From Mycolicibacterium agri (GTDB lineage: Bacteria > Actinomycetota > Actinomycetes > Mycobacteriales > Mycobacteriaceae): DNA of 64,000 nt. The notes under the pieces were generated by a model. That model worked only from the letters and a program-made list of their open reading frames with translations, had not been told where the DNA came from and ran no database searches. Below are positions 1 to 64,000 of the stretch, piece by piece. Positions within the stretch are counted from its first letter, which is position 1; every line of letters begins with the position of its first letter. The stretch is taken from assembly GCF_002553505.1 (NCBI RefSeq), contig NZ_PDCP01000010.1, positions 58,520-122,519 on the forward strand, in the 5' to 3' direction. A program made the translations under genes and the position numbers.

Positions 1-87
1 AGGTGGAGAGGATGGACCGCCCGCGCAGGCCGCGCTCACAGCGGTCAATGACAGCGCGGCGGTGATCATCAATAAACGGGCCTTCAC
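1..87 (-). CDS. Putative lipoprotein, N-terminal part only (cut by window edge)
   Basis: Reading leftwards from a GTG at 87, 29 codons stay open to the window edge. They read as a bacterial lipoprotein signal: a basic start (VKAR), a hydrophobic run of about 14 residues and a lipobox SAAC with Cys at residue 21, followed by a Gly/Pro/Ser-rich tether. This predicts a protein exported by Sec, lipidated and anchored on the outer face of the membrane. The mature protein lies outside the window, so its function cannot be named. No clear Shine-Dalgarno sequence precedes the GTG, so the start is inferred from the signal peptide. The FtsX-like remnant lies just upstream on the same strand. Confidence 0.55.
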   Translation of the reverse strand, partial: MKARLLMITAALSLTAVSAACAGGPSSPP

Positions 88-134
88 CCGGCAAATCGTA
101 ATGCCGCCAATGGTTAGCTGTCTTCCACAAGCTT

Positions 135-302
135 TCAGGTTGCAATAGAGGTCGACGGCGCCATGTCCTTCCGCCCGATCTGCACCGTGTCGCCGGGTGC
201 GGTGTGCAGGTTGGCGGCGTTTTGCTGGGCGAGCAAGCCGTCAGATCCTTCGACTGAGGGCAAGCCCTGCCTGCGCGAATAAAAACCTTCGCTAACCCGA
301 CC
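135..302 (-). pseudogene. FtsX/MacB-like permease fragment, decayed
   Basis: A 55-codon open stretch without a plausible start, bounded upstream by a TAG at 303-305. Its peptide contains LLAQQNAANLHTAPGDTV followed by QIGR. This resembles the periplasmic part of FtsX-family ABC permeases, where a segment ending in PGDTV is common. Only this piece can be read: no membrane segment, no ATPase partner and no continuation in another frame were seen. I infer a remnant of a once longer gene. The family assignment rests on a short motif and is tentative. Confidence 0.33.
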
Positions 303-400
303 CTACGAGTAGCCACGAGTCACCCGCAACGCTTCGTGTCACTGTCATCGGTGAAAGGGCGTGAATTCGGTTGGCCGCTAACGGTTTCCCTCCGAGCAGC

Positions 401-1354
401 TCAGTGTGTTGTCAGCCAGATCATGCTGCCCGCACCAGCAAGCATGCAGTACACAGCGAACGGGGTGAGGGTTCGTGTCTGGAAGTAGCGGGTGAGAAAA
501 CCCACTGCGAACAGTGCGGCCAGGAACGAAGCCGCGCTGCCCGCCAGAACCTGCCCATGGATTCCCTCGCCGAGCGGCCCGAATAGGTCGGGGATCTTCA
601 GCACTCCGGCAGCCAAAATGACGGGCGTCGCCAGCAGGAAGGAGAACCGGGCTGCCTGAGCGTGTGACAATCCGCGCAACAGGCCCGCGACCATCGTCAC
701 GCCGGAGCGACTAATGCCTGGCAGCAAGGCCAGAATCTGGGCAGATCCGATGATCACACCCTGCGGCATGGTTTGTCGGGCGATCTGCTGGTCATCAGCG
801 GAGAGCCTGCCAACACCTGACTCAAGCGATGGCTGGGTTGCCGCAGCACGCGAAATCCCTTCGGGCAGAGAGGCAACCGCCAGAGACATCTCGCGGCGTT
901 GGCGCAACCGCTCGCCGACAAGCAGGATCACCCCGTTGACGATCAAGAATGCAGCAGCGGGCACTGGTTTACCCAATGTTGTGCGAAACAGATGCTCCAG
1001 GGCCAGACCCGCGATACCGACCGGAATCGTCGCGATTACGAGCAGCCACGCCAACCGCTCCGCCGGAGTCTGCACCCTCCGGTGACGAACCGAGCTGATG
1101 AAGCCCGCGATCACTTCGATCCAGTCCCGCCAGAAAAACACCAATAAAGCTGCCGCTGTCGCAACATGCAGACCGACGATGAACGCCAGATACGGCGATT
1201 CCGGCGCCGAGACATTCAAGTCACGGGCCCACTGTCCACCGATCAGCGCCGGTATGAGCACCGAGTGGCCAAGACTGGATACCGGAAACAACTCGGTAAT
1301 TCCCTGGAAGGCGCCAACGATCAGCGCCTCGGCATAGCTCAGGTGATGGACCAC
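401..1354 (-). CDS. uppP: UppP/BacA-like undecaprenyl-diphosphate phosphatase, with inserted loop
   Basis: Integral membrane phosphatase family that converts undecaprenyl pyrophosphate to the monophosphate carrier used in peptidoglycan and polysaccharide synthesis. Both family signatures are present: QGITELFPVSSLGH near the N-terminus and PGISRSGVT in the second half. Several hydrophobic helices surround them. The protein is about 317 residues, longer than the usual 270-280. The excess is a hydrophilic stretch of about 45 residues between RLRQRREMS and QTMPQG. I chose GTG 1354 because GAGAGG lies about 8 bases upstream; a longer frame from 1438 is open but has no family match. In M. tuberculosis the main uppP is at another locus (Rv2136c), so this is probably a second copy. 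Base composition is less G+C rich than in genes to the right. Confidence 0.82.
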   Translation of the reverse strand: MVHHLSYAEALIVGAFQGITELFPVSSLGHSVLIPALIGGQWARDLNVSAPESPYLAFIVGLHVATAAALLVFFWRDWIEVIAGFISSVRHRRVQTPAERLAWLLVIATIPVGIAGLALEHLFRTTLGKPVPAAAFLIVNGVILLVGERLRQRREMSLAVASLPEGISRAAATQPSLESGVGRLSADDQQIARQTMPQGVIIGSAQILALLPGISRSGVTMVAGLLRGLSHAQAARFSFLLATPVILAAGVLKIPDLFGPLGEGIHGQVLAGSAASFLAALFAVGFLTRYFQTRTLTPFAVYCMLAGAGSMIWLTTH

Positions 1355-1661
1355 AATCCTGTCCTCTCGTAGGCGAATCCCGATATGCAACGGCGGTCTG
1401 CGCCCGCTGAACGTCATTGGCGCACAAGCCAAGCGCAACCACGTGGACGAAACACGTCGACGCCCAGCGTTTCACGCGATCACATCTCCGTTGATGTCTA
1501 GCTCACAGCGCAGCGAGCCGCGTCGGTCTCGAAGAGGATAGAGCCCGAGCGGCGCCGACGATTGCTGATGCTGGTCTTCCAACGCGTTGCGAAGCGCTTC
1601 AAAGCCACACAGCGCCAACAGAATAGCCACCACATCTATTGGTGCTGTGTACCCGTGCGAT
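1355..1661. other. Gene-free stretch of about 300 bases
   Basis: Between the uppP-like start and the stop of the small exported gene I see no reading frame with a convincing start, ribosome site or recognisable peptide, and no strong palindrome. It presumably holds the promoter of the phosphatase gene. Confidence 0.5.
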
Positions 1662-1892
1662 CTATTTGTGTGGCGCTTTCACTGTTGGTGATGCGGATGC
1701 GATTTCCGGCGAAGGCAAGGGAGTCGTCATTGTCGAGGTGGCGCCCAGGGTCATCGAGCCAGACAAGGGCACGATTCGTGGCGATATGGCCGGCGCATCG
1801 ACGGCCGCCGATGACACGCCGAGGACCAATAGGGCGGCCAGCCCGCAGATTGCTGCGATGACGCGGGTACGGCGCCGTCGAAATGAGTGCAT
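1662..1892 (-). CDS. Small exported protein of unknown function
   Basis: A 76-residue product. The N-terminus has four arginines, then a hydrophobic core (VIAAICGLAALLVLGV) and an Ala-rich region, typical of a Sec signal peptide with cleavage near SSAAVDA. The mature part is only about 45 residues, rich in Ser, Thr and Pro, and has no cysteine. ATG 1892 is preceded by AGGAG at a good distance, which is better than a TTG five codons upstream. No family recognised. It sits alone between the phosphatase and a truncated gene in the lower-G+C left end of the window. Confidence 0.5.
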   Translation of the reverse strand: MHSFRRRRTRVIAAICGLAALLVLGVSSAAVDAPAISPRIVPLSGSMTLGATSTMTTPLPSPEIASASPTVKAPHK

Positions 1893-2172
1893 ACACGTCT
1901 CCTGCAATTGCCCCGGTGTGGCGATCTCTACGGCGCCGATAGTCCCAAGTCACCGTTGAGAAAACGCTGAGAAACCTCCGACGGCGTGGGCAGCGCAAGC
2001 TCAGCGAGATCGCCGACGGGCAAGATTGAGGAGGTAAATGACCCACTAGAAGGACCGCACCAAGGCGTAGACGCCATCCGACAGTCGCTACGCCATCATG
2101 CCGCCAGCCGATGACGGACACGGGAACCCCGTGACCGTGTGTCACGAACGCGTTCTCGACACTACAAACTGG

Positions 2173-2388
2173 TTAGATACCTGGGAGTTGCGACTTTTGG
2201 CTACTAATGGCCAGCAGCAGGGTGTCGTCGTCGCGGGGGAACGCGCCGCGCACCGCGTTGAGGTAGTTGTGGTCCTCGGCCGTCAGCGCGATGGGCCAGG
2301 CCGCGGCCGGCGCCGCTGTGGCGCCCAGCAACGCCCCGGCGGCCAGCGCGGCGCCTATCAAGCGAACACTACGGTTGCGAGTGGACAT
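2173..2388 (-). pseudogene. DUF732-like secreted protein, 3' end lost
   Basis: Starts at ATG 2388 with AAGGA upstream and encodes a clear signal peptide ending in an AAPAAA cleavage region. The mature start (TAEDHNYLNAVRGAF, then a DDDTLLLA stretch) resembles mycobacterial DUF732 secreted proteins, whose N-half has this pattern and whose C-half carries conserved cysteines. Here the similarity stops after LLLA near position 2208 and the frame ends about 11 codons later with no cysteine. No continuation was found in the other frames. I infer a rearrangement breakpoint near 2200; a short functional variant is possible. Confidence 0.45.
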
Positions 2389-2546
2389 AGCTGTCCAATC
2401 CTTTCTATGGCGCACCGACAGCCGTCGGCACGGGTGACGTAGCTTCGTTCACCCAGCCTAGCGTGGGTCTGACAGTGCCTTGTACGCCAATTTCAGGCAG
2501 CGCGTTGACCAGCGGAGATATTAGCCAACAATACCCGCCAGCACAC

Positions 2547-5174
2547 TCATCCGCCCTTGAGCCGGATCTTCCACCGCACAAAGCTCACATAGCCGATGCA
2601 GATCAACCCGAGCATGGCCATGTTGAACCACCAGGTGCCCGGTTCGTGTCGCCAATGCGAATCCTGCGGCGTCAGCGGTCCCGGCACCAACCTGAGCAGG
2701 TCGATCGTCGACGCGGTGAGGGCATAGCCCCACCGCGCGGGCGTGAACCAGGACAACTGGTCGAGCACGAGGCGGTCGGTCACGGGGATCATGCCGCCCT
2801 GGAACACCAGCTGGGACATGATCGCCACCACCAGCAGCGGCATGATCTGCTCATTCGAGCGGGCCAGCGCGGACAGGGCCAGGCCCACCATCGCGGCGGC
2901 CACGCAGCAGGCGGCGACGTCGACGAACAGCTCGAGGGTGCGGTTGGGGATGACGGCCCCGCTGGTGACGGCGCCGGGACCCCACTTCTTGCCCCAGACG
3001 TTGATGGCGACGACGATGCCCGACTGCACGATCGCGAACGCCGCGAACACGATCACCTTCGCCAGCAGGTACGCCGTCGTCGACAACCCGACCGCCTGCT
3101 CGCGCAGGAAGATCGCGCGCTCGCCGATCAGGGCTCGAATCGTCAACGCGGTGCCCATGAAGATGGCGCCGACGTTGAGCAGCACCAGGATCTGCCCCGG
3201 CTCGTTGGGTGCTTCGCCGCCCTGGATCGCCGGCACCGGCACACCGAAGCCGACGTCGCCGGGCACCGACAGCGACAGGATGCCCATGATGAACGGCAGC
3301 ACCGCGAGGAAGACGAAATATCCGCGGTCGGCGACGATCAGCCGCATCTGGCGGCGCGCGACCGTCGAAAACTGCCGCCGCAAGCTGGTGCGGGTCGGCT
3401 TGCCAAGGTCGACGGGTTCCTGGGAGGGCGGCCGTGCAGGCGGGGGACCGTGCTGGGCCAGAAACCGCTGGTGCGCGCCGTCCGGGTCACGCGCGACGGT
3501 GCTGAAGATGTCGGCCCAGTTCGTGGTGCCCATCGACGGACCGATCTGGCTGGGCGGCCCGCAGAACGCCGTCTTGCCGCCCGGCGCCAGCAGCAGCACC
3601 TGATCGCATACGTCGAGGTAGGACAGCGAGTGCGTGACCACCAGCACCACGCGGCCCGCGTCGGCGAGCTGGCGCAGCATCGTCATGACCTGACGGTCGA
3701 GCGCCGGGTCGAGGCCCGAGGTCGGCTCGTCGAGCAGCAGCAGCGACGGACCGGTCAGCAGCTCCATCGCCACCGACGCGCGCTTGCGCTGACCACCGGA
3801 CAGCTTGTCGACGCGGGTGTCGGCGTGCCGCGTCATCTCGAGTTCCTCGAGCACGTTGGCGACCACGCGGGCGCGGTCTTCCTTCGTGGTGTCCGGCGGC
3901 AGCCGCAGCTCGGCGGCATACATCAGCGCCTGGTTGACGGTCAGCTGCCCGTGCACCACGTCGTCCTGCGGCACCATCCCGATTCGGGAGCGCAGCGAGG
4001 CGTACTCGGCGTGAATGTCGTGACCCTCGAAGGAGACCGTGCCGGAGGTCGGATGTGTGTAGCCGGCCACCAGCCGGGCGAAGGTCGACTTGCCCGCGCC
4101 CGACGGCCCGATGACGGCCGTCAGCGTGCCGGGCCGTGCCGACATCGAGATGTTGTCCAGCAGCGTCTTGTTGTTCTCGATCGTCCACGTGACGCCGTGC
4201 ACTTCCAGACCGCCGGTGCTGGTCGCCGCCGCGGTCTCGGTGCGACGAACCAGGGTGCCGTCGTGGAAGACCAGGTCGACGTTGCCGATGGTGACGGTGT
4301 CGCCTTCGTGCAGAGTCGCCGACTCGACCCGGGCGCCGTTGACGAACGTGCCGTTGATGCTGCGGTTGTCGCGGATCTCGGTGCCGCTGGGCGTCGGCAC
4401 CAGCGTCGCGTGATGCCGAGACGCCAGCACGTCGTTGATGACGATGTCGTTGTCGGTGCTGCGGCCGATCTTGATCGAGCCCGGCGGCGCCTCGGGGGGA
4501 CGGCCGGGCCGCAGGATCTTGAGCATGCTCGTCGCGAGGTTGCCCTCGGTGGAGCGGGGAGCGGCCGTCGGACCCATCGCGGTGACCGATTCCAGCGCCG
4601 GCTGCGACAGTCCGGGTTGTGCCTGCTGCGGCGGTGCAGCCTGCTGCGCCATGCTCGGCGGACGGCCTTGTGCGCCAGTGTAACTCGGCGGCGGAGCGCT
4701 CGGGTACCGCTGCTGTGTCGACGGGTATCGGTGCTGCGGACCCGACGGATACGCCGGCGGACGAGCGGTCGGCGGCGGCGCGGTGGGCGGTTGTGCGGGC
4801 CAGGATCCGCTGGCCCGGCCAGCAATCGGGATCGCCGACGTCGGCGGTCTGCCCGCGGCCTGTTGCCTGCCCACTTCGAACGTCAGCGCCGGGCCGTCGG
4901 GATTGCCGATGTTGACCTGCTGGCCGTCGTGGATGTCGACCATCGGCACCCGCCTGCCGTTGACGAACATGCCGTTGAGACTGCCGTTGTCGATCGCGAT
5001 CCAGCGGCCCTGGTCGAACCGGAGCACCAGGTGTGCCCGGGAGATCAGTGGATGCGCGACGCGGACATCGGCGCGCAGATCGCGACCGATGACGACGTCG
5101 TTTCCAGCGGCGAAGGTGCGTGCTGATCCGTCGTATCGCACGGTCAGCGCTGGCGGGGCGGCTGGTCGGCTCAT
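2547..5174 (-). CDS. Two-FHA-domain ABC exporter (Rv1747-like), ATPase and membrane domain fused
   Basis: An 875-residue half-transporter of the ABC-2 type. Order: FHA domain 1 (about 8-102, with GRD, SRAHL and NGSLNG motifs), a Pro/Gln/Ser-rich linker (103-215) with several threonines, FHA domain 2 (about 230-305, IGRSTDND, SRHH, NRSINGT), an ATPase (Walker A GPSGAGKS 356-363, LSGGQ 458-462, Walker B ending LLLLDEPTS about 486), and a C-terminal domain with about six membrane segments. Layout and length match M. tuberculosis Rv1747, whose FHA domains bind phosphothreonines made by the kinase PknF and which is linked to export of phosphatidylinositol mannosides. No kinase gene is adjacent here. 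It stands alone on the minus strand with its start at ATG 5174. Confidence 0.93.
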   Translation of the reverse strand: MSRPAAPPALTVRYDGSARTFAAGNDVVIGRDLRADVRVAHPLISRAHLVLRFDQGRWIAIDNGSLNGMFVNGRRVPMVDIHDGQQVNIGNPDGPALTFEVGRQQAAGRPPTSAIPIAGRASGSWPAQPPTAPPPTARPPAYPSGPQHRYPSTQQRYPSAPPPSYTGAQGRPPSMAQQAAPPQQAQPGLSQPALESVTAMGPTAAPRSTEGNLATSMLKILRPGRPPEAPPGSIKIGRSTDNDIVINDVLASRHHATLVPTPSGTEIRDNRSINGTFVNGARVESATLHEGDTVTIGNVDLVFHDGTLVRRTETAAATSTGGLEVHGVTWTIENNKTLLDNISMSARPGTLTAVIGPSGAGKSTFARLVAGYTHPTSGTVSFEGHDIHAEYASLRSRIGMVPQDDVVHGQLTVNQALMYAAELRLPPDTTKEDRARVVANVLEELEMTRHADTRVDKLSGGQRKRASVAMELLTGPSLLLLDEPTSGLDPALDRQVMTMLRQLADAGRVVLVVTHSLSYLDVCDQVLLLAPGGKTAFCGPPSQIGPSMGTTNWADIFSTVARDPDGAHQRFLAQHGPPPARPPSQEPVDLGKPTRTSLRRQFSTVARRQMRLIVADRGYFVFLAVLPFIMGILSLSVPGDVGFGVPVPAIQGGEAPNEPGQILVLLNVGAIFMGTALTIRALIGERAIFLREQAVGLSTTAYLLAKVIVFAAFAIVQSGIVVAINVWGKKWGPGAVTSGAVIPNRTLELFVDVAACCVAAAMVGLALSALARSNEQIMPLLVVAIMSQLVFQGGMIPVTDRLVLDQLSWFTPARWGYALTASTIDLLRLVPGPLTPQDSHWRHEPGTWWFNMAMLGLICIGYVSFVRWKIRLKGG

Positions 5175-5232
5175 CGCGAGTAACTCTATAGGTATTCGCG
5201 CGGACTCCGACGAACGACAGGACGGCGGCGGG

Positions 5233-6462
5233 TCAGCCCGGCGAACCGGTCACAACGCAGTGAGTGTGGCTGTAGATGGTGGCCATACACCGGTTGCAGT
5301 GCGTGCATGCCGACCGTACGGTGTGCGCGTCGCCGTCGGCCTTGATCCGGTTGATCAGGTCGGGCTCGGCGAGCAGCGCCCTGGCCATCGCGACGAACTC
5401 GAAGCCCTCGGCCATCGCGAGATCCATGGTCTCCCGATTGGTGATGCCGCCGAGCAGGATCAGCGGCATCTTCAGCTCCGCGCGGAACTTCTTGGCGTCG
5501 CGCAGCAGGAACGCGTCGCGGTACGGGTATTCGCGGAAGAATTTGTTGCCGGTCATCCGGATGCCCCACCGCAGCGGCGGCTTGAACGCGGCGGCGAACT
5601 CCTTGACCGGGGCGTCGCCGCGGAACAGATACATCGGGTTGACCAGTGAGCTGCCTGCGGTCAGTTCGAGGGCGTCCAGGCCGCCGTCCTCCTCAAGCCA
5701 CTTGGCGGTCTGTAGCGCCTCGTCGATCGTGATGCCGCCGCGCACACCGTCAGCCATCGAGAGCTTGGCGGTCACCGCGATCGGCGTGCCCTCCCGATCC
5801 ACCGCCTGGCGCACGGCGCGCACCAGTCCGCGGGCCACCTTGGCGCGGTTCTGAAGTGAGCCGCCGAACTCGTCGTCGCGGCGGTTGATCAGCGGGCTCA
5901 GGAACGAGCTCGCGAAATAGTTGTGGCCCAAATGGATTTCGACGGCGTCGAAGCCGGCCTCGATCGCGAAGCGGGCCGCCTTCGCATGGGCTTCGATGAT
6001 GTCTTTGATGTCGTCTTTGGTGGCCCGCTTGGCGAAACGCATCGACAGGGGGTTGAAGAACCGCACGGGCGCATAGGCGGTCGCCTTGTTCGAGCGGGCG
6101 TCGGCGACGGGCCCGGCATGGCCGATCTGCGCGCTGATAGCCGCGCCCTCGGCGTGGATGGCCTCGGTCAGGTCGCGCAGCCCGGGGATGGCCTCCGGCC
6201 GCCACCAGATCTGCCTACCCTCGGTGCGGCCGCCAGGGGTCACCGCCAGGTAGGCGACCGTCGTCATGCCGACACCGCCGGCCGCGGGCAGCCGGTGGTA
6301 CTTGATGAGGTCGTCGGTGACGAGCGCGTCCGGCGTCGACGCCTCGAACGTGGCCGCCTTGATGATGCGGTTGCGCAGCGTCACCGGGCCCAGCTTGGCG
6401 GGGGAGAACACATCGGGATGTGCCCGATGCGTGTCGCCGGGCAGGCTGGTCGCCGTGTTCAT
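5233..6462 (-). CDS. NADH:flavin oxidoreductase, old yellow enzyme family (Rv3359-like)
   Basis: A 409-residue single-domain TIM-barrel flavoprotein expected to bind FMN and use NAD(P)H to reduce an unsaturated or oxidised substrate. Family features are the N-terminal [42 protein letters not shown] and a C-terminal ILLGGI stretch. The C-terminus carries four cysteines (386, 389, 392, 402; C-x2-C-x2-C-x9-C), like the iron-sulfur ligands of trimethylamine dehydrogenase and dienoyl-CoA reductase. The second, FAD/NAD-binding half of those enzymes is absent. It is divergent from folD, with starts only 26 bases apart. Substrate unknown. Confidence 0.88.
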
Positions 6463-6488
6463 ACGCCGAGCATGCCAGACTGGCTTTC

Positions 6489-7340
6489 GTGGGTGCGATC
6501 ACACTGGACGGTAAGGCCACGCGGGACGAAATCTTCACCGATCTCACCAAACGGGTAGCGGCGCTGACGGCTGCGCTCCGCACACCGGGCCTCGGCACGG
6601 TCCTGGTCGGCGACGACCCCGGCTCGCAGGCCTACGTGCGCGGCAAGCACGCCGACTGCGCGAAGGTCGGCATCAACTCCATCCGGCGCGACCTGCCCGC
6701 CGACATCAGCCAGGCCAAGCTCGACGAGACCATCGACGAGCTGAACGCCAACCCCGAGTGCACGGGCTACATCGTGCAGCTGCCATTGCCCAAGCACCTC
6801 AACGAGAACGCGGCGCTGGAACGCGTGGATCCGGACAAGGATGCCGACGGCCTGCACCCGACGAACCTGGGCAGGCTGGTGCTCAACGAGCCGGCGCCGC
6901 TGCCGTGTACGCCGCGCGGCATCGTGCACCTGTTGCGGCGCTACGACGTCGAGATCGCCGGCGCGCACGTGGTCGTGATCGGCAGGGGCGTCACCGTCGG
7001 AAGGCCGCTCGGCCTGTTGCTGACACGGCGCTCCGAGAACGCGACAGTGACGCTGTGCCACACGGGAACTCGCGATTTGCCGCAGTTGACCCGCCAGGCC
7101 GACATCGTCATCGCCGCGGCAGGTGTGCCGCACATGGTGACAGCCGACATGGTGCGGCCCGGTGCGGCCGTCGTCGATGTCGGGGTCAGCCGCGACGAGA
7201 ACGGCAAGCTCGTCGGCGACGTCGCACCCGACGTGTGGGAGGTGGCCGGCCATGTCTCCCCGAACCCCGGCGGGGTGGGCCCGTTGACCCGGGCGTTCCT
7301 GTTGACCAACGTCGTCGAATTGGCCGAACGCGCGTCGTGA
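6489..7340 (+). CDS. folD: Bifunctional methylenetetrahydrofolate dehydrogenase/methenyl-THF cyclohydrolase
   Basis: Cytoplasmic enzyme that interconverts 5,10-methylene-THF, methenyl-THF and 10-formyl-THF with NADP, feeding purine and formyl-methionine synthesis. The 283-residue product has the FolD signatures: YVRGKHADC with the catalytic Lys, [11 protein letters not shown], the [11 protein letters not shown] nucleotide-binding loop and a C-terminal PGGVGPLT. It is close in length to M. tuberculosis FolD (281). GTG 6489 is chosen because the family begins [13 protein letters not shown] directly after it; the frame is open further upstream but would run into the divergent gene. It overlaps the next gene by 4 bases. 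Confidence 0.96.
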
Positions 7341-7630
7341 CCATCGCCGAGTTCGCGCGCAAGGTGTTCCACGGGCAGTGGCCGATCCTGCTGGTGGGCG
7401 CGTTCTTCATCGCGGCCTTCGGCCTGGTCATCGCAGGGTACTGGCGGCGCGGGGCATTGGTGATCGGTATCGGTGTGGTCGCTGCCGCGGCGCTTCGTCT
7501 GACGCTGCCCGAGGAGAAGGCGGGCCTGCTTGTGGTGCGCAGCAAGGGAATTGACTTCGTCACCACGGCACTGGTCAGCGCGGCGGTGCTGTATATCGCC
7601 TGGACGATCGACCCGCTCGGCACCAGCTAG
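7337..7630 (+). CDS. DUF3017 small membrane protein (Rv3355c-like)
   Basis: 97 residues with three hydrophobic segments (roughly 15-37, 40-58 and 75-92) separated by short charged turns, so a small inner-membrane protein. The same length and position after folD are found for Rv3355c in M. tuberculosis, assigned to DUF3017, function unknown. The GTG start overlaps the folD stop (GTGA), so the two are probably translationally coupled. Its stop is followed 20 bases later by a hairpin repeat that could end transcription. Confidence 0.85.
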
Positions 7631-7650
7631 GTCTCCGGGCCCCCGGTTCA

Positions 7651-7713
7651 CGCCCAAACCGACACTTGGGCGGAAAAGTGCGAGTAGATCGCGCCATTTT
7701 GTCGGTTTCGGCG
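7651..7713. repeat. Hairpin repeat, copy A
   Basis: An imperfect inverted repeat: left arm 7651-7664 (CGCCCAAACCGACA) pairs with right arm 7700-7713 (TGTCGGTTTCGGCG) at 13 of 14 positions. The 35-base loop contains AAAGTGCGAG. It lies 20 bases past the DUF3017 stop. The same element occurs near 9928 (inverted) and 23891, and the loop core also near 56579. A role as terminator or processing site is inferred from the position. Confidence 0.75.
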
Positions 7714-7776
7714 GGCCTTGATTGTTGCTCGCCGTGCAATCTTGCCCACTGTGCAAGTTTTGCGTAGGGTGGCGCC

Positions 7777-8397
7777 ATGGCCGGATTACGGGAGCGCAAG
7801 AAGCTCAACACCCGGCGCGCGCTCAGCGACGCGGCGCTGAAGCTCGCGCTGGCCGGCGACTTCGATTCCGTGACGCGCGAGGCGATTGCGGAGTTGGCCG
7901 GTGTGTCGCTGCGGACGTTCAACAACTACTTCAACGGCAAATACGAGGCGCTGGCCTACCGACAGGTCGAACGACTGCGCCGCAGCATCGACGTGCTGCG
8001 CGCGCGTCCCGCCGATGAGCCGCTGTGGACGTCGATCACCGAATCGGTGCTGGCGCCATTGGAAGAAGACCTCGCCGAGGCCGGCGGTGAAGAGCAGAAG
8101 ATATTGGACCGCGAGGAGTTCAGCGAGATCCGGAACCTGTTGATGCGCTCGGAGTTTCGCGATGCGGTGTCGAAGCAGCTGTTCGACGAGTGGCTCGAGG
8201 TGCTCGCCGAGCGGACGGGTACCGACCCGCAGCGGGATCTGTATCCCCGCCTCGTTGCGGCCGTGGTTCGCGCCGTCGGCGACGCCGCGACGGAAATCTA
8301 TGTGACCGCAGACCCACCGGTGCCGATCACCGAACTGCTGCGCCAGGGGTTCGCAGAGGTGGCTGCGGGCCTGCCCGTGCCGGAGAGGGGTAAGTGA
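7777..8397 (+). CDS. TetR-family transcriptional regulator
   Basis: 206-residue one-component repressor. The N-terminal 60 residues form the TetR helix-turn-helix (RERKKLNTRRALSDAAL, then ELAGVSLRTFNNYF and KYEAL). The C-terminal ligand domain is not diagnostic. The stop overlaps the start of the FAD monooxygenase gene, so the two form an operon and the regulator probably controls that enzyme in response to its substrate. The ligand cannot be told from sequence. Confidence 0.88.
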   Translation: MAGLRERKKLNTRRALSDAALKLALAGDFDSVTREAIAELAGVSLRTFNNYFNGKYEALAYRQVERLRRSIDVLRARPADEPLWTSITESVLAPLEEDLAEAGGEEQKILDREEFSEIRNLLMRSEFRDAVSKQLFDEWLEVLAERTGTDPQRDLYPRLVAAVVRAVGDAATEIYVTADPPVPITELLRQGFAEVAAGLPVPERGK

Positions 8398-9902
8398 TGA
8401 GCAGCCAAATTGTCATTTCGGGGGCAGGGCCCAACGGCCTGTTGCTCGCCTGCGAACTCGCGCTGGCCGGCCTGAGCCCCGTCGTCCTCGACAAGCTGCC
8501 CGGGCCCAGCGAGGAGCCGAAGGCCAACGGCCTTGTGGGACAGGTGGTTCGGCAACTCGATATGCGCGGCCTCTACCATGCGTTCGGCGGCGAGGATGGC
8601 CCGCCGCAGCCCACCCACGGCTGGATGTTCGCCGGTATGCCCCTGAGTTTCCTTGGCATCGAGAACAATCCGATGCATGTCCTGCTGCTTCCCCAGCCGC
8701 GGCTGGTGCGCCTGCTGGAGAAGCGGGCCCGAGACCTCGGCGTCGACATCCGGTGGGGCCACGAGTTGACGGCATTGCGCCAGGACGACGACGCCGTAAC
8801 GTTGACGGTCACGACCACGCGCGGCGACTACCGCATGGATGCGCCGTATCTGGTCGGTGCCGACGGCGGTCGCAGCATGGTGCGCAAGGCCGTGGGCATC
8901 GACTTCCCCGGCCACACATCGCCGGTCGTCAGCCGCATCGCGCACGTGCATCTGCCCGACGAACTGCTGGTGCCCGGCCACGGATACGAGATCCCGGGCC
9001 TGGGTCTGCTGCCGTACGGGGTGAGTCGTTGGGCCGACGGCAGCATCATGCTGGTGCCGCTCGACCCCGAGCGGCCGTTGCTCGGCACCATCGAGTACGG
9101 CTGGACACCCGGCAGCGCCGACGGCCCGATGACGCTGGATGAGCTGCGCGCCAGTGTGTTTCGTCTGCTGGGCGTCGAGTTGCCGCTGGAGGCACCACGC
9201 AAGCCTGGCGCGCATGCGTTGCGTCGGCTCGACGGCACCAACTCGCGGCAGGCCGACCGGTACCGCGCCGGTCGGGTGCTGCTGCTCGGCGACGCCGCGC
9301 ACGTGCACTCGCCGATGGGCGGGCCCGGACTGAACCTCGGCATGCAGGACGCCGTGAACCTGGGCTGGAAGCTGGCCGCCGAAATGAACGGATGGGCGCC
9401 CGCGGGCCTGCTCGACACCTACGAATCCGAACGCTATCCGGTCGGGGAGCGGGTGATGATGCACTCGAAGGCCCAGCTGGCGTTGACGGCGCCCGGCCCC
9501 GAAGTGTCCGCGCTGCGTGAGCTTTTCGGCGAGCTGGCCGCCAAGACCGAGGTCGCGTCGCACCTGGCCGGACTGTTGGCTGGCTCCGACGTCCGCTACG
9601 ACGTCGGCGACGATCACCGGCTGTCGGGGTTCATGGTGCCCGACCTGGAGTTCGACGACGGCCGTCGCGTCGCCGATCTGCTGCAAGACGCGCGCGGCGT
9701 TCTTGTCGACGCCACCGGCGGTGCGGCCACGCGGGTCGCCGCCGATTGGCGCGATCGGGTTGACGCCGTGGGCGGTGACTTCGACGGGGCCGCCGCGATG
9801 CTGATCCGGCCCGACGGTTATGTCGCATGGGCGGCCGACACCTTCGGCGCCGACGACGCCGCAGCGTTGCGGGCCGCGTTGACGCGCTGGTTCGCCACCT
9901 AA
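8397..9902 (+). CDS. FAD-dependent aromatic-ring monooxygenase (PheA/TfdB family)
   Basis: About 501-residue class A flavoprotein hydroxylase using NAD(P)H and O2 to hydroxylate an aromatic or polyketide-like substrate. It has the three FAD/NADPH signatures: GAGPNG near the N-terminus, the DG motif VGADGGRSMVR in the middle and the GD motif LLLGDAAHVHSP followed by GGPGLNLGMQDAVNLGWKL. A thioredoxin-like C-terminal domain probably follows, as in this family. ATG 8397 is preceded by GGAGAGG and overlaps the TetR stop. Members of the same fold inactivate rifampicin or degrade phenols; which applies here is unknown. Confidence 0.88.
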   Translation: MSSQIVISGAGPNGLLLACELALAGLSPVVLDKLPGPSEEPKANGLVGQVVRQLDMRGLYHAFGGEDGPPQPTHGWMFAGMPLSFLGIENNPMHVLLLPQPRLVRLLEKRARDLGVDIRWGHELTALRQDDDAVTLTVTTTRGDYRMDAPYLVGADGGRSMVRKAVGIDFPGHTSPVVSRIAHVHLPDELLVPGHGYEIPGLGLLPYGVSRWADGSIMLVPLDPERPLLGTIEYGWTPGSADGPMTLDELRASVFRLLGVELPLEAPRKPGAHALRRLDGTNSRQADRYRAGRVLLLGDAAHVHSPMGGPGLNLGMQDAVNLGWKLAAEMNGWAPAGLLDTYESERYPVGERVMMHSKAQLALTAPGPEVSALRELFGELAAKTEVASHLAGLLAGSDVRYDVGDDHRLSGFMVPDLEFDDGRRVADLLQDARGVLVDATGGAATRVAADWRDRVDAVGGDFDGAAAMLIRPDGYVAWAADTFGADDAAALRAALTRWFAT

Positions 9903-9925
9903 GCCAACCTAAGCCAACCTAAGCC
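9898..9925. repeat. 10-bp tandem repeat over the monooxygenase stop codon
   Basis: The unit CCTAAGCCAA occurs 2.8 times without interruption. The first copy contains the TAA stop of the monooxygenase gene, so the repeat has grown across the end of the gene. Copy number may vary between strains. Confidence 0.8.
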
Positions 9926-9927
9926 CG

Positions 9928-9990
9928 CGCCGAGATCGACGAAATGGCGCGATCTACTCGCACTTTCCCGCCCAAATGTCGGTTTCGGCG
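9928..9990. repeat. Hairpin repeat, copy B (inverted orientation)
   Basis: Reverse-complement copy of the element at 7651. Arms 9928-9941 and 9977-9990 match at 11 of 14 positions. On the minus strand the loop reads through GGAAAGTGCGAGTAGATCGC, identical to copy A over most of its length. It sits between two convergent genes, where it could serve both. Confidence 0.75.
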
Positions 9991-10021
9991 CAAAGAAGCG
10001 CGCAAAGAAGCGCGCAAAGAG
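9988..10021. repeat. 12-bp tandem repeat
   Basis: The unit GCGCAAAGAAGC is present 2.8 times, directly joined to hairpin copy B and ending a few bases before the stop of the convergent methyltransferase gene. No coding role is seen. Confidence 0.8.
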
Positions 10022-10026
10022 GAAAT

Positions 10027-10770
10027 TCAGGTGAGCGTGGCGCGAATGGCGACCGTGATGTACGGCAGCGCCAGGCCGGTCGAGTTGGCCAGCCCCGGGT
10101 GGGTGGCCAACAAATGGCGCACCCGCTCAAGCGTCTGGGTGCGCACGTCGGCAGGCGAGGTGATGCAGTAGCTGCGCGACGCCACCAGGTCGATGAGCGC
10201 CTGCGGCGTCAAATAATTCGTCCACTCCACGTGATGGCGCTCGATGTTGCCGAACGGCTCCGACAGTGTGACCTCGTGGCTGAACGGGTCCTGCTCGTGG
10301 CCGATGATGTCGCCCAGATCCTTGACCCAGCCCATCCGCTCGTCGCGGGTGTTCCACACCAGGCCGAGCCGCCCACCGGGCCGCAGTACGCGCGCCACCT
10401 CCTTGATGGCGCGTTCGGGGTCGAACCAGTGCCAGGCCTGCGCGACGAGTACCGCGTCCACGCTGTCGTCGGGCAGCGGGATGTCCTCGGCCGTGCCCAG
10501 CAGCGCGGGCGTATCGGGCAGCGAGTTGCTCAGCAGCTCGAGCATCTCCGGGATCGGGTCGACCGCGACGACGCCCAGGCCGCGCTCGACCAGCCGCGTG
10601 GTCAACTTGCCGGTGCCCGCGCCCAGGTCGAGCACGTCGCGGGCGTTCGGCGGGAGCAGCCAGTCGATGGCTTCGGGCGGATACGACGGCCTGCCGCGTT
10701 CGTAAGCAGCGGCCTCGGAACCAAATGCGCCAAATGAGCGGGAACGTTGCTGCTGCTTGGATCGCGTCAC
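10027..10770 (-). CDS. SAM-dependent class I methyltransferase (Rv3342-like)
   Basis: 247-residue methyltransferase of the UbiE/type 11 group. It has the SAM-binding motif [12 protein letters not shown], an acidic motif II ([11 protein letters not shown]) and the AWHWFDPE post-motif typical of this subgroup. GTG 10770 overlaps the metX stop (GTGA), so it is the third gene of the metY-metX operon, as Rv3342 is in M. tuberculosis. Being in an operon governed by SAM level and itself using SAM, it may handle a by-product or end user of the methionine pathway, but the acceptor is unknown. Confidence 0.88.
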
Positions 10771-11888
10771 CGTAATGCCAGCTCCAAAGTCTCGCGGATC
10801 AGGTCGCCGACCGCCTCCGTCTCGACTAGGAACCCGTCGTGGCCGTAGATCGAGTCGACAACCTTCAACCCCGCACAACCAGGCAACAGCTCGGCTAATT
10901 CCTCCTGCAGCCGAATTGGGTAAAGCCGGTCGGAGGTGATGCCACCGACGACCGCGGGCACCGGGCAGCTGCGCAGCGCCGCCTCGATGCCGCCGCGGCC
11001 ACGCCCGACGTCGTGGCTGGACAGCGACTCGGTGAGCGCCACGTAGGTGCCCGCGTCGAAGCGGCTCAGCAGCTTCTCGCCCTGATGCTCGAGGTAGCTC
11101 TGCACCGCGTAACTGCCGCCGGCCAGCGGCTGCTCGTCGCCCTGACCCTGATTGCCGAAGCGGGTGTCGAGCTCCACCTCGCCGCGGTAGGTCAGATGCG
11201 CGAACCGGCGGGCGATCTGCATCCCGACGTCCGGCGAGCGGCCGGTGCCGTAGTAGTCGCCGTTCTGCCAGTTCGGGTCCGCCTTGATCGCGGCGATCTG
11301 GCTGCACTGGGTGCCGATCTGATCGGCGGTGGCACGAGCGCCCACCGCGAGCACCAGCGCCGACCGGACCCGGTCGGGATAGCCGATCATCCACTCCAGC
11401 GCACGCGCGCCGCCCATCGAACCGCCGACGACGGCGGCGACCTCGTGGATGCCCAACGCTTCGAGCGCGGCCACGTCGGCCTCCACCTGATCGCGGATGG
11501 TCACGAGCGGAAACCTTGAGCCCCAAGGCTTTCCGTCGCGGGCAAGCGAGCTCGGGCCGGTCGACCCGCGGCAGCCGCCCAATACGTTGGTCGCGACCGC
11601 GCACCAGCGGTCGGTGTCGATCGGCGCGCCGGGGCCCGCGATGCCGTCCCACCAGCCCGGTGTCGGATGACCAGGGCCCGCGGGACCGGTGATGTGGGAG
11701 TCGCCGGTCAGCGCGTGCAGCACCACCACCACGTTGTCGCGGTTGGGCGACAGTTCGCCCCAGCGCTGCACGGCGATGGACACGTCGTCGATCACCGCGC
11801 CGCTCTCCAGCGTCAGCGAACCGATGTCGACGATCGCCACCTCGCCTTCAGCGGGCAGCGTGTCAGTTGGCACGTCAAAGATAGTCAC
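10767..11888 (-). CDS. metX: Homoserine O-acetyltransferase
   Basis: Alpha/beta-hydrolase-fold acyltransferase that acetylates L-homoserine with acetyl-CoA, the first committed step to methionine. 373 residues. The nucleophile Ser is in GGSMGG and the catalytic His near the C-terminus in [14 protein letters not shown] and the [12 protein letters not shown] loop are typical of the family. It matches M. tuberculosis Rv3341 (named metA there). The GTG start at 11888 has AAGGA 7 bases upstream. It follows metY by 23 bases and overlaps the methyltransferase, so all three share the upstream SAM-IV riboswitch. Confidence 0.96.
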
Positions 11889-11911
11889 GTCAAAGTCCTT
11901 ACGGCCGTCAC

Positions 11912-13422
<1,511 letters not shown>

Positions 13423-13603
13423 GACATGAAGCGTATCGCAAGCGATGTTACCGATGCCAGCGGGCTGATCATGATGGGATTTTGCGCGTCGGCGGGCCGC
13501 GGGGCATGGGGCAAATGACCCCATATCCAGCGATATCCAGGGCACGCGTAGGTTCGTAATCGACGCGATACTGGAAGCCGACACTGACGCCGGGGAGACA
13601 TCA

Positions 13604-15838
<2,235 letters not shown>

Positions 15839-15860
15839 GCCGCGCTTGTAGGCTGGCGGT

Positions 15861-17078
15861 ATGTCCAAGATCAAGGTCCAGGGCACGGTCGTCGAACTCG
15901 ACGGCGACGAGATGACGCGGATCATCTGGAAGATGATCAAGGAACAGCTCATCCTGCCGTACCTCGACATCAACCTCGATTACTACGACCTGGGTATCGA
16001 GCACCGCGATGCCACCGACGACCAGGTGACGATCGAGGCGGCCGAGGCCATCAAGCGGCACGGCGTCGGCGTCAAGTGCGCGACCATCACCCCCGACGAG
16101 GCCCGGGTCAAGGAGTTCAACCTCAAGCAGATGTGGCTGTCGCCGAACGGCACCATCCGAAACATCCTCGGTGGCACCATCTTCCGCGCGCCGATCGTGA
16201 TCTCGAACGTGCCGCGGCTGGTGCCGGGATGGACCAAGCCGATCATCATCGGCCGCCACGCGTTCGGCGACCAGTACCGCGCGTTCAACGCCAAGGTCGA
16301 CAAGCCGGGCACCTTCACGGTGACGTTCACACCGGCCGACGGCAGCGAACCGATGGTGCACGACGTCGTCGAAATCCCCGAAGACGGCGGCGTCATCATG
16401 GGGATGTACAACTTCAAGAAGTCCATCGGAGACTTCGCGCGGTCGACGTTCAACTTTGCACTGCAACAGAATTACCCCGTCTACCTGTCGACGAAGAACA
16501 CCATCCTCAAGGGCTACGACGGGATGTTCAAGGACGAGTTCCAGCGCATCTTCGACGAGGAGTACGCCGAGGAGTTCGCCAAGCGCGGGTTGACCTACGA
16601 GCACCGGCTGATCGATGACATGGTGGCCTCCTGCCTGAAGTGGGAGGGCGGCTACGTCTGGGCCTGCAAGAACTACGACGGTGACGTGCAATCCGACGCC
16701 ATCGCACAGGGTTACGGATCGTTGGGGCTGATGACGTCGGTGCTGATGACGCCCGACGGCAAGACCGTCGAGGCCGAAGCCGCGCACGGCACCGTCACCC
16801 GGCACTACCGCCAGTATCAGCAGGGCAAGCCGACGTCGACCAATCCGATCGCGTCGATCTTCGCGTGGACCCGTGGCCTGCAGCACCGCGGCAAGCTCGA
16901 CGACACCTCCGAGGTGGTGCAGTTCGTGAGCACCTTGGAGGACGTCGTGATCAGCACCGTCGAGGGCGGCCACATGACCAAGGACCTGGCGATCCTGATC
17001 GGCCCCGAGCAGCCGTGGCAGACCACCGAGGAGTTCCTCGGCACCCTGGCCGACAATCTGAAGGCCGCGCTGGCCTGA
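15861..17078 (+). CDS. icd1: Isocitrate dehydrogenase (NADP), homodimeric type
   Basis: 405-residue NADP-IDH of the eukaryote-like dimeric family, catalysing the same reaction as its upstream neighbour. Signatures: [14 protein letters not shown], the substrate-binding [17 protein letters not shown], the metal-binding region around [24 protein letters not shown] and the NADP loop [15 protein letters not shown]. tuberculosis Icd1 is Rv3339c (409 residues) at the equivalent place. It starts 22 bases after icd2, so the two are probably cotranscribed. Its stop is 11 bases from the convergent hydrolase stop. Confidence 0.96.
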
Positions 17079-17089
17079 GCGGTCGACCG

Positions 17090-17917
17090 TTATCCGGTCG
17101 CGCGCTTGTGCTCGACGTGCTCGTCGACGAAGTCGAGGATCACCTTGGTGACCAGCTCCGGCGCCTCGAACATCGGGATGTGGCCGACCCCGTCGAGGTG
17201 GGTGATTCTGGTGCCCTCGGGCAGGTGGGAGGTGAAGTGGCGGGTGAAGCGCGGGTGCGGCAGGACCCGGTCCTTCTCGCAGATCACCAGATGGGTCGGT
17301 GCTTGCGCGTCGGCGAGTTCGGAAAGACCGGGCAGCAGAAGCGATTTCACCAGCAGCTGGTAGTAGGCCGGGCAGTGTGCGAAGTCGTCGACGATGCCGG
17401 GCAGGTCAGCATCGTTGAGGGCGTCGGGGTGTGCGCTGATCGCGGGGTAGGCCAGCAGTTTGGCGAACGGCAGCTTCACCGCGCGCTGACCGAGGGCCTT
17501 GGTGACCAACCACACCGGAAACCCGCAGATGAACTTGAAGACGATCTCGAACTTGGCCGGGGTCCACGCGTGCCAGCCGCCGGCAGGGGCGATGCCGGTG
17601 AGCGTGCGGGCCCGGCCGCGGCGCTCGAGCTCGAAGGCCACCCAGCCGCCGAGCGAGTTGCCGACGATGTGCGCGGTGGTCCAGCCCAGCTCGTCCATGC
17701 GCCGCTCCATGTCGTCGGCAAGCTCGGCGGTGTCTAGGAACAACTGGCCTTTGATGCCGCCGTTGTGGCCGGGCATGGTCGGCGCCAGCACCTCGTAGCG
17801 GCCGGTGTCAGCTATCTGCGGCGCGACGTATTTCCACACGTTCTGGGACAACATGAACGGGTGCAGCAACAGCATCGGTTCGCCGGAGCCGAGGTGGATC
17901 GGGTCGCGAAGGGCCAT
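17090..17917 (-). CDS. Alpha/beta hydrolase (Rv3338-like)
   Basis: 275-residue alpha/beta-hydrolase. The nucleophile elbow GNSLGG carries the catalytic Ser, the C-terminal GVGHIP the catalytic His, and LLLHPFMLSQNVWKYV forms the oxyanion-loop region. Substrate unknown; an ester or C-C hydrolase is possible. ATG 17917 was chosen because homology begins at once (LRDPIHLGSGEP); the open frame extends upstream into the divergent xthA region but the added residues look non-coding. M. tuberculosis has a related hydrolase at the same position, split between Rv3337 and Rv3338. Confidence 0.82.
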   Translation of the reverse strand: MALRDPIHLGSGEPMLLLHPFMLSQNVWKYVAPQIADTGRYEVLAPTMPGHNGGIKGQLFLDTAELADDMERRMDELGWTTAHIVGNSLGGWVAFELERRGRARTLTGIAPAGGWHAWTPAKFEIVFKFICGFPVWLVTKALGQRAVKLPFAKLLAYPAISAHPDALNDADLPGIVDDFAHCPAYYQLLVKSLLLPGLSELADAQAPTHLVICEKDRVLPHPRFTRHFTSHLPEGTRITHLDGVGHIPMFEAPELVTKVILDFVDEHVEHKRATG

Positions 17918-18008
17918 GGAGCCGACAGTACAGCAGAGGGTGATACCGCCGGTACCGCGCAGGTCACCATGGCTGAGTGCGGTGACGGCTGGGCTAAGGT
18001 CAGCCGTC

Positions 18009-18824
18009 GTGATCGTCAGCACCATCAACGTCAACGGCATCCGCGCGGCGATCAAGCAGCGGTCGCAAACCAATCTCGGCCTGCTGCCGTGGCTGGCGAC
18101 CACCGCCGCCGATGTTGTCTGCCTGCAGGAGACCCGCGCCGACAACGACCAGCTGACCGCGGCGCTGCAACCTGCGCTTGACGACGGCTGGCACGTCGCC
18201 TCGGCGCACGCGCATCTGAAGGGACGCAACGGAGTTGCCGTGCTCAGCCGCAAACCGTTCGACGCCGTCAGGGTCGGCGCGGGCGCGGTGGAGTTCGACG
18301 CGCACGGCCGCTACATCGAGGTCGACGTCGGCGACGCGACCGTCGCCAGCGTCTACATCCCGACCGGCGAGGCCGACACGGACCGCCAGCTGGAGAAGGA
18401 ACGGTTCATGGCCGCCCTCGCCGGGCGGATGGCGACGCTGCTGCACTCCGGCCGCGACGCGGTGGTGTGCGGCGACTGGAACATCGCCCACACCGAGAAC
18501 GACATCAAGAACTGGAAGGGCAACCTGAAGAAGTCCGGATTCCTGCCCAGCGAGCGGCAGTGGCTGACCGACCTGCTGGCCAGCGGATGGGTGGATGCCG
18601 TGCGCAGCCTGCACCCCGGCGTGGCGGGCCCGTACTCGTGGTGGTCCTGGCGCGGCCGCGCCTTCGACAACGACGCGGGCTGGCGCATCGACTACCAGCT
18701 GGCCACGCCGGGTCTCGCCGCCCGGGCCAGCGCCGCGCGGGTCGAGCGGGCAGCCGCCTATGAGCTGCGCTGGTCGGATCACGCACCGGTGACCGTCGAA
18801 TATATGGCCATTCCGGCCCCATGA
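18009..18824 (+). CDS. xthA: Exodeoxyribonuclease III / AP endonuclease
   Basis: 271-residue Mg-dependent enzyme of the exonuclease III family, which cuts at abasic sites and trims 3' ends in base-excision repair. Motifs: ISTINVNGIRAA, CLQETRADN (metal Glu), YIPTGE, CGDWNIAHTENDIKNWKGN (Asp/Asn pair), PYSWWSWRG and C-terminal RWSDHAPVT with the catalytic His. GTG 18009 is used because the family starts at VIVSTINVNGIR; a longer frame reaches into the divergent gene. It precedes trpS by 26 bases. Confidence 0.93.
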   Translation: MIVSTINVNGIRAAIKQRSQTNLGLLPWLATTAADVVCLQETRADNDQLTAALQPALDDGWHVASAHAHLKGRNGVAVLSRKPFDAVRVGAGAVEFDAHGRYIEVDVGDATVASVYIPTGEADTDRQLEKERFMAALAGRMATLLHSGRDAVVCGDWNIAHTENDIKNWKGNLKKSGFLPSERQWLTDLLASGWVDAVRSLHPGVAGPYSWWSWRGRAFDNDAGWRIDYQLATPGLAARASAARVERAAAYELRWSDHAPVTVEYMAIPAP

Positions 18825-18844
18825 GATGGCCGTGAAAAGATTGA

Positions 18845-19867
<1,023 letters not shown>

Positions 19868-19904
19868 CAACCGAACAACCGACATAGCGCCAACGGAGGT
19901 CGGC

Positions 19905-20930
19905 ATGACCGAACCGGCCAAACCAGGAGTCCTGGACCGCTTCCGCACGCGGTACAAGTGGTTCGACCACGTCATGCTCGCCCAAGAGCGCTACAACGAC
20001 AGCAAGGGCGACTTCTACGCCGCGGGCATCACCTACTTCACGATCTTCGCGTTGTTCCCGCTGCTGATGCTCGCCTTCGCGACCGCGGGCTTCATCCTCG
20101 CCAGCCAGCCCGATCTGCTGGCCGAAGTCACCGACCGCATCAAGTCGACGGTGTCTGGTGACATGGGAGACCAGTTGGTGCAGCTGATGGAGTCGGCGAT
20201 CGCGTCGCGGACATCGGTCGGCGTGATCGGACTGGCGACCGCGGCATGGGCCGGGTTGGGGTGGATGGCCAACCTGCGCGAGGCGCTGAGCCAGATGTGG
20301 GGTCTGATGCGTCAGGACACGCCGGGCTTCCTGCGCACCAAGCTGTCGGATCTGGTCGCCATCGTCGGCCTGTTCGCCGCGATCATCGTCACCGTCGCGC
20401 TGACCGCGGTGGGCAGTTCGGGCGTGATGAAGCGCATCGTCGGATACCTTGGGCTGCAGGACCTTCCGGGCATCAGCATCGGCCTGCGCATGTTCTCGAT
20501 CGCCGTGTCGCTGCTGATCTCGTGGCTGTTGTTCACCTGGATCATCGCGCGGCTGCCGCGGGAATCGGTCAGTTTCCGCAGCGCCGCCCGCGCCGGGTTG
20601 TTGGCGTCGGTGGCGTTTGAGATCTTCAAGCTGGTGGCGTCGTATTACCTGAAGTCGGTGGTGACCGGTCCCGCCGGTGCGACATTCGGCCCAGTGCTGG
20701 GCCTGATGGTGTTCGCCTACATCACCGCCCGGTTGATCCTGTTCGCGACCGCATGGGCGGCCACCTCGAAAGAGAACCTGGAAGCCGCGCCGGTGTACCC
20801 GCCGACGCTGGCCCAGATCACCCCGCGCGTGCAGGTTCGTGAAGGGCTTGGCCCGGCAGGCGTGCTCACCGCGGCAGCCGTGGGAGCTCTTGGCGCGTTG
20901 GGCTTTTCGCGGTTGAGCCGCCGTCAGTGA
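19905..20930 (+). CDS. YihY/BrkB-family inner-membrane protein (Rv3335c-like)
   Basis: 341-residue polytopic membrane protein. The YIHY family core is visible: YNDSKGDFYAAGITYFTIFALFPLLM near the N-terminus and the C-terminal GPVLGLMVFAYITARLILFATAWAAT, with about six membrane segments and a short C-terminal tail. The exact function of the family is unsettled; members were once called ribonuclease BN in error. ATG 19905 has GGAGG upstream. The stop overlaps the convergent SMR gene by 7 bases. Confidence 0.88.
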   Translation: MTEPAKPGVLDRFRTRYKWFDHVMLAQERYNDSKGDFYAAGITYFTIFALFPLLMLAFATAGFILASQPDLLAEVTDRIKSTVSGDMGDQLVQLMESAIASRTSVGVIGLATAAWAGLGWMANLREALSQMWGLMRQDTPGFLRTKLSDLVAIVGLFAAIIVTVALTAVGSSGVMKRIVGYLGLQDLPGISIGLRMFSIAVSLLISWLLFTWIIARLPRESVSFRSAARAGLLASVAFEIFKLVASYYLKSVVTGPAGATFGPVLGLMVFAYITARLILFATAWAATSKENLEAAPVYPPTLAQITPRVQVREGLGPAGVLTAAAVGALGALGFSRLSRRQ

Positions 20931-21241
20931 CCAACCAGCTTCAGCCCGACGACACAGCCAACGATGCCGAGCATCAGCAAGATCTTGAACACTGACGTCG
21001 ATTCGGCCCCGGTCACCATCGCGTATGCCACCGTCAGCGCAGCACCGATGCCGACCCACACCGCGTAGCTGGTGCCCACCGGAAGGCTGCGCATCGCGAT
21101 GGCCAGGCCGATCATCGAAATCGCCAGTGAGACAAGAAACACCAGCGAGGGGACGAGCCGGGTGAGGCCCGCAGATCTACTCAGCGCGGTGGCCCAGACG
21201 GCTTCCATGACACCGGAAAGCACCAGAATCAGCCACGCCAT
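20924..21241 (-). CDS. gdx: SMR-family guanidinium exporter (Gdx/SugE type)
   Basis: 105-residue four-helix small multidrug resistance protein, working as an antiparallel dimer that exchanges substrate for protons. The essential glutamate is in LSGVMEAVWATAL; the YAVWVGIGAALT loop is the family signature. WATALSRSAGL and the guanidine-III riboswitch directly upstream point to the Gdx branch, which exports guanidinium, not to EmrE-type drug pumps. ATG 21241 has GGAGG 9 bases upstream. The 3' end overlaps the YihY gene tail-to-tail by 7 bases. Confidence 0.88.
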   Translation of the reverse strand: MAWLILVLSGVMEAVWATALSRSAGLTRLVPSLVFLVSLAISMIGLAIAMRSLPVGTSYAVWVGIGAALTVAYAMVTGAESTSVFKILLMLGIVGCVVGLKLVGH

Positions 21242-21259
21242 AAGACAACACCTCCGAGT

Positions 21260-21301
21260 GCGCCGTCTTGTCGCTGGCCGGGTACGGTGCTGCTCGTCCG
21301 G
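21260..21301 (-). promoter_or_regulatory. Guanidine-III (ykkC-III) riboswitch
   Basis: On the minus strand the bases from 21301 to 21260 read CCGGACGAGCAGCACCGTAC, then CCGGCCAGCGACAAGACGGC and GC. This matches the guanidine-III aptamer from Thermobifida fusca as I recall it: CCGGACGAG, CCGTACCCGG, ACAAGACGGCGC. The pseudoknot partners are conserved. The aptamer ends 4 bases before the GGAGG site of the SMR gene, which fits translational activation by guanidinium. A 15-base palindrome (TGTCACATCGTGACA, 21302-21316) abuts its 5' end. Confidence 0.92.
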
Positions 21302-21377
21302 TGTCACATCGTGACAGCCCCACCATAGCAACAGCCGCAGGTGATCTTCCAAAGGCGCTGTGTAAGAGGGGTGTTCG

Positions 21378-22079
21378 TCAGTTGGCGCGGCCGGATTCGA
21401 GCACCACGCAGCACCGGTCGGGCGCCGGGTCGAACACCACGCTCGGCCGGTGCCGCCCCAGCGCACCGGCGACGCCGTCGACCAGCGCCTCATTCATCTG
21501 GCAGACCAACTGCTTGTGCTCCTTCGCCAGCGCGTGAAACGGGCAGTTGGCCAGCACGACTCGCTGATCATCCGGGCGCGGCTCGTAACCGTTCGCCCAG
21601 AGGGTCGAGACCGCGAGGTCCAAGGCCGCTGTGGCGGTGCTCGGCGGTTCGTCGCCGGCCGCCGTGTCGCCGAGTTCGCGTCCGTACGTGTGCGCGACGC
21701 GGTACAGCACCTCCATGACAGGGGCGCCCGACGTGGTCGACTCGGTGATCGCGGCCGCCATCAGCCTGCCCGCGAGTTCGTACTCGCGGTCGGGAAGCGA
21801 CACTGCGACGTCACGGTCGGCGCGCCGGTACAGCTTCGCGGGCCTGCCTGCGCCGGGGCCGGTGCGTCCGCTGACGCGGGCGTAGAGGAAGTCGAGCAGG
21901 CCGTCGCGTTCGAGCTTGTCGAGGTGAAACTTCGCCTGGTGTGGCGCGATGTCCAGCGCGTCGGCGGCGACTTCGCGGCTGACCGGATCGGGTTGGGCGC
22001 ACACGAACAGGTAGAGGCGCCGCCGCAGGGGATCAGACAGCGCGCCGATGCCTGTGACGTCGCGTTCGTCAAAGGGCAA
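21378..22079 (-). CDS. SufR-like HTH regulator with C-terminal cysteines
   Basis: 233-residue winged-helix regulator of the COG2345/SufR type. The N-terminus is a DNA-binding domain (LSDPLRRRLYLFV, then DIAPHQAKFHLDKLERDGLL). The C-terminal half has spaced cysteines: NCPFH, LVCQMN about a dozen residues on, and RCC near the end, resembling the ligands that hold an Fe-S cluster in SufR. No suf genes are adjacent. The start is a TTG at 22079 with GAAGG 7 bases upstream; no ATG or GTG fits. It is divergent from doxX with repeated TTCTAACG sites between, suggesting autoregulation and control of doxX. Confidence 0.82.
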   Translation of the reverse strand: MPFDERDVTGIGALSDPLRRRLYLFVCAQPDPVSREVAADALDIAPHQAKFHLDKLERDGLLDFLYARVSGRTGPGAGRPAKLYRRADRDVAVSLPDREYELAGRLMAAAITESTTSGAPVMEVLYRVAHTYGRELGDTAAGDEPPSTATAALDLAVSTLWANGYEPRPDDQRVVLANCPFHALAKEHKQLVCQMNEALVDGVAGALGRHRPSVVFDPAPDRCCVVLESGRAN

Positions 22080-22088
22080 GATCGGACC

Positions 22089-22156
22089 TTCTAACGGAGA
22101 ACAGTCTTGACGTTACAATGTTGTCGTTCTAACGTGAATATTATCATCCGTTAGAA
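22089..22156. promoter_or_regulatory. Divergent operator region with three TTCTAACG sites
   Basis: TTCTAACG occurs at 22089-22096 and 22127-22134, and its reverse complement CGTTAGAA at 22149-22156. The outer pair extends to a 9-base inverted repeat (TTCTAACGG / CCGTTAGAA). The region is notably A+T rich for this genome and lies between the starts of the SufR-like regulator and doxX. It is the likely binding site of that regulator. Confidence 0.65.
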
Positions 22157-22168
22157 AGGAACAAGGCT

Positions 22169-22588
22169 ATGGCTACTGTTTCTCTCGTGGACCGGTCCCG
22201 GCTACGGGACCCCGCCTACCAGGGATTTCTGCTACTCCGCACCGTGTTCGCCGTGGCGCCGATCCTGTTCGGCCTAGACAAGTTCGCCAACCTTCTGGTG
22301 GATTGGCCGACCTATCTGGCGCCATGGATCGACGGCATAGTGCCCGGCTCAGCCCAGACGGCGATGTACATCGTCGGTGTCATCGAGATCGCGGCGGGCA
22401 TCCTCGTCGCGGTCGCGCCCCGCATCGGCGGCTACGTCGTCGCGGTGTGGCTCGCGGGCATCATCATCAACCTGCTCACGGTGCCCGGCTTCTACGACAT
22501 CGCCCTGCGCGACTTCGGTCTGCTGGTCGGTGCGTTAGCGCTGGCGCGCCTGGCAGAAGCGGAACACCAGAAGCATCCCGCGCACTAA
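22169..22588 (+). CDS. DoxX-family membrane protein
   Basis: 139-residue inner-membrane protein with four hydrophobic segments (about 18-40, 60-82, 85-105 and 112-128), matching the DoxX/SURF4-like fold. DoxX proteins in mycobacteria have been linked to a membrane complex resisting oxidative stress; biochemical activity is not established. ATG 22169 has AAAGGA upstream. It is divergent from the SufR-like regulator, which probably controls it. The stop overlaps the convergent dacB1 stop by 4 bases. Confidence 0.8.
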
Positions 22589-23799
22589 TGCTGGGGTCGC
22601 CGGTTCAATGACCTGGCGCCCATGATCAAACAGAACACGATGATGGCGCCGATGAACGCGACACCGACCCGCACGGGCATCGCGTCGGCGGCCGGCAGCG
22701 GGGGAGCTGCGTCAACCCTCACATCGCCGGCCGCCTCCTGCGGCGTCGCCACCAATGAGGGGTCGGGTTCGACCAGCGTGCCGACCTTCGTGCCGGGCGC
22801 GGTGGCGAACCCGTAGTCCAGCAGGTGCGCGGCCTGCTGCCACGGCGGGATCGGTTGACGGGTGCCGCGCAACAGCACAGCGACCAGGCGGCGCCCGTCG
22901 CGCTCAGCGGCGCCGACGAATGTCTGACCGGCGTCGTCGGTGTAGCCGGTCTTGCCGCCCAGCGCGCCCGGATAGTTGTAGAGCAGCTGATTGTCGTTCT
23001 CGACCGGATAGCCCACGTCGCCACGCCCGGGGAAGTCGAAGGTCTTGGTCGCGACGATCTCGGCGAATGTCGGGTTCTGCCAGGCATATCGGTAGAACAG
23101 GCCGATGTCGTAGGCCGACGTGCTCATGCCGGGGCCGTCCAGACCCGATGGCGTGGCCACCCGGGTGTCGCGGCCGCCGAGCTTGCGCGCGAGGTCGTTG
23201 AGCTTGCCCAGCGTGGCGTCCATGCCGCCCATCTGGCGGGCGAGCGCGTTGGCGGCGTCGTTGCCGGAGTGCATGAGCAACCCGTGCAGGATGTCGCGGA
23301 TCGAGTAGTGGCCGCCCTCGCCGATGCCCACCTTCGTGCCTTCGACGGCGGCGTCCTCGGCGGTGCCGGGGATGACCTTGTGAACGGGAAGCTCGCGAAG
23401 CGCCTGCATGGCGACCAGCACCTTGATGACGCTGGCCGGGCGGTGGCGGCCGTGCGGATCCTTCGCGGCGATGACGTCGCCGCTGTCGAGGTCGGCCACC
23501 AGCCAGGCCTCGGCGGAGATGTCGTCGGGTAACGGCGGCGTGCCCGGCGCGACGATCACGCCGCAGCCGCCCAGCGCATCGCCGCCGACGGGATCCGACG
23601 GCACCGCCAACGGCTCGGGCGGGTCGCCCGACTCGGGTACCTCCGACGAGTCGACGGCGGGTGGGGTGCTGACCCGATACGGGCAGGACCCGTCGGGTGC
23701 GGCGTTGGGTTCGGCGTTCGCCAGCACCGGGCTTGCCAGCAGGAAAAGGACCGCTACCAGTGCGGTCGCGCGCAGGCATACGCGTGGGAAGGTCGCCAT
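22585..23799 (-). CDS. dacB1: D-alanyl-D-alanine carboxypeptidase, penicillin-binding protein
   Basis: 404-residue low-molecular-mass PBP that trims the terminal D-Ala of peptidoglycan stem peptides at the cell surface. It has a Sec signal peptide (cleavage after about residue 28), the SxxK motif SVIK at 123-126, the SxN motif SGN in [13 protein letters not shown] and the KTG motif in [16 protein letters not shown] hydrophobic segment near the C-terminus ([16 protein letters not shown]) followed by Arg/His residues probably anchors it. Length and position match M. tuberculosis DacB1 (Rv3330, 405 residues). Confidence 0.94.
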
Positions 23800-23890
23800 C
23801 GTGTGCGCAGAATAGGCGATCCAGCCCGCAGATCACGGGAGAAACGCTGTGACTCCTGTGATTACAGTGCCTCCTGTGACTCCCACGTCC

Positions 23891-23953
23891 CGCCCAAACC
23901 GACATATGGGCGGGAAAGTGCGAGAGGGACCCGCCAAAATGTCGATCTCGGCG
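23891..23953. repeat. Hairpin repeat, copy C
   Basis: Third copy of the 63-bp element, same orientation as copy A. Arms 23891-23904 and 23940-23953 match at 11 of 14 positions and the loop carries GGGAAAGTGCGAG. It lies between the dacB1 promoter and the stop of the SMP-30-like gene, that is, 3' of the latter. Upstream at 23849-23882 the heptamer CCTGTGA or a close variant recurs three times. Confidence 0.72.
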
Positions 23954-23960
23954 CGGCACG

Positions 23961-24020
23961 CGGCTGGGTTCAGGCGCGGTTAGCGGGCTGGGTTCAGGCG
24001 CGGCAAGCGGGCTGAGCTCA
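23961..24020. repeat. 24-bp tandem repeat reaching into a gene end
   Basis: The unit CGGGCTGGGTTCAGGCGCGG plus TTAG or CAAG is repeated about 2.5 times (23961-23983, 23984-24007, partial 24008-24020). The last partial copy supplies the stop codon of the SMP-30-like gene. The second hairpin element in this window that is joined to a tandem array is copy C here. Confidence 0.8.
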
Positions 24021-25022
24021 GGGCAGCGCGGTCGCGGCCAGGTCGACCCACGCGACGGCGGGCCCGCCGATCGAGCTCATCCAGAGCTTTCCGCCCGCCT
24101 CGACCATGCCGGTGACTTGGCTGAACCGAGGATGCGCGGTCCGCAGTCCGGCCACCGCCCGCCCGGTGTCGGGGTCGAACGCGACCGCCCACACGACAGC
24201 CTCCGGCTTGGGCTGCAACCGCGACGGCATCCGCCAGAGCGCCTTGCGGATCATGGGCGAACCCTTCATCAGGCGGTCCGCCGACGGGTTCGCCGGCGCG
24301 ACGAAGGCGCACCAGATGCGGCCGTCGGCCCCGGTCGACAGGTTGTCGGGCAGGCCGGGCAGGTTCTCCACCAGCGGGGTGACCGTCGCCGCGTTCGGGC
24401 CCGTCAGCCAGTACTTCATCAGGCGGCGGGCCAGCAGTTCGACGTACACCAGCGCCGACCCGTCGGCGGTCAGCGTCAACCCGTTGGCGAAATACAGCCC
24501 GGGCACCAGCGTCAGCACGGTGCCGTCCGGGGCGCGGCGGAACAGGCTGCCGCGTCCGCGCGCCTCGAGGAGCGCGCCCATGTAGTCGGCGTAGGTGAAC
24601 GCGCTCGTCGACTCGGTGAAATAGATTGTGCCGTCGGCGGTTTCGGTGACGTTCGAACAGAACCGCAGCTTGCGGTTGTCCACTTCGTCGACGAGGGTCT
24701 CGATGGTTCCCGTGACGGGGTCCATCGCGAGCAGGCCGCGCGGGCTGTCGCAGATCAGCAGGTGACCGGCGCGGGCCACGTGCAGGCCGAGCGGACGGCC
24801 GCCGGTGTCGGCGACGACGGTCGTCTCACCGGTGTCCGGGTTGATCCGCACGATGCGGCCGTCGTCGACACCGGTCCAGAGCTGACCGTCGGCGTCGACC
24901 ACGACGTCCTCGGGTGCGTTGCCCGGTACAGGGACGACCGTGATCGGCGCCGACGGAAAGTCCGGCAGTGTCCCGACCGGTGGCGGCTGCCACCGGACGG
25001 GATCAATGGGCGGCTTGCTCAA
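24018..25022 (-). CDS. SMP-30/strictosidine synthase-like beta-propeller protein
   Basis: 334-residue six-bladed beta-propeller protein of the gluconolactonase/strictosidine synthase group. Repeated blade motifs are visible (PEDVVVDADGQLWTGVDDGRIV, GRPLGLHVARAGHLLICD, ADGTIYFTESTS, LPDNLSTGADGRIWCAFV). The FYFTES-type segment and FANGLTLTADGSALVYVE are typical of the adipocyte plasma membrane-associated protein branch. No signal peptide. It starts one base after the aminotransferase stop, so it belongs to the same operon, possibly opening a lactone or lactam made there. Substrate unknown. Confidence 0.82.
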   Translation of the reverse strand: MSKPPIDPVRWQPPPVGTLPDFPSAPITVVPVPGNAPEDVVVDADGQLWTGVDDGRIVRINPDTGETTVVADTGGRPLGLHVARAGHLLICDSPRGLLAMDPVTGTIETLVDEVDNRKLRFCSNVTETADGTIYFTESTSAFTYADYMGALLEARGRGSLFRRAPDGTVLTLVPGLYFANGLTLTADGSALVYVELLARRLMKYWLTGPNAATVTPLVENLPGLPDNLSTGADGRIWCAFVAPANPSADRLMKGSPMIRKALWRMPSRLQPKPEAVVWAVAFDPDTGRAVAGLRTAHPRFSQVTGMVEAGGKLWMSSIGGPAVAWVDLAATALP

Positions 25023-25023
25023 C

Positions 25024-26409
25024 TCAGAGCAGGCGAGAAGCCTCGCTGAGCACGCCGTGAAGGATCTCGTAAATCGCGTCGAACTCCTTCTGCCCGCTGA
25101 TCAGCGGCGGCGCCAGCTGCACCACTGGGTCGCCGCGGTCGTCGGCGCGGCAGTACAGCCCGGCCTCGAACAGCGCCGGGGTCAGGAAGCCGCGCAGCAG
25201 GCGCTCGGATTCCTCGTCGTTGAACGTCTCCTTGGTGGCCTTGTCCTTGACGAGTTCGATGCCGTAGAAGAAGCCTTCGCCGCGCACGTCGCCGACGATG
25301 GGCAGGTCGTAGAGCTTCTCCAGGGTCGCGCGGAACGCGGGCGCGTTCTGCTTGACGTGGTCGTTGATGCCCTCGCGCTCGAAGATGTCGAGGTTGGCCA
25401 ACGCGACGGCCGACGACACCGGATGCCCGCCGAACGTGTAGCCGTGCCCGAACGTCGTCTTGCCGTCGTTGAACGGCTCAAAGAGCTTGTCGCTGGCGAT
25501 CATTGCGCCGATCGGCGAGTAGCCCGACGTCAGACCCTTGGCGCAGGTGATCATGTCCGGCACGTAGTTGAAGTCGTCGCAGGCGAACATCGAACCGATG
25601 CGGCCGTAGGCGCAGATCACCTCGTCGGACACCAGCAGCACGTCGTACTCGTCGCAGATCTCGCGGACCCGCTCGAAGTATCCCGGCGGCGGCGGGAAGC
25701 ACCCGCCCGCGTTCTGCACCGGCTCGAGGAACACCGCGGCGACGGTGTCGGGACCCTCGAACTCGATGGCCTCGGCGATACGGTCCGCGCAGTACTCACC
25801 GAACGCCTTGATGTCGGTGTGGTACGGCTCGGGCGCGCGGTAGAAGTTGGTGTTCGGTACCCGGAAACCACCCGGCGTCAGCGGCTCGAACGGTTGCTTG
25901 AAGACGGGCAGACCGGTGATCGCCAACGCGCCCTGCGGCGTGCCGTGGTAGGCGATCGCACGCGACACCACCTTGTACTTACTCGGCTTGCCGATCACCT
26001 TGAAGTAGTTCTTCGCCAGCTTCCACGCGGTCTCGACAGCCTCGCCGCCGCCGGTGGTGAAGAAGACGCGGTTCAGATCGCCGGGCGCGTAATGCGCAAG
26101 GCGCTCGGCCAATTCGATCGCCGGCGGTGTGGCGTAGGACCACAGCGGGAAGAACGGCAGTGTCTCGGCCTGCTTGGCGGCCGCCTCGGCGAGTTCCTTG
26201 CGGCCGTGGCCGACCTGCACGACGAACAGGCCCGACAGGCCGTCAATGTAGCTCTTGCCCTTGTCATCCCAGATCGTGACACCCTCACCGCGGGTGATGA
26301 TCGGCGGAGTGATCCCCTTGCCGTGCCGTGCGAAGTGACCCCACAGGTGCCGATTGGCCTTGGCTGCCAAGTCGGAGTGGACTTCGGGTGCGATATCGGT
26401 TGTAGTCAT
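25024..26409 (-). CDS. Class III omega-amino-acid/polyamine aminotransferase (Rv3329-like)
   Basis: About 461-residue PLP enzyme of aminotransferase class III, moving an amino group from an omega-amine such as putrescine or beta-alanine to pyruvate. PLP contacts: GGGEAVETAWKLAK phosphate loop, VVSRAIAYHGTPQGALAITG, VSDEVICAYGRIGSMF with the PLP Asp, and the lysine in TCAKGLTSGYSPIGAMI. ATG 26409 overlaps the Lrp-type regulator stop (ATGA); a TTG at 26421 is an alternative. With the aldehyde dehydrogenase across the divergent promoter it would form a two-step amine-to-acid path. Confidence 0.9.
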   Translation of the reverse strand: MTTTDIAPEVHSDLAAKANRHLWGHFARHGKGITPPIITRGEGVTIWDDKGKSYIDGLSGLFVVQVGHGRKELAEAAAKQAETLPFFPLWSYATPPAIELAERLAHYAPGDLNRVFFTTGGGEAVETAWKLAKNYFKVIGKPSKYKVVSRAIAYHGTPQGALAITGLPVFKQPFEPLTPGGFRVPNTNFYRAPEPYHTDIKAFGEYCADRIAEAIEFEGPDTVAAVFLEPVQNAGGCFPPPPGYFERVREICDEYDVLLVSDEVICAYGRIGSMFACDDFNYVPDMITCAKGLTSGYSPIGAMIASDKLFEPFNDGKTTFGHGYTFGGHPVSSAVALANLDIFEREGINDHVKQNAPAFRATLEKLYDLPIVGDVRGEGFFYGIELVKDKATKETFNDEESERLLRGFLTPALFEAGLYCRADDRGDPVVQLAPPLISGQKEFDAIYEILHGVLSEASRLL

Positions 26410-26921
26410 CTTGTACCCCAATTGTATTGCTGCTTAACCAATTTCAGATATACGAGTGTCTCGGTGGATATCACTCCTGGCAGTGCGCGGATCTGGGTGT
26501 TGAGCAGATCGAGCAGGTCGTCGTCGTCTTCGCAGACAACTTCGACGATGACGTCGAAGGAGCCTGCGGTCAGCACCACGTATTCGACCGCGTCGATCGC
26601 GGCCAATTTCTCGGCAACCCGTGTGGTGTCCCCGGTGCAGCGGATGCCGATCATCGCCTGCCGGGCGAAACCCAACTGCATCGGGTCGGTGACGGCGACA
26701 ATCTGCATGACGCCTGCGTCGACCATGCGTTGGACCCGTTGCCGCACCGCGGCCTCGGACAAGCCCACCGCCTTGCCGATGCCTGCGTAGGAACGACGGC
26801 CGTCCTGTTGCAACTTCTCGATGATCGCCTTAGACAGGTCATCGAGCTGAACGGCCGCCCCTGGGCGTGTTTGCACGCGCATGGGGACGGGCTGGATGCC
26901 CTCAGCACCCGGGTTGGCCAT
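26406..26921 (-). CDS. Lrp/AsnC-family transcriptional regulator
   Basis: 171-residue feast/famine regulator. The N-terminal HTH is LDDLSKAIIEKLQQDGRRSY, then SEAAVRQRVQRMVDAGVMQIV; the C-terminal RAM ligand domain contains GSFDVIVEVVCEDDDDLLDLLN and LPGVISTETLVYLKL. Such proteins bind amino acids and act as oligomers. It is the first gene of the aminotransferase/SMP-30 operon and is divergent from the aldehyde dehydrogenase, so it most likely regulates both sides through the 122-base gap. Confidence 0.92.
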   Translation of the reverse strand: MANPGAEGIQPVPMRVQTRPGAAVQLDDLSKAIIEKLQQDGRRSYAGIGKAVGLSEAAVRQRVQRMVDAGVMQIVAVTDPMQLGFARQAMIGIRCTGDTTRVAEKLAAIDAVEYVVLTAGSFDVIVEVVCEDDDDLLDLLNTQIRALPGVISTETLVYLKLVKQQYNWGTR

Positions 26922-27043
26922 GCCTGAGATTGTGCACGGAATCCGTCGTTAGAGGCAACCAAACCCATGAAATCACGCGCCGATGGACTCCGCGGCTGCG
27001 GGAAGCGTAGCCCTCAACCGGCCGGGTCGGCTAGCGTTGGGCC

Positions 27044-28537
27044 ATGACTTCGACTGTATCGGCCAGCGTGGCTGGCAGCTGGATCAACGGGGCGGCGGTG
27101 ACCACCGGGGGCGCCGCTCATCAGGTCATCAACCCGGCGGATGGTTCTGTTGTCGCCGAGCTCAAGTTGGCCACTCCTGCCGACGTCGATACCGCGGTGG
27201 CCGCCGCGAGGGCCGCGCAGCCGGATTGGGGTCGCGCGGCCCCGGTCGAGCGATCAACGGTGCTGGCCAAGCTGGCCGCGCTGATGAACGAGCATGCCGA
27301 CGAACTGGTGGCCGAGGAGGTCAGCCAGACCGGTAAGCCCGCCCGCCTGGCCCGCGAGTTCGACGTGCCCGGCAGCATCGACAACGTCGACTTCTTCGCC
27401 GGCGCGGCCCGCCACCTGGAAGGCAAGGCCACCGCCGAGTACTCCGGCGACCACACCTCCAGCATCCGGCGCGAGCCCGTCGGCGTTGTCGCCACGATCA
27501 CGCCGTGGAACTACCCGCTGCAGATGGCGGTGTGGAAGGTGCTGCCCGCCCTGGCCGCGGGATGCAGCGTCGTCATCAAGCCCGCCGAGCTCACCCCGCT
27601 GACCACCCTGACGCTGGCGCGGCTGGCCACCGAGGCGGGCCTGCCCGACGGCGTCTTCAACGTCGTCACCGGAGCAGGCGGCGATGTCGGCACCGCGCTC
27701 GCCGGCCACCCCGACGTGGACGTCGTCACCTTCACCGGGTCGACGCCCGTGGGACGCAAGGTGATGGCCGCCGCCGCCGCGCACGGACACCGCACCCAGC
27801 TCGAACTCGGCGGCAAGGCGCCGTTCGTGGTGTTCGATGACGCCGACCTCGACGCCGCGATCCAGGGCGCTGTGGCCGGTGCCCTGATCAACACTGGCCA
27901 GGACTGCACCGCCGCGACCCGCGCGATCGTCGCCCGCGACCTCTACGACGACTTCGTCTCCGGGGTCGCCGAGGTGATGAGCAAGGTCGTGGTGGGCGAC
28001 CCCGACGACGAGGACACCGACCTCGGGCCGCTGATCTCGATGGCCCATCGCGCCAAGGTGTCCGGCATGGTGGAACGCGCCCCCGGGCAGGGCGGGCGCA
28101 TCGTGACGGGCGGCAGCGCGCCGGATCGGCCCGGCTCCTTCTACCTGCCCACCGTCATCGCCGATGTCGCCGAGGACTCCGAGGTCTACCGCGACGAGAT
28201 CTTCGGTCCGGTGTTGACCGTGCGGTCGTTCACCGACGACGACGACGCGTTGCGGCAGGCCAACGACACCGCCTACGGATTGGCGGCCTCGGCGTGGACG
28301 CGCGACGTGTACCGGGCGCAGCGCGCCTCACGCGAAATCAACGCCGGCTGTGTGTGGATCAACGACCACATCCCGATCATCAGCGAGATGCCCCACGGCG
28401 GCGTCGGCGCGTCCGGGTTCGGCAAGGACATGAGCGACTACTCGTTCGAGGAGTACTTGACCATCAAGCACGTGATGAGCGACATCACGGGTGTCGCCGA
28501 AAAGGATTGGCACCGAATCATCTTCACGAAGCGCTAG
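27044..28537 (+). CDS. Gamma-aminobutyraldehyde-type aldehyde dehydrogenase
   Basis: 497-residue NAD(P)-dependent aldehyde dehydrogenase. The catalytic Glu is in LELGGKAPFVVF and the catalytic Cys in NTGQDCTAATR; TPWNYPLQMAVWKVLPALAAG and FTGSTPVGR shape the cofactor site. The GQDCTAATR context is typical of gamma-aminobutyraldehyde (PuuC/PatD-like) dehydrogenases, which make GABA from putrescine. It lies divergent from the aminotransferase that would make such an aldehyde and is followed by an amino-acid permease. Exact substrate not provable from sequence. Confidence 0.88.
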   Translation: MTSTVSASVAGSWINGAAVTTGGAAHQVINPADGSVVAELKLATPADVDTAVAAARAAQPDWGRAAPVERSTVLAKLAALMNEHADELVAEEVSQTGKPARLAREFDVPGSIDNVDFFAGAARHLEGKATAEYSGDHTSSIRREPVGVVATITPWNYPLQMAVWKVLPALAAGCSVVIKPAELTPLTTLTLARLATEAGLPDGVFNVVTGAGGDVGTALAGHPDVDVVTFTGSTPVGRKVMAAAAAHGHRTQLELGGKAPFVVFDDADLDAAIQGAVAGALINTGQDCTAATRAIVARDLYDDFVSGVAEVMSKVVVGDPDDEDTDLGPLISMAHRAKVSGMVERAPGQGGRIVTGGSAPDRPGSFYLPTVIADVAEDSEVYRDEIFGPVLTVRSFTDDDDALRQANDTAYGLAASAWTRDVYRAQRASREINAGCVWINDHIPIISEMPHGGVGASGFGKDMSDYSFEEYLTIKHVMSDITGVAEKDWHRIIFTKR

Positions 28538-28570
28538 CGGAGCTGACGGCAGAAAACGCTGATTGCGCTC

Positions 28571-28647
28571 TTCGGCGCCGACGCCGGCGTGGTCGGGGTG
28601 CGTCTGCCGAAATTTCGTGCTCGGCAGGACGTTAGGCCGACGCCGAA
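28571..28647. repeat. Nested hairpin between dehydrogenase and permease
   Basis: Inner stem CTGCCGA (28604-28610) / TCGGCAG (28621-28627) with a 10-base loop lies inside outer arms TTCGGCG (28571-28577) and CGCCGAA (28641-28647). The arms recall those of the hairpin repeat family, but the AAAGTGCGAG loop core is missing. It may reduce read-through between the two genes. Confidence 0.45.
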
Positions 28648-28694
28648 AACGGGTACTTCGCCCTCACTTGGTCGAGGGATCGCAAGGAGTGCTC

Positions 28695-30086
28695 ATGAGC
28701 GCGCCGCCGGGACTGAAGAAGGCGTTGAGCCAACGTCAACTGCGGATGATCGCGATCGGCGGCGTCATCGGCGCCGGGCTGTTCGTCGGCTCCGGCGTGG
28801 TGATGGCCGACACCGGGCCGGGCGTATTCATCACCTATGCGCTGTCCGGCGTGCTGATCATCATGGTCATGCGGATGCTGGCGGAGATGGCGGTGGCCAA
28901 CCCGTCGACGGGGTCGTTCGCCGACTATTCCCGTGACGCGCTGGGGCATTGGGCGGGATTCTCCGTCGGCTGGTTGTACTGGTACTTCTGGGTGATCGTG
29001 GTCGGCTTCGAGGCGATCGCGGGCGCAAAGATCGTGCAGTACTGGATCGACATCCCATTGTGGTTGTGCGCGTTGATCTTCATGGTGTTGATGACGGCGA
29101 CCAATTTGTTCTCCGTCAAGTCCTACGGGGAGTTCGAATTCTGGTTCGCCGGGATCAAGGTCGCCGCAATCCTTGCGTTCCTGGCGATCGGCGCGTGCTT
29201 CGTGCTGGGCCTGTGGCCGAACAAGTCCGCCGACTTCTCCAACCTGTGGAGCAACGGCGGCTTCATGCCGTTGGGTGCAGGTGTCATCACTGTCGGCATC
29301 GTGACGGTCATCTTCTCGATGGTGGGTCCCGAGATCGCAACGATTGCCGCGGCGGAGTCGTCGGATCCGGAGAAGGCGGTGTCGAAGGCGGCGAATTCGG
29401 TAATCTTGAGAATCCTTGTGTTCTACGTCTGTTCGGTGTTCCTGCTCGTGACGATTGTGCCGTGGAACGACGAGCGGTTGGCCGGCTCTCCGTTCGTCGC
29501 GGCGTTCACCGAGATGGGCATTCCCTACGCCGACCACATCATGAACGCGGTGGTGTTGACGGCGGTGCTCAGCTGCCTGAACTCCGGCATGTACACGGCG
29601 TCGCGGATGCTGTTCGTCCTCGCCGCACGCGACGAAGCGCCGCAGCGGCTGCTGCGGCTGACGAGGCGCGGTGTGCCCGCGAACGCGATTCTGTTCTCGT
29701 CGATCGTCGGCTTCGCTTGCGTGGTCGCGGCGGCGTTCGCCGAAACCACCATCTTCGCCTTCCTGCTCAACTCCAGTGGGGCGATCATCCTGTTCGTCTA
29801 CATCCTGATCGCCATCTCACAGATCGTCCTGCGCCGCCGCAACAAAGGCGCCGAGTTGCGTATGAAGATGTGGCTGTTCCCGATCCTTTCACTGCTGACT
29901 CTCGGTGCGATGGTCGCGATCCTGGTGCAGATGGGTTTCGACGACGAGTTGCGTTCGCAGCTAGTTCTCAGCCTGCTGTCATGGGTCGTCGTTGTGTGCG
30001 CGTTCTTCCTCAACACGCGGTACAACAAGCGCCACCAGATCGACGCGGAGGCCGCCGAGGCCAAAGCACGCGCGCTGCTCGGCTGA
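28695..30086 (+). CDS. APC-family amino-acid/GABA permease
   Basis: 463-residue amino-acid permease with about 12 membrane segments. The family start is clear: LKKALSQRQLRMIAIGGVIGAGLFVGSG, then MRMLAEMAVANPSTGSFADY and GPEIATIAAAESSDP. It resembles GabP/AnsP-like proton-coupled importers. ATG 28695 has AAGGAG 6 bases upstream; the frame is open further back but without homology. Its place after the aldehyde dehydrogenase suggests uptake of an omega-amino acid or polyamine product. Confidence 0.9.
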   Translation: MSAPPGLKKALSQRQLRMIAIGGVIGAGLFVGSGVVMADTGPGVFITYALSGVLIIMVMRMLAEMAVANPSTGSFADYSRDALGHWAGFSVGWLYWYFWVIVVGFEAIAGAKIVQYWIDIPLWLCALIFMVLMTATNLFSVKSYGEFEFWFAGIKVAAILAFLAIGACFVLGLWPNKSADFSNLWSNGGFMPLGAGVITVGIVTVIFSMVGPEIATIAAAESSDPEKAVSKAANSVILRILVFYVCSVFLLVTIVPWNDERLAGSPFVAAFTEMGIPYADHIMNAVVLTAVLSCLNSGMYTASRMLFVLAARDEAPQRLLRLTRRGVPANAILFSSIVGFACVVAAAFAETTIFAFLLNSSGAIILFVYILIAISQIVLRRRNKGAELRMKMWLFPILSLLTLGAMVAILVQMGFDDELRSQLVLSLLSWVVVVCAFFLNTRYNKRHQIDAEAAEAKARALLG

Positions 30087-30121
30087 GCGAATCCATGAGC
30101 CTCAGCTGACACAATCGAGGC

Positions 30122-30799
30122 GTGAAGTACGGGGAGGGTTGGCGGCCACCGTCAATCGATTGGGCGTCGACTCGTGGCCGGATTCTGCTCGCGGCGTCGA
30201 CGTTGTTCGCCCAGCGTGGTTATTTCGGCACCTCGACCCGCGATATCGCCGACGCGGTGTCGATCAGGCAGCCGTCGCTGTTTCACCACTTCGAAGCCAA
30301 GAGCGCGATATTCAGAACGCTAGTCGAATTGGATCTCGGCCCTTCGATCGACCGCATCCGCCGCCGCATCGAAGAGGACTCGAGCTGGGCGGAGAAACTG
30401 CATTTTGCCGTCGCCTGCGACGTGCGTGAAGCACTGATCCAGCCGTTCGACGCCCGCGGTCTCTACCATGACGCCGTCCTCGGCTTGGCCGAGTTCGACG
30501 ACGAACGCAAGGGCATAGCGCTGTTTCATCAGTTGGTCGAGCACGTCATCTCAGCCGGCCAGCGGGCTGACGAGTTCGTCGACTTCGAGCCGAGCTTTGT
30601 GCAGCGCGCGGTGAACGGGGTCTTGTTCGAAACGCTGCGGGAGCAGGGCGGTCCAAGAGGCCGGGTCCGTGAAAACCGCCCCTTGCAGGCTGCGGACTTT
30701 GTCCTCAGCGCACTGCTCATCGACAGGGATTCTCTCCCGCAGATTCGAGAGATCACATCGCGGCGCTTGCGCGGTCTGAAAGCGGCAGCAGTTCGCTGA
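30122..30799 (+). CDS. TetR-family transcriptional regulator
   Basis: 225-residue repressor. The DNA-binding domain is typical: ILLAASTLFAQRGYFGTSTRDIADAVSIRQPSLFHHFEAKSAIF. The C-terminal half has the alpha-helical look of a ligand domain with no further clue. It starts at GTG 30122. A 32-bp palindrome lies between this gene and the amino-acid ABC transporter genes downstream, so it probably represses them. Confidence 0.9.
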   Translation: MKYGEGWRPPSIDWASTRGRILLAASTLFAQRGYFGTSTRDIADAVSIRQPSLFHHFEAKSAIFRTLVELDLGPSIDRIRRRIEEDSSWAEKLHFAVACDVREALIQPFDARGLYHDAVLGLAEFDDERKGIALFHQLVEHVISAGQRADEFVDFEPSFVQRAVNGVLFETLREQGGPRGRVRENRPLQAADFVLSALLIDRDSLPQIREITSRRLRGLKAAAVR

Positions 30800-30844
30800 C
30801 GAGCTGGGATACCCAGCATTGGAGAAAAACGCGCAAAAGCTTCC

Positions 30845-30876
30845 CTATCAACCGATAGGAGCCTATCGTTTGATAG
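30845..30876. promoter_or_regulatory. 32-bp palindromic operator upstream of amino-acid ABC operon
   Basis: CTATCAACCGATAG (30845-30858), spacer GAGC, then CTATCGTTTGATAG (30863-30876). The arms are complementary at 13 of 14 positions. It lies 23 bases before the binding-protein ATG and right after the TetR gene; size and symmetry fit a TetR dimer-of-dimers site. Confidence 0.75.
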
Positions 30877-30898
30877 CCAGCTCGATCATGGAGGAACC

Positions 30899-31750
30899 AT
30901 GAAGAAGTTTGTCTTTTTCGGTGCCGCCCTGGCCGCCATCGCCCTTGCCTCCTCCGGTTGTTCGTCCTCGTCGGACGACGCGAGCCCGACAAGCACCGGT
31001 CCGGCGAAAGTCGCGCCACCCGCGATCCTCGAGGCGGGGACATTGAAGATCTGCGCACCCAACGACGGCACCCCGCCGAACGTCTATCACGACGAAACTG
31101 GCGCACTCGTCGGCAGCGAGGTCGACCTCGGCAAGGCGATAGCCGCCAAGCTCGGCCTCAAACCCGACTTCGTCCAGTCGGCATTCGCGGCTGTCATCCC
31201 GACACTGCAGGCCAAACAGTGTGACGTGATCATGGCTCAGCTCTACATCAAGCCGGAGCGTGAGAAAGTCGTCGACTTCGTCCCGTACGTCTACTCCGGC
31301 ACGGGAATCGCGGTCTCCAAAGACCATCCCGCCGACATCACCGGAATGAATGACACCCTGTGCGGGAAGAAGGTCATGGTCGCAGTCGGCACTACAGCAG
31401 AAGCGCTGACGCAGGAGCAGTCCGACAAGTGCACGGCTGCAGGTAGACCCGGTGTGGACATCAATCGCAACAACCATGCGGATGTGTCATTGCAACAGGT
31501 ACAGAACGGCCAGGTCGACGCGTATCTCGACACCGCGGAGACCATCGGCTACTACTCCACAAAGACCGGTGCGCAGATTCAAATGGCCGGCGACCCGTTC
31601 GGAACCATCAAGATCGGAGCAGCCACGCTGAAGGGAAACACCGCGCTGCACGACGCATTTGCGCAGGCGCTCGACGAACTGAAAGCCGACGGGACCTACA
31701 ACGAGATTCTCTCCCAGTGGGGTCAGACAGACCTCGACATCCAACGGTAA
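30899..31750 (+). CDS. Polar-amino-acid ABC transporter, substrate-binding lipoprotein
   Basis: 283-residue family 3 solute-binding protein. It has a lipoprotein signal with Cys21 in LASSGC, then a bilobal domain: LKICAPNDGTPPNVYHDETG, VGSEVDLGKAIAAKLGLK, QCDVIMAQLYIKPEREKVVDFVPY and the hinge-region VDAYLDTAETIGYY. It is expected to capture an amino acid or opine outside the membrane and deliver it to the permease encoded 18 bases downstream. GGAGGA precedes ATG 30899. Confidence 0.93.
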   Translation: MKKFVFFGAALAAIALASSGCSSSSDDASPTSTGPAKVAPPAILEAGTLKICAPNDGTPPNVYHDETGALVGSEVDLGKAIAAKLGLKPDFVQSAFAAVIPTLQAKQCDVIMAQLYIKPEREKVVDFVPYVYSGTGIAVSKDHPADITGMNDTLCGKKVMVAVGTTAEALTQEQSDKCTAAGRPGVDINRNNHADVSLQQVQNGQVDAYLDTAETIGYYSTKTGAQIQMAGDPFGTIKIGAATLKGNTALHDAFAQALDELKADGTYNEILSQWGQTDLDIQR

Positions 31751-31768
31751 CCGGGAGATCGGCCTGAA

Positions 31769-32554
31769 ATGCATTTCGACTGGCAGTTCTTCTGGGCCGC
31801 CCTGTTCACCCCGAGCGACCCATTCATCGACGGGCTGATCCTGACCATTGTCATCTCGGTGGTCGCAATGTCTTTGGCGACCTTGCTGGGTTTGGTCATT
31901 GCGCTGATGCGCCGCTCACGCTTCCCCGCACTGCGTTGGTGCTCGAGTTTTTATATCTGGGCGATTCGGGGCACACCGCTGTTGGTTCAGCTCGTGCTGA
32001 TCTATACCGGGTTGGCGGCGGTCGGGCTTTATCAGTTCCACGATGTCTCGCTGCTCGGGTTGTCGGTGAGAGCGGCGGTACAGGCCGCGATCATCGGGCT
32101 GATGGTCAACGAGAGCGCGTACATCGCCGAGATTGTCCGAGCCGGAATCGATTCCGTGCCAAAAGGGCAATTCGAGGCGGCGGCTTCATTGGGCATGAAG
32201 CCGTGGAAGGTGATGCGGTGGATCATCGTGCCTCAGGCGCTTCGCGTCATGGTTCCTCCGCTCGGCAACTCGTTCAACGGGATGATGAAGACCACCTCGG
32301 TGCTATCGGTGATCGGGGTGAGCGAGATGTTTCTGGTTGCCCAGTCGATCAGCTCGTACACGTTCCACACATTCGAGATCTTCATCGTCGCCGCCATCTA
32401 TTACCTTGCGCTGACCACGATCTGGACGTTTATACAGGCGGGAATCGAGAATCGGCTGGCGCGCCAGCTGGGTATCGAACAGCGTGTTCCCATAATTCAG
32501 CGGCTCACCGGCGCACGCCGGTCAGTCGCAACGGCGCTACCGACGCACGGGTGA
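31769..32554 (+). CDS. Polar-amino-acid ABC transporter, permease
   Basis: 261-residue permease of the HisM/GlnP type with about five membrane segments. The EAA loop that docks with the ATPase is clear: [22 protein letters not shown], followed by [24 protein letters not shown]. The N-terminal start [21 protein letters not shown] is the usual family start. It sits between the binding protein and the ATPase and must pair with itself, since only one permease gene is present. Confidence 0.93.
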
Positions 32555-32583
32555 GGCTGCATATGAACGTAAAGGAGTCGACG

Positions 32584-33363
32584 ATGAGTGGCGCTGCGGA
32601 CACCGCCGTGCCCATTGTCTCCGTGCGCGCGGCGTCGTGCACGCTCGGCGGCCGAAAGGTGCTAGACGATGTCTCGCTCGACGTGATGCGCGGCGAGGTC
32701 GTCGTTCTCATCGGGCCGTCTGGTGCCGGAAAGACAACGCTGCTGAGATCGCTCAACTATCTCGAAGAGGTGGATTCCGGTGAGGTGCTGATCGGAGGAG
32801 TGTCGATCGGCCACCGCGACACCGCCAACAAAAAGAAGGTCAGCACAACCGAACTGGCTCGACGTCGTCGTGAGATCGGTTTCGTCTTCCAGCATTTCAA
32901 CTTGTTCCCACACATGACCGCGCTCGAGAACGTCTGGAACGGTCCCGTGCGGGTGCTCGGAACCCCGAAAGACAAAGCGCGTCGCGACGCGATGGCCCTC
33001 CTCGAGCGAGTCGGCCTCGCCGACAAGGGCGAATCCAAACCGAGTCAACTGTCCGGCGGTCAGCAACAGCGCGTCGCGATCGCCCGAGCGCTGGCAATGC
33101 GCCCCAAAGTGATGCTCTTCGACGAGCCGACCAGCGCACTGGATGTCGAAATGGTCGGTGAAGTCCTTACGGTGATGCGAGAGCTCGCCCGCGACAACAT
33201 GACCATGATCGTGGTCACCCATGAGATGCGGTTCGCCCGTGAAGTCGCCGACCGCATCATCGTCATGGATGCGGGCCGCATCATCGAAGATGCGCCGCCC
33301 AGTCAATTGTTCAGCAGTCCGCAGCACGAACGAACGAAGGCTTTTCTGTCCACCATCGTCTGA
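32584..33363 (+). CDS. Polar-amino-acid ABC transporter, ATP-binding protein
   Basis: 259-residue ATPase of the GlnQ/HisP group. Walker [11 protein letters not shown]-loop [18 protein letters not shown], signature [16 protein letters not shown] and Walker [13 protein letters not shown] are all intact. ATG 32584 is preceded by AAAGGAG; another ATG at 32563 is in frame but lacks a ribosome site. It energises the transporter encoded upstream and is followed by the gamma-glutamyltransferase-like gene. Confidence 0.94.
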
Positions 33364-33430
33364 CGCCCGTGCGGCGAACAGGGTCGAAATTGTCTTCGGC
33401 CGGAAGTTACAGCGAGGAGTAGCGCTCATC

Positions 33431-35023
33431 TTGTCCAATCAAGCCGTATCCACCTCCATGACCGGGGCGCTGGCAACGCCACACGCGCTGGCCTCGGAAG
33501 CCGGCATGCAGGCCTACCGCGACGGCGGTAACGCGATCGATGCGGCGATCGTTGCCGCCGCGGTCCTGACCGTTGTGTATCCACACAACGTGGCGCTGGG
33601 TGGCGATCTCATCGCGCTGGTGCGTACTCCGGACGGTGAGGTGCGATGCGTCAACGCCTCCGGATGGACCGGCGCGGCGACGGACGTCGGAAAGTTGCGC
33701 GCCGGCAACGGCAAGTGGCTGCCCATCCGTGGCGCGGAGTCGGTGACCGTTCCTGGCGGTGTCCGCGGCTGGGAGGCATTGCGCGGTTTCGGTGCTCGTC
33801 TCAGTTGGGCACGAACGCTGGCACCTGCGGAATCGGCAGCGAGCAATGGGGTCCCCGTCGCGCCCTCCCTGGCATCGCACATCACCGATCCGGAGAATGC
33901 CGACCTGTTCGGCAGCGAGGACTTCGACCGGGTGTTTGCGCCCAGCGGCAGGAGTCTCCGGGTCGGTGACCTGTTCACGCAGCCCGCTCTCGCCGACAGC
34001 TTCGCGGCGTTACGTGACGGGGGACCGGACACCTTCTATCAGGGCGGCATCGCCGAGCGCTGCATTTCGTATCTGCGTTCGCGTGGATCCTGGCTGACGG
34101 TCGAGGACTTCGCGGACTTCGAGGCTGAAGTCGTCGAACCCATCTCGACACCGTTTCGCGGCCTGACGGTACTTACCAGTCCGCCGAATACCCACGGATT
34201 GCTGTTGTTGAGGGCGCTGCGGGCCGTCGACGAACTGCCGATCACCGACCCCCTTGGCGCTGGGCTCGGAACCCTGATGCGGGTCTTTCACCGGAGCAAC
34301 GCCCTTCGTGCGTCACACGTGGGCGATCCGCGCTTCGTCGAGGTTGACGTTTCGGCTCTGATGAAGGACGGGCTGGATGTGCTGGAAGAGCTCGGCGCCG
34401 CTGCGAATGGTCCCACCGCGGTACCCCATGGCGACACTGTCGGGGTGTCCGCGGCCGACAGCGACGGCTATGTGGTGTCGCTGATCCAAAGTGTGTATCA
34501 CGCGTTCGGTTCCGGATTGATCGATCCTGAGACCGGCATTCTCTTCCACAACCGAGGAACCAGCTTCGCGCTCGACAGTGACTCACCAAATGTGATCGCG
34601 CCGCGCAAGCGGCCTCTGCACACATTGATGCCCGTAATGACGCTGGAGGAACGGGAACCGCGGCACGTGCTATCCACCATGGGTGGACAGGGTCAACCAC
34701 AGATTCTCGCGCAGATATTGCTTGGCGCCCTCGACGGCGCCGGTGCGGAGAGCGCGGTCGCCGCTCCGCGCGCGGTGGTTGGCTTGCAAACTGACGGCGC
34801 AACAGTCGATTCAGTGACGATCGAGTCGAATCTCAGCACAATGGCCAGGGATTCGATTCAGCGCAGCGGTCTCACACCGATTGACGTCGCCCCGCACACC
34901 GAAGCGCTCGGGCACGCCAACGTCATCGTCATCGACGCCGACGGGACGCTGGCGGCGGCGTCGGACCCGCGCTCGGACGGCGCGGCCGTCGTCGCGCACT
35001 ACCCACGGCGGGTCGAGCCGTAG
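33431..35023 (+). CDS. Gamma-glutamyltransferase-like Ntn hydrolase (YwrD type)
   Basis: 530-residue member of the gamma-glutamyltranspeptidase family, which self-cleaves to free a catalytic Thr. Thr336, in HGDTVGVSAAD, fits that residue and would split the protein into parts of about 335 and 195 residues. LASEAGMQAYRDGGNAIDAAIVAA and MGGQGQPQ are family signatures. In place of the PLSSM oxyanion loop of classical enzymes it has RPLHTLMP, as in YwrD-like members whose substrates are uncertain. No signal peptide is seen, so it is probably cytoplasmic. Start: TTG 33431 with AGGAG 11 bases upstream; the first ATG (33460) lacks a ribosome site. Confidence 0.87.
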   Translation: MSNQAVSTSMTGALATPHALASEAGMQAYRDGGNAIDAAIVAAAVLTVVYPHNVALGGDLIALVRTPDGEVRCVNASGWTGAATDVGKLRAGNGKWLPIRGAESVTVPGGVRGWEALRGFGARLSWARTLAPAESAASNGVPVAPSLASHITDPENADLFGSEDFDRVFAPSGRSLRVGDLFTQPALADSFAALRDGGPDTFYQGGIAERCISYLRSRGSWLTVEDFADFEAEVVEPISTPFRGLTVLTSPPNTHGLLLLRALRAVDELPITDPLGAGLGTLMRVFHRSNALRASHVGDPRFVEVDVSALMKDGLDVLEELGAAANGPTAVPHGDTVGVSAADSDGYVVSLIQSVYHAFGSGLIDPETGILFHNRGTSFALDSDSPNVIAPRKRPLHTLMPVMTLEEREPRHVLSTMGGQGQPQILAQILLGALDGAGAESAVAAPRAVVGLQTDGATVDSVTIESNLSTMARDSIQRSGLTPIDVAPHTEALGHANVIVIDADGTLAAASDPRSDGAAVVAHYPRRVEP

Positions 35024-35034
35024 GCCGGATCCTG

Positions 35035-36054
35035 TCATTCGTCGTCTTCGGCGATCCAATCGTCGAGCTTCTTCCGCAATCGCGCACCCAACGGCACCAG
35101 ACCGTGCGGCACCGCCACGATCATCACGAGAAGGACGAGCCCGAGGATGATCAGCCGGACGTCCGGCCAACTCTGTAGGCGCGCCTGCACGAAGGTCATG
35201 ATGACCGTGCCGACGATCGGGCCCATCACCGTGCCTAATCCGCCGACCACAAGCATGGTGACAAGTAACGTCATCGGCGCCAAACCCATCAGTGACGGAG
35301 AAACCACCCCGAACACAAATGCGTACAGGGCCCCTGCGACACCGGCGAAGAATCCGGACACCGCGAAAACCAGCATCTGGTAGACCCGTGGGCTGACACC
35401 CCTCGCCGCAGCCAGGGTGGGATTATCCCGCAGCGCGATGAGCCCGCTGCCCAGCGGTGAGCGCACAATGAGGAACAGCACGATGCCGGTGACGATGGCG
35501 ACGGCAATGGCGATCCAGTAGTAGACCCGGTCACGGGTCAGGCCGTCGAGCGCGCCGAGGTCGAAGCCGGGGTATTCAGACAGGCCGAATGTGCCACCGG
35601 TGAACCGTGTCTGGTCCGACACGATCAGGAGTCGCACCACCTCGCCGAAGCCGAAGGTCATCAGCGCCACGTATATTCCGCGGAGACGAAGTGCCGGCAG
35701 GGAGAGCAGCGCCGAAACAATCAGTGCCGCAACGCCACCGAGTAAAATTGCGAGCGCGGGTGGCAGAGTGCTGTGCAAGCTCAGCAGCGCGGCGACGTAG
35801 GCGCCGATCGCGTAGATGGCCAGCTGCCCGAAATGCCACACCCGCGAAAACCCGAGTACCAGGTTCCAGCTCTGGTTCAGCGTCAGCCAGATCGCGCCCA
35901 GCGTCGCCACCGCCAACCAGCTGCGGTCCGGTACCAGGAAGGGCAGTGCGACAGCGATCAGGCCGGCTGCCACAAGCGCGATCACCTGCGGCCTCGGCCA
36001 TCCCATGTCGGATGCCGACCAGGTTGGGGTCGCCGCCGTCTTGGATGTCGTCAC
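35035..36054 (-). CDS. livM: Branched-chain-type ABC transporter, permease LivM
   Basis: 339-residue permease of the LivM group with about nine to ten membrane segments. LSLPALRLRGIYVALMTFGFGEVVRL is the diagnostic stretch and GGLGTVMGPIVGTVIMTFVQ the C-terminal one. The GTG start overlaps the livH stop (GTGA). It is the last gene of the ten-gene minus-strand operon and ends 11 bases from the convergent GGT-like stop. In this family the substrate may be a branched-chain amino acid, an amide, urea or an aromatic acid. Confidence 0.92.
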   Translation of the reverse strand: MTTSKTAATPTWSASDMGWPRPQVIALVAAGLIAVALPFLVPDRSWLAVATLGAIWLTLNQSWNLVLGFSRVWHFGQLAIYAIGAYVAALLSLHSTLPPALAILLGGVAALIVSALLSLPALRLRGIYVALMTFGFGEVVRLLIVSDQTRFTGGTFGLSEYPGFDLGALDGLTRDRVYYWIAIAVAIVTGIVLFLIVRSPLGSGLIALRDNPTLAAARGVSPRVYQMLVFAVSGFFAGVAGALYAFVFGVVSPSLMGLAPMTLLVTMLVVGGLGTVMGPIVGTVIMTFVQARLQSWPDVRLIILGLVLLVMIVAVPHGLVPLGARLRKKLDDWIAEDDE

Positions 36055-36938
36055 AGCCGGGCCTCCTGCGGTTTACCGTCGATCCCCCATGGCCGGACCA
36101 GCAACACAACCAGAATCACCGCGTACAGCACCGGCAATGCGTACGTCGAACTCCAGTAAATCGACACCGCAGCCTGTACGAAACCGATGACGTAGGCGGC
36201 GATGATCGTGCCCCGCACACTGCCGAGGCCCGCGAAGATCGCAACGATCATCGCCTGCAGCAGCGGCAGGTCGCCGGCGTTGGGATACACGAAATAGATT
36301 GGCGCGAGGAGAACTCCGGCAATACCGGCCAACGCCGCCGCCAAGCCGATGGTGATTACGTAGACGCGGGTGGCGGGGATGCCAAGCAGCCTGGCCGCGT
36401 CGATATCCTGGGCGACCGCGGTGATCGCCAGCCCATAACGCGACCGCGTCAGGAACGCTCCTAACGCGAGCAACGCCACGATGGCCAACGCCGCCATCAA
36501 CAGCGAATGGTAGGTAATCGATACTCCGGACACGAGATCGACTCTGCCGGTGATTAATTCGGGAAAAGAGCGCTGCCGCGGTCCGAACCCCGCCAACACG
36601 ACGCTCTGGATGATCGTGGCGATCGCGAAGGTTGAGATGAACGCCGTCATCTCGAAGTCGACGCCCAGCCTTCCGAGAAGGGGGCGCACCGCCGTGTAGT
36701 AGGTCAGCACGCCAAGCGCGAACGCGACGGCGGCCGCAAACAACAGCGACGCCCAAACTGGAAGGCCCCATTGCGCCACGAACACCCATGCGGCCATGCC
36801 ACCCACCATCACCATGACGCCCTGGGCCATGTTGAGCACGCGCAGCGTGCCGTAGACCAGGCTCATACCGATGGTGATCAGCGCCAGGATGGAACCCTGC
36901 ACCAGGGTGCTGACCAACGTCTGCAGAACGAGAGTCAC
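36051..36938 (-). CDS. livH: Branched-chain-type ABC transporter, permease LivH
   Basis: 295-residue permease, partner of LivM, with about eight membrane segments. Family landmarks: GMSLVYGTLRVLNMAQG near the N-terminus, VAQDIDAARLLGIPATRV (coupling loop) and IFAGLGSVRGTIIAAYVIG. It starts with GTG overlapping the livF stop and ends overlapping livM, a tightly coupled arrangement. Confidence 0.93.
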   Translation of the reverse strand: MTLVLQTLVSTLVQGSILALITIGMSLVYGTLRVLNMAQGVMVMVGGMAAWVFVAQWGLPVWASLLFAAAVAFALGVLTYYTAVRPLLGRLGVDFEMTAFISTFAIATIIQSVVLAGFGPRQRSFPELITGRVDLVSGVSITYHSLLMAALAIVALLALGAFLTRSRYGLAITAVAQDIDAARLLGIPATRVYVITIGLAAALAGIAGVLLAPIYFVYPNAGDLPLLQAMIVAIFAGLGSVRGTIIAAYVIGFVQAAVSIYWSSTYALPVLYAVILVVLLVRPWGIDGKPQEARL

Positions 36939-37660
36939 GATTCGATCCCCAGATATGTAGCTGCAACGGCAGGGTCGGCCAATACCTCCTGCACCGTTCC
37001 GCTCGCCCGGACTTCACCGTTCTCAATCAGCGTCAACCGGTCGGCCAGGTCCCGCACGCGCGAGAAATTCTCCTCGACCAGAAGGATTGTCATGCCCGAT
37101 TCGGCGATCCGGGCGATTTGCCGGTACACCTCGTCGACAAGTACCGGCGCCAGACCGAGGCTCGGTTCGTCGATCATCAGCATTCTGGCGTCCGCCATCA
37201 GGCCCCGTCCCAGCGCGAGCATGCGTCGCTCGCCACCTGAGAGGGTGCGCGCCCGTTGCGATGAGCGTTCGGCCAGTCGCGGGAAGATGTCGTAAACGAC
37301 CGCCAGCTGTTGACTGCGCTCCGCGCGTCCGCCGCGGCGCAGGAACGCGCCGAGAGTGAGGTTCTCCAACACAGTCATATCGGGGAACAGTGCGTCTCCC
37401 TGTGGAATGTGGACCAGACCACGCGCGCTGATCGCCTCGGGCCGCATGCGGGTGATGTCCTGTCCTGCAAAGGTTATCCGTCCTGCGCTGGACGTGACGA
37501 GACCACTGATGGCACGCAGCAGCGTCGTCTTCCCGTGCCCGTTCGGCCCGATTACCACGGAGAGTTGGCCTTCTTCCACCCGCAGGTCGATGTCGCGCAG
37601 CACCGTGGTGGATTCGTAGCCTGCTCGCAGGCCGGCAATGTCGAGGAGTGCATCAACCAT
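36935..37660 (-). CDS. livF: Branched-chain-type ABC transporter, ATP-binding protein LivF
   Basis: 241-residue ATPase. Walker A GPNGHGKTT, signature LSGGERRMLALGRGLM and Walker B MLMIDEPSLGLAP are typical of LivF; the GHGKTT variant is frequent in the family. GLVHIPQGDALFPDMTVLENL is the Q-loop region. ATG 37660 lies inside the last codons of livG (8-base overlap). Confidence 0.94.
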   Translation of the reverse strand: MVDALLDIAGLRAGYESTTVLRDIDLRVEEGQLSVVIGPNGHGKTTLLRAISGLVTSSAGRITFAGQDITRMRPEAISARGLVHIPQGDALFPDMTVLENLTLGAFLRRGGRAERSQQLAVVYDIFPRLAERSSQRARTLSGGERRMLALGRGLMADARMLMIDEPSLGLAPVLVDEVYRQIARIAESGMTILLVEENFSRVRDLADRLTLIENGEVRASGTVQEVLADPAVAATYLGIES

Positions 37661-38441
37661 CGGTGTTCTCCGCGGTGGGGTCGGGTTCGGTAGTCGACAT
37701 CGCCTCGCCGAGATACACCCGCACGACCTCTTCGTGTGCGACGACCTCTGTGGGTGTGCCTTCGAACAGGGTCTTGCCCTGGTTCATGATCAGAACGCGG
37801 TCCGACAGCGTCATCAGTGCGCGCATCACATGCTCGATGAGCACGATCGTGATGTCTCGCTGCTTGATCTGGATGAGCAGCGCCATCAGCTCGTCGATTT
37901 CGGACAGGCTGAGGCCGCCGAAGGGCTCGTCGAGGAAAAGGATCACGGGTTGGGTCGCCAGCGCCGAGGCGATCATCAGCTTCTTCTTGTCGAACACTGG
38001 CAGCGGGCCGGCCGGCCGATCCGCCCGGCCCGCCAGCCCGACGAACTCCAGTTCGGCCACGGCGCGTTCGATCGTTTCCCGAGACTTGCGCATCGCCTTC
38101 CACCACGAGCGGCCGGCGCCGAAGTGGGCGCCGACCACCACGTTCGCCAGCACCGTCTGGCTGTCAAACACCGCCGGATGCTGAAAGGTGCGTGCAATTC
38201 CCTTGTGGCAGATGTCTGTGACGCTGGCACGCGTCACGTTCTCGCCCCGAAACCTCACCTCCCCCGATGTCGCTTTCGTCATTCCCGTCACGACGTCGAA
38301 GAACGTGGTCTTACCCGCGCCGTTCGGGCCTGCGATGCCGAAGATCTGGCCGTCCTGCACCGAGATCGAGACCTCGTTTACCGCCGTCAGGCCCCCGAAA
38401 CGCTTTGTGATCGAGATGGTTTCGAGCAGCGCGTCCGACAT
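37653..38441 (-). CDS. livG: Branched-chain-type ABC transporter, ATP-binding protein LivG
   Basis: 262-residue ATPase. Walker A GPNGAGKTT, Q-loop ARTFQHPAVFDSQTVLANV and Walker B VILFLDEPFGGLS are clear. The signature region reads GPLPVFDKKKLMIASALA: the canonical LSxG(Q/E) is changed to LPVFDKKKL, which is unusual, so ATP hydrolysis may rely mainly on the LivF half. ATG 38441 lies 4 bases after the binding-protein stop. Confidence 0.9.
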   Translation of the reverse strand: MSDALLETISITKRFGGLTAVNEVSISVQDGQIFGIAGPNGAGKTTFFDVVTGMTKATSGEVRFRGENVTRASVTDICHKGIARTFQHPAVFDSQTVLANVVVGAHFGAGRSWWKAMRKSRETIERAVAELEFVGLAGRADRPAGPLPVFDKKKLMIASALATQPVILFLDEPFGGLSLSEIDELMALLIQIKQRDITIVLIEHVMRALMTLSDRVLIMNQGKTLFEGTPTEVVAHEEVVRVYLGEAMSTTEPDPTAENTDG

Positions 38442-38445
38442 CGGA

Positions 38446-39771
38446 TCAGAGAATCCAGGGCGGCAGCGAGAACTTGCCCTTGGCGTACGGAGCCGGTGAC
38501 AGCAGCACCTGCTTGCCATCCTGGATCTGATAGGTCAGGTGCGGCATCGCCAGACTCGGGTCGTCGACCTTGTCCGGGTAGGGCACCGCCGTGAGCTCCT
38601 TTTGATCAAAGGCATACGTGCCAACGACGCCGCGGAACAGGGTTGCCTTGAGGAACTGGTTCACCTTCTCGAAGTCGTCGGCATCACCGGCCTGGGCTGC
38701 GGCGCGGGCCCAGAGCCGAACGACGTCGTACTGCGCGCCGGACTGGCTTAATCCCGCGGGCGCGTTGTACTTCTTCTGGTAGCGCTCCCGGAAGTCGGTG
38801 CCGATGGCGTCGGGCAGCGTGCCGATGGTGGTCGACCACAGCACACCGTTCGCTGCGCCCTTGGCGAGGTCGAGGTACTCAGGCACGCTCGGACCGTACT
38901 GCTGGTAGAGCAGCGACGGGGTTGGGGCGCTTGCGAATTGGGTAGCGAACCCGGCAAGGTCGCCGGCGAGGTAGTCAGTGATGAAGATCAGGCCGGGCGG
39001 ATTGGCGCGGATTCTGGCCAGCTGTGGGCCCCAGTCCGCATTCGGCGCGGTGACCTCGTCGTAGAGCACGACTTCCCAACCGAGTTTTTTGATCCCGTCC
39101 TGGAAGACGTTTGCGATCGAGATGCTGTAGGAGTCGTTGCTGGAGATGACAGCGGCGGTGTTCTTGCTCGGCGTCCACGTCTTCGACGCGATCCATTCCT
39201 GCATGAGCTGAATGAACCCGTTTGCATACCAGATTTCGGTCGGGCAGCACTGGTAGATGTTCGTGATGCCGTTGTCCACCACGAAGTTCGTGTTGTCCTG
39301 CAGTGTGTTCGTGTGCATCATCGGCACGCCCGCGTCGCCGTAGATCTTGTACTCGGCCGACGTGGTCGAGGTGTACCCGGAGAACACCGCTGAGACTTTC
39401 TCCTGCGACACCAGCCTCTGAGCGGCTTGGATGAAGTTCTCCGGCGCCTGGTCGGAGATGTCCGCGGTCACCAGTTGCACCGAGCGACCCGCCACCCCGC
39501 CCGCGCCGTTGATGTCCTCAACAGCCATCTCCGCACCGCGCACCATCTCCTGCCCGTCACCGGAATACGGTCCGGTGATCGGCGCGACGCTGCCGATTTT
39601 GATCGGTTCTCCGGATGCAGATGCGCCGGCGCCGCCCGACCTCTGCGGCTTGATCGCCCACGCCGCGCCGCCACCGACGGCCAGACCGCCGACGCCGGCG
39701 ATCGCCAGGCCGTTGACGAAGTCGCGTCTGGAGACGCCGCGGGGTCGCTCGGTGGGTGTCGTATCCGCCAT
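38446..39771 (-). CDS. Liv-type ABC transporter, Tat-exported substrate-binding protein
   Basis: 441-residue type I periplasmic-binding protein (Peripla_BP_6; urea/amide/branched-chain class). The N-terminus has a twin-arginine signal (SRRDFVNGLAIAG, then an Ala/Gly core), so it is folded, probably with ligand or cofactor, before export. Core motifs: IKIGSVAPITGPYSGDG, AVEDINGAGGVAGRSVQLV and QYGPSVPEYLDLAKGAANG. It is a clear paralogue of the C-terminal domain of the LuxR-type protein encoded upstream, matching to the last residues (TYQIQDGKQ and PPWIL against IYQIQSGAH and PSWCM). GAGGAG precedes ATG 39771. Confidence 0.93.
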   Translation of the reverse strand: MADTTPTERPRGVSRRDFVNGLAIAGVGGLAVGGGAAWAIKPQRSGGAGASASGEPIKIGSVAPITGPYSGDGQEMVRGAEMAVEDINGAGGVAGRSVQLVTADISDQAPENFIQAAQRLVSQEKVSAVFSGYTSTTSAEYKIYGDAGVPMMHTNTLQDNTNFVVDNGITNIYQCCPTEIWYANGFIQLMQEWIASKTWTPSKNTAAVISSNDSYSISIANVFQDGIKKLGWEVVLYDEVTAPNADWGPQLARIRANPPGLIFITDYLAGDLAGFATQFASAPTPSLLYQQYGPSVPEYLDLAKGAANGVLWSTTIGTLPDAIGTDFRERYQKKYNAPAGLSQSGAQYDVVRLWARAAAQAGDADDFEKVNQFLKATLFRGVVGTYAFDQKELTAVPYPDKVDDPSLAMPHLTYQIQDGKQVLLSPAPYAKGKFSLPPWIL

Positions 39772-39844
39772 GGGATTGTCTCCTCGTCACAGGCCACATG
39801 GGTTCAGGCTGTGAGCAGTACAGCCAATGGCGTTGCTGGCCGCA

Positions 39845-39860
39845 TCCGTCATCTGACGGA
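39845..39860. promoter_or_regulatory. Perfect palindrome between regulator and binding-protein genes
   Basis: TCCGTCATCTGACGGA: 7-base arms around TC. It lies 7 bases beyond the regulator stop and about 75 bases before the binding-protein start, both on the minus strand. A near copy occurs at 45140-45155 in the divergent promoter of the same operon, so an operator is more likely than a terminator; the stem is short and no T-run follows. Confidence 0.55.
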
Positions 39861-39867
39861 CTGCAGA

Positions 39868-41616
39868 CTAGGCCGACATGCACCAGGACGGTAGACGGAA
39901 GCGCGAGCACGAGCCGAACGGTTCGGGTCCGAGTGCGTGATGCGCGCCCGATTGGATCTGATAGATCATGTGCGCCTGTGCCATCGACGCATCGGGCGTG
40001 AGGTCGGGATACGACAGGGTGGAGTGGTTGGTGTCGCCGAAGTAGTACACCCCGTTGACGCCGCGATGCGGCCACCTGCGCAGGTGACGCACGACGTCGG
40101 CGGTGTTGGGAGTGGCAGTGGCTGACCACGCCGCGGCCAGCAGATTGACCTGGTCGTAGGCTGCACCCGCCTGTGACCACCCCGGTTCACGGCCGAACCG
40201 GGCGGCGTATTGGTTGCGGAACCGGCGACCCAGGACGTCGTCGTAGGTGCCGGTGGTGGTCGACCAGATGATCCCGTCGGCGGCACCGCCCACCGCATCG
40301 TGAAATCGGGGGATCGACGGCCCGTATACGCAGTAGACCAGCGAGGACAGACCCGTCGCAACGAACTCACGTTGGAACTCCGCGACCTCCTGATCGAGGA
40401 AGTGGGTGACCATGATGACCTCGGGGTCGAGCTCTGTGAGCCGCTGTGCCACCCGAGACCAGTCTGTCGTCGGCACTGGTACGCGAATCAATTCCGCGAG
40501 AGACCATTTCGCCTTTTCAGCGGTCGCGAGGAAATGTTCGTTGGTTACCCGTGTGCTCGACGTCGCGGCCTCGATGCTCACCATCCGCCTCGACCGCGGT
40601 GCCCAGATCCCGGCATGCTCCAGCTCGGTGAGAAGCCGGATCAGTCCGACGCCGTAGAACGTTTCGGAAGCACAGGTCTGAAAGATCGCACCGTAGCGGG
40701 CCGGGTCCGACTCGGTCTGGCGCACCTGTTCGGCGAATGTCGCGGTGTGCAGGAACGGCTTGCCGTAGTCGGCCACCATGTCGATTACCGAGGAGCATTC
40801 GGCGCTCGCATAACTTGTTGTGATGGCGTCGACTTCGCGGTCGAACAGCCGGGTGACACCGCGCTCGACGCTTCGAGAGTCGAAAAGGTCGATATCGGCA
40901 GTGACCAGTTCCACTCGGCGGCCCGCGATGCCGCCGGTCGCGTTGATCTCCTCGACCGCAAGCATTGCGCCGTGGTGTACCTCGATGCCATCGGCCGCCG
41001 CGGCCCCGGTGGGAACAAGTGCACCCACGGTCAACGGGCGCTTACGCGGATACGCCGGGCGCAGCGGCAGTGTCGGAGTGCGCGGTACATCGTTGACGAT
41101 GCCCTCCAGTTCCACGATGCCGATGCCCGGTGTGCCGTCAACGCCGCCAGGGATCGGTAGGCGCAGCAGCCCTGAGTCCACTGCGAGCGCGGCAAGGCCG
41201 CCGCGCGTGCGCTGGTCGAGTTTGATCAGCAGCCGCTCGATCTGGGTCGATACCGTGCGTGCGCTGGTGCCGAGTCGCTCTGCGATCCCCGCGTTCGTCA
41301 GGCCGAGTGCCAGCAGCGTCAGCACATCCACTTCGCGGACGGTGATGCCGCGCGGCATCTCGACCTCGGAGACGCGTAGCGACACGCGCTCACCAGCTGG
41401 GCGGGGATAGCCGGGAATGCAGTCGGGATCGTGTGGTTGGCGGATGAGGTGAACCGCGAGCCACTGGTCACCGCTGCGCCACAGGAACCGAAGCGAGTCT
41501 CGGGTGGTTTCGAAAAACGCCCGCGCGTAACCGACAATCTCGGGTGGAACCGCAGGGTGGCTCGCCTGGTCGCGCGCCTGCGCATCGATGATGAGCTCCG
41601 CGATGACCCTCGACAT
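39868..41616 (-). CDS. LuxR-type HTH fused to a substrate-binding-protein-like sensor domain
   Basis: 582-residue protein of unusual build. Residues 1-85 are an uncharacterised N-terminal region. Residues 91-150 form a LuxR/FixJ helix-turn-helix (ITVREVDVLTLLALGLTN, then IAERLGTSARTVSTQIERLL and KLDQRTRGGLAALA). Residues about 194-580 are a complete Peripla_BP_6 domain (VGALVPTGAAAADGIEV, VEEINATGGIAGRRVELV, VYGPSIPRFHDAVGGAADG). There is no signal peptide or membrane segment, so the binding domain should face the cytoplasm and sense an imported compound. It is paralogous to the adjacent transporter's binding protein. It sits mid-operon. AmiC of Pseudomonas, a cytoplasmic binding-protein-like amide sensor, is a loose parallel. 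Function as ligand-responsive activator is inferred. Confidence 0.88.
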   Translation of the reverse strand: MSRVIAELIIDAQARDQASHPAVPPEIVGYARAFFETTRDSLRFLWRSGDQWLAVHLIRQPHDPDCIPGYPRPAGERVSLRVSEVEMPRGITVREVDVLTLLALGLTNAGIAERLGTSARTVSTQIERLLIKLDQRTRGGLAALAVDSGLLRLPIPGGVDGTPGIGIVELEGIVNDVPRTPTLPLRPAYPRKRPLTVGALVPTGAAAADGIEVHHGAMLAVEEINATGGIAGRRVELVTADIDLFDSRSVERGVTRLFDREVDAITTSYASAECSSVIDMVADYGKPFLHTATFAEQVRQTESDPARYGAIFQTCASETFYGVGLIRLLTELEHAGIWAPRSRRMVSIEAATSSTRVTNEHFLATAEKAKWSLAELIRVPVPTTDWSRVAQRLTELDPEVIMVTHFLDQEVAEFQREFVATGLSSLVYCVYGPSIPRFHDAVGGAADGIIWSTTTGTYDDVLGRRFRNQYAARFGREPGWSQAGAAYDQVNLLAAAWSATATPNTADVVRHLRRWPHRGVNGVYYFGDTNHSTLSYPDLTPDASMAQAHMIYQIQSGAHHALGPEPFGSCSRFRLPSWCMSA

Positions 41617-41667
41617 CCGTCCCCTTGTCGCCCGGTGACATGGCCGGTCAGGCCGTGTCCAGGAACT

Positions 41668-42789
41668 TTACGCCCACACCTCGGCGTAGTCGCGGACGAT
41701 CCAGCGATCCTGGCAGGGATTGCCCACCGAGATATGTGCCCGCCGACGGACTGGTTCGAAGATCACCCCGGCGGCAGTGATCCACTGGTCGTACGGTTCT
41801 GCGGTCGGATCCGGATGACAGCAGATTCCGAAGGGATGGTCCGCGTGATCGGCCAGGATCTGCTTCCAACACCCGACGCCGCCCGCCGGTTTCTCGCGCG
41901 CCAACCGGCGCACCCGCTGCAACCGGAACAACGAGTCCGCCATCAACTTCAAGCCGAGGTCGGTGCCGCCCCGGCCGCCCGAACCACCGACCGAGAAGTG
42001 GTTGGCATGCAGCAACAAGCCGTCATCGTCGGGGACATCCCAAGCGATCGCTTCGAATCCGCCCGGTCGCGCCTCGGCGTCCACAGCGAGGCCGTCGGCA
42101 CTTGCGATTAGGTAATTCGCCGAGGACGAGCGGTGCACTGACTGCAACACCGTGGCGGCCTCGGTTGCGTTGCGGCAGTCCAGCAGTGCCCGGAGCATCA
42201 CGTGATAGGGCACGCCCGGTTCGCCGGCATCGGATGACGACACCAGCGCGTTGGTCGCTACCGTCAGCCCGCACGAGTTCATCCCGAGCTTCGCCAGAAG
42301 ACCGGCCTCGACGACTGTCATCCACGCGGGCCCGTCGTCAGGTCTCGACTCGAGCAGCACGATCGTCTCGTTGGAAAAGGTGAGCCAGTCCCAGGTCTGG
42401 CCCGACAGTTGGGCGCCGTCGCCATCGCGCGCGGCGAACGACGTGCACTCGAGGGGTGGCAGCACCGCACCGGCATTGCGGACCTTGGCGGCAAACAGGA
42501 TCTCGGTGCGCAGGTTCATCGCCAGCACGTCGATGAAGTCCAGCGCCGCGCCGTCGGCGATGCCGGTCATTTCCTCGATCGACGCCGGATGAAATGCTCG
42601 GATCGGATCGACGAAATGCTCCGCCTCCGCGCGGACCCGGTCCCAATCCCAGCCGGCGAAATGCGCGTATACGCCCGCATAGGCTTCGCGGGTGCGGTGG
42701 ACGCGGGACGCGGCCTGCGCGCCGTACTGCTCACCGCGCAGGCGGGCGTCGCCTGCGACGGTGACGATCGGCAGATCATGTTGAGTCAT
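41668..42789 (-). CDS. C45-family Ntn hydrolase (isopenicillin-N acyltransferase-like)
   Basis: 373-residue protein of the peptidase C45/acyl-CoA:6-APA acyltransferase family, whose precursor cleaves itself before a Cys that becomes the catalytic N-terminus. Cys115 in PPLECTSFAA fits; cleavage would be at Glu-Cys instead of the Gly-Cys of the fungal enzyme. GQTWDW and the LAKLGMNSCGLTVATNAL stretch are family hallmarks. Bacterial relatives hydrolyse N-acyl amino acids and small amides. ATG 42789 overlaps the preceding SDR stop (ATGA); the longer open frame has no homology. It precedes the LuxR-fusion gene by 51 bases. Confidence 0.87.
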   Translation of the reverse strand: MTQHDLPIVTVAGDARLRGEQYGAQAASRVHRTREAYAGVYAHFAGWDWDRVRAEAEHFVDPIRAFHPASIEEMTGIADGAALDFIDVLAMNLRTEILFAAKVRNAGAVLPPLECTSFAARDGDGAQLSGQTWDWLTFSNETIVLLESRPDDGPAWMTVVEAGLLAKLGMNSCGLTVATNALVSSSDAGEPGVPYHVMLRALLDCRNATEAATVLQSVHRSSSANYLIASADGLAVDAEARPGGFEAIAWDVPDDDGLLLHANHFSVGGSGGRGGTDLGLKLMADSLFRLQRVRRLAREKPAGGVGCWKQILADHADHPFGICCHPDPTAEPYDQWITAAGVIFEPVRRRAHISVGNPCQDRWIVRDYAEVWA

Positions 42790-43502
42790 GACGCGAGATA
42801 CCCTCCGTCGACGACGATTTCGGTTCCGGTGATGTAAGACGAGCGGGGGCCCGCCAGGAACATGCATGCGGCGGCCACCTCATCGGCGCGGCCGAGCCGT
42901 CGCATCGGCAGCCGCGTCAGCAGGGCCGCGGTGGCATCCGCATCCTCGACGATAGTGGTCATGGGCGTGTCGATAACGCCCGGCACCACGGCGTTGACGC
43001 GTATTCCCGCGGGGCCCCACTCCACGGCGAGCTGACGGGTGAGGGAGCCGACCGCCCCCTTGCTCGCCGCATAGGCAGCGCTGGGTTCGCCGGCGTCACC
43101 GCGCGATGACGCGACGGATCCGAGCAAGACAACGGCGCCCTCTGTGCCCGCGGCCAGCATGCCGGCGGCGACCGCGCGCGCGACGAAGAAACTGCCCCTG
43201 GCGTTGATCCCAACCACTTCATCCCATGCGGCCGTGTCCACCTCCGTCGACGCCGCTACCCGGTACACACCGGCGCAGTGCACCAGCGCATCGGGCGGCG
43301 CGCCCCACGCCGACGTGACCGCGGCAACGACCTGGCCGACCTCGCGCTGGTCGGCGACGTCGGCGGTGTATCGGCCTTCGGTCGGTGCGCTACTCGGGAA
43401 GGACCTGTCGATCTGCGCGACATCCCATCCCTCTGCCGTCGCGAGCGCGACGACCGCCGCCCCGATACCCGAGGCGGCTCCCGTGACGACGAGTCGAGCC
43501 AT
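42786..43502 (-). CDS. Short-chain dehydrogenase/reductase
   Basis: 238-residue SDR oxidoreductase. Cofactor loop TGAASGIG, the NAG-like HCAGVYR, and the catalytic YAASK (Tyr-x3-Lys) are present; GYLAS ends the protein as in many SDRs. Aspartate in DRSF after beta-2 suggests NAD preference. ATG 43502 shares a base with the stop of the other SDR gene upstream (TGATG). Substrate unknown; in this operon an alcohol or keto intermediate is likely. Confidence 0.9.
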   Translation of the reverse strand: MARLVVTGAASGIGAAVVALATAEGWDVAQIDRSFPSSAPTEGRYTADVADQREVGQVVAAVTSAWGAPPDALVHCAGVYRVAASTEVDTAAWDEVVGINARGSFFVARAVAAGMLAAGTEGAVVLLGSVASSRGDAGEPSAAYAASKGAVGSLTRQLAVEWGPAGIRVNAVVPGVIDTPMTTIVEDADATAALLTRLPMRRLGRADEVAAACMFLAGPRSSYITGTEIVVDGGYLAS

Positions 43503-44278
43503 CAGCTCACCTTGATTCCGCCGTTGACACCGATAGTCTGCCCGGTGACATAGGACGCGTCCTGCGACAGCAACCACCCGACGGCCCCGGCGACGTCCAC
43601 CCCGTTGCCGTGTCTGCCGAGCGGAACCTCGTCACGAAGCTGTTGCAGACGCAGCTGCGGGTCGATTCCCGCGGCGCGTGCCTGCAGCTCGACTTCCTCT
43701 TCGTGCATCCGCGTCAGCATGTAGCCCGGTGACACGGTGTTGACGGTGATGCCATACGGCCCGAGTTCCAATGCCAGACAGTGAGAGAGCGCACGCAGCG
43801 CCGCTTTCGACATGATGTAAGCACTGCCCCCCGTGACGGGCTGCTCGGCGTAGACGGATCCGATGTTGACAATGCGGCCGGAACGCTGGGCTTTGAGGTG
43901 CGGTGTCGCCGCGCGGCACAACCGTACGGCGCCCAGCAGATTCACATCCAGGGTGCGTACGACGTCGTCCATAGCCACCGAGTCCAAATCACCGCCGGGG
44001 CCCCCGATGCCCGCATTGTTGACGACCGCGTCGATGCGGCCGAACGACGCCAAGGCAGTGCGGACGAGTGCGTCGGCGGTTTCCGGCGCGGCGACGTCGG
44101 CGACCACCGTCCGGACCCGGCCGTCGAACATTCCCGGCTCGAAACGCGCGTCGACGTCGGCGGTGACGTCGCAGGCGATCACGCACCACCCGTCGTCGAG
44201 CAGTCGCTTCGCGATGTCGACGCCCAATCCGTCCGCCGTTCCGGTGACGATCGCACACCGCGAGGGGGTGACCGTCAT
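43502..44278 (-). CDS. Short-chain dehydrogenase/reductase
   Basis: 258-residue SDR. TGTADGLG cofactor loop, NNAGIGGPGG, NIGSVYAEQ with the catalytic Ser, and YIMSK are intact; the C-terminus INGGIKVS-like ending (GVNGGIKVS) matches classical SDRs. A CDVTADVD stretch after beta-2 suggests NAD. It overlaps both neighbours (ATGA with the deacetylase, one base with the next SDR), so the four genes are translationally coupled. Two SDRs in a row suggest two successive redox steps or two substrate stereoisomers. Confidence 0.9.
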   Translation of the reverse strand: MTVTPSRCAIVTGTADGLGVDIAKRLLDDGWCVIACDVTADVDARFEPGMFDGRVRTVVADVAAPETADALVRTALASFGRIDAVVNNAGIGGPGGDLDSVAMDDVVRTLDVNLLGAVRLCRAATPHLKAQRSGRIVNIGSVYAEQPVTGGSAYIMSKAALRALSHCLALELGPYGITVNTVSPGYMLTRMHEEEVELQARAAGIDPQLRLQQLRDEVPLGRHGNGVDVAGAVGWLLSQDASYVTGQTIGVNGGIKVS

Positions 44279-45072
44279 GGCGCAAGCCGGGCCACGTCGC
44301 GGGCCGGTGCTATCCACGCCCCCGAAGCCCTCATGTCGTCGAGCAGCCGGTCGAGAAGCTTCAGCCGCGATGGCCGCCCGATGAACTGCGGGTGCATGGT
44401 CAGCATGTAATGGGCGCCCAGTTCGGCGACGCCGTCGAGCTCGTCACGCCACAGTGTGTACACCTCATCGACGGTGCGGATGGTTTTGTCCCAGGTGTCA
44501 CCGGCAAACCAGAAGTGCGGGGCATCGTCGAGCAGCCAAGACACCGGCAACTCCGCGATGCCGCCGGGATGGCGGTAGGGGCGAATGTCGTCCATCAGGT
44601 TCGAGGAGTACTCGAAGCCGTGAGCTGCCAACAGTGTCAACGTGTTCGGGCTGAAATCCCACGACGGCGAGCGGTATCCGGCGACCTCGGCGCCCAGGCC
44701 GCGTAACGACTGCAGACCCCTGACGAGTTCAGCTTCCTCTTCTTCACGGGTCAGGTTGGTCGGGGAGCGGTGGGTATAACCGTGATGGCCGATCTCGTGA
44801 CCCGCCGCGAGGATCTCGCGGACCCGGTCGGGGTGGCGGTCGGCGTCACCGCCGCAGATGAAGAACGTCGCGGTAACGTTGTGGCGATCGAGCAGGTCGA
44901 GCAGCAGCGGAATCGCGACCTTGGGACCGTAGGTGCCCTGCGACAACACGCCTGGGCGGCCCGCGTTCGCCGGGTCTTCGCCGAGCCACACCTCCTCGGC
45001 GTCGAAATCGAAACTGATGGTTGCGCCGTAGCGTGCGCCCTCCGGCCAGTTGAAAAGCTTTCCTCCTGCCAT
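44275..45072 (-). CDS. Polysaccharide deacetylase-family (NodB/PuuE-like) hydrolase
   Basis: 265-residue NodB-fold hydrolase. ISFDFDAEEVW holds the Asp pair and HEIGHHGYTHRSP the H-x3-H metal ligands; YRSPSWDFS is the third motif. No signal peptide, so it acts in the cytoplasm and not on cell-wall sugar. Cytoplasmic relatives (PuuE allantoinase, imidases) open cyclic amides, which would suit the divergent hydantoinase genes. ATG 45072 begins directly before GGKLFNWPEGARYGATIS; the frame is open to 45201 without homology. First gene of the ten-gene operon. Confidence 0.87.
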   Translation of the reverse strand: MAGGKLFNWPEGARYGATISFDFDAEEVWLGEDPANAGRPGVLSQGTYGPKVAIPLLLDLLDRHNVTATFFICGGDADRHPDRVREILAAGHEIGHHGYTHRSPTNLTREEEEAELVRGLQSLRGLGAEVAGYRSPSWDFSPNTLTLLAAHGFEYSSNLMDDIRPYRHPGGIAELPVSWLLDDAPHFWFAGDTWDKTIRTVDEVYTLWRDELDGVAELGAHYMLTMHPQFIGRPSRLKLLDRLLDDMRASGAWIAPARDVARLAP

Positions 45073-45139
45073 TCGGCGATTGTCACCAGGCGCGCCGCAA
45101 TGCAACATCCGCAATTCGACGTAGTGGCCTCCGCACCCG

Positions 45140-45155
45140 TCCGTCGAATGACGCA
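45140..45155. promoter_or_regulatory. Second TCCGTC-N3-TGACG site, in divergent promoter
   Basis: TCCGTCGAATGACGCA agrees with the palindrome at 39845-39860 at 12 of 16 positions, with both half-sites kept. It lies midway between the deacetylase start (45072) and the hyuA start, where one factor could control both directions. The LuxR-fusion regulator is the natural candidate. Confidence 0.5.
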
Positions 45156-45221
45156 TGACGAGCGGATGCGACCACCGCTGTACTGGGCTCCTCGGTGACA
45201 CCCGTCGAGAGGTGGCAAGTG

Positions 45222-47273
45222 GTGCAACGCGGTTGGACGGTGAGCATCGACGCCGGCGGTACGTTCACTGACGCCGTAGCGAGGAGCGCCGATGGCCGCG
45301 TCCTCGTCGCCAAAGTCGCGTCCACGCCGAATGACCCTGCGAGCGCATTGTCCACCGCCGTCGCATCGCTTGTCACCCAGGGCATGCCCGTCGAGGACGT
45401 CTCGGTGGTATGCCATGGCACGACCGTTGCCACCAACGCGGTACTGACCGGCAATCTCGCATCGGTCGCGCTGCTGACCACCCGCGGGTTCCGCGACGTA
45501 ATGGGCTACCGGCAGTCGAGCAGGCCCGACGTCTACAGCCTGACCCCGCGGCGGCCGAGCGAGCTGGTCGAGCGGTTCGCACGCGTCGAGGTCGACGAAC
45601 AGATCACCAGCACCGGCGAGGTGCTCGTTGCGCTCAGTGATGCCGAGATCGAGCGGGCGGTGGCCAAGGTGTCCTCCCTGGAAGTCGACGCTATCGCGGT
45701 GTGTCTGCTTTTCAGTTACGTCGATGACAGCCATGAACGCCGGCTCGGGGAGGCTCTGCGGGCGGCGCTGCCCGACGTGCCGGTCACCCTGTCCAGCGAG
45801 GTGGCCAGGGAGTTTCGGGAGTATCCGCGCATGGCGACGACGGTGATCAACGCCGCGCTGCGACCCGTGATCGGTGGCTACATGCAACGAGCGGCCGCCG
45901 CCCTGTCGAAAGCCGGTCTGGCCGCGCCCTTTCTGGTCATGCAGTCCAACGGGGGCAGTGTGCCGGCGGCACGAGCCGACGACGGCGCGCACCGGTTGGT
46001 GTTGTCGGGCCCTGCCGGCGGCGTTGCGGGATTGGTGGCCTCGGCGGCCAGGCACGGCATCGACGATGTCATCAGCCTTGACATGGGCGGCACGTCCACC
46101 GATGTCTGCCTGGTGCGGGCACGACGGATCCCGTACGCCACCACTCAGACCGTCAACGACCACGTGCTGCTCGCCCCCGCAGTCGATATCCACACCATCG
46201 GCGCGGGCGGCGGCAGCATCGCCTGGACCGACCAAACGGGGCGGCTGCGGGTCGGCCCGCAGTCCGCGAAAGCCGATCCCGGTCCCGCGAGCTATCTCCG
46301 CGGTGGCGTCGAACCGACTATCACCGACGCCCACGTTGTTCTCGGCACGCTAGGTACCGACGGGCTCGCCGACGACCTCATGCTGGACCGAGACGCGGCG
46401 GCGGCGGCGGTCGACCGGGTGGGCGGAGTGATCGGTATGGGCACCGAGGATGCCGCCGAGGCCATCCTGGCGATCGGGCTCGCGCACATGGTGCGTGCCG
46501 TCCGCAAGGTCAGCGTCGAGAGGGGGTTGGATCCGCGCAAGTTCACCCTGGTTCCGTTCGGTGGGGCAGGACCGCTGCATGCCGGTTTGCTATTGCGGCA
46601 CATGGGGCTTCGCAGCGTTCTGGTGCCCAGTTGGCCGGGATTGTTCTCAGCCGACGGCCTGTTGGTGGCGGGTCTGCGCCTCGATGACGCGCAGACGGTG
46701 CTCACCACGTTCGACGAGGAGTCGGTGCCGCGCATTGCTCAGTGGTTCGCCGAAGCCGCGGACTCGGCCGCACGGCAACTGGTCGCCGATGGTGCGCAGG
46801 AGAGCGAGGTGACGCTGAGCGCGTCGGTGGATTGTCGCTACGTCGGCCAAGGCTATGAACTCAATGTTCCGTTATCAGGCTGGGCTGGTTGCGATCTCGC
46901 TGCGATTCCCGAACTCTTCCACGCTGCGCACGCCGAACGCTACGGCCACGCCAACCGAGACGAACCCGTCGAGGTCGTGACGTTGCGGATCATGGCGGTC
47001 GGCGCGTACGGCCGGACGGAGTTCGCTCCTCCCACCACCGCACAGCCCGGTGGTGTCGAGCGCGCAACCGTCGCACGCAGGCAGGTACGGATCCCTGGCT
47101 TCCCGGCGGTGCAGATGCCGGTCTATGAGCGATCGCTGCTGCAGCGCGGCGACCTTATCGACGGACCGGCCATCATCCGCCAAATGGACTCGACCACAGT
47201 ACTTCTCGCCGACCAGCGCGCCGCTGTTGATGCGGGCGGTGACATGCTGATCACGGATGGAGGTCAGTCATGA
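45222..47273 (+). CDS. hyuA: Hydantoinase/oxoprolinase, ATP-dependent A subunit (HyuA)
   Basis: About 683-residue ATPase subunit of the hydantoinase A family (5-oxoprolinase, N-methylhydantoinase, acetone/acetophenone carboxylase relatives). The ASKHA-like ATP site is visible: SIDAGGTFTDAV, VCHGTTVATNAVL, LDMGGTSTDVCLV, GAGGGSIAW and FGGAGPLHA. With HyuB it would use ATP to open a cyclic amide. GTG 45222 has GAGAGG 9 bases upstream and gives the usual family N-terminus; GTG 45195 is an alternative. It overlaps hyuB by 4 bases and is divergent from the deacetylase operon. Confidence 0.9.
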   Translation: MQRGWTVSIDAGGTFTDAVARSADGRVLVAKVASTPNDPASALSTAVASLVTQGMPVEDVSVVCHGTTVATNAVLTGNLASVALLTTRGFRDVMGYRQSSRPDVYSLTPRRPSELVERFARVEVDEQITSTGEVLVALSDAEIERAVAKVSSLEVDAIAVCLLFSYVDDSHERRLGEALRAALPDVPVTLSSEVAREFREYPRMATTVINAALRPVIGGYMQRAAAALSKAGLAAPFLVMQSNGGSVPAARADDGAHRLVLSGPAGGVAGLVASAARHGIDDVISLDMGGTSTDVCLVRARRIPYATTQTVNDHVLLAPAVDIHTIGAGGGSIAWTDQTGRLRVGPQSAKADPGPASYLRGGVEPTITDAHVVLGTLGTDGLADDLMLDRDAAAAAVDRVGGVIGMGTEDAAEAILAIGLAHMVRAVRKVSVERGLDPRKFTLVPFGGAGPLHAGLLLRHMGLRSVLVPSWPGLFSADGLLVAGLRLDDAQTVLTTFDEESVPRIAQWFAEAADSAARQLVADGAQESEVTLSASVDCRYVGQGYELNVPLSGWAGCDLAAIPELFHAAHAERYGHANRDEPVEVVTLRIMAVGAYGRTEFAPPTTAQPGGVERATVARRQVRIPGFPAVQMPVYERSLLQRGDLIDGPAIIRQMDSTTVLLADQRAAVDAGGDMLITDGGQS

Positions 47274-48904
47274 CGGACGTCGACACGGTCACGTTCGAGG
47301 TCGTCGCCGCGGCGCTGCAGTCGGCTGCCGAGGAGATGGGAAACGTCCTCAAGCGGTCGAGTTACAGCCCGATCATCCGCGATATGGACGACTTTTCCTG
47401 CGCGCTGTTCACCGCTGACGGTGAACTGGTGGCGCAGGCGGATTACATTCCCGCGCAGCTGGGTGCGATGTCACTCGTCGTCAAGGCCATCATCGAACGG
47501 TGGGCGAACCGGATCACTCCTGGCGATGCCTTCATTTCCAACCATCCGTTCATGGGCGCCATGCATCTGCCCGATGTCAACGTCATCTGCCCGATCTTCC
47601 TGGGCGAGAGGCTGATTGCCTGGGCAGGAACGGCGGCCCATCACATCGACGTCGGCGGCGTCAACCCCGGTAGCGAGGGCCCCGAGCTTGAGGATATCTT
47701 CGGTGAGGGTCTCGTGCTGCCGCCGGTGCGGCTGGCTGTTGCTGGTGTCGAGAACGACGACCTTATCGCGGTCGTCACGGAGAACATTCGCGATCCGCGG
47801 AGCACGGTCAGCGACCTGCGGGCTCAGCGTGCTGCCTGCGCGCTCGGGGAGGAACGGGTCGCCGAGCTCGCGTCGAGCTACGGCACGGAAGCGGTGCTCG
47901 CGGTGATGTCCGGCATGCTTGACTCGGTCGAGGACGGTGTGAAGACGGCGCTGCGGGGCCTACCGGATGCGGAAGCCGAAGCCAAAGGATTCCTCGATGA
48001 TGACGGCCGGGGTGGCCCGCCGACGCGCATTCACGTGAAGGTGACAAAGCGTGGTGATCGTTTGGCGATCGACCTGTCCGGCTGTGATCGACAGGTTTCA
48101 GGCGCGATGAACGTGCCATGGGCGAGTTCGCGGGCAGGAATCGTCTACGCGGTGCGTGCGGTGGTGGCGCCCGACCTTGGCGCTAATGACGGTTTGTTGC
48201 GGGCGGTCGACATCGAGGCGCCGCTGGGCATAGTCCTCAACCCGGAGCCGCCCGCTGCTGTGTCGGTGCGGCACAACACATGTCAACGCTTCGCCGACAC
48301 GCTGATCCGCGCCATGGGCGTGATGTGGCCGGAGAAGAGTGTCGCGAGCAGCACCGTCAGCTTCTTTTGTTTCAACGTCGGCTCGGTGAGTCCGTTGACA
48401 GGTCATCCGTCGGTGATGGCAGACGTCGTCGGCGGCGGAACCGGCGCCACGGCTTACGGTGACGGCATCGATGGTGTGGACACCTACATGTCCAATGTCG
48501 GTGTCATGCCGACCGAGGTGGTCGAGACCAACTACAGCGTGCGGGTGCTTAAGACCGAATTCATCCCGGGTTCACAGGGACGGGGAAGGTTCAACGGGGG
48601 GCTCGGTTTGCGCCGGGAGTATCAGATCATCAACACCCCGCAGCGGGTCACGTTCTATTGCGAACAAACCCATCCCGATTTCGTACCTCGAGGCGCCGAC
48701 GGCGGCGGCGACGCTCGGCCGACGACTGTGACGGTCATCGGACCCGACGGGCGCGAGATCGCCGGCCTTGCGGACAAGGCGTCGTTGACGCTGCAGCCGG
48801 GCACCATCGTGCGTGTCGAAACCGCGGGCGGCGGCGGCTACGGCGACCCCAGGGAGCGGCCGCTCGAGGCGCGCTTATTCGATGAGCGCAATGAACGGCT
48901 GTAA
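47270..48904 (+). CDS. hyuB: Hydantoinase/oxoprolinase, B subunit (HyuB)
   Basis: 544-residue partner of HyuA. Diagnostic segments: RSSYSPIIRDMDDFSCALF, HLPDVNVICPIF, GTAAHHIDVGG, GRGRFNGGLGLRREY and a Gly-rich C-terminus GGGGYGDPRERP. The HHIDVGG histidines and the aspartates of HLPDV are probable metal ligands. ATG 47270 overlaps the hyuA stop (ATGA). Together with the GGT-like enzyme downstream in the island it recalls the 5-oxoproline branch of gamma-glutamyl metabolism, but other cyclic amides or hydantoins are equally possible. Confidence 0.93.
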   Translation: MTDVDTVTFEVVAAALQSAAEEMGNVLKRSSYSPIIRDMDDFSCALFTADGELVAQADYIPAQLGAMSLVVKAIIERWANRITPGDAFISNHPFMGAMHLPDVNVICPIFLGERLIAWAGTAAHHIDVGGVNPGSEGPELEDIFGEGLVLPPVRLAVAGVENDDLIAVVTENIRDPRSTVSDLRAQRAACALGEERVAELASSYGTEAVLAVMSGMLDSVEDGVKTALRGLPDAEAEAKGFLDDDGRGGPPTRIHVKVTKRGDRLAIDLSGCDRQVSGAMNVPWASSRAGIVYAVRAVVAPDLGANDGLLRAVDIEAPLGIVLNPEPPAAVSVRHNTCQRFADTLIRAMGVMWPEKSVASSTVSFFCFNVGSVSPLTGHPSVMADVVGGGTGATAYGDGIDGVDTYMSNVGVMPTEVVETNYSVRVLKTEFIPGSQGRGRFNGGLGLRREYQIINTPQRVTFYCEQTHPDFVPRGADGGGDARPTTVTVIGPDGREIAGLADKASLTLQPGTIVRVETAGGGGYGDPRERPLEARLFDERNERL

Positions 48905-48916
48905 CCCTCGCTGGCC

Positions 48917-50425
48917 TCAGTACACGTCTAGCACCTTGACTTCGGTGTCGGCGTTGAGCGTCTCGCCGCGGAAGAACCGCTTGGTGCCGTAGGCGAAGCA
49001 TGCGAGCATCAGCGGCACGCCGAGCACCAGCATGCCGACGCCGAGAACGAAGACACCGCCGACCGGACCGAAGGCGGTGTAGCCGTAGTCGGGCTGGATC
49101 ATGTCCTTGGCGCTGATGACGAACGCCCACGTCATCGCCAGCGCGCCCAGGAGCGGAAAGAGGCCGCGGAAGAAGAAGTTTCGCGCCGACGTGAACAACG
49201 ACTTGCGGAAGTACCACACACAGGCGAAGGCCGTGATCCCGTAGTAGAACGCGACGGCCAGGCCCAGCGATGCTATCGAGTCGGCGAGCGCGTTCTCCGA
49301 CAGGATCGTCAGCAGCAGGTAGAAGAACAGCGCCGAGCAGCCCATCACGATGGTGCCGAAAGCCGGTGTCATGTAACGCGGATGGACTCTGGCGAATCGC
49401 TTGGGGATCGCCTCGTAGACCGCCATCGACAGGGTGCCGCGGGCCGTCGGCAGGATGGTCGTCTGCGTGGACGACAGCGCCGATACCGAAACAGTAAGCA
49501 GCAGAAGCGATGCGGCGATGGTCCCTGCGACCGGCTTGCCGAGCACGGTGAGCACGTCGTCGGTGTTCATCGCATTGTTCAACCCGATGCCGACGTCGCC
49601 GAAACCAGCGAAGGACTGCACGGCGTAGGCGACCAGCACGTAGGTGCACACCAGGATGAGCGTGGTGACGATCGCGGCGATGCCCGGCGTGCGTTCGGGG
49701 TTCTTGGTCTCTTCACCGACGGCCAGGCAGGCGTCCCAGCCCCAGTAGATGAAGATGCACAGGATCACCGCGGCGGCGATCGCGGAGGCGTCCAGCCCCG
49801 CGGGCCACAGCCACGACAGCTGCGGCATGATCGCCTGTGCGCCAGCGGTCCCGGCGAACACGCGGGCCAGCGCGATGATGCTGACGACGATGAGCACGCC
49901 GAACTGTATGGCGATCAACACGTTCTGCACCCGTTCGGACACCACGATGCCGCGCGCCGACAGCAGCGTCATCCCGATGATGAACAAGCAGCCGAGCGTG
50001 ACCTTTGAGTAGGTGTTCTCGGCCAGGTTCTCCAGGCCCAAAAAGTTGAACAGGTAGATGGCGGCGATCTCGGCGACGTTGGCCAACACGATGATCGCCG
50101 AGACGGCCAGACCCCAGCCGCCGATCCAACCGATCCACGGGCCGAACGCTTTCGTGCCCCACGTGAAGGTCGTGCCGCAGTCGGGGGTGTCCTGGGACAA
50201 CTCCTTGTAGGCGAACGCCACCAACAGCATCGGAATGAACGCCACGACGAACATCGACGGCGCCTTCTCGCCGACGGCCAGCACCACGTAGCCGAGCGTG
50301 GCCGCCAAGCTGTAGGCGGGTGCGACCGCCGCAAGACCGATTACCACGTTGCCGACGAGTCCGAGGGCTCCGGCCTGCAAACCCTTCTCGCCGACGACCG
50401 GAGCTTCGGGTTCCCTGAGTGCCAT
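48917..50425 (-). CDS. APC-superfamily amino-acid permease
   Basis: 502-residue permease with about 12 membrane segments. The start (LQAGALGLVGNVVIGLAAVAPAYSLAATLG) and CGTTFTWGTKAFGPWIGWIGGWGL are typical of actinobacterial APC importers; WGWDACLAVGEETKNPERTP is the loop after helix 6. ATG 50425 is chosen because the conserved region follows closely. It converges on hyuB (12 bases apart) and is divergent from sigJ across 110 bases. Substrate unknown; uptake or release of an amino acid linked to the island is plausible. Confidence 0.9.
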   Translation of the reverse strand: MALREPEAPVVGEKGLQAGALGLVGNVVIGLAAVAPAYSLAATLGYVVLAVGEKAPSMFVVAFIPMLLVAFAYKELSQDTPDCGTTFTWGTKAFGPWIGWIGGWGLAVSAIIVLANVAEIAAIYLFNFLGLENLAENTYSKVTLGCLFIIGMTLLSARGIVVSERVQNVLIAIQFGVLIVVSIIALARVFAGTAGAQAIMPQLSWLWPAGLDASAIAAAVILCIFIYWGWDACLAVGEETKNPERTPGIAAIVTTLILVCTYVLVAYAVQSFAGFGDVGIGLNNAMNTDDVLTVLGKPVAGTIAASLLLLTVSVSALSSTQTTILPTARGTLSMAVYEAIPKRFARVHPRYMTPAFGTIVMGCSALFFYLLLTILSENALADSIASLGLAVAFYYGITAFACVWYFRKSLFTSARNFFFRGLFPLLGALAMTWAFVISAKDMIQPDYGYTAFGPVGGVFVLGVGMLVLGVPLMLACFAYGTKRFFRGETLNADTEVKVLDVY

Positions 50426-50535
50426 GACGGGAATATACGGTTCGCGTAGTTGCTGCGGAGGTTCATCACCCAAATCACTTCGGGTGTGCAGGTTTGCAGC
50501 GGAATCGGTCGGCGGGGCGGCTCTACGATTGGCTT

Positions 50536-51450
50536 ATGACCGCTTCCACGCGCGTCGACGAATTCGAGGAGTTGCGGCCGCATCTGATGGCGGTGGCGTA
50601 TCGCCTCACCGGCACCATGGCCGACGCCGAGGACATCGTCCAGGACGCGTGGCTGCGGTGGCAGGCAGCGGCCGCCGAAGCGATCACCGACCTGCGGGCG
50701 TGGCTGACGACGGTGGTGAGCCGGCTGAGCCTCGACCGCTTGCGCTCCGCGGCGCACAGGCGCGAGACCTACATCGGCGAATGGCTGCCCGAGCCCGTGG
50801 TGACCGGCGTAGACGGCGATGATCCGCTGGCCGCGGTGGTGGCCGGCGAGGACGCGCGGTTCGCGGCAATGGTCGTCCTCGAGCGGTTGACGCCGGATCA
50901 GCGGGTGGCGTTCGTCTTGCACGACGGTTTCGGCGTGCCGTTCGGCGAGATCGCGAAGGTGCTCGGCGTCAGCGACGCGACCGCGCGTCAGTTGGCGTCG
51001 CGGGCACGGCGCGCGGTGGCGTCGGCGCCGCCCCCAGTGGACGACGAGACCCACAACCGGGTGGCGGGCGAGCTCATGGCCGCCCTTGCGGCCGGTGACA
51101 TGGACGGCGTCGTGCGCCTTCTTCATCCGGCCGTCACCTTCACCGGCGACTCGAACCGCAAGGCGCCGACGGCATTCCGCGTCATCCACGGCCCGGACAA
51201 GGTCGCGCGTTTTCTGTTCGGGCTGGCCGAGCGCTATGGGCCGAACTTCTTGGCGACCGCCCAGCTGGCGCTCGTCAACGGCCAGCTGGGCAGCTACAGC
51301 CCGGGCGCGCCCGCCGGCGACGGCTATCCCGAGATGACGCCGCGGGTGACCGCGATGACCGTGCGCGACGGAAAGGTCTGCGCCATCTGGGATGTCGCCA
51401 ACCCGGACAAGTTCACCGGTTCACCGTTGCGCCGCTCGGCTCGGCAATAG
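50536..51450 (+). CDS. sigJ: ECF sigma factor SigJ (ECF41 group) with SnoaL-like C-terminal domain
   Basis: 304-residue ECF41 sigma factor that carries its own regulatory domain in place of a separate anti-sigma. Sigma-2 is at about 10-75 (AYRLTGTMADAEDIVQDAWLR), the WLPEP linker motif at 83-87, sigma-4 at about 115-165 (LTPDQRVAFVLHDGFGVPF) and a SnoaL-like domain follows, ending with the NPDKF motif near 291-295. The DGGGK/R motif usual in this domain is replaced by GDSNRKA. M. tuberculosis SigJ is Rv3328c (312 residues). Its 3' end overlaps the convergent marR gene by 38 bases. A matching promoter lies before the AhpD-like gene at 56489. Confidence 0.94.
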   Translation: MTASTRVDEFEELRPHLMAVAYRLTGTMADAEDIVQDAWLRWQAAAAEAITDLRAWLTTVVSRLSLDRLRSAAHRRETYIGEWLPEPVVTGVDGDDPLAAVVAGEDARFAAMVVLERLTPDQRVAFVLHDGFGVPFGEIAKVLGVSDATARQLASRARRAVASAPPPVDDETHNRVAGELMAALAAGDMDGVVRLLHPAVTFTGDSNRKAPTAFRVIHGPDKVARFLFGLAERYGPNFLATAQLALVNGQLGSYSPGAPAGDGYPEMTPRVTAMTVRDGKVCAIWDVANPDKFTGSPLRRSARQ

Positions 51451-51901
51451 CGGCGTCGGCGACTTCGCGCATCTGTCTGAGCACCCGTGCTCCGACCTGA
51501 GCCGCGAGCGCCAGCGCCAGCTGGTCATCGTCAGGCAGCGCGGCGAGTAGTTCGGCGATGCGCTGTCGGCGGATCTCCGCGCGGGTGTCCCAATGTTTGC
51601 GTCCCGCCTCACTGATCGAGACCAACCGGACCCGACCGTCTTGCGGATCGATGCAGCGCTCCAGCAGTCCCTGCTGCTCCAACCGCTGAACCAGCTGCGT
51701 CATACCCGACTGGCTCGCCCCCTCGGCTTCGGCCAGCGCGGTCAGTTTCATCGGCCCCTGACGTTCGAGCCGATTGAGCACAAGCGTCGCGCTGGCACTC
51801 AACGCGGCACGATCGACGAGATGCCGCCACAGCAGGTCCGCGCTCGTCACGATCATCTCGGAGATGGCTTCCAAACCGCGGGTATCGACCACTGCGCTCA
51901 C
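51413..51901 (-). CDS. MarR-family transcriptional regulator
   Basis: 162-residue winged-helix regulator. ASATLVLNRLERQGPMKLTALAEAEGASQSGMTQLVQRLEQQGLLER and the wing DPQDGRVRLVSISEAG are typical (shown here as continuous domain landmarks at about residues 36-95). The start is GTG 51901. It is divergent from mmpS-mmpL across 183 bases and probably represses that exporter. It is not similar to Rv0678, the MarR regulator of mmpS5-mmpL5. An imperfect palindrome (ATACATC-N5-GATGATA on the minus strand, about 51910-51928) lies just upstream. Confidence 0.87.
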   Translation of the reverse strand: MSAVVDTRGLEAISEMIVTSADLLWRHLVDRAALSASATLVLNRLERQGPMKLTALAEAEGASQSGMTQLVQRLEQQGLLERCIDPQDGRVRLVSISEAGRKHWDTRAEIRRQRIAELLAALPDDDQLALALAAQVGARVLRQMREVADAAIAEPSGATVNR

Positions 51902-52084
51902 GTGTCATTCATATCATCTACAGGATGTATCTCTGCAACGCGCGACCCGCACCGTCGCGGTAAGTTGATAGACGATATTCTCAAAATTGCTGTGATTATG
52001 GGAATAATCCGCGATCGCGCGATAGTTGAGCCACTGCGAATTGATCGATCTGTGTAAGCATCCAATCACATAGGTGATATACAT

Positions 52085-52579
52085 ATGTCTCTCGTGGCCG
52101 TGAAACCACCCGCGCACAAGACGGGTGACCGCACGACGACGCGCCGCACTGTGGTGCCCAGAGCTCTGCAGAAAGGCTGGTTGCCAGCCGTCACCGTCAT
52201 CGCCTTGGCCATCGGTTCTGTGGCGGTGTGGAAGGTGCACGAGATGTCGGCCCCCGGACCGGTGCCGTCGGTGCTCGCCGCCCAGGCGCCGGAACAGTTC
52301 ACGCCGAAAACCCTGACGTACGAGTTGTACGGATCCCCCGGCGACGGCGGGATGCTGACCTACGTCGACCTCGACGGCAACCCGCATCGTGTCGACATCG
52401 GTGAACTGCCCTGGTCGCACACCGAGACCACGACGCTGACCGTGGTGTCCGGCAGCATCTCCGCCCAGATCCAGGGCGGTGAGGTCGGCTGCCGGATCCT
52501 CGTTAACGACGTTGTCCGCGACGAGCGTTCGTCGACGCACGCCAACGCCGATGTCACGTGCCGAGTCAAGTCCGCATGA
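52085..52579 (+). CDS. mmpS: MmpS-family membrane accessory protein
   Basis: 164 residues: cytoplasmic N-terminal tail, one membrane helix (about 32-50, LPAVTVIALAIGSVAVW) and a C-terminal beta-rich domain outside (YELYGSPGDGGMLTYVDLDG, CRILVNDVVRDERSS). These are MmpS hallmarks. MmpS proteins assist MmpL exporters of lipids or siderophores. ATG 52085; the stop overlaps the mmpL start (ATGA). Confidence 0.92.
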   Translation: MSLVAVKPPAHKTGDRTTTRRTVVPRALQKGWLPAVTVIALAIGSVAVWKVHEMSAPGPVPSVLAAQAPEQFTPKTLTYELYGSPGDGGMLTYVDLDGNPHRVDIGELPWSHTETTTLTVVSGSISAQIQGGEVGCRILVNDVVRDERSSTHANADVTCRVKSA

Positions 52580-55389
52580 GCTCCCACCGCGCGGGCAGGC
52601 CGTTCATCGCGCGTACCGTGCGCGTGCTGGCCGTGCCGATCATCGTGCTCTGGGCGCTGCTCGCCGTCACCACAAACACCTTCATCCCACAGGTCGAGCG
52701 CGTCGCCGACGAACTCGCCGGCCCGATGATCCCGAGTTACGCGCCATCCCAGATCGCCCTCCTGCACATCGGGGAGAAGTTTCAGGAGTCCGACTCGACC
52801 AACCTGACCATGCTGGTCTTGGAGGCCGAGCGTCCCCTCGACGAGGGCGACCACAGGTACTACGACGATCTGGTCCGTCGATTGCGGGCCGACACCGACC
52901 ATGTGCAGTACGTGATGGACTTGTGGGGTAAGTCCATCACGGCCGCAGGCGCCCAAAGCGTCGACGGCAAAGCCTCATTCGTACTCCTGCGTCTCGCGGG
53001 CAACATCGGTCAGCAAGAGGCCAACCAGTCCGTCGACGCGGTCCGCGACATCGTCGCCGCCGACACGCCGCCCCCTGGCCTCAGGGTCTACGTCAGTGGG
53101 GCCGCGCCGCTGACCTCGGACACCCTTGCGATCGCGAACTCCAGCCTCAACAACATCACGATCTTCACGATCATCCTCATCGTCGTGATGCTGCTGTTGG
53201 TTTACCGGTCGGTGTCGTGCCTGCTCGTTCCGCTGCCTGCGGTGCTCATCGAGATGCTCGTCGCCAAGGGCGTCATCGCGACCCTGGGGCACTTCGGCTT
53301 CATCCCGCTGTCGTCGTTCGCGGTGAACGTGGTGGTCGCGCTGACGTTGGGCGCGGGAACGGATTACGGCATCTTCCTGCTCGGCCGTTACCACGAGGCG
53401 CGTCAGGCCGGCGAATCCCGCGAGGACGCCTACTTCACCGCCTACCGCAGCGTCGCCCCGATCATCATCGGATCAGGCCTGACCATCGCCGGTGCCTGCC
53501 TGTGTCTGAGCCTCGCGCGCCTTGACTACTTCCACACCATGGGCCCGGCCGTGGCCATCAGCATGCTGTTCACCATCACCGCGGCGCTGACGCTCGCTCC
53601 GGCCCTGCTCACACTGGGCAGCCTGCTGGCGCTGTTCGACCCGGCCCGCCCGAACAGCGGCCGGCTCTATCGGCGCATTGCCACGAGCGTGGTGCGCTGG
53701 CCCAAACCTGTTCTCGTCGCGAGCATGGCGATCGTCATGGTGGGGGCGGTCTTCGTCCCGACGTACCGAGTCAACTACGACGACCGCGCGTACCAACCCG
53801 CCGACGCTCCGGCCAATCTCGGCTTCCGAGCCGCTGACCGGCACTTCAACCAGAGCAAGCTGTTTTCAGAGATGCTGATGATCGAAACCGACCACGACAT
53901 GCGCAACTCGGCGGACTTCATCTCTTTGGACCGCGTGGCCAAGGCCCTGATCGAGCTGCCCGGTGTCGCCATGGTGCAGAGCATCACGAGACCGCTGGGC
54001 CGACCCCTGGAGCATGCGACGATTCCCTACCTGTTCACCACGCAGGGCAGCGTGAGTGGCCAGCAGCTGCCGTTCAGCGAGCAGCAGAACGAAAACACCG
54101 AGAAGCAGGCTGAGATCCAGGCGCACTCATTGCAGGTCATTCAGCAGGTCATCGCCATCACCCAGCAGCTGGCCGACGAACTGCACTCCACCACCTTGAC
54201 TTTCGAGAATCTCGAGCAGGTGACCGATGACATGAACCAGGGGATCTCCAACCTTGATGATTTCCTTCGCCCGCTGAAGAATTATTTCTACTGGGAGCCA
54301 CACTGTTTCGACATTCCGGTGTGCTGGGCGATGCGGTCGTTGTTCGATTCCCTCGACGGTGTCGACCTTCTGGACCAACAGATCTCCGATGCCGTCACGT
54401 CCTTCGAGGCCATGGATCGGCTGATGCCGCAGATGATCGCGCAACTGGAGCAGATGAAAGCGGACAGTCAGGCCACGCTGGACATCATCACCAACAACTA
54501 CGGGCCCGCGCATCTGCAGTCCACCGAAACCGACCAGACCTTCTACGACCTGATCAACGTCGGCAACGACTTCGACCAGGCACGCAGCGACGACTTCTTC
54601 TACATTCCGCACGAGGCCTTCGACAACGACGACGTCAAGACCGGGATGCAGCTGTTGATGTCACCGGACGGCAAGGCCGCCCGCTTCATCATCACCCATG
54701 AGGGCAACGCGATGGGCCCGGAAGGCATCGAGCACGTCGAGCAGTTCCCCGACGCCATCAAGAAGGCCCTCAAGGAGACCTCGCTGGCGGGTGCCAGGAT
54801 CTACATCGGCGGCGCGGCATCGAACAACTTGGACATCAAGACCTATGCCGCATCGGATCTGCTCATCGTGGCGATCGCGGCGTTCGTGTTGATCTTCCTG
54901 ATCATGTTGTACCTGACTCGAAGCCTGGTGGCAGCCATCGTTATTCCCGGCACCGTCGCGTTCTCCTTCGCCGGCGCGTTCGGGTTGTCGGTGCTGGTGT
55001 GGCAGCACCTGATCGGGCTACCGCTGCATTGGCTGATCCTGCCGCTGAGCTTCATCATCCTCGTCGCCGTCGGCTCCGACTACAACCTGCTGTTGATCTC
55101 CCGCGTGAAGGAGGAGACCGGGGCCGGGCTCAACACCGGTCTGATCCGGGCGTTGGGAGGCACGGGCACCGTGGTGACCTCGGCCGGCCTGGTGTTCGCC
55201 ATCACGATGCTGTCGATGCTCGTCAGCGATCTGCGCACGATCGGCCAACTGGGAACGACGGTCTGTATCGGCCTGCTCCTCGACACCATGATCGTCCGTT
55301 CACTGGTAGTGCCCTGCCTGATGCGCCTGCTCGGCTCCTGGTTCTGGTGGCCCACGTTCATCCCGCAACGTCCGCGCAGGAGGGCATGA
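52576..55389 (+). CDS. mmpL: MmpL-family RND exporter
   Basis: 937-residue RND transporter with 12 predicted membrane helices in two halves and two large outer loops. Proton-relay motifs GAGTDYG and GSDYN are present, as is the RTVRVLAVPIIVLWALLA first helix. The second outer loop contains a long helical, Gln-rich segment (about 500-620: coiled-coil-like), like MmpL4/MmpL5 types. The partner MmpS is upstream and a small membrane protein downstream. Likely exports a lipid, siderophore or drug; the cargo cannot be read from sequence. Confidence 0.94.
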   Translation: MSSHRAGRPFIARTVRVLAVPIIVLWALLAVTTNTFIPQVERVADELAGPMIPSYAPSQIALLHIGEKFQESDSTNLTMLVLEAERPLDEGDHRYYDDLVRRLRADTDHVQYVMDLWGKSITAAGAQSVDGKASFVLLRLAGNIGQQEANQSVDAVRDIVAADTPPPGLRVYVSGAAPLTSDTLAIANSSLNNITIFTIILIVVMLLLVYRSVSCLLVPLPAVLIEMLVAKGVIATLGHFGFIPLSSFAVNVVVALTLGAGTDYGIFLLGRYHEARQAGESREDAYFTAYRSVAPIIIGSGLTIAGACLCLSLARLDYFHTMGPAVAISMLFTITAALTLAPALLTLGSLLALFDPARPNSGRLYRRIATSVVRWPKPVLVASMAIVMVGAVFVPTYRVNYDDRAYQPADAPANLGFRAADRHFNQSKLFSEMLMIETDHDMRNSADFISLDRVAKALIELPGVAMVQSITRPLGRPLEHATIPYLFTTQGSVSGQQLPFSEQQNENTEKQAEIQAHSLQVIQQVIAITQQLADELHSTTLTFENLEQVTDDMNQGISNLDDFLRPLKNYFYWEPHCFDIPVCWAMRSLFDSLDGVDLLDQQISDAVTSFEAMDRLMPQMIAQLEQMKADSQATLDIITNNYGPAHLQSTETDQTFYDLINVGNDFDQARSDDFFYIPHEAFDNDDVKTGMQLLMSPDGKAARFIITHEGNAMGPEGIEHVEQFPDAIKKALKETSLAGARIYIGGAASNNLDIKTYAASDLLIVAIAAFVLIFLIMLYLTRSLVAAIVIPGTVAFSFAGAFGLSVLVWQHLIGLPLHWLILPLSFIILVAVGSDYNLLLISRVKEETGAGLNTGLIRALGGTGTVVTSAGLVFAITMLSMLVSDLRTIGQLGTTVCIGLLLDTMIVRSLVVPCLMRLLGSWFWWPTFIPQRPRRRA

Positions 55390-55390
55390 C

Positions 55391-55918
55391 ATGACGACGT
55401 CGACGCTGTACGGCATCCTCGCGATCATCTCGTTCTGTCTGATCTGGGTGGCCGCCGTCTTCGCGTTCATCTTCACCAGGCGTGTCAGGCAGCGCATGCA
55501 CGTCACCGCGGCGCTCGGGATCGGTGCCGTCACCGCCGCGGTGCGCAAGGTGGGCAGGCGCACGCCGATGACTGCCGACGAGCTCCGTCTCGCCCGTCAG
55601 GTTCTCAACGACCGCGGCAGCCTTCTGGCACTTGCCATTCCGGCCACACTGTTCTCCCTCGGCTGCTTCTATGTGTTCGCCAGCCTTGAGCAGTTGCACG
55701 GTCGCACACCGTCCGAACGCACGTTCCTCGGCGTGTTCCCGATGATCACCGCGACGAACATGAGCCTGCAGGTCCTGCGCAGCGTGCGGCTCAAGAGGCG
55801 GGCCCGTGTGCTTGAACCGGTAGTCCCACCGGATGCCCCGCCGGACTCATCACCCGACGTTGGCGCAAACGACATCACCTCGGCTCAGCGGTCGGCTCCG
55901 CAGCAGGTTCGGCCGTAG
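55391..55918 (+). CDS. Two-helix membrane protein following mmpL, function unknown
   Basis: 175 residues. Membrane segments at about 7-30 (GILAIISFCLIWVAAVFAFIF) and 77-95 (LLALAIPATLFSLGCFYVF), a basic region between them (RRVRQRMHV), and a Pro/Ser-rich tail. No named family recognised. The ATG is one base after the mmpL stop, so it is a third member of the mmpS-mmpL operon and may belong to the export complex. Its last 44 bases overlap the convergent AhpD-like gene. Confidence 0.75.
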   Translation: MTTSTLYGILAIISFCLIWVAAVFAFIFTRRVRQRMHVTAALGIGAVTAAVRKVGRRTPMTADELRLARQVLNDRGSLLALAIPATLFSLGCFYVFASLEQLHGRTPSERTFLGVFPMITATNMSLQVLRSVRLKRRARVLEPVVPPDAPPDSSPDVGANDITSAQRSAPQQVRP

Positions 55919-56489
55919 CCCAGGGCACGCGGCAGGCGTCGCCGGAGTTGAAGCCCTGCTCGGTGATGCCCAGCGCGGAATACATCCGGGCCCGCATGTT
56001 CTCCACGCCGATCTGATAGGTCAGCTCGATGACCCCGTCGTCGCCGAACCGGCGGCGCAGGTCCTCGACCTGTTCGTCGGTGATCGTGTGCGGGTCCTTG
56101 GTCATGGCGTCGGCGTAGGCGATCGCGGCGCGCTCGTCGTCGGAGTAGGCCGGCGACGTCGCGTAGTTGTCGATGTCCTTCAACCGCTCCATGTCCAAAT
56201 GCTCGAGCCGCATGAGCATGGCGCCGAAGTCCACGCACCACGAGCATCCGATGGTGCGCGCCGTCCAATACACGGCCAGTTCGCGCACGCAGGTCGGCAG
56301 CTTCTTCGAACCCGACTGCAGCAAGCCCTCATGCACGACGTTGGCCAGCATCAGCCGCGGGTGATGCGCGGCGACGGTGAACGGTTCGGGCACCTCGCCG
56401 AAGCGGCGCTTGGCGACGCGGTACAGCAGCTTGGTCATCAGCGGTGCCCGCTGCGGAGGCAGCGGTGGGATACGCGTTTTCTGTGTCAT
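55875..56489 (-). CDS. Carboxymuconolactone decarboxylase/AhpD-like protein
   Basis: 204-residue AhpD-fold protein. The redox motif Cys-Ser-Trp-Cys lies in ARTIGCSWCVDFGAMLMR, as in peroxidase-type AhpD proteins; the downstream ERAAIAYADAMT helix supports the family. ECF41 sigma factors are known to sit beside and control such carboxymuconolactone decarboxylase-like genes; here sigJ is 4.4 kb away with mmpS-mmpL between. The start ATG 56489 follows a TGTCACA-N16-CGTC promoter with almost no leader, which suggests a leaderless transcript. Confidence 0.88.
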   Translation of the reverse strand: MTQKTRIPPLPPQRAPLMTKLLYRVAKRRFGEVPEPFTVAAHHPRLMLANVVHEGLLQSGSKKLPTCVRELAVYWTARTIGCSWCVDFGAMLMRLEHLDMERLKDIDNYATSPAYSDDERAAIAYADAMTKDPHTITDEQVEDLRRRFGDDGVIELTYQIGVENMRARMYSALGITEQGFNSGDACRVPWATAEPAAEPTAEPR

Positions 56490-56497
56490 ACCCGTTA

Positions 56498-56524
56498 GAC
56501 GAGGCAGCCCGCCCGGATGTGACA
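56498..56524 (-). promoter_or_regulatory. ECF41-type (SigJ) promoter of the AhpD-like gene
   Basis: On the minus strand TGTCACA (56524-56518) and CGTC (56501-56498) are separated by exactly 16 bases. This is the published ECF41 promoter consensus as I recall it. The -10 element ends 9 bases before the ATG, so transcription would start at or next to the start codon. Confidence 0.75.
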
Positions 56525-56578
56525 CGCATGCACGCGTGACTGGCGTCACACTCGCGGCGCCATCACACACCCGCGAAA

Positions 56579-56625
56579 CGGAATCCTCGCAGCGAAAGTG
56601 CGAGTGTTGTGCTGCGAGGATTCCG
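56579..56625. repeat. Hairpin repeat, divergent copy D
   Basis: Perfect 14-base arms CGGAATCCTCGCAG (56579-56592) and CTGCGAGGATTCCG (56612-56625) around a 19-base loop CGAAAGTGCGAGTGTTGTG. The arms differ from copies A-C but the loop keeps AAAGTGCGAG. It lies 13 bases past the stop of the lipoprotein gene (minus strand), a terminator-like position. Confidence 0.75.
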
Positions 56626-56638
56626 CCTCGGCGAAGGG

Positions 56639-57067
56639 TCAGGGGGTGCCGACGCAGACGCCGCCGGCACAGGCGCCCGCACCGTCGGGTCCGGCTCCAG
56701 CCCCGGCGCCCGGCACGCCCGCGGTCGCGCCGCCGGGGCCTGCTCCCGCGCCTGCGCCACCTGCACCAGCATCAGCGCCGCCGGGCCCTGCTTCAGCCCC
56801 GGCGCCTGGCACGCCTGCGGTTGCTCCACCCGGGCCCGCACCTGCGCCCGGCGCGGGGGCGGGCGCGGGAGCTTCAGTGCCCGGTGCGGCGGTATCCGCC
56901 GGGGTCGTCACTGTCGTGGTTTCCGTGCTCGACGATGTGGTCGACGACGTTTCGGTCTCGCTGCTGCTGGTGTCGTCGCTGCTGCACGCGGTCAGCGTGG
57001 TCGCGATGGCGACAGCGGCAATACCTGACGTGATCGAGAAGCGGCGAAAGATTGTGCGGTTGGGCAT
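56639..57067 (-). CDS. Pro/Ala/Gly-rich lipoprotein with internal repeats
   Basis: 142-residue protein with a lipoprotein signal: basic start, hydrophobic core and lipobox LTAC with Cys28. Next comes a Ser/Thr stretch (about 29-55), probably extended and perhaps glycosylated, then a low-complexity region made of duplicated blocks (GAGAGPGGATAGVPGAG occurs twice with small changes) and a C-terminal pair of cysteines (CAGGVC) that could form a disulfide. No family recognised. Composition suggests a flexible surface protein. It is the only gene between the AhpD-like gene and sdhB. Confidence 0.7.
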   Translation of the reverse strand: MPNRTIFRRFSITSGIAAVAIATTLTACSSDDTSSSETETSSTTSSSTETTTVTTPADTAAPGTEAPAPAPAPGAGAGPGGATAGVPGAGAEAGPGGADAGAGGAGAGAGPGGATAGVPGAGAGAGPDGAGACAGGVCVGTP

Positions 57068-57156
57068 GCTTCGGTCTCATTCCTGTTGCGTGGTCGAGCT
57101 TGGGCCGTATGACGGCCAAGTCCCAATACCCACTCCGAAGCGAATGCAACCCCTGC

Positions 57157-57205
57157 GATTTCGGCGCGCTAAACGGCGCTCAGCGCCCGTTTGCGCGCCG
57201 AAATC
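57157..57205 (-). terminator. Strong hairpin directly after sdhB
   Basis: Outer 13-base perfect arms GATTTCGGCGCGC (57157-57169) and GCGCGCCGAAATC (57193-57205), with a further near-perfect inner stem (AAACGGCGCT against AGCGCCCGTTT). It begins 2 bases beyond the sdhB stop. No long T-run follows, as is common for mycobacterial terminators. Confidence 0.7.
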
Positions 57206-57207
57206 AC

Positions 57208-57999
57208 TCAGCGGGCGAACATCAACGCCCGCTTGACCTCTTGGATGGCCTGCGTGACCTGAATGCCGCGCGGGCAGGACTCGGTGCAGTTGAACGTTGT
57301 GCGGCAGCGCCACACACCGTCGACCTCATTGAGGATGTCCAGGCGTTCGGCGGCGCCCTCGTCGCGGCTGTCGAAGATGAACCGGTGCGCGTTGACGATC
57401 GCGGCGGGCCCGAAATAGGAACCCTCGGTCCAATAGATCGGGCAGCTCGTGGTGCAGCACGCGCACAGGATGCACTTGGTGGTGTCGTCGTAGCGGGCCC
57501 GGTCGGTCGGGCTCTGAATCCGTTCGCGCGTTGGCGGGTTCCCGCTGACCATGAGGTAGGGCTTGATCGCGCGGTACGCGTCGAAGAACGGCTCCATGTT
57601 CACCACGAGGTCCTTCTCCACGGGCAGCCCGCGGATCGGCTCGACGGTGATGGTCAGCTGCTTCTTCGGGTCCTTCGGCAGCAGATCGCGCATCAGCACC
57701 TTGCACGCCAGCCGGTTGACACCGTTGATGCGCATCGCGTCCGAACCACAGACCCCGTGCGCGCAGGAACGCCGAAACGTCAGCGTGCCGTCCAGATACC
57801 ACTTCACGTAGTGCAGCAGATTGAGCAGACGATCGGTGGGCAGGCACGGCACCCGGAAGCTCTGCCACCCGCCGGTGTCGGCGAACGCGTCGGGATCCTC
57901 CGGGTTGAAGCGCGCGATTTTCAGCGTCACCATCACGGCGCCGTCTGGAACCGGCGGCAGCGCAGGGTCTTTCGTGTCCACCTCGGGAGCAATACTCAT
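57208..57999 (-). CDS. sdhB: Succinate dehydrogenase iron-sulfur subunit
   Basis: 263-residue electron-transfer subunit of complex II. The [2Fe-2S] ligands are in RRSCAHGVCGSDAM, the [4Fe-4S] and [3Fe-4S] ligands in CILCACCTTSCP and CRTTFNCTESCPRGI. Same length as M. tuberculosis Rv3319 (Sdh2 operon). ATG 57999 is 2 bases after the sdhA stop. Last gene of sdhCDAB. Confidence 0.97.
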   Translation of the reverse strand: MSIAPEVDTKDPALPPVPDGAVMVTLKIARFNPEDPDAFADTGGWQSFRVPCLPTDRLLNLLHYVKWYLDGTLTFRRSCAHGVCGSDAMRINGVNRLACKVLMRDLLPKDPKKQLTITVEPIRGLPVEKDLVVNMEPFFDAYRAIKPYLMVSGNPPTRERIQSPTDRARYDDTTKCILCACCTTSCPIYWTEGSYFGPAAIVNAHRFIFDSRDEGAAERLDILNEVDGVWRCRTTFNCTESCPRGIQVTQAIQEVKRALMFAR

Positions 58000-58001
58000 C
58001 G

Positions 58002-59756
58002 TCAGTACTTCCGTTCCATCGGCTCGTATCGCGTCTGCACGACGGGCTTGTAGTCCAGCCGGATATCGCTGAGCAGGCCCTCGCCCTGCTTGTAGGCCAT
58101 GGTGTGACGCATGTAGTTGGTGTCGTCGCGATTGGGATAGTCCTCGCGGGCATGGCCGCCGCGAGATTCCTTGCGGTTCAACGCGCCGACCACCGTGACC
58201 TCGGCGAGCTCGAGAAGCATGCCCAGCTCGATCGCTTCGAGCAAGTCGCTGTTGAAGCGTTTGCCCTTGTCGTGCACCGTGATTCGAGAATAGCGCTCCT
58301 TGAGCGCGTGGATGTCCGTCAGCGCCTGCTTCAGGGTCTCCTCGGTGCGGAACACCGCGGCGTTGTTGTCCATCGTCTGCTGCAGCGCGCCGCGGATGTC
58401 GGCCACGCGCTCGTTGCCGTGCTCGGAGAGGATGTCGCCGATCCAGCTGACCACCATGCCGGAGGGATTCGGCGGCAGGTCGACGTGGTCGTGGCCGAGC
58501 GCGTAGTTCGCGGCCGCGATGCCGGCCCGACGGCCAAACACGTTGATATCCAATAACGAATTGGTGCCCAACCGGTTGGCGCCGTGCACCGACACACACG
58601 CGCACTCCCCGGCGGCGTACAGGCCGGGCACGACGTTGGTGTTGTCGCGCAGTACCTGGCCGTGCACAGTCGTTGGGATACCGCCCATCACGTAGTGGCA
58701 GGTGGGGTACACCGGCACCAGTTCCTTGACCGGGTCGACGCCCAGATACGTCCTGGCGAATTCGGTGATGTCGGGCAGTTTCGCCTCGAGCACATCCTCG
58801 CCGAGGTGACGCACGTCGATGTAGACGTAGTCCTTGTGCGGGCCCGCGCCGCGGCCTTCGAGCACCTCGCGCACCATCGACCGGGCGACGATGTCGCGCG
58901 GCGCGAGGTCGACGATGGTGGGGGCGTAGCGCTCCATGAACCGCTCGCCCTCACCGTTGAGCAGTCGGCCGCCCTCGCCGCGCACCGCTTCGGAGATCAG
59001 GATGCCTAGACCGGCAAGGCCGGTCGGATGGAACTGGTGAAACTCCATGTCTTCCAACGGAAGTCCTTTGCGGAAGACGATGCCCAGCCCGTCGCCGGTC
59101 AGGGTGTGGGCGTTGGAGGTGGTCTTGTACATCCGGCCCGATCCGCCGGTGGCGAACACGATCGCCTTGGCGTGGAAGACGTGGATGTCGCCGGTGGCCA
59201 ACTCGTAGGCGATGACACCTGTCGCGACGGGCCCGGCCGGCGTTTCGGTCAACGCGACGTCGAGCGCATAGAACTCGTTGAAGAACTCGACGTCGTGCTT
59301 GACGCAGTTCTGGTACAGCGTCTGCAGAATCATGTGGCCGGTGCGGTCGGCGGCGTAGCAGGCGCGGCGCACCGGGGCCTTGCCGTGGTCGCGGGTGTGC
59401 CCGCCGAACCGGCGTTGGTCGATGCGGCCCTCCGGGGTGCGGTTGAACGGCATCCCCATCTTCTCGAGGTCGAGCACCGCGTCGATGGCTTCCTTGCACA
59501 TGATCTCGACGGCGTCCTGGTCGGCGAGGTAGTCGCCGCCCTTGACGGTGTCGAAGGTGTGCCACTCCCAGTTGTCCTCTTCGACGTTGGCCAGCGCTGC
59601 ACACATGCCGCCCTGCGCCGCACCGGTGTGGCTTCGCGTCGGGTAGAGCTTGGTCAGAACCGCCGTGCGGACCCGGGGCCCGGCCTCGACGGCGGCGCGC
59701 ATACCTGCGCCGCCCGCACCGACGATGACGACGTCGTAGCGATGTTCCTGGATCAT
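58002..59756 (-). CDS. sdhA: Succinate dehydrogenase flavoprotein subunit
   Basis: 584-residue catalytic subunit with covalently bound FAD, oxidising succinate to fumarate. Features: VVIVGAGGAGMRAAVEAG nucleotide fold, the flavin-linking His in YPTRSHTGAAQGG, substrate-site FHPTGLAGLGILISEAVRGEGG and HGANRLGTNSLLDINVFGRRA. The ATG overlaps the sdhD stop (ATGA). Corresponds to Rv3318. Confidence 0.97.
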   Translation of the reverse strand: MIQEHRYDVVIVGAGGAGMRAAVEAGPRVRTAVLTKLYPTRSHTGAAQGGMCAALANVEEDNWEWHTFDTVKGGDYLADQDAVEIMCKEAIDAVLDLEKMGMPFNRTPEGRIDQRRFGGHTRDHGKAPVRRACYAADRTGHMILQTLYQNCVKHDVEFFNEFYALDVALTETPAGPVATGVIAYELATGDIHVFHAKAIVFATGGSGRMYKTTSNAHTLTGDGLGIVFRKGLPLEDMEFHQFHPTGLAGLGILISEAVRGEGGRLLNGEGERFMERYAPTIVDLAPRDIVARSMVREVLEGRGAGPHKDYVYIDVRHLGEDVLEAKLPDITEFARTYLGVDPVKELVPVYPTCHYVMGGIPTTVHGQVLRDNTNVVPGLYAAGECACVSVHGANRLGTNSLLDINVFGRRAGIAAANYALGHDHVDLPPNPSGMVVSWIGDILSEHGNERVADIRGALQQTMDNNAAVFRTEETLKQALTDIHALKERYSRITVHDKGKRFNSDLLEAIELGMLLELAEVTVVGALNRKESRGGHAREDYPNRDDTNYMRHTMAYKQGEGLLSDIRLDYKPVVQTRYEPMERKY

Positions 59757-60313
59757 TGGTTAACCCCGATGCTCGCGTCGAAGGTGACCAGAACGTAGGT
59801 GCCCAACACCAAAATGAACCCGGTGGCCAACAGCAACAGCGAGTTCAGATAGAACTTGGTGACGTTCTTGCGGGAGTAGTCGCCGATGATCGTGCGCATG
59901 CCGTTGGCGCCGTGCACCATCGCCAGCCACAGCAGCGCCATGTCCCAGATCTGCCAGAACGGTGACGCCCACCGCTGGGCGATGAAGTTGAAGTCGACCC
60001 GGTACACGCCGTCGTCCCAGATCAGCATGATGAACAGGTGTCCCAGGGCCAGCAGCACCAGAGCCACCCCGGAGAACCGCATGAACAACCACGCGTACTT
60101 CTCGAAGTAGGGGATGCCCCGCGGCCGTCGCGGCGCACGCGGGTGGTCCAGCGAAGCCGGTCTGTCGTGCTCCTTCTCCAGCACCGGGGCGATACGGCCC
60201 TCGCGGTGATGAGGCGTCCAGGCCGCCTTCGTCGCCGCATCGGGCGTCGTGCCCGTCGCTGCCGCCGAGGCCTCTGCCGCGCTCGTCGACGGCCCGCCCG
60301 CTGCCGCGCTCAC
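59753..60313 (-). CDS. sdhD: Succinate dehydrogenase membrane anchor subunit SdhD
   Basis: 186 residues with three membrane helices in the last 120 residues (LFMRFSGVALVLLALGHLFI, then MALLWLAMVHGANGMRTI and LLATGFILVLGTYVLV). HDRPASLDHPRAPRR marks the start of similarity to Rv3317 (about 144 residues). The GTG at 60313 overlaps the sdhC stop and adds an Ala/Ser-rich extension of about 40 residues; an internal GTG shortly before EKEHDRPAS would give the usual length. Anchors SdhAB and binds quinone. Confidence 0.9.
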   Translation of the reverse strand: MSAAAGGPSTSAAEASAAATGTTPDAATKAAWTPHHREGRIAPVLEKEHDRPASLDHPRAPRRPRGIPYFEKYAWLFMRFSGVALVLLALGHLFIMLIWDDGVYRVDFNFIAQRWASPFWQIWDMALLWLAMVHGANGMRTIIGDYSRKNVTKFYLNSLLLLATGFILVLGTYVLVTFDASIGVNQ

Positions 60314-60726
60314 AGGAACCGCTCCGCCATGTGCATGCCGATAACCCCCAGCGCCGGAATCATCACGGCCAGCCAAACGCCGGCCACCACCCACAGCATC
60401 AGGCGCTGATAGCGCGCGCCGTGCTGCCAGAAGTCGATCAGGATGACGCGGATGCCGTTGAGAGCGTGGTAGAGGACCGCTGCGACCAGTCCGATCTCCA
60501 TCAGGCCGACGATCGGCGTCTTATAGGTGGCGACGACCTCGTTGTAGGCCTCCGGGCTGACGCGCACCAGCGCGGTGTCCACCACATGTACGAACAGGAA
60601 GAAGAAGATCGTCGCGCCGGTGATGCGGTGTAACACCCACGACCACATCCCGGGGTCCCCGCGGTAAAGGGTGCGTCTGCGCGGCCTCTTTGCTCGCGGG
60701 GCCGCAATCTCCGCATTCGTACTCAT
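60310..60726 (-). CDS. sdhC: Succinate dehydrogenase cytochrome b556 subunit SdhC
   Basis: 138-residue membrane anchor with three helices. The SdhC signature SWVLHRITGATIFFFLFVHVVDTALV carries a likely haem-ligand His, and YHALNGIRVILIDFW the second. ATG 60726 has GGAGG upstream; the longer frame to 60816 lacks homology. First gene of sdhCDAB, divergent from cdd. Corresponds to Rv3316. Confidence 0.94.
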   Translation of the reverse strand: MSTNAEIAAPRAKRPRRRTLYRGDPGMWSWVLHRITGATIFFFLFVHVVDTALVRVSPEAYNEVVATYKTPIVGLMEIGLVAAVLYHALNGIRVILIDFWQHGARYQRLMLWVVAGVWLAVMIPALGVIGMHMAERFL

Positions 60727-60867
60727 CGGGCCTCCAACGCCATCGGTAGACGCTTGGGTCGGCAGCGAACCCGGCCCAAACCTCGGGGCGACTCTAAACC
60801 CATTTGTAATGCCCAAAGCACTACCGTGTTACGCGTTCGGGGGTCTTTGACCTCGAAGTTAGGGTTA

Positions 60868-60892
60868 CCTACATCACCTGGCGGGCTGTAGG
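60868..60892. promoter_or_regulatory. Inverted repeat in the sdhC/cdd divergent promoter
   Basis: CCTACA (60868-60873) and TGTAGG (60887-60892) around 13 bases, inside the 210-base gap between the divergent sdhC and cdd starts. It could bind a regulator of either operon; the arms are short and chance cannot be excluded. Confidence 0.3.
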
Positions 60893-60936
60893 GCGAAAGT
60901 TCGGAATGCATTCAGAGATCGGCTGGCGGTAATGAC

Positions 60937-61341
60937 GTGACCATCAATATTGACTGGAATACATTGCGGCACAAAGCAACTGAGACTGCCGCCCACGCGT
61001 ACGCGCCGTACTCGGGGTTTCCGGTCGGCGCGGCGGCACTGGTCGACGACGGCCGGATCGTGGCGGGTTGCAATGTGGAAAATGTCTCATATGGTCTTGG
61101 TCTCTGCGCCGAATGCGCCGTGGTCTGCGGCCTGCATTCCGGTGGCGGCGGCAGGCTGGTGGCGCTGTCCTGCGTGACCGCCGACGGAGAACCGCTGATG
61201 CCGTGCGGCCGTTGCCGTCAGGTTCTGCTGGAGCACGGCGGGCCCACGATGCTCATCGACCACCCGTCCGGCCCACGGCCGTTGGGTGACCTCCTGCCGG
61301 ATGCGTTCGGTCCCCACGACTTGGCCCGTCGGGAGCCGTAA
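60937..61341 (+). CDS. cdd: Cytidine deaminase
   Basis: 134-residue zinc enzyme that deaminates (deoxy)cytidine to (deoxy)uridine in pyrimidine salvage. The catalytic Glu and first Cys ligand are in LCAECAVVCG and the other two Cys in MPCGRCRQVL, the three-cysteine pattern of the tetrameric class. CNVENVSYGLG binds the substrate. GTG 60937. Length agrees with Rv3315c. First of the cdd-deoA-add operon, with a 4-base gap to deoA. Confidence 0.96.
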   Translation: MTINIDWNTLRHKATETAAHAYAPYSGFPVGAAALVDDGRIVAGCNVENVSYGLGLCAECAVVCGLHSGGGGRLVALSCVTADGEPLMPCGRCRQVLLEHGGPTMLIDHPSGPRPLGDLLPDAFGPHDLARREP

Positions 61342-61345
61342 AGCC

Positions 61346-62686
61346 GTGACGCCGACCATATTCGACGCGCACGACCATCAGTTCGACGCGCCCACCGTCA
61401 TCCGGACCAAACGCGACGGGGGCGTGCTCTCCGATGCGGCGATCGACTGGGTGATCGACGCCTACACCAACGGTCGGATCGCGGACTCGCAGATGTCGGC
61501 GCTGCTGATGGCGATCTTCCTGCGCGGCATGACAGGACACGAGATCGCGCGGTGGACGGCGGCGATGGTGGCCTCGGGTGAGCGCATGGACTTCACCGAT
61601 CTGCGGCGCGACGGTAAACCGCTTGCGTTGGTGGACAAGCACTCCACCGGCGGCGTCGGCGATAAGATCACCATCCCGCTGGTGCCCGTCGTGATGGCGT
61701 GCGGCGGCGCCGTGCCGCAAGCGGCGGGCCGAGGACTGGGCCACACCGGCGGCACACTCGACAAGCTGGAAGCGATCCCGGGATTCACCGCGGAGATCTC
61801 GAAAGACCAGATCCGCCAACAGCTTTGCGACATGGGCGCAGCGATCTTCGCGGCCGGAGAGCTGGCGCCAGCCGATCGCAAGATCTATGCGCTGCGCGAC
61901 GTCACCGGCACCACCGAGTCGCTGCCATTGATTGCCAGCTCGGTGATGAGCAAGAAGATCGCCGAGGGCGCGCGGGCGTTGGTGCTCGACACCAAGGTCG
62001 GCTCTGGCGCCTTCCTCAAGACCGAGGCCGAGTCGCGCGAGCTGGCCGAGACCATGGTGGCGCTGGGCACCGAGCACGGCCTGATTACGCGCGCGTTGCT
62101 GACCGATATGAACCGGCCCCTCGGCCGGACCGTCGGCAACGCGGTCGAAGTGCAGGAATCGCTCGACGTGCTGGCCGGGGGAGGCCCACCCGACGTGGTC
62201 GAGCTGACGTTGGCGCTGGCCGCCGAGATGCTCGACGCCGCCGGGTTGGACGGCCGCGATCCGGCGCAGACGCTACGCGACGGGTCGGCCATGGACTGCT
62301 TCCGCCGGCTGGTGACCGCCCAAGGCGGCGACTTGTCGCAACCGTTGCCGGTCGGTGCACACACCGAGACCATCACCGCGCCGCGCAATGGCACCATGGG
62401 CGATATCGATGCCATGGCGGTAGGTCTGACGGTGTGGCGGCTCGGCGCGGGTCGTGCCGCCCCCGGCGAGCGCGTGCAGGCGGGCGCCGGCCTGCGCATT
62501 CACCGGCGGCCCGGCGAACCCGTCGCCGCAGGTGAGGTGCTGTTCACGCTGTACACCGACACCCCGGAGCGCTTCACCGGCGCGATAGCCGAGATGGACG
62601 GCGCCTGGAGCGTCGGCGACACCGCGCCCGACATCGGGCCCCTCATCATCGATCGGATTGCAGGCGGACGCGAGGAGCAGTCATGA
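61346..62686 (+). CDS. deoA: Thymidine phosphorylase
   Basis: 446-residue nucleoside phosphorylase releasing thymine or uracil and deoxyribose-1-phosphate. The phosphate-binding signature [18 protein letters not shown] is intact, as are [19 protein letters not shown] and the C-terminal pyrimidine-binding domain. GTG 61346 lies 4 bases after cdd; the frame is open upstream inside cdd but non-homologous. Overlaps add by 4 bases. Corresponds to Rv3314c. Confidence 0.96.
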
Positions 62687-63771
62687 CCACACCACTGACC
62701 CTCGACACCATCCGGCAGGCGCCCAAGGCGCTGCTGCACGACCATCTCGACGGCGGGCTGCGGCCGGCGACGGTGCTGGACCTGGCCGCGCAGGCCGGCT
62801 ACGACGACCTGCCCGCCACCGACGTCGACAGCCTGGCCGAATGGTTCCGCACCGCCGCGCACAGCGGATCGCTGGAGCGCTACCTCGAGCCGTTCGCGCA
62901 CACCGTCGGCGTCATGCAGACGCCCGAGGCGCTCTATCGGGTGGCCTATGAGTGCGTCGAAGACCTGGCCGCCGACAACGTCGTATACGCCGAGGTCCGG
63001 TTCGCCCCCGAACTGCACATCGACAAGAACCTGTCGATGGACGAGGTCGTCGACGCCGTGCTGGCCGGATTCGCCGATGGCGAGAAGGCCGCCAGCAGTG
63101 AGGGTCGCACGATCACGGTGCGCTGCTTGGTGACCGCGATGCGTCATCAGGCGCGGTCGCTGGAGATCGCCGAACTGGCGATCCGGTTCCGGGACAAGGG
63201 AGTTGTCGGGTTCGACATCGCGGGCGCCGAGGCAGGTTATCCGCCGACGCGGCACCTCGACGCCTTCGAGTACATGCGAAATGCCAACGGCCACTTCACA
63301 ATTCATGCTGGCGAGGCGTTCGGGCTGCCGTCCATTCACGAGGCGATCGCGTTCTGCGGCGCCGACCGCCTCGGCCACGGCGTGCGCATCGTCGACGACA
63401 TCACCGTCGCGCCGGACGGCTCGGTCCACCTCGGCCGGCTGGCAGCGCTGTTGCGGGACAAGCGCATTCCGCTCGAACTCTGCCCCACCTCCAATGTGCA
63501 GACCGGCGCTGTCGCCAGCCTGGCCGAGCATCCGTTCGACCTGCTCGCCCGGTGCCGATTCCGCGTCACGGTCAACACCGACAACCGGCTGATGAGCGAC
63601 ACCTCGATGAGCAAGGAGATGTCCCAGCTGGTGGAGACGTTCGGCTACGGCTGGAGCGATCTGGCGAGGTTCACCATCAACGCGATGAAGTCGGCGTTCA
63701 TCCCGTTCGACGAGCGGCTGGCCATTATCGACGAGGTGATCAAACCGCGCTTCGCGGTCCTCATCGGCTGA
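62683..63771 (+). CDS. add: Adenosine deaminase
   Basis: 362-residue zinc enzyme converting adenosine to inosine. Metal and catalytic residues: [10 protein letters not shown] (H-x-H), HAGEAFG (His, Glu), RLGHGVRI and [12 protein letters not shown] (Asp). [10 protein letters not shown] completes the family pattern. ATG 62683 overlaps the deoA stop (ATGA), coupling the three salvage genes. Corresponds to Rv3313c. Confidence 0.96.
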
Positions 63772-63823
63772 CTCACCTTTTCCGGCGAGCAGACGCAAAA
63801 GTCCGCACTGTCCAGGGGCGATT

Positions 63824-64000
63824 TCAGGCAGTGGATGCAACAGCGGGTGGTTTTGGCGGGTTTGAGAGTAGCTCGTCGAGGACTTCAGCGGGTTTCTTCC
63901 AGCCGAGGGTTTTGCGGGGTCGGGTGTTGAGTTGGGCGGCAACGTAGTCGAGGTAGTCGGCCGGGAACACTGATAGGTCGGTGCCTTTAGCAAAGTATTG
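63824..64000 (-). mobile_element. IS30-family transposase, C-terminal end (cut by window edge)
   Basis: Reading leftwards from the window edge, 58 codons end in TGA at 63826-63824. The peptide includes VAAQLNTRPRKTLGWKKPAEV, the C-terminal signature of IS30-family DDE transposases, followed by a short Pro-rich tail. The catalytic domain lies beyond the window. The element ends only about 50 bases after add, so its terminal inverted repeat should lie between 63772 and 63823; I could not define it without the other end. Confidence 0.85.

Follow-up and report, generated by a model that had tools for sequence, protein, structure and literature searches.

The gene at 39868..41616 on the minus strand of the window, the whole 64,000-nucleotide stretch of Mycolicibacterium agri DNA that was analyzed, encodes a single chain of 582 amino acids (designated FUS) in which a LuxR/GerE-type helix-turn-helix (HTH) precedes a type I binding-protein sensor domain. 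The most probable interpretation of this protein, to which a probability of roughly 65% is attached, is that it is a cytoplasmic one-component activator, switched by a ligand, of a transporter and a set of breakdown genes, on which it would act through a palindrome placed near -42. In the mechanism proposed, the imported compound would bind the sensor domain in the cytoplasm, the closure of the two lobes on this ligand would rearrange the HTH dimer, and FUS, which is predicted to bind the conserved palindrome near -42, would from that site activate the adjacent transporter genes together with hyuA and the breakdown genes. FUS is the last gene in the run PDA-SDR2-SDR1-AAT-FUS, which starts at the predicted operators O2 and O3, so that its activity would form part of a positive loop.

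The HTH-sensor fusion and its homologues

The reading frame of FUS is open on the minus strand from an ATG start at 41616 to 39868, giving the 582 residues, and the plus strand contains several stops in the same frame; the initial annotation had given the gene no strand. Pfam profiles place a GerE domain at residues 92-142 (37.4 bits, cut-off 23.5, E 1.9e-9) and, further along, Peripla_BP_6 at residues 195-532 (120.4 bits, cut-off 31.7, E 1.7e-34), while no LacI HTH, LysR HTH or LysR substrate domain was reported for FUS by Pfam at E 0.001. An AlphaFold2 model generated from an alignment of 120 sequences (mean pLDDT 89.7, pTM 0.84) divides the chain into a small alpha/beta module at residues 5-85 (41362..41604, minus strand), with a strand at 5-11, a helix at 25-36 and strands at 41-48, 51-60 and 77-85; the LuxR/GerE HTH at residues 92-147 (41176..41343, minus strand), in which helices 93-103, 108-115, 119-132 and 138-147 make up the four-helix HTH fold; a short helix at residues 166-174 between the HTH and the sensor; and the sensor domain at residues 193-580 (39877..41040, minus strand), of which residues 195-580 adopt a two-lobed binding-protein fold. 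The matches returned for FUS by fold search were all taken up by the sensor domain, and no Pfam family was matched by residues 1-92. Residues 46-151 resemble, at 41% identity, a portion of another LuxR-type protein that the genome encodes (L003:802-1851, 349 aa), in which the similar stretch also lies directly before the HTH and includes it, and a regulator like this one can be inferred to have given FUS its DNA-binding half.

The source names of the listed homologues of FUS are mostly of the receptor type (for example, 'ABC transporter substrate-binding protein'), as they would be if FUS were an exported transport receptor whose HTH is decorative or whose start is mis-annotated. This explanation is nevertheless extremely unlikely, because FUS has no hydrophobic leader, because many HTH residues are invariant in the alignment of 120 fusion sequences, and because the neighbouring gene encodes a receptor of its own, which begins with a twin-arginine-type leader. 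Within the first 60 residues of FUS the highest Kyte-Doolittle mean over 19 residues is 0.21, compared to 1.71 for the adjacent receptor, and FUS is predicted to be a cytoplasmic-looking protein without an obvious export signal; across the 26 fusions for which the same value was computed it ranges from 0.08 to 1.56, the most hydrophobic N-termini being those of L023 (1.56) and L026 (1.51).

A protein search with FUS returned 173 relatives, the query included, and at least 120 homologues, namely the 120 listed of these 173, carry both Pfam domains in chains of 507-625 aa, the alignment spanning both domains in 22 of the 120 listed. Proteins of Kineosporia, Actinoplanes, Peterkaempfera and Brevibacterium are among these relatives. 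GerE and Peripla_BP_6 are also above their cut-offs in all nine of the nine diverged fusions scanned. Since both domains are present in every one of the 120 listed homologues, FUS is not a frameshift artefact. The initial annotation, which had described a LuxR-type HTH continuous with a Peripla_BP_6 domain in one chain, without a signal peptide and adjoining a Liv-type transporter with a related receptor, is therefore borne out in these respects by the Pfam scores of FUS and of the cluster genes, by the modelled fold, by the open reading frame and by the hydropathy values, and the frameshift between the domains that it had raised as an objection is countered by the listed homologues. Its description of the transporter's receptor as a paralogue of FUS over the full length holds for the sensor part (residues 193-580, 34% identity to the adjacent receptor P0002).

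The gene cluster and its predicted operator

The transporter is encoded on the minus strand by genes for the exported receptor SBP (P0002; 38446..39771; Pfam Peripla_BP_6, 144.2 bits), which has a twin-arginine-type leader whose RR is invariant in 39 aligned receptors, for two ABC ATPases (ATPase 1, LivG-like, at 37653..38519 and ATPase 2 at 36935..37660) and for two BPD_transp_2 permeases (permease 1 at 36051..36938 and permease 2 at 35035..36054), the ATPases and permeases being assigned with Pfam. On the other side of FUS, also on the minus strand, are AAT (41668..42867), a C45-family autoproteolytic acyltransferase/hydrolase (NCBIfam C45_proenzyme, 245.6 bits, cut-off 85), followed by three genes assigned with Pfam: the short-chain dehydrogenases SDR1 (42786..43577) and SDR2 (43502..44317), and PDA (44275..45201), a PuuE-like enzyme of the polysaccharide-deacetylase family with relatives in the PDB that include 3rxz (192.5 bits) and the PuuE allantoinase 3cl6 (61.5 bits). 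HyuA (45195..47273) and HyuB (47270..48904), which Pfam identifies as hydantoinase/oxoprolinase A and B, are encoded on the plus strand and score 458.7 and 225.1 bits against the NCBIfam caprolactamase alpha and beta models respectively, in both cases below the cut-off of 1000. For both PDA and hyuA the longest ORF starts within the promoter region or next to it, and the true starts of the two genes are therefore probably further in.

The survey for the same fusion beside Liv-type transporters that the initial annotation had proposed finds the cluster conserved in three lineages or arrangements (Mycolicibacterium, Leucobacter and an uncultured group), and it also finds fusions that lie beside enzymes in loci without this transporter. 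FUS is the sole putative DNA-binding protein among those cluster genes that could be followed across the three lineages; for a TetR gene near the cluster in the window, only L009 and L011 have a match in a similar position. The part of the window that adjoins the cluster (30122-35023) encodes a TetR regulator, an ABC system of the polar-amino-acid type and a gamma-glutamyltranspeptidase; all three have matches close to the L009 cluster, and two of them, the TetR regulator and the ABC system, also have matches close to that of L011. In Mycolicibacterium frederiksbergense AC80 the core cluster (L013) has no hyuAB match at the usual place, and the hyuAB-like genes of the same genome instead follow another fusion, the diverged L025, which has an exact palindrome.

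When the intergenic stretches are read side by side, an 18-bp dyad, ATSCGTCA-WW-TGACGSAT, is seen in 16 of 17 loci, L042 being the one without it; the pattern used to search for the dyad was RTNCGTCANNYGACGNAY. All 17 of the 17 core loci counted for the receptor gene have an exact match to RTNCGTCANNYGACGNAY ahead of it, and all 16 of the 16 counted for hyuA have a site with 0-2 mismatches ahead of that gene, in each case across the three lineages, although related loci are not independent observations. Each genome enters these counts a single time (L041, L048 and L049 being repeats of L019, L012 and L009), and the loci excluded from one or other of the two counts are L014, which has an exact site just after FUS and no receptor match in its stretch, L013, which has no hyuA match, and L010, whose stretch stops short of hyuA. 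Neither L010 nor L073 was used in drafting the pattern, and L073, which was added after the pattern had been fixed, has palindromes at both the receptor gene and hyuA and repeats the same -10 spacing.

In the window the pattern is matched exactly by the predicted operators O1, between FUS and the receptor gene (39844..39861), and O2, between hyuA and PDA (45139..45156), which are the only two places in the 6.99-Mb genome with an exact palindrome. A weaker second site, O3, faces PDA (45107..45124, minus strand; CTACGTCGAATTGCGGAT) and has more than 2 mismatches to the pattern, whereas the homologous place departs from the pattern by a single mismatch in L012 and L013. When the core loci were randomized to first order, 957,771 bases yielded 0 exact, 2 one-mismatch and 59 two-mismatch matches. 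Imperfect copies of the palindrome are not above chance either in the window, where there are 4 with 1-2 mismatches against a mean of 5.36, or in the genome, where there are 10 strand hits with 1 mismatch against 8 for the reversed pattern; the case for a putative operator is accordingly one of exactness, place and conservation. The sensing role put forward in the initial annotation gains support from the palindrome, which is common to the transporter and hydantoinase promoters.

The spacing between the palindrome and the putative -10 element bears on the direction of regulation. Predicted -10 hexamers TGTACT, read from their position, are found 21 bp after O1 in the transporter promoter (39817..39822, minus strand) and 22 bp after O2 in the hyuA promoter (45179..45184, plus strand), and if the hexamer is the -10 element, then the centre of the dyad lies at about -42.5 or -43.5. 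The operators of LuxR-type class II activators are centred near -42.5, and regulators that bind at about -42 are typically activators. The pattern T[AG]NNNT starts 21 or 22 bp past the dyad in 25 of 41 oriented sites, compared to 5 for the next best offset. By lineage, this spacing is present in 12 of 12 Mycolicibacterium sites, 6 of 20 in Leucobacter and 7 of 9 in the uncultured group; by promoter, it is present at the receptor gene in 16 of 16, at PDA of the uncultured group in 3 of 3, at hyuA in 6 of 15 and at SDR2 in 0 of 7. T[AG]NNNT is found at 21-22 bp in 0 of the 14 Leucobacter hyuA and SDR2 promoters, and it is missing at that distance from 2 of the 3 hyuA promoters of the uncultured group. 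A looser -10 pattern, which was written after the data had been seen and is not relied on, is matched in 31 of 41. The 41 oriented sites omit the weak PDA-side sites of Mycolicibacterium, the L014 site after FUS, L073, the FUS-facing side in L019, L022 and L023, the hyuA side of L010, and the sites of L025, L043, L044 and L050.

The same geometry could be read as that of a repressor which covers the -35 region from this operator and is released on ligand binding, given that the predicted site, just upstream of the -10 element, would extend into the -35 region, from which repression, too, could be exerted. It is rather improbable that FUS works in this way, because an activator has to stand at a set distance to contact RNA polymerase, as it would with the fixed spacing of 21-22 bp seen in 16 of 16 receptor promoters, and because of the typically activating behaviour of LuxR-type regulators at that position.

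The way in which the palindrome and FUS are distributed together bears on the assignment of the one to the other. Among 25 other genomes, an exact site is present at the cluster in 5 of the 5 with core fusions and in 0 of the 4 with diverged fusions only; stray exact sites occur in 2 of the 16 without a fusion match, and the reversed pattern gives 4 strand hits across the 25. In the core fusions the recognition helix reads S[TS]Q[IL]ERLL or VERLL. L025, a diverged fusion that both of the trees described below group with the core type, has the helix STQLERLL and an exact site before a permease-hyuA-hyuB run, while L042, L024, L026, L046, L043, L045 and L051 have other residues in the recognition helix and no exact site. 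The exact palindrome occurs in 1 of the 9 second-type loci (L024, L026, L042, L043, L045, L046, L050, L051 and L074, with L044 a near-copy of L043), namely in L050, despite a recognition helix that differs from that of the core; L043 has a 2-mismatch relative of the palindrome before PDA, and the other seven have no palindrome at a plausible place. This correspondence between helix and site links the protein to the palindrome, which FUS is predicted to bind.

The exact site of L050 with its different helix, the lack of a site in most second-type loci and the stray exact sites in genomes without a fusion match are points in favour of a palindrome that belongs to some other regulator encoded elsewhere, with FUS acting at other sites. 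Such an arrangement is quite unlikely in view of the exact cluster sites in all 5 of the core-fusion genomes tested, and no second regulator was found to accompany the cluster throughout the three lineages.

Two further exact sites were observed away from these promoters. The first (L078:4011-4028, in G466) is located between divergent genes, before a sodium:solute symporter gene and a gene of the M20-peptidase family; it has no -10 element at the usual spacing and is possibly a further target. The second (L079, in G422) falls inside an ORF.

Origin, distribution and ligand of the sensor domain

In a tree of 95 domains, 45 fusion sensor domains are located on one side of a branch and 50 receptors on the other (100/94). 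The rows of this tree were chosen, 86 of the 95 are different, domains of fewer than 300 residues were dropped, and loci L010, L014, L016, L041, L048 and L049 are omitted. In a second tree of 35 rows, with an outgroup of nine further Peripla_BP_6 proteins from the same genome, the 15 fusions form one clade (99/97) whose sister is L054/L056, two receptors from Ensifer and Agrobacterium plasmids (97/97); the next branches are other alphaproteobacterial receptors (92/89) and then the cluster's own receptor. Forcing the fusions and the cluster receptors into one clade changes the likelihood by -19.8 log units (AU p 0.043), so that a joint clade appears to be only narrowly rejected, with long branches in play. 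A local duplication of the adjacent receptor, which the initial annotation had taken to be the source of the sensor before its fusion to an HTH, finds no support in either tree, the sister of the fusions in the second being a pair of proteobacterial receptors, and its rejection by the AU test is narrow. A single old fusion that was later paired with this transporter looks like the better fit.

A receptor gene related to these is found in a different setting on plasmid p1 of Aminobacter niigataensis (L053:412-4209), where it comes after genes for a response regulator and an ATP-binding protein, possibly a histidine kinase; no transporter gene is annotated in that stretch, and the receptor perhaps feeds a two-component system.

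The fusion is present in 10 of 396 genomes of the genus, the source genome included (E<=1e-75); eight of these are of the core type and two (G443 and G675) have diverged copies only, and G430 and G649 have a diverged copy alongside the core one. Of 394 genomes drawn from the class, 5 have it, again with the source genome included, and a related query finds it in 3 of the 166 genomes of the order of G304, G304 included. Second-type fusions are carried by a Paenarthrobacter plasmid and by an Agrobacterium tumefaciens plasmid, on each of which the fusion is located beside a deacetylase-family enzyme and a nitrilase-like hydrolase, with hydantoinase A/B a few genes further on in the Agrobacterium case. 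The patchy distribution and the plasmid copies suggest horizontal spread. In some second-type loci (L043:6053-6928, L050:6446-7318 and L051:4372-5253) a carbon-nitrogen hydrolase adjoins the deacetylase-family enzyme by the fusion, a pairing that suggests ring opening followed by amide cleavage.

These observations can be combined into a wider account, which is given slightly better than even standing, in which a single ancient fusion turned a Liv-type receptor into an HTH-first switch that spread as a regulator of cyclic-amide clusters across actinobacteria and to an Agrobacterium plasmid. The core branch would drive its own importer and its ring-opening enzymes from one palindrome, and the cell would thereby read inside what the exported receptor reads outside.

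The nature of the ligand can be approached through the neighbouring enzymes and through the pocket. HyuAB, the PuuE-like enzyme and the C45 hydrolase point to a cyclic amide, or a product of one, as the likely ligand of FUS. When 120 fusions are compared with 121 receptors, 53 columns are conserved (at least 90%) and identical, 10 are conserved in both and different, 39 are conserved in the fusions only and 101 in the receptors only; the pocket residues, the loss of which the initial annotation had named as a point against a sensor, are thus not lost. Judged from these columns, the sensor pocket is maintained and is related to that of the receptor without being the same, and the sensor and the receptor may not bind the same compound. 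A raised identity in the cleft loops, which were assigned from the strand ends in the AlphaFold2 model, was considered for the sensor and receptor of the window and was not significant (42.5% of 80 columns compared to 34.1% overall, p 0.11).

If the two proteins do differ in specificity, then FUS could still be an activator while responding to an internal intermediate or end product in place of the transported compound. The 10 columns that are conserved yet different, several of them in cleft loops, would accord with this, as would the fusions found beside enzymes without this transporter, but the 53 identical conserved columns, many of which are also in cleft loops, and the inclusion of the transporter in the predicted regulon argue for the transported compound, and an internal ligand is regarded as a doubtful, though serious, alternative. 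An activator that measures the imported compound is the preferred reading.

Relation to known systems

One-chain regulators in which an HTH is combined with a periplasmic-binding-protein-like sensor include LacI/GalR, AraR-type GntR, XylR and LysR, which differ from FUS in that they belong to other HTH families and use other sensor families; at E 0.001 Pfam reports none of the domains of these regulators for FUS. AmiR is an ANTAR antiterminator, and NasS has a receptor-like fold.

In the AmiC-AmiR system of Pseudomonas aeruginosa (PDB 1pea, 1qnl and 1qo0), AmiC is a separate protein that is complexed with AmiR, as the title of 1qo0 states, so that sensor and output are on two proteins, whereas FUS joins its sensor to a GerE HTH in one chain. 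NasS-NasT, in which, according to the abstract of PMC3795266, the cytoplasmic sensor frees the output protein on ligand binding, is like FUS in having a receptor-like cytoplasmic sensor and unlike it in consisting of two proteins with an RNA-binding output. The Silicibacter pomeroyi receptor 3h5l matches only the sensor part of FUS and is closer to the cluster transporter's own receptor (267.8 bits). The caprolactamase CapAB of Pseudomonas jessenii and the HyuAB of the cluster are members of the same ATP-dependent lactam-opening superfamily, and the regulators named for the CapAB cluster in the portion of PMC6061476 consulted are CsiR and an IclR-type protein, not a fusion. In the literature searched there was no account of a LuxR HTH-Peripla_BP_6 fusion, of the HTH-first order of such a protein or of its regulon; subscription journals are thinly covered there, which makes this weak evidence of absence.

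With the role proposed here, a family whose members are mostly named as transport receptors acquires a testable function as a transcription switch, with a named operator and a predicted regulon. The cluster encodes both an exported receptor and a predicted intracellular sensor from the same fold family, a natural pair for studying how such a domain is rewired to drive an HTH, and cyclic-amide biosensors might be developed from FUS. The principle of fusing an HTH to a binding-protein fold is already known; what is new in this analysis is the 18-bp palindrome at the transporter and hyuA promoters.
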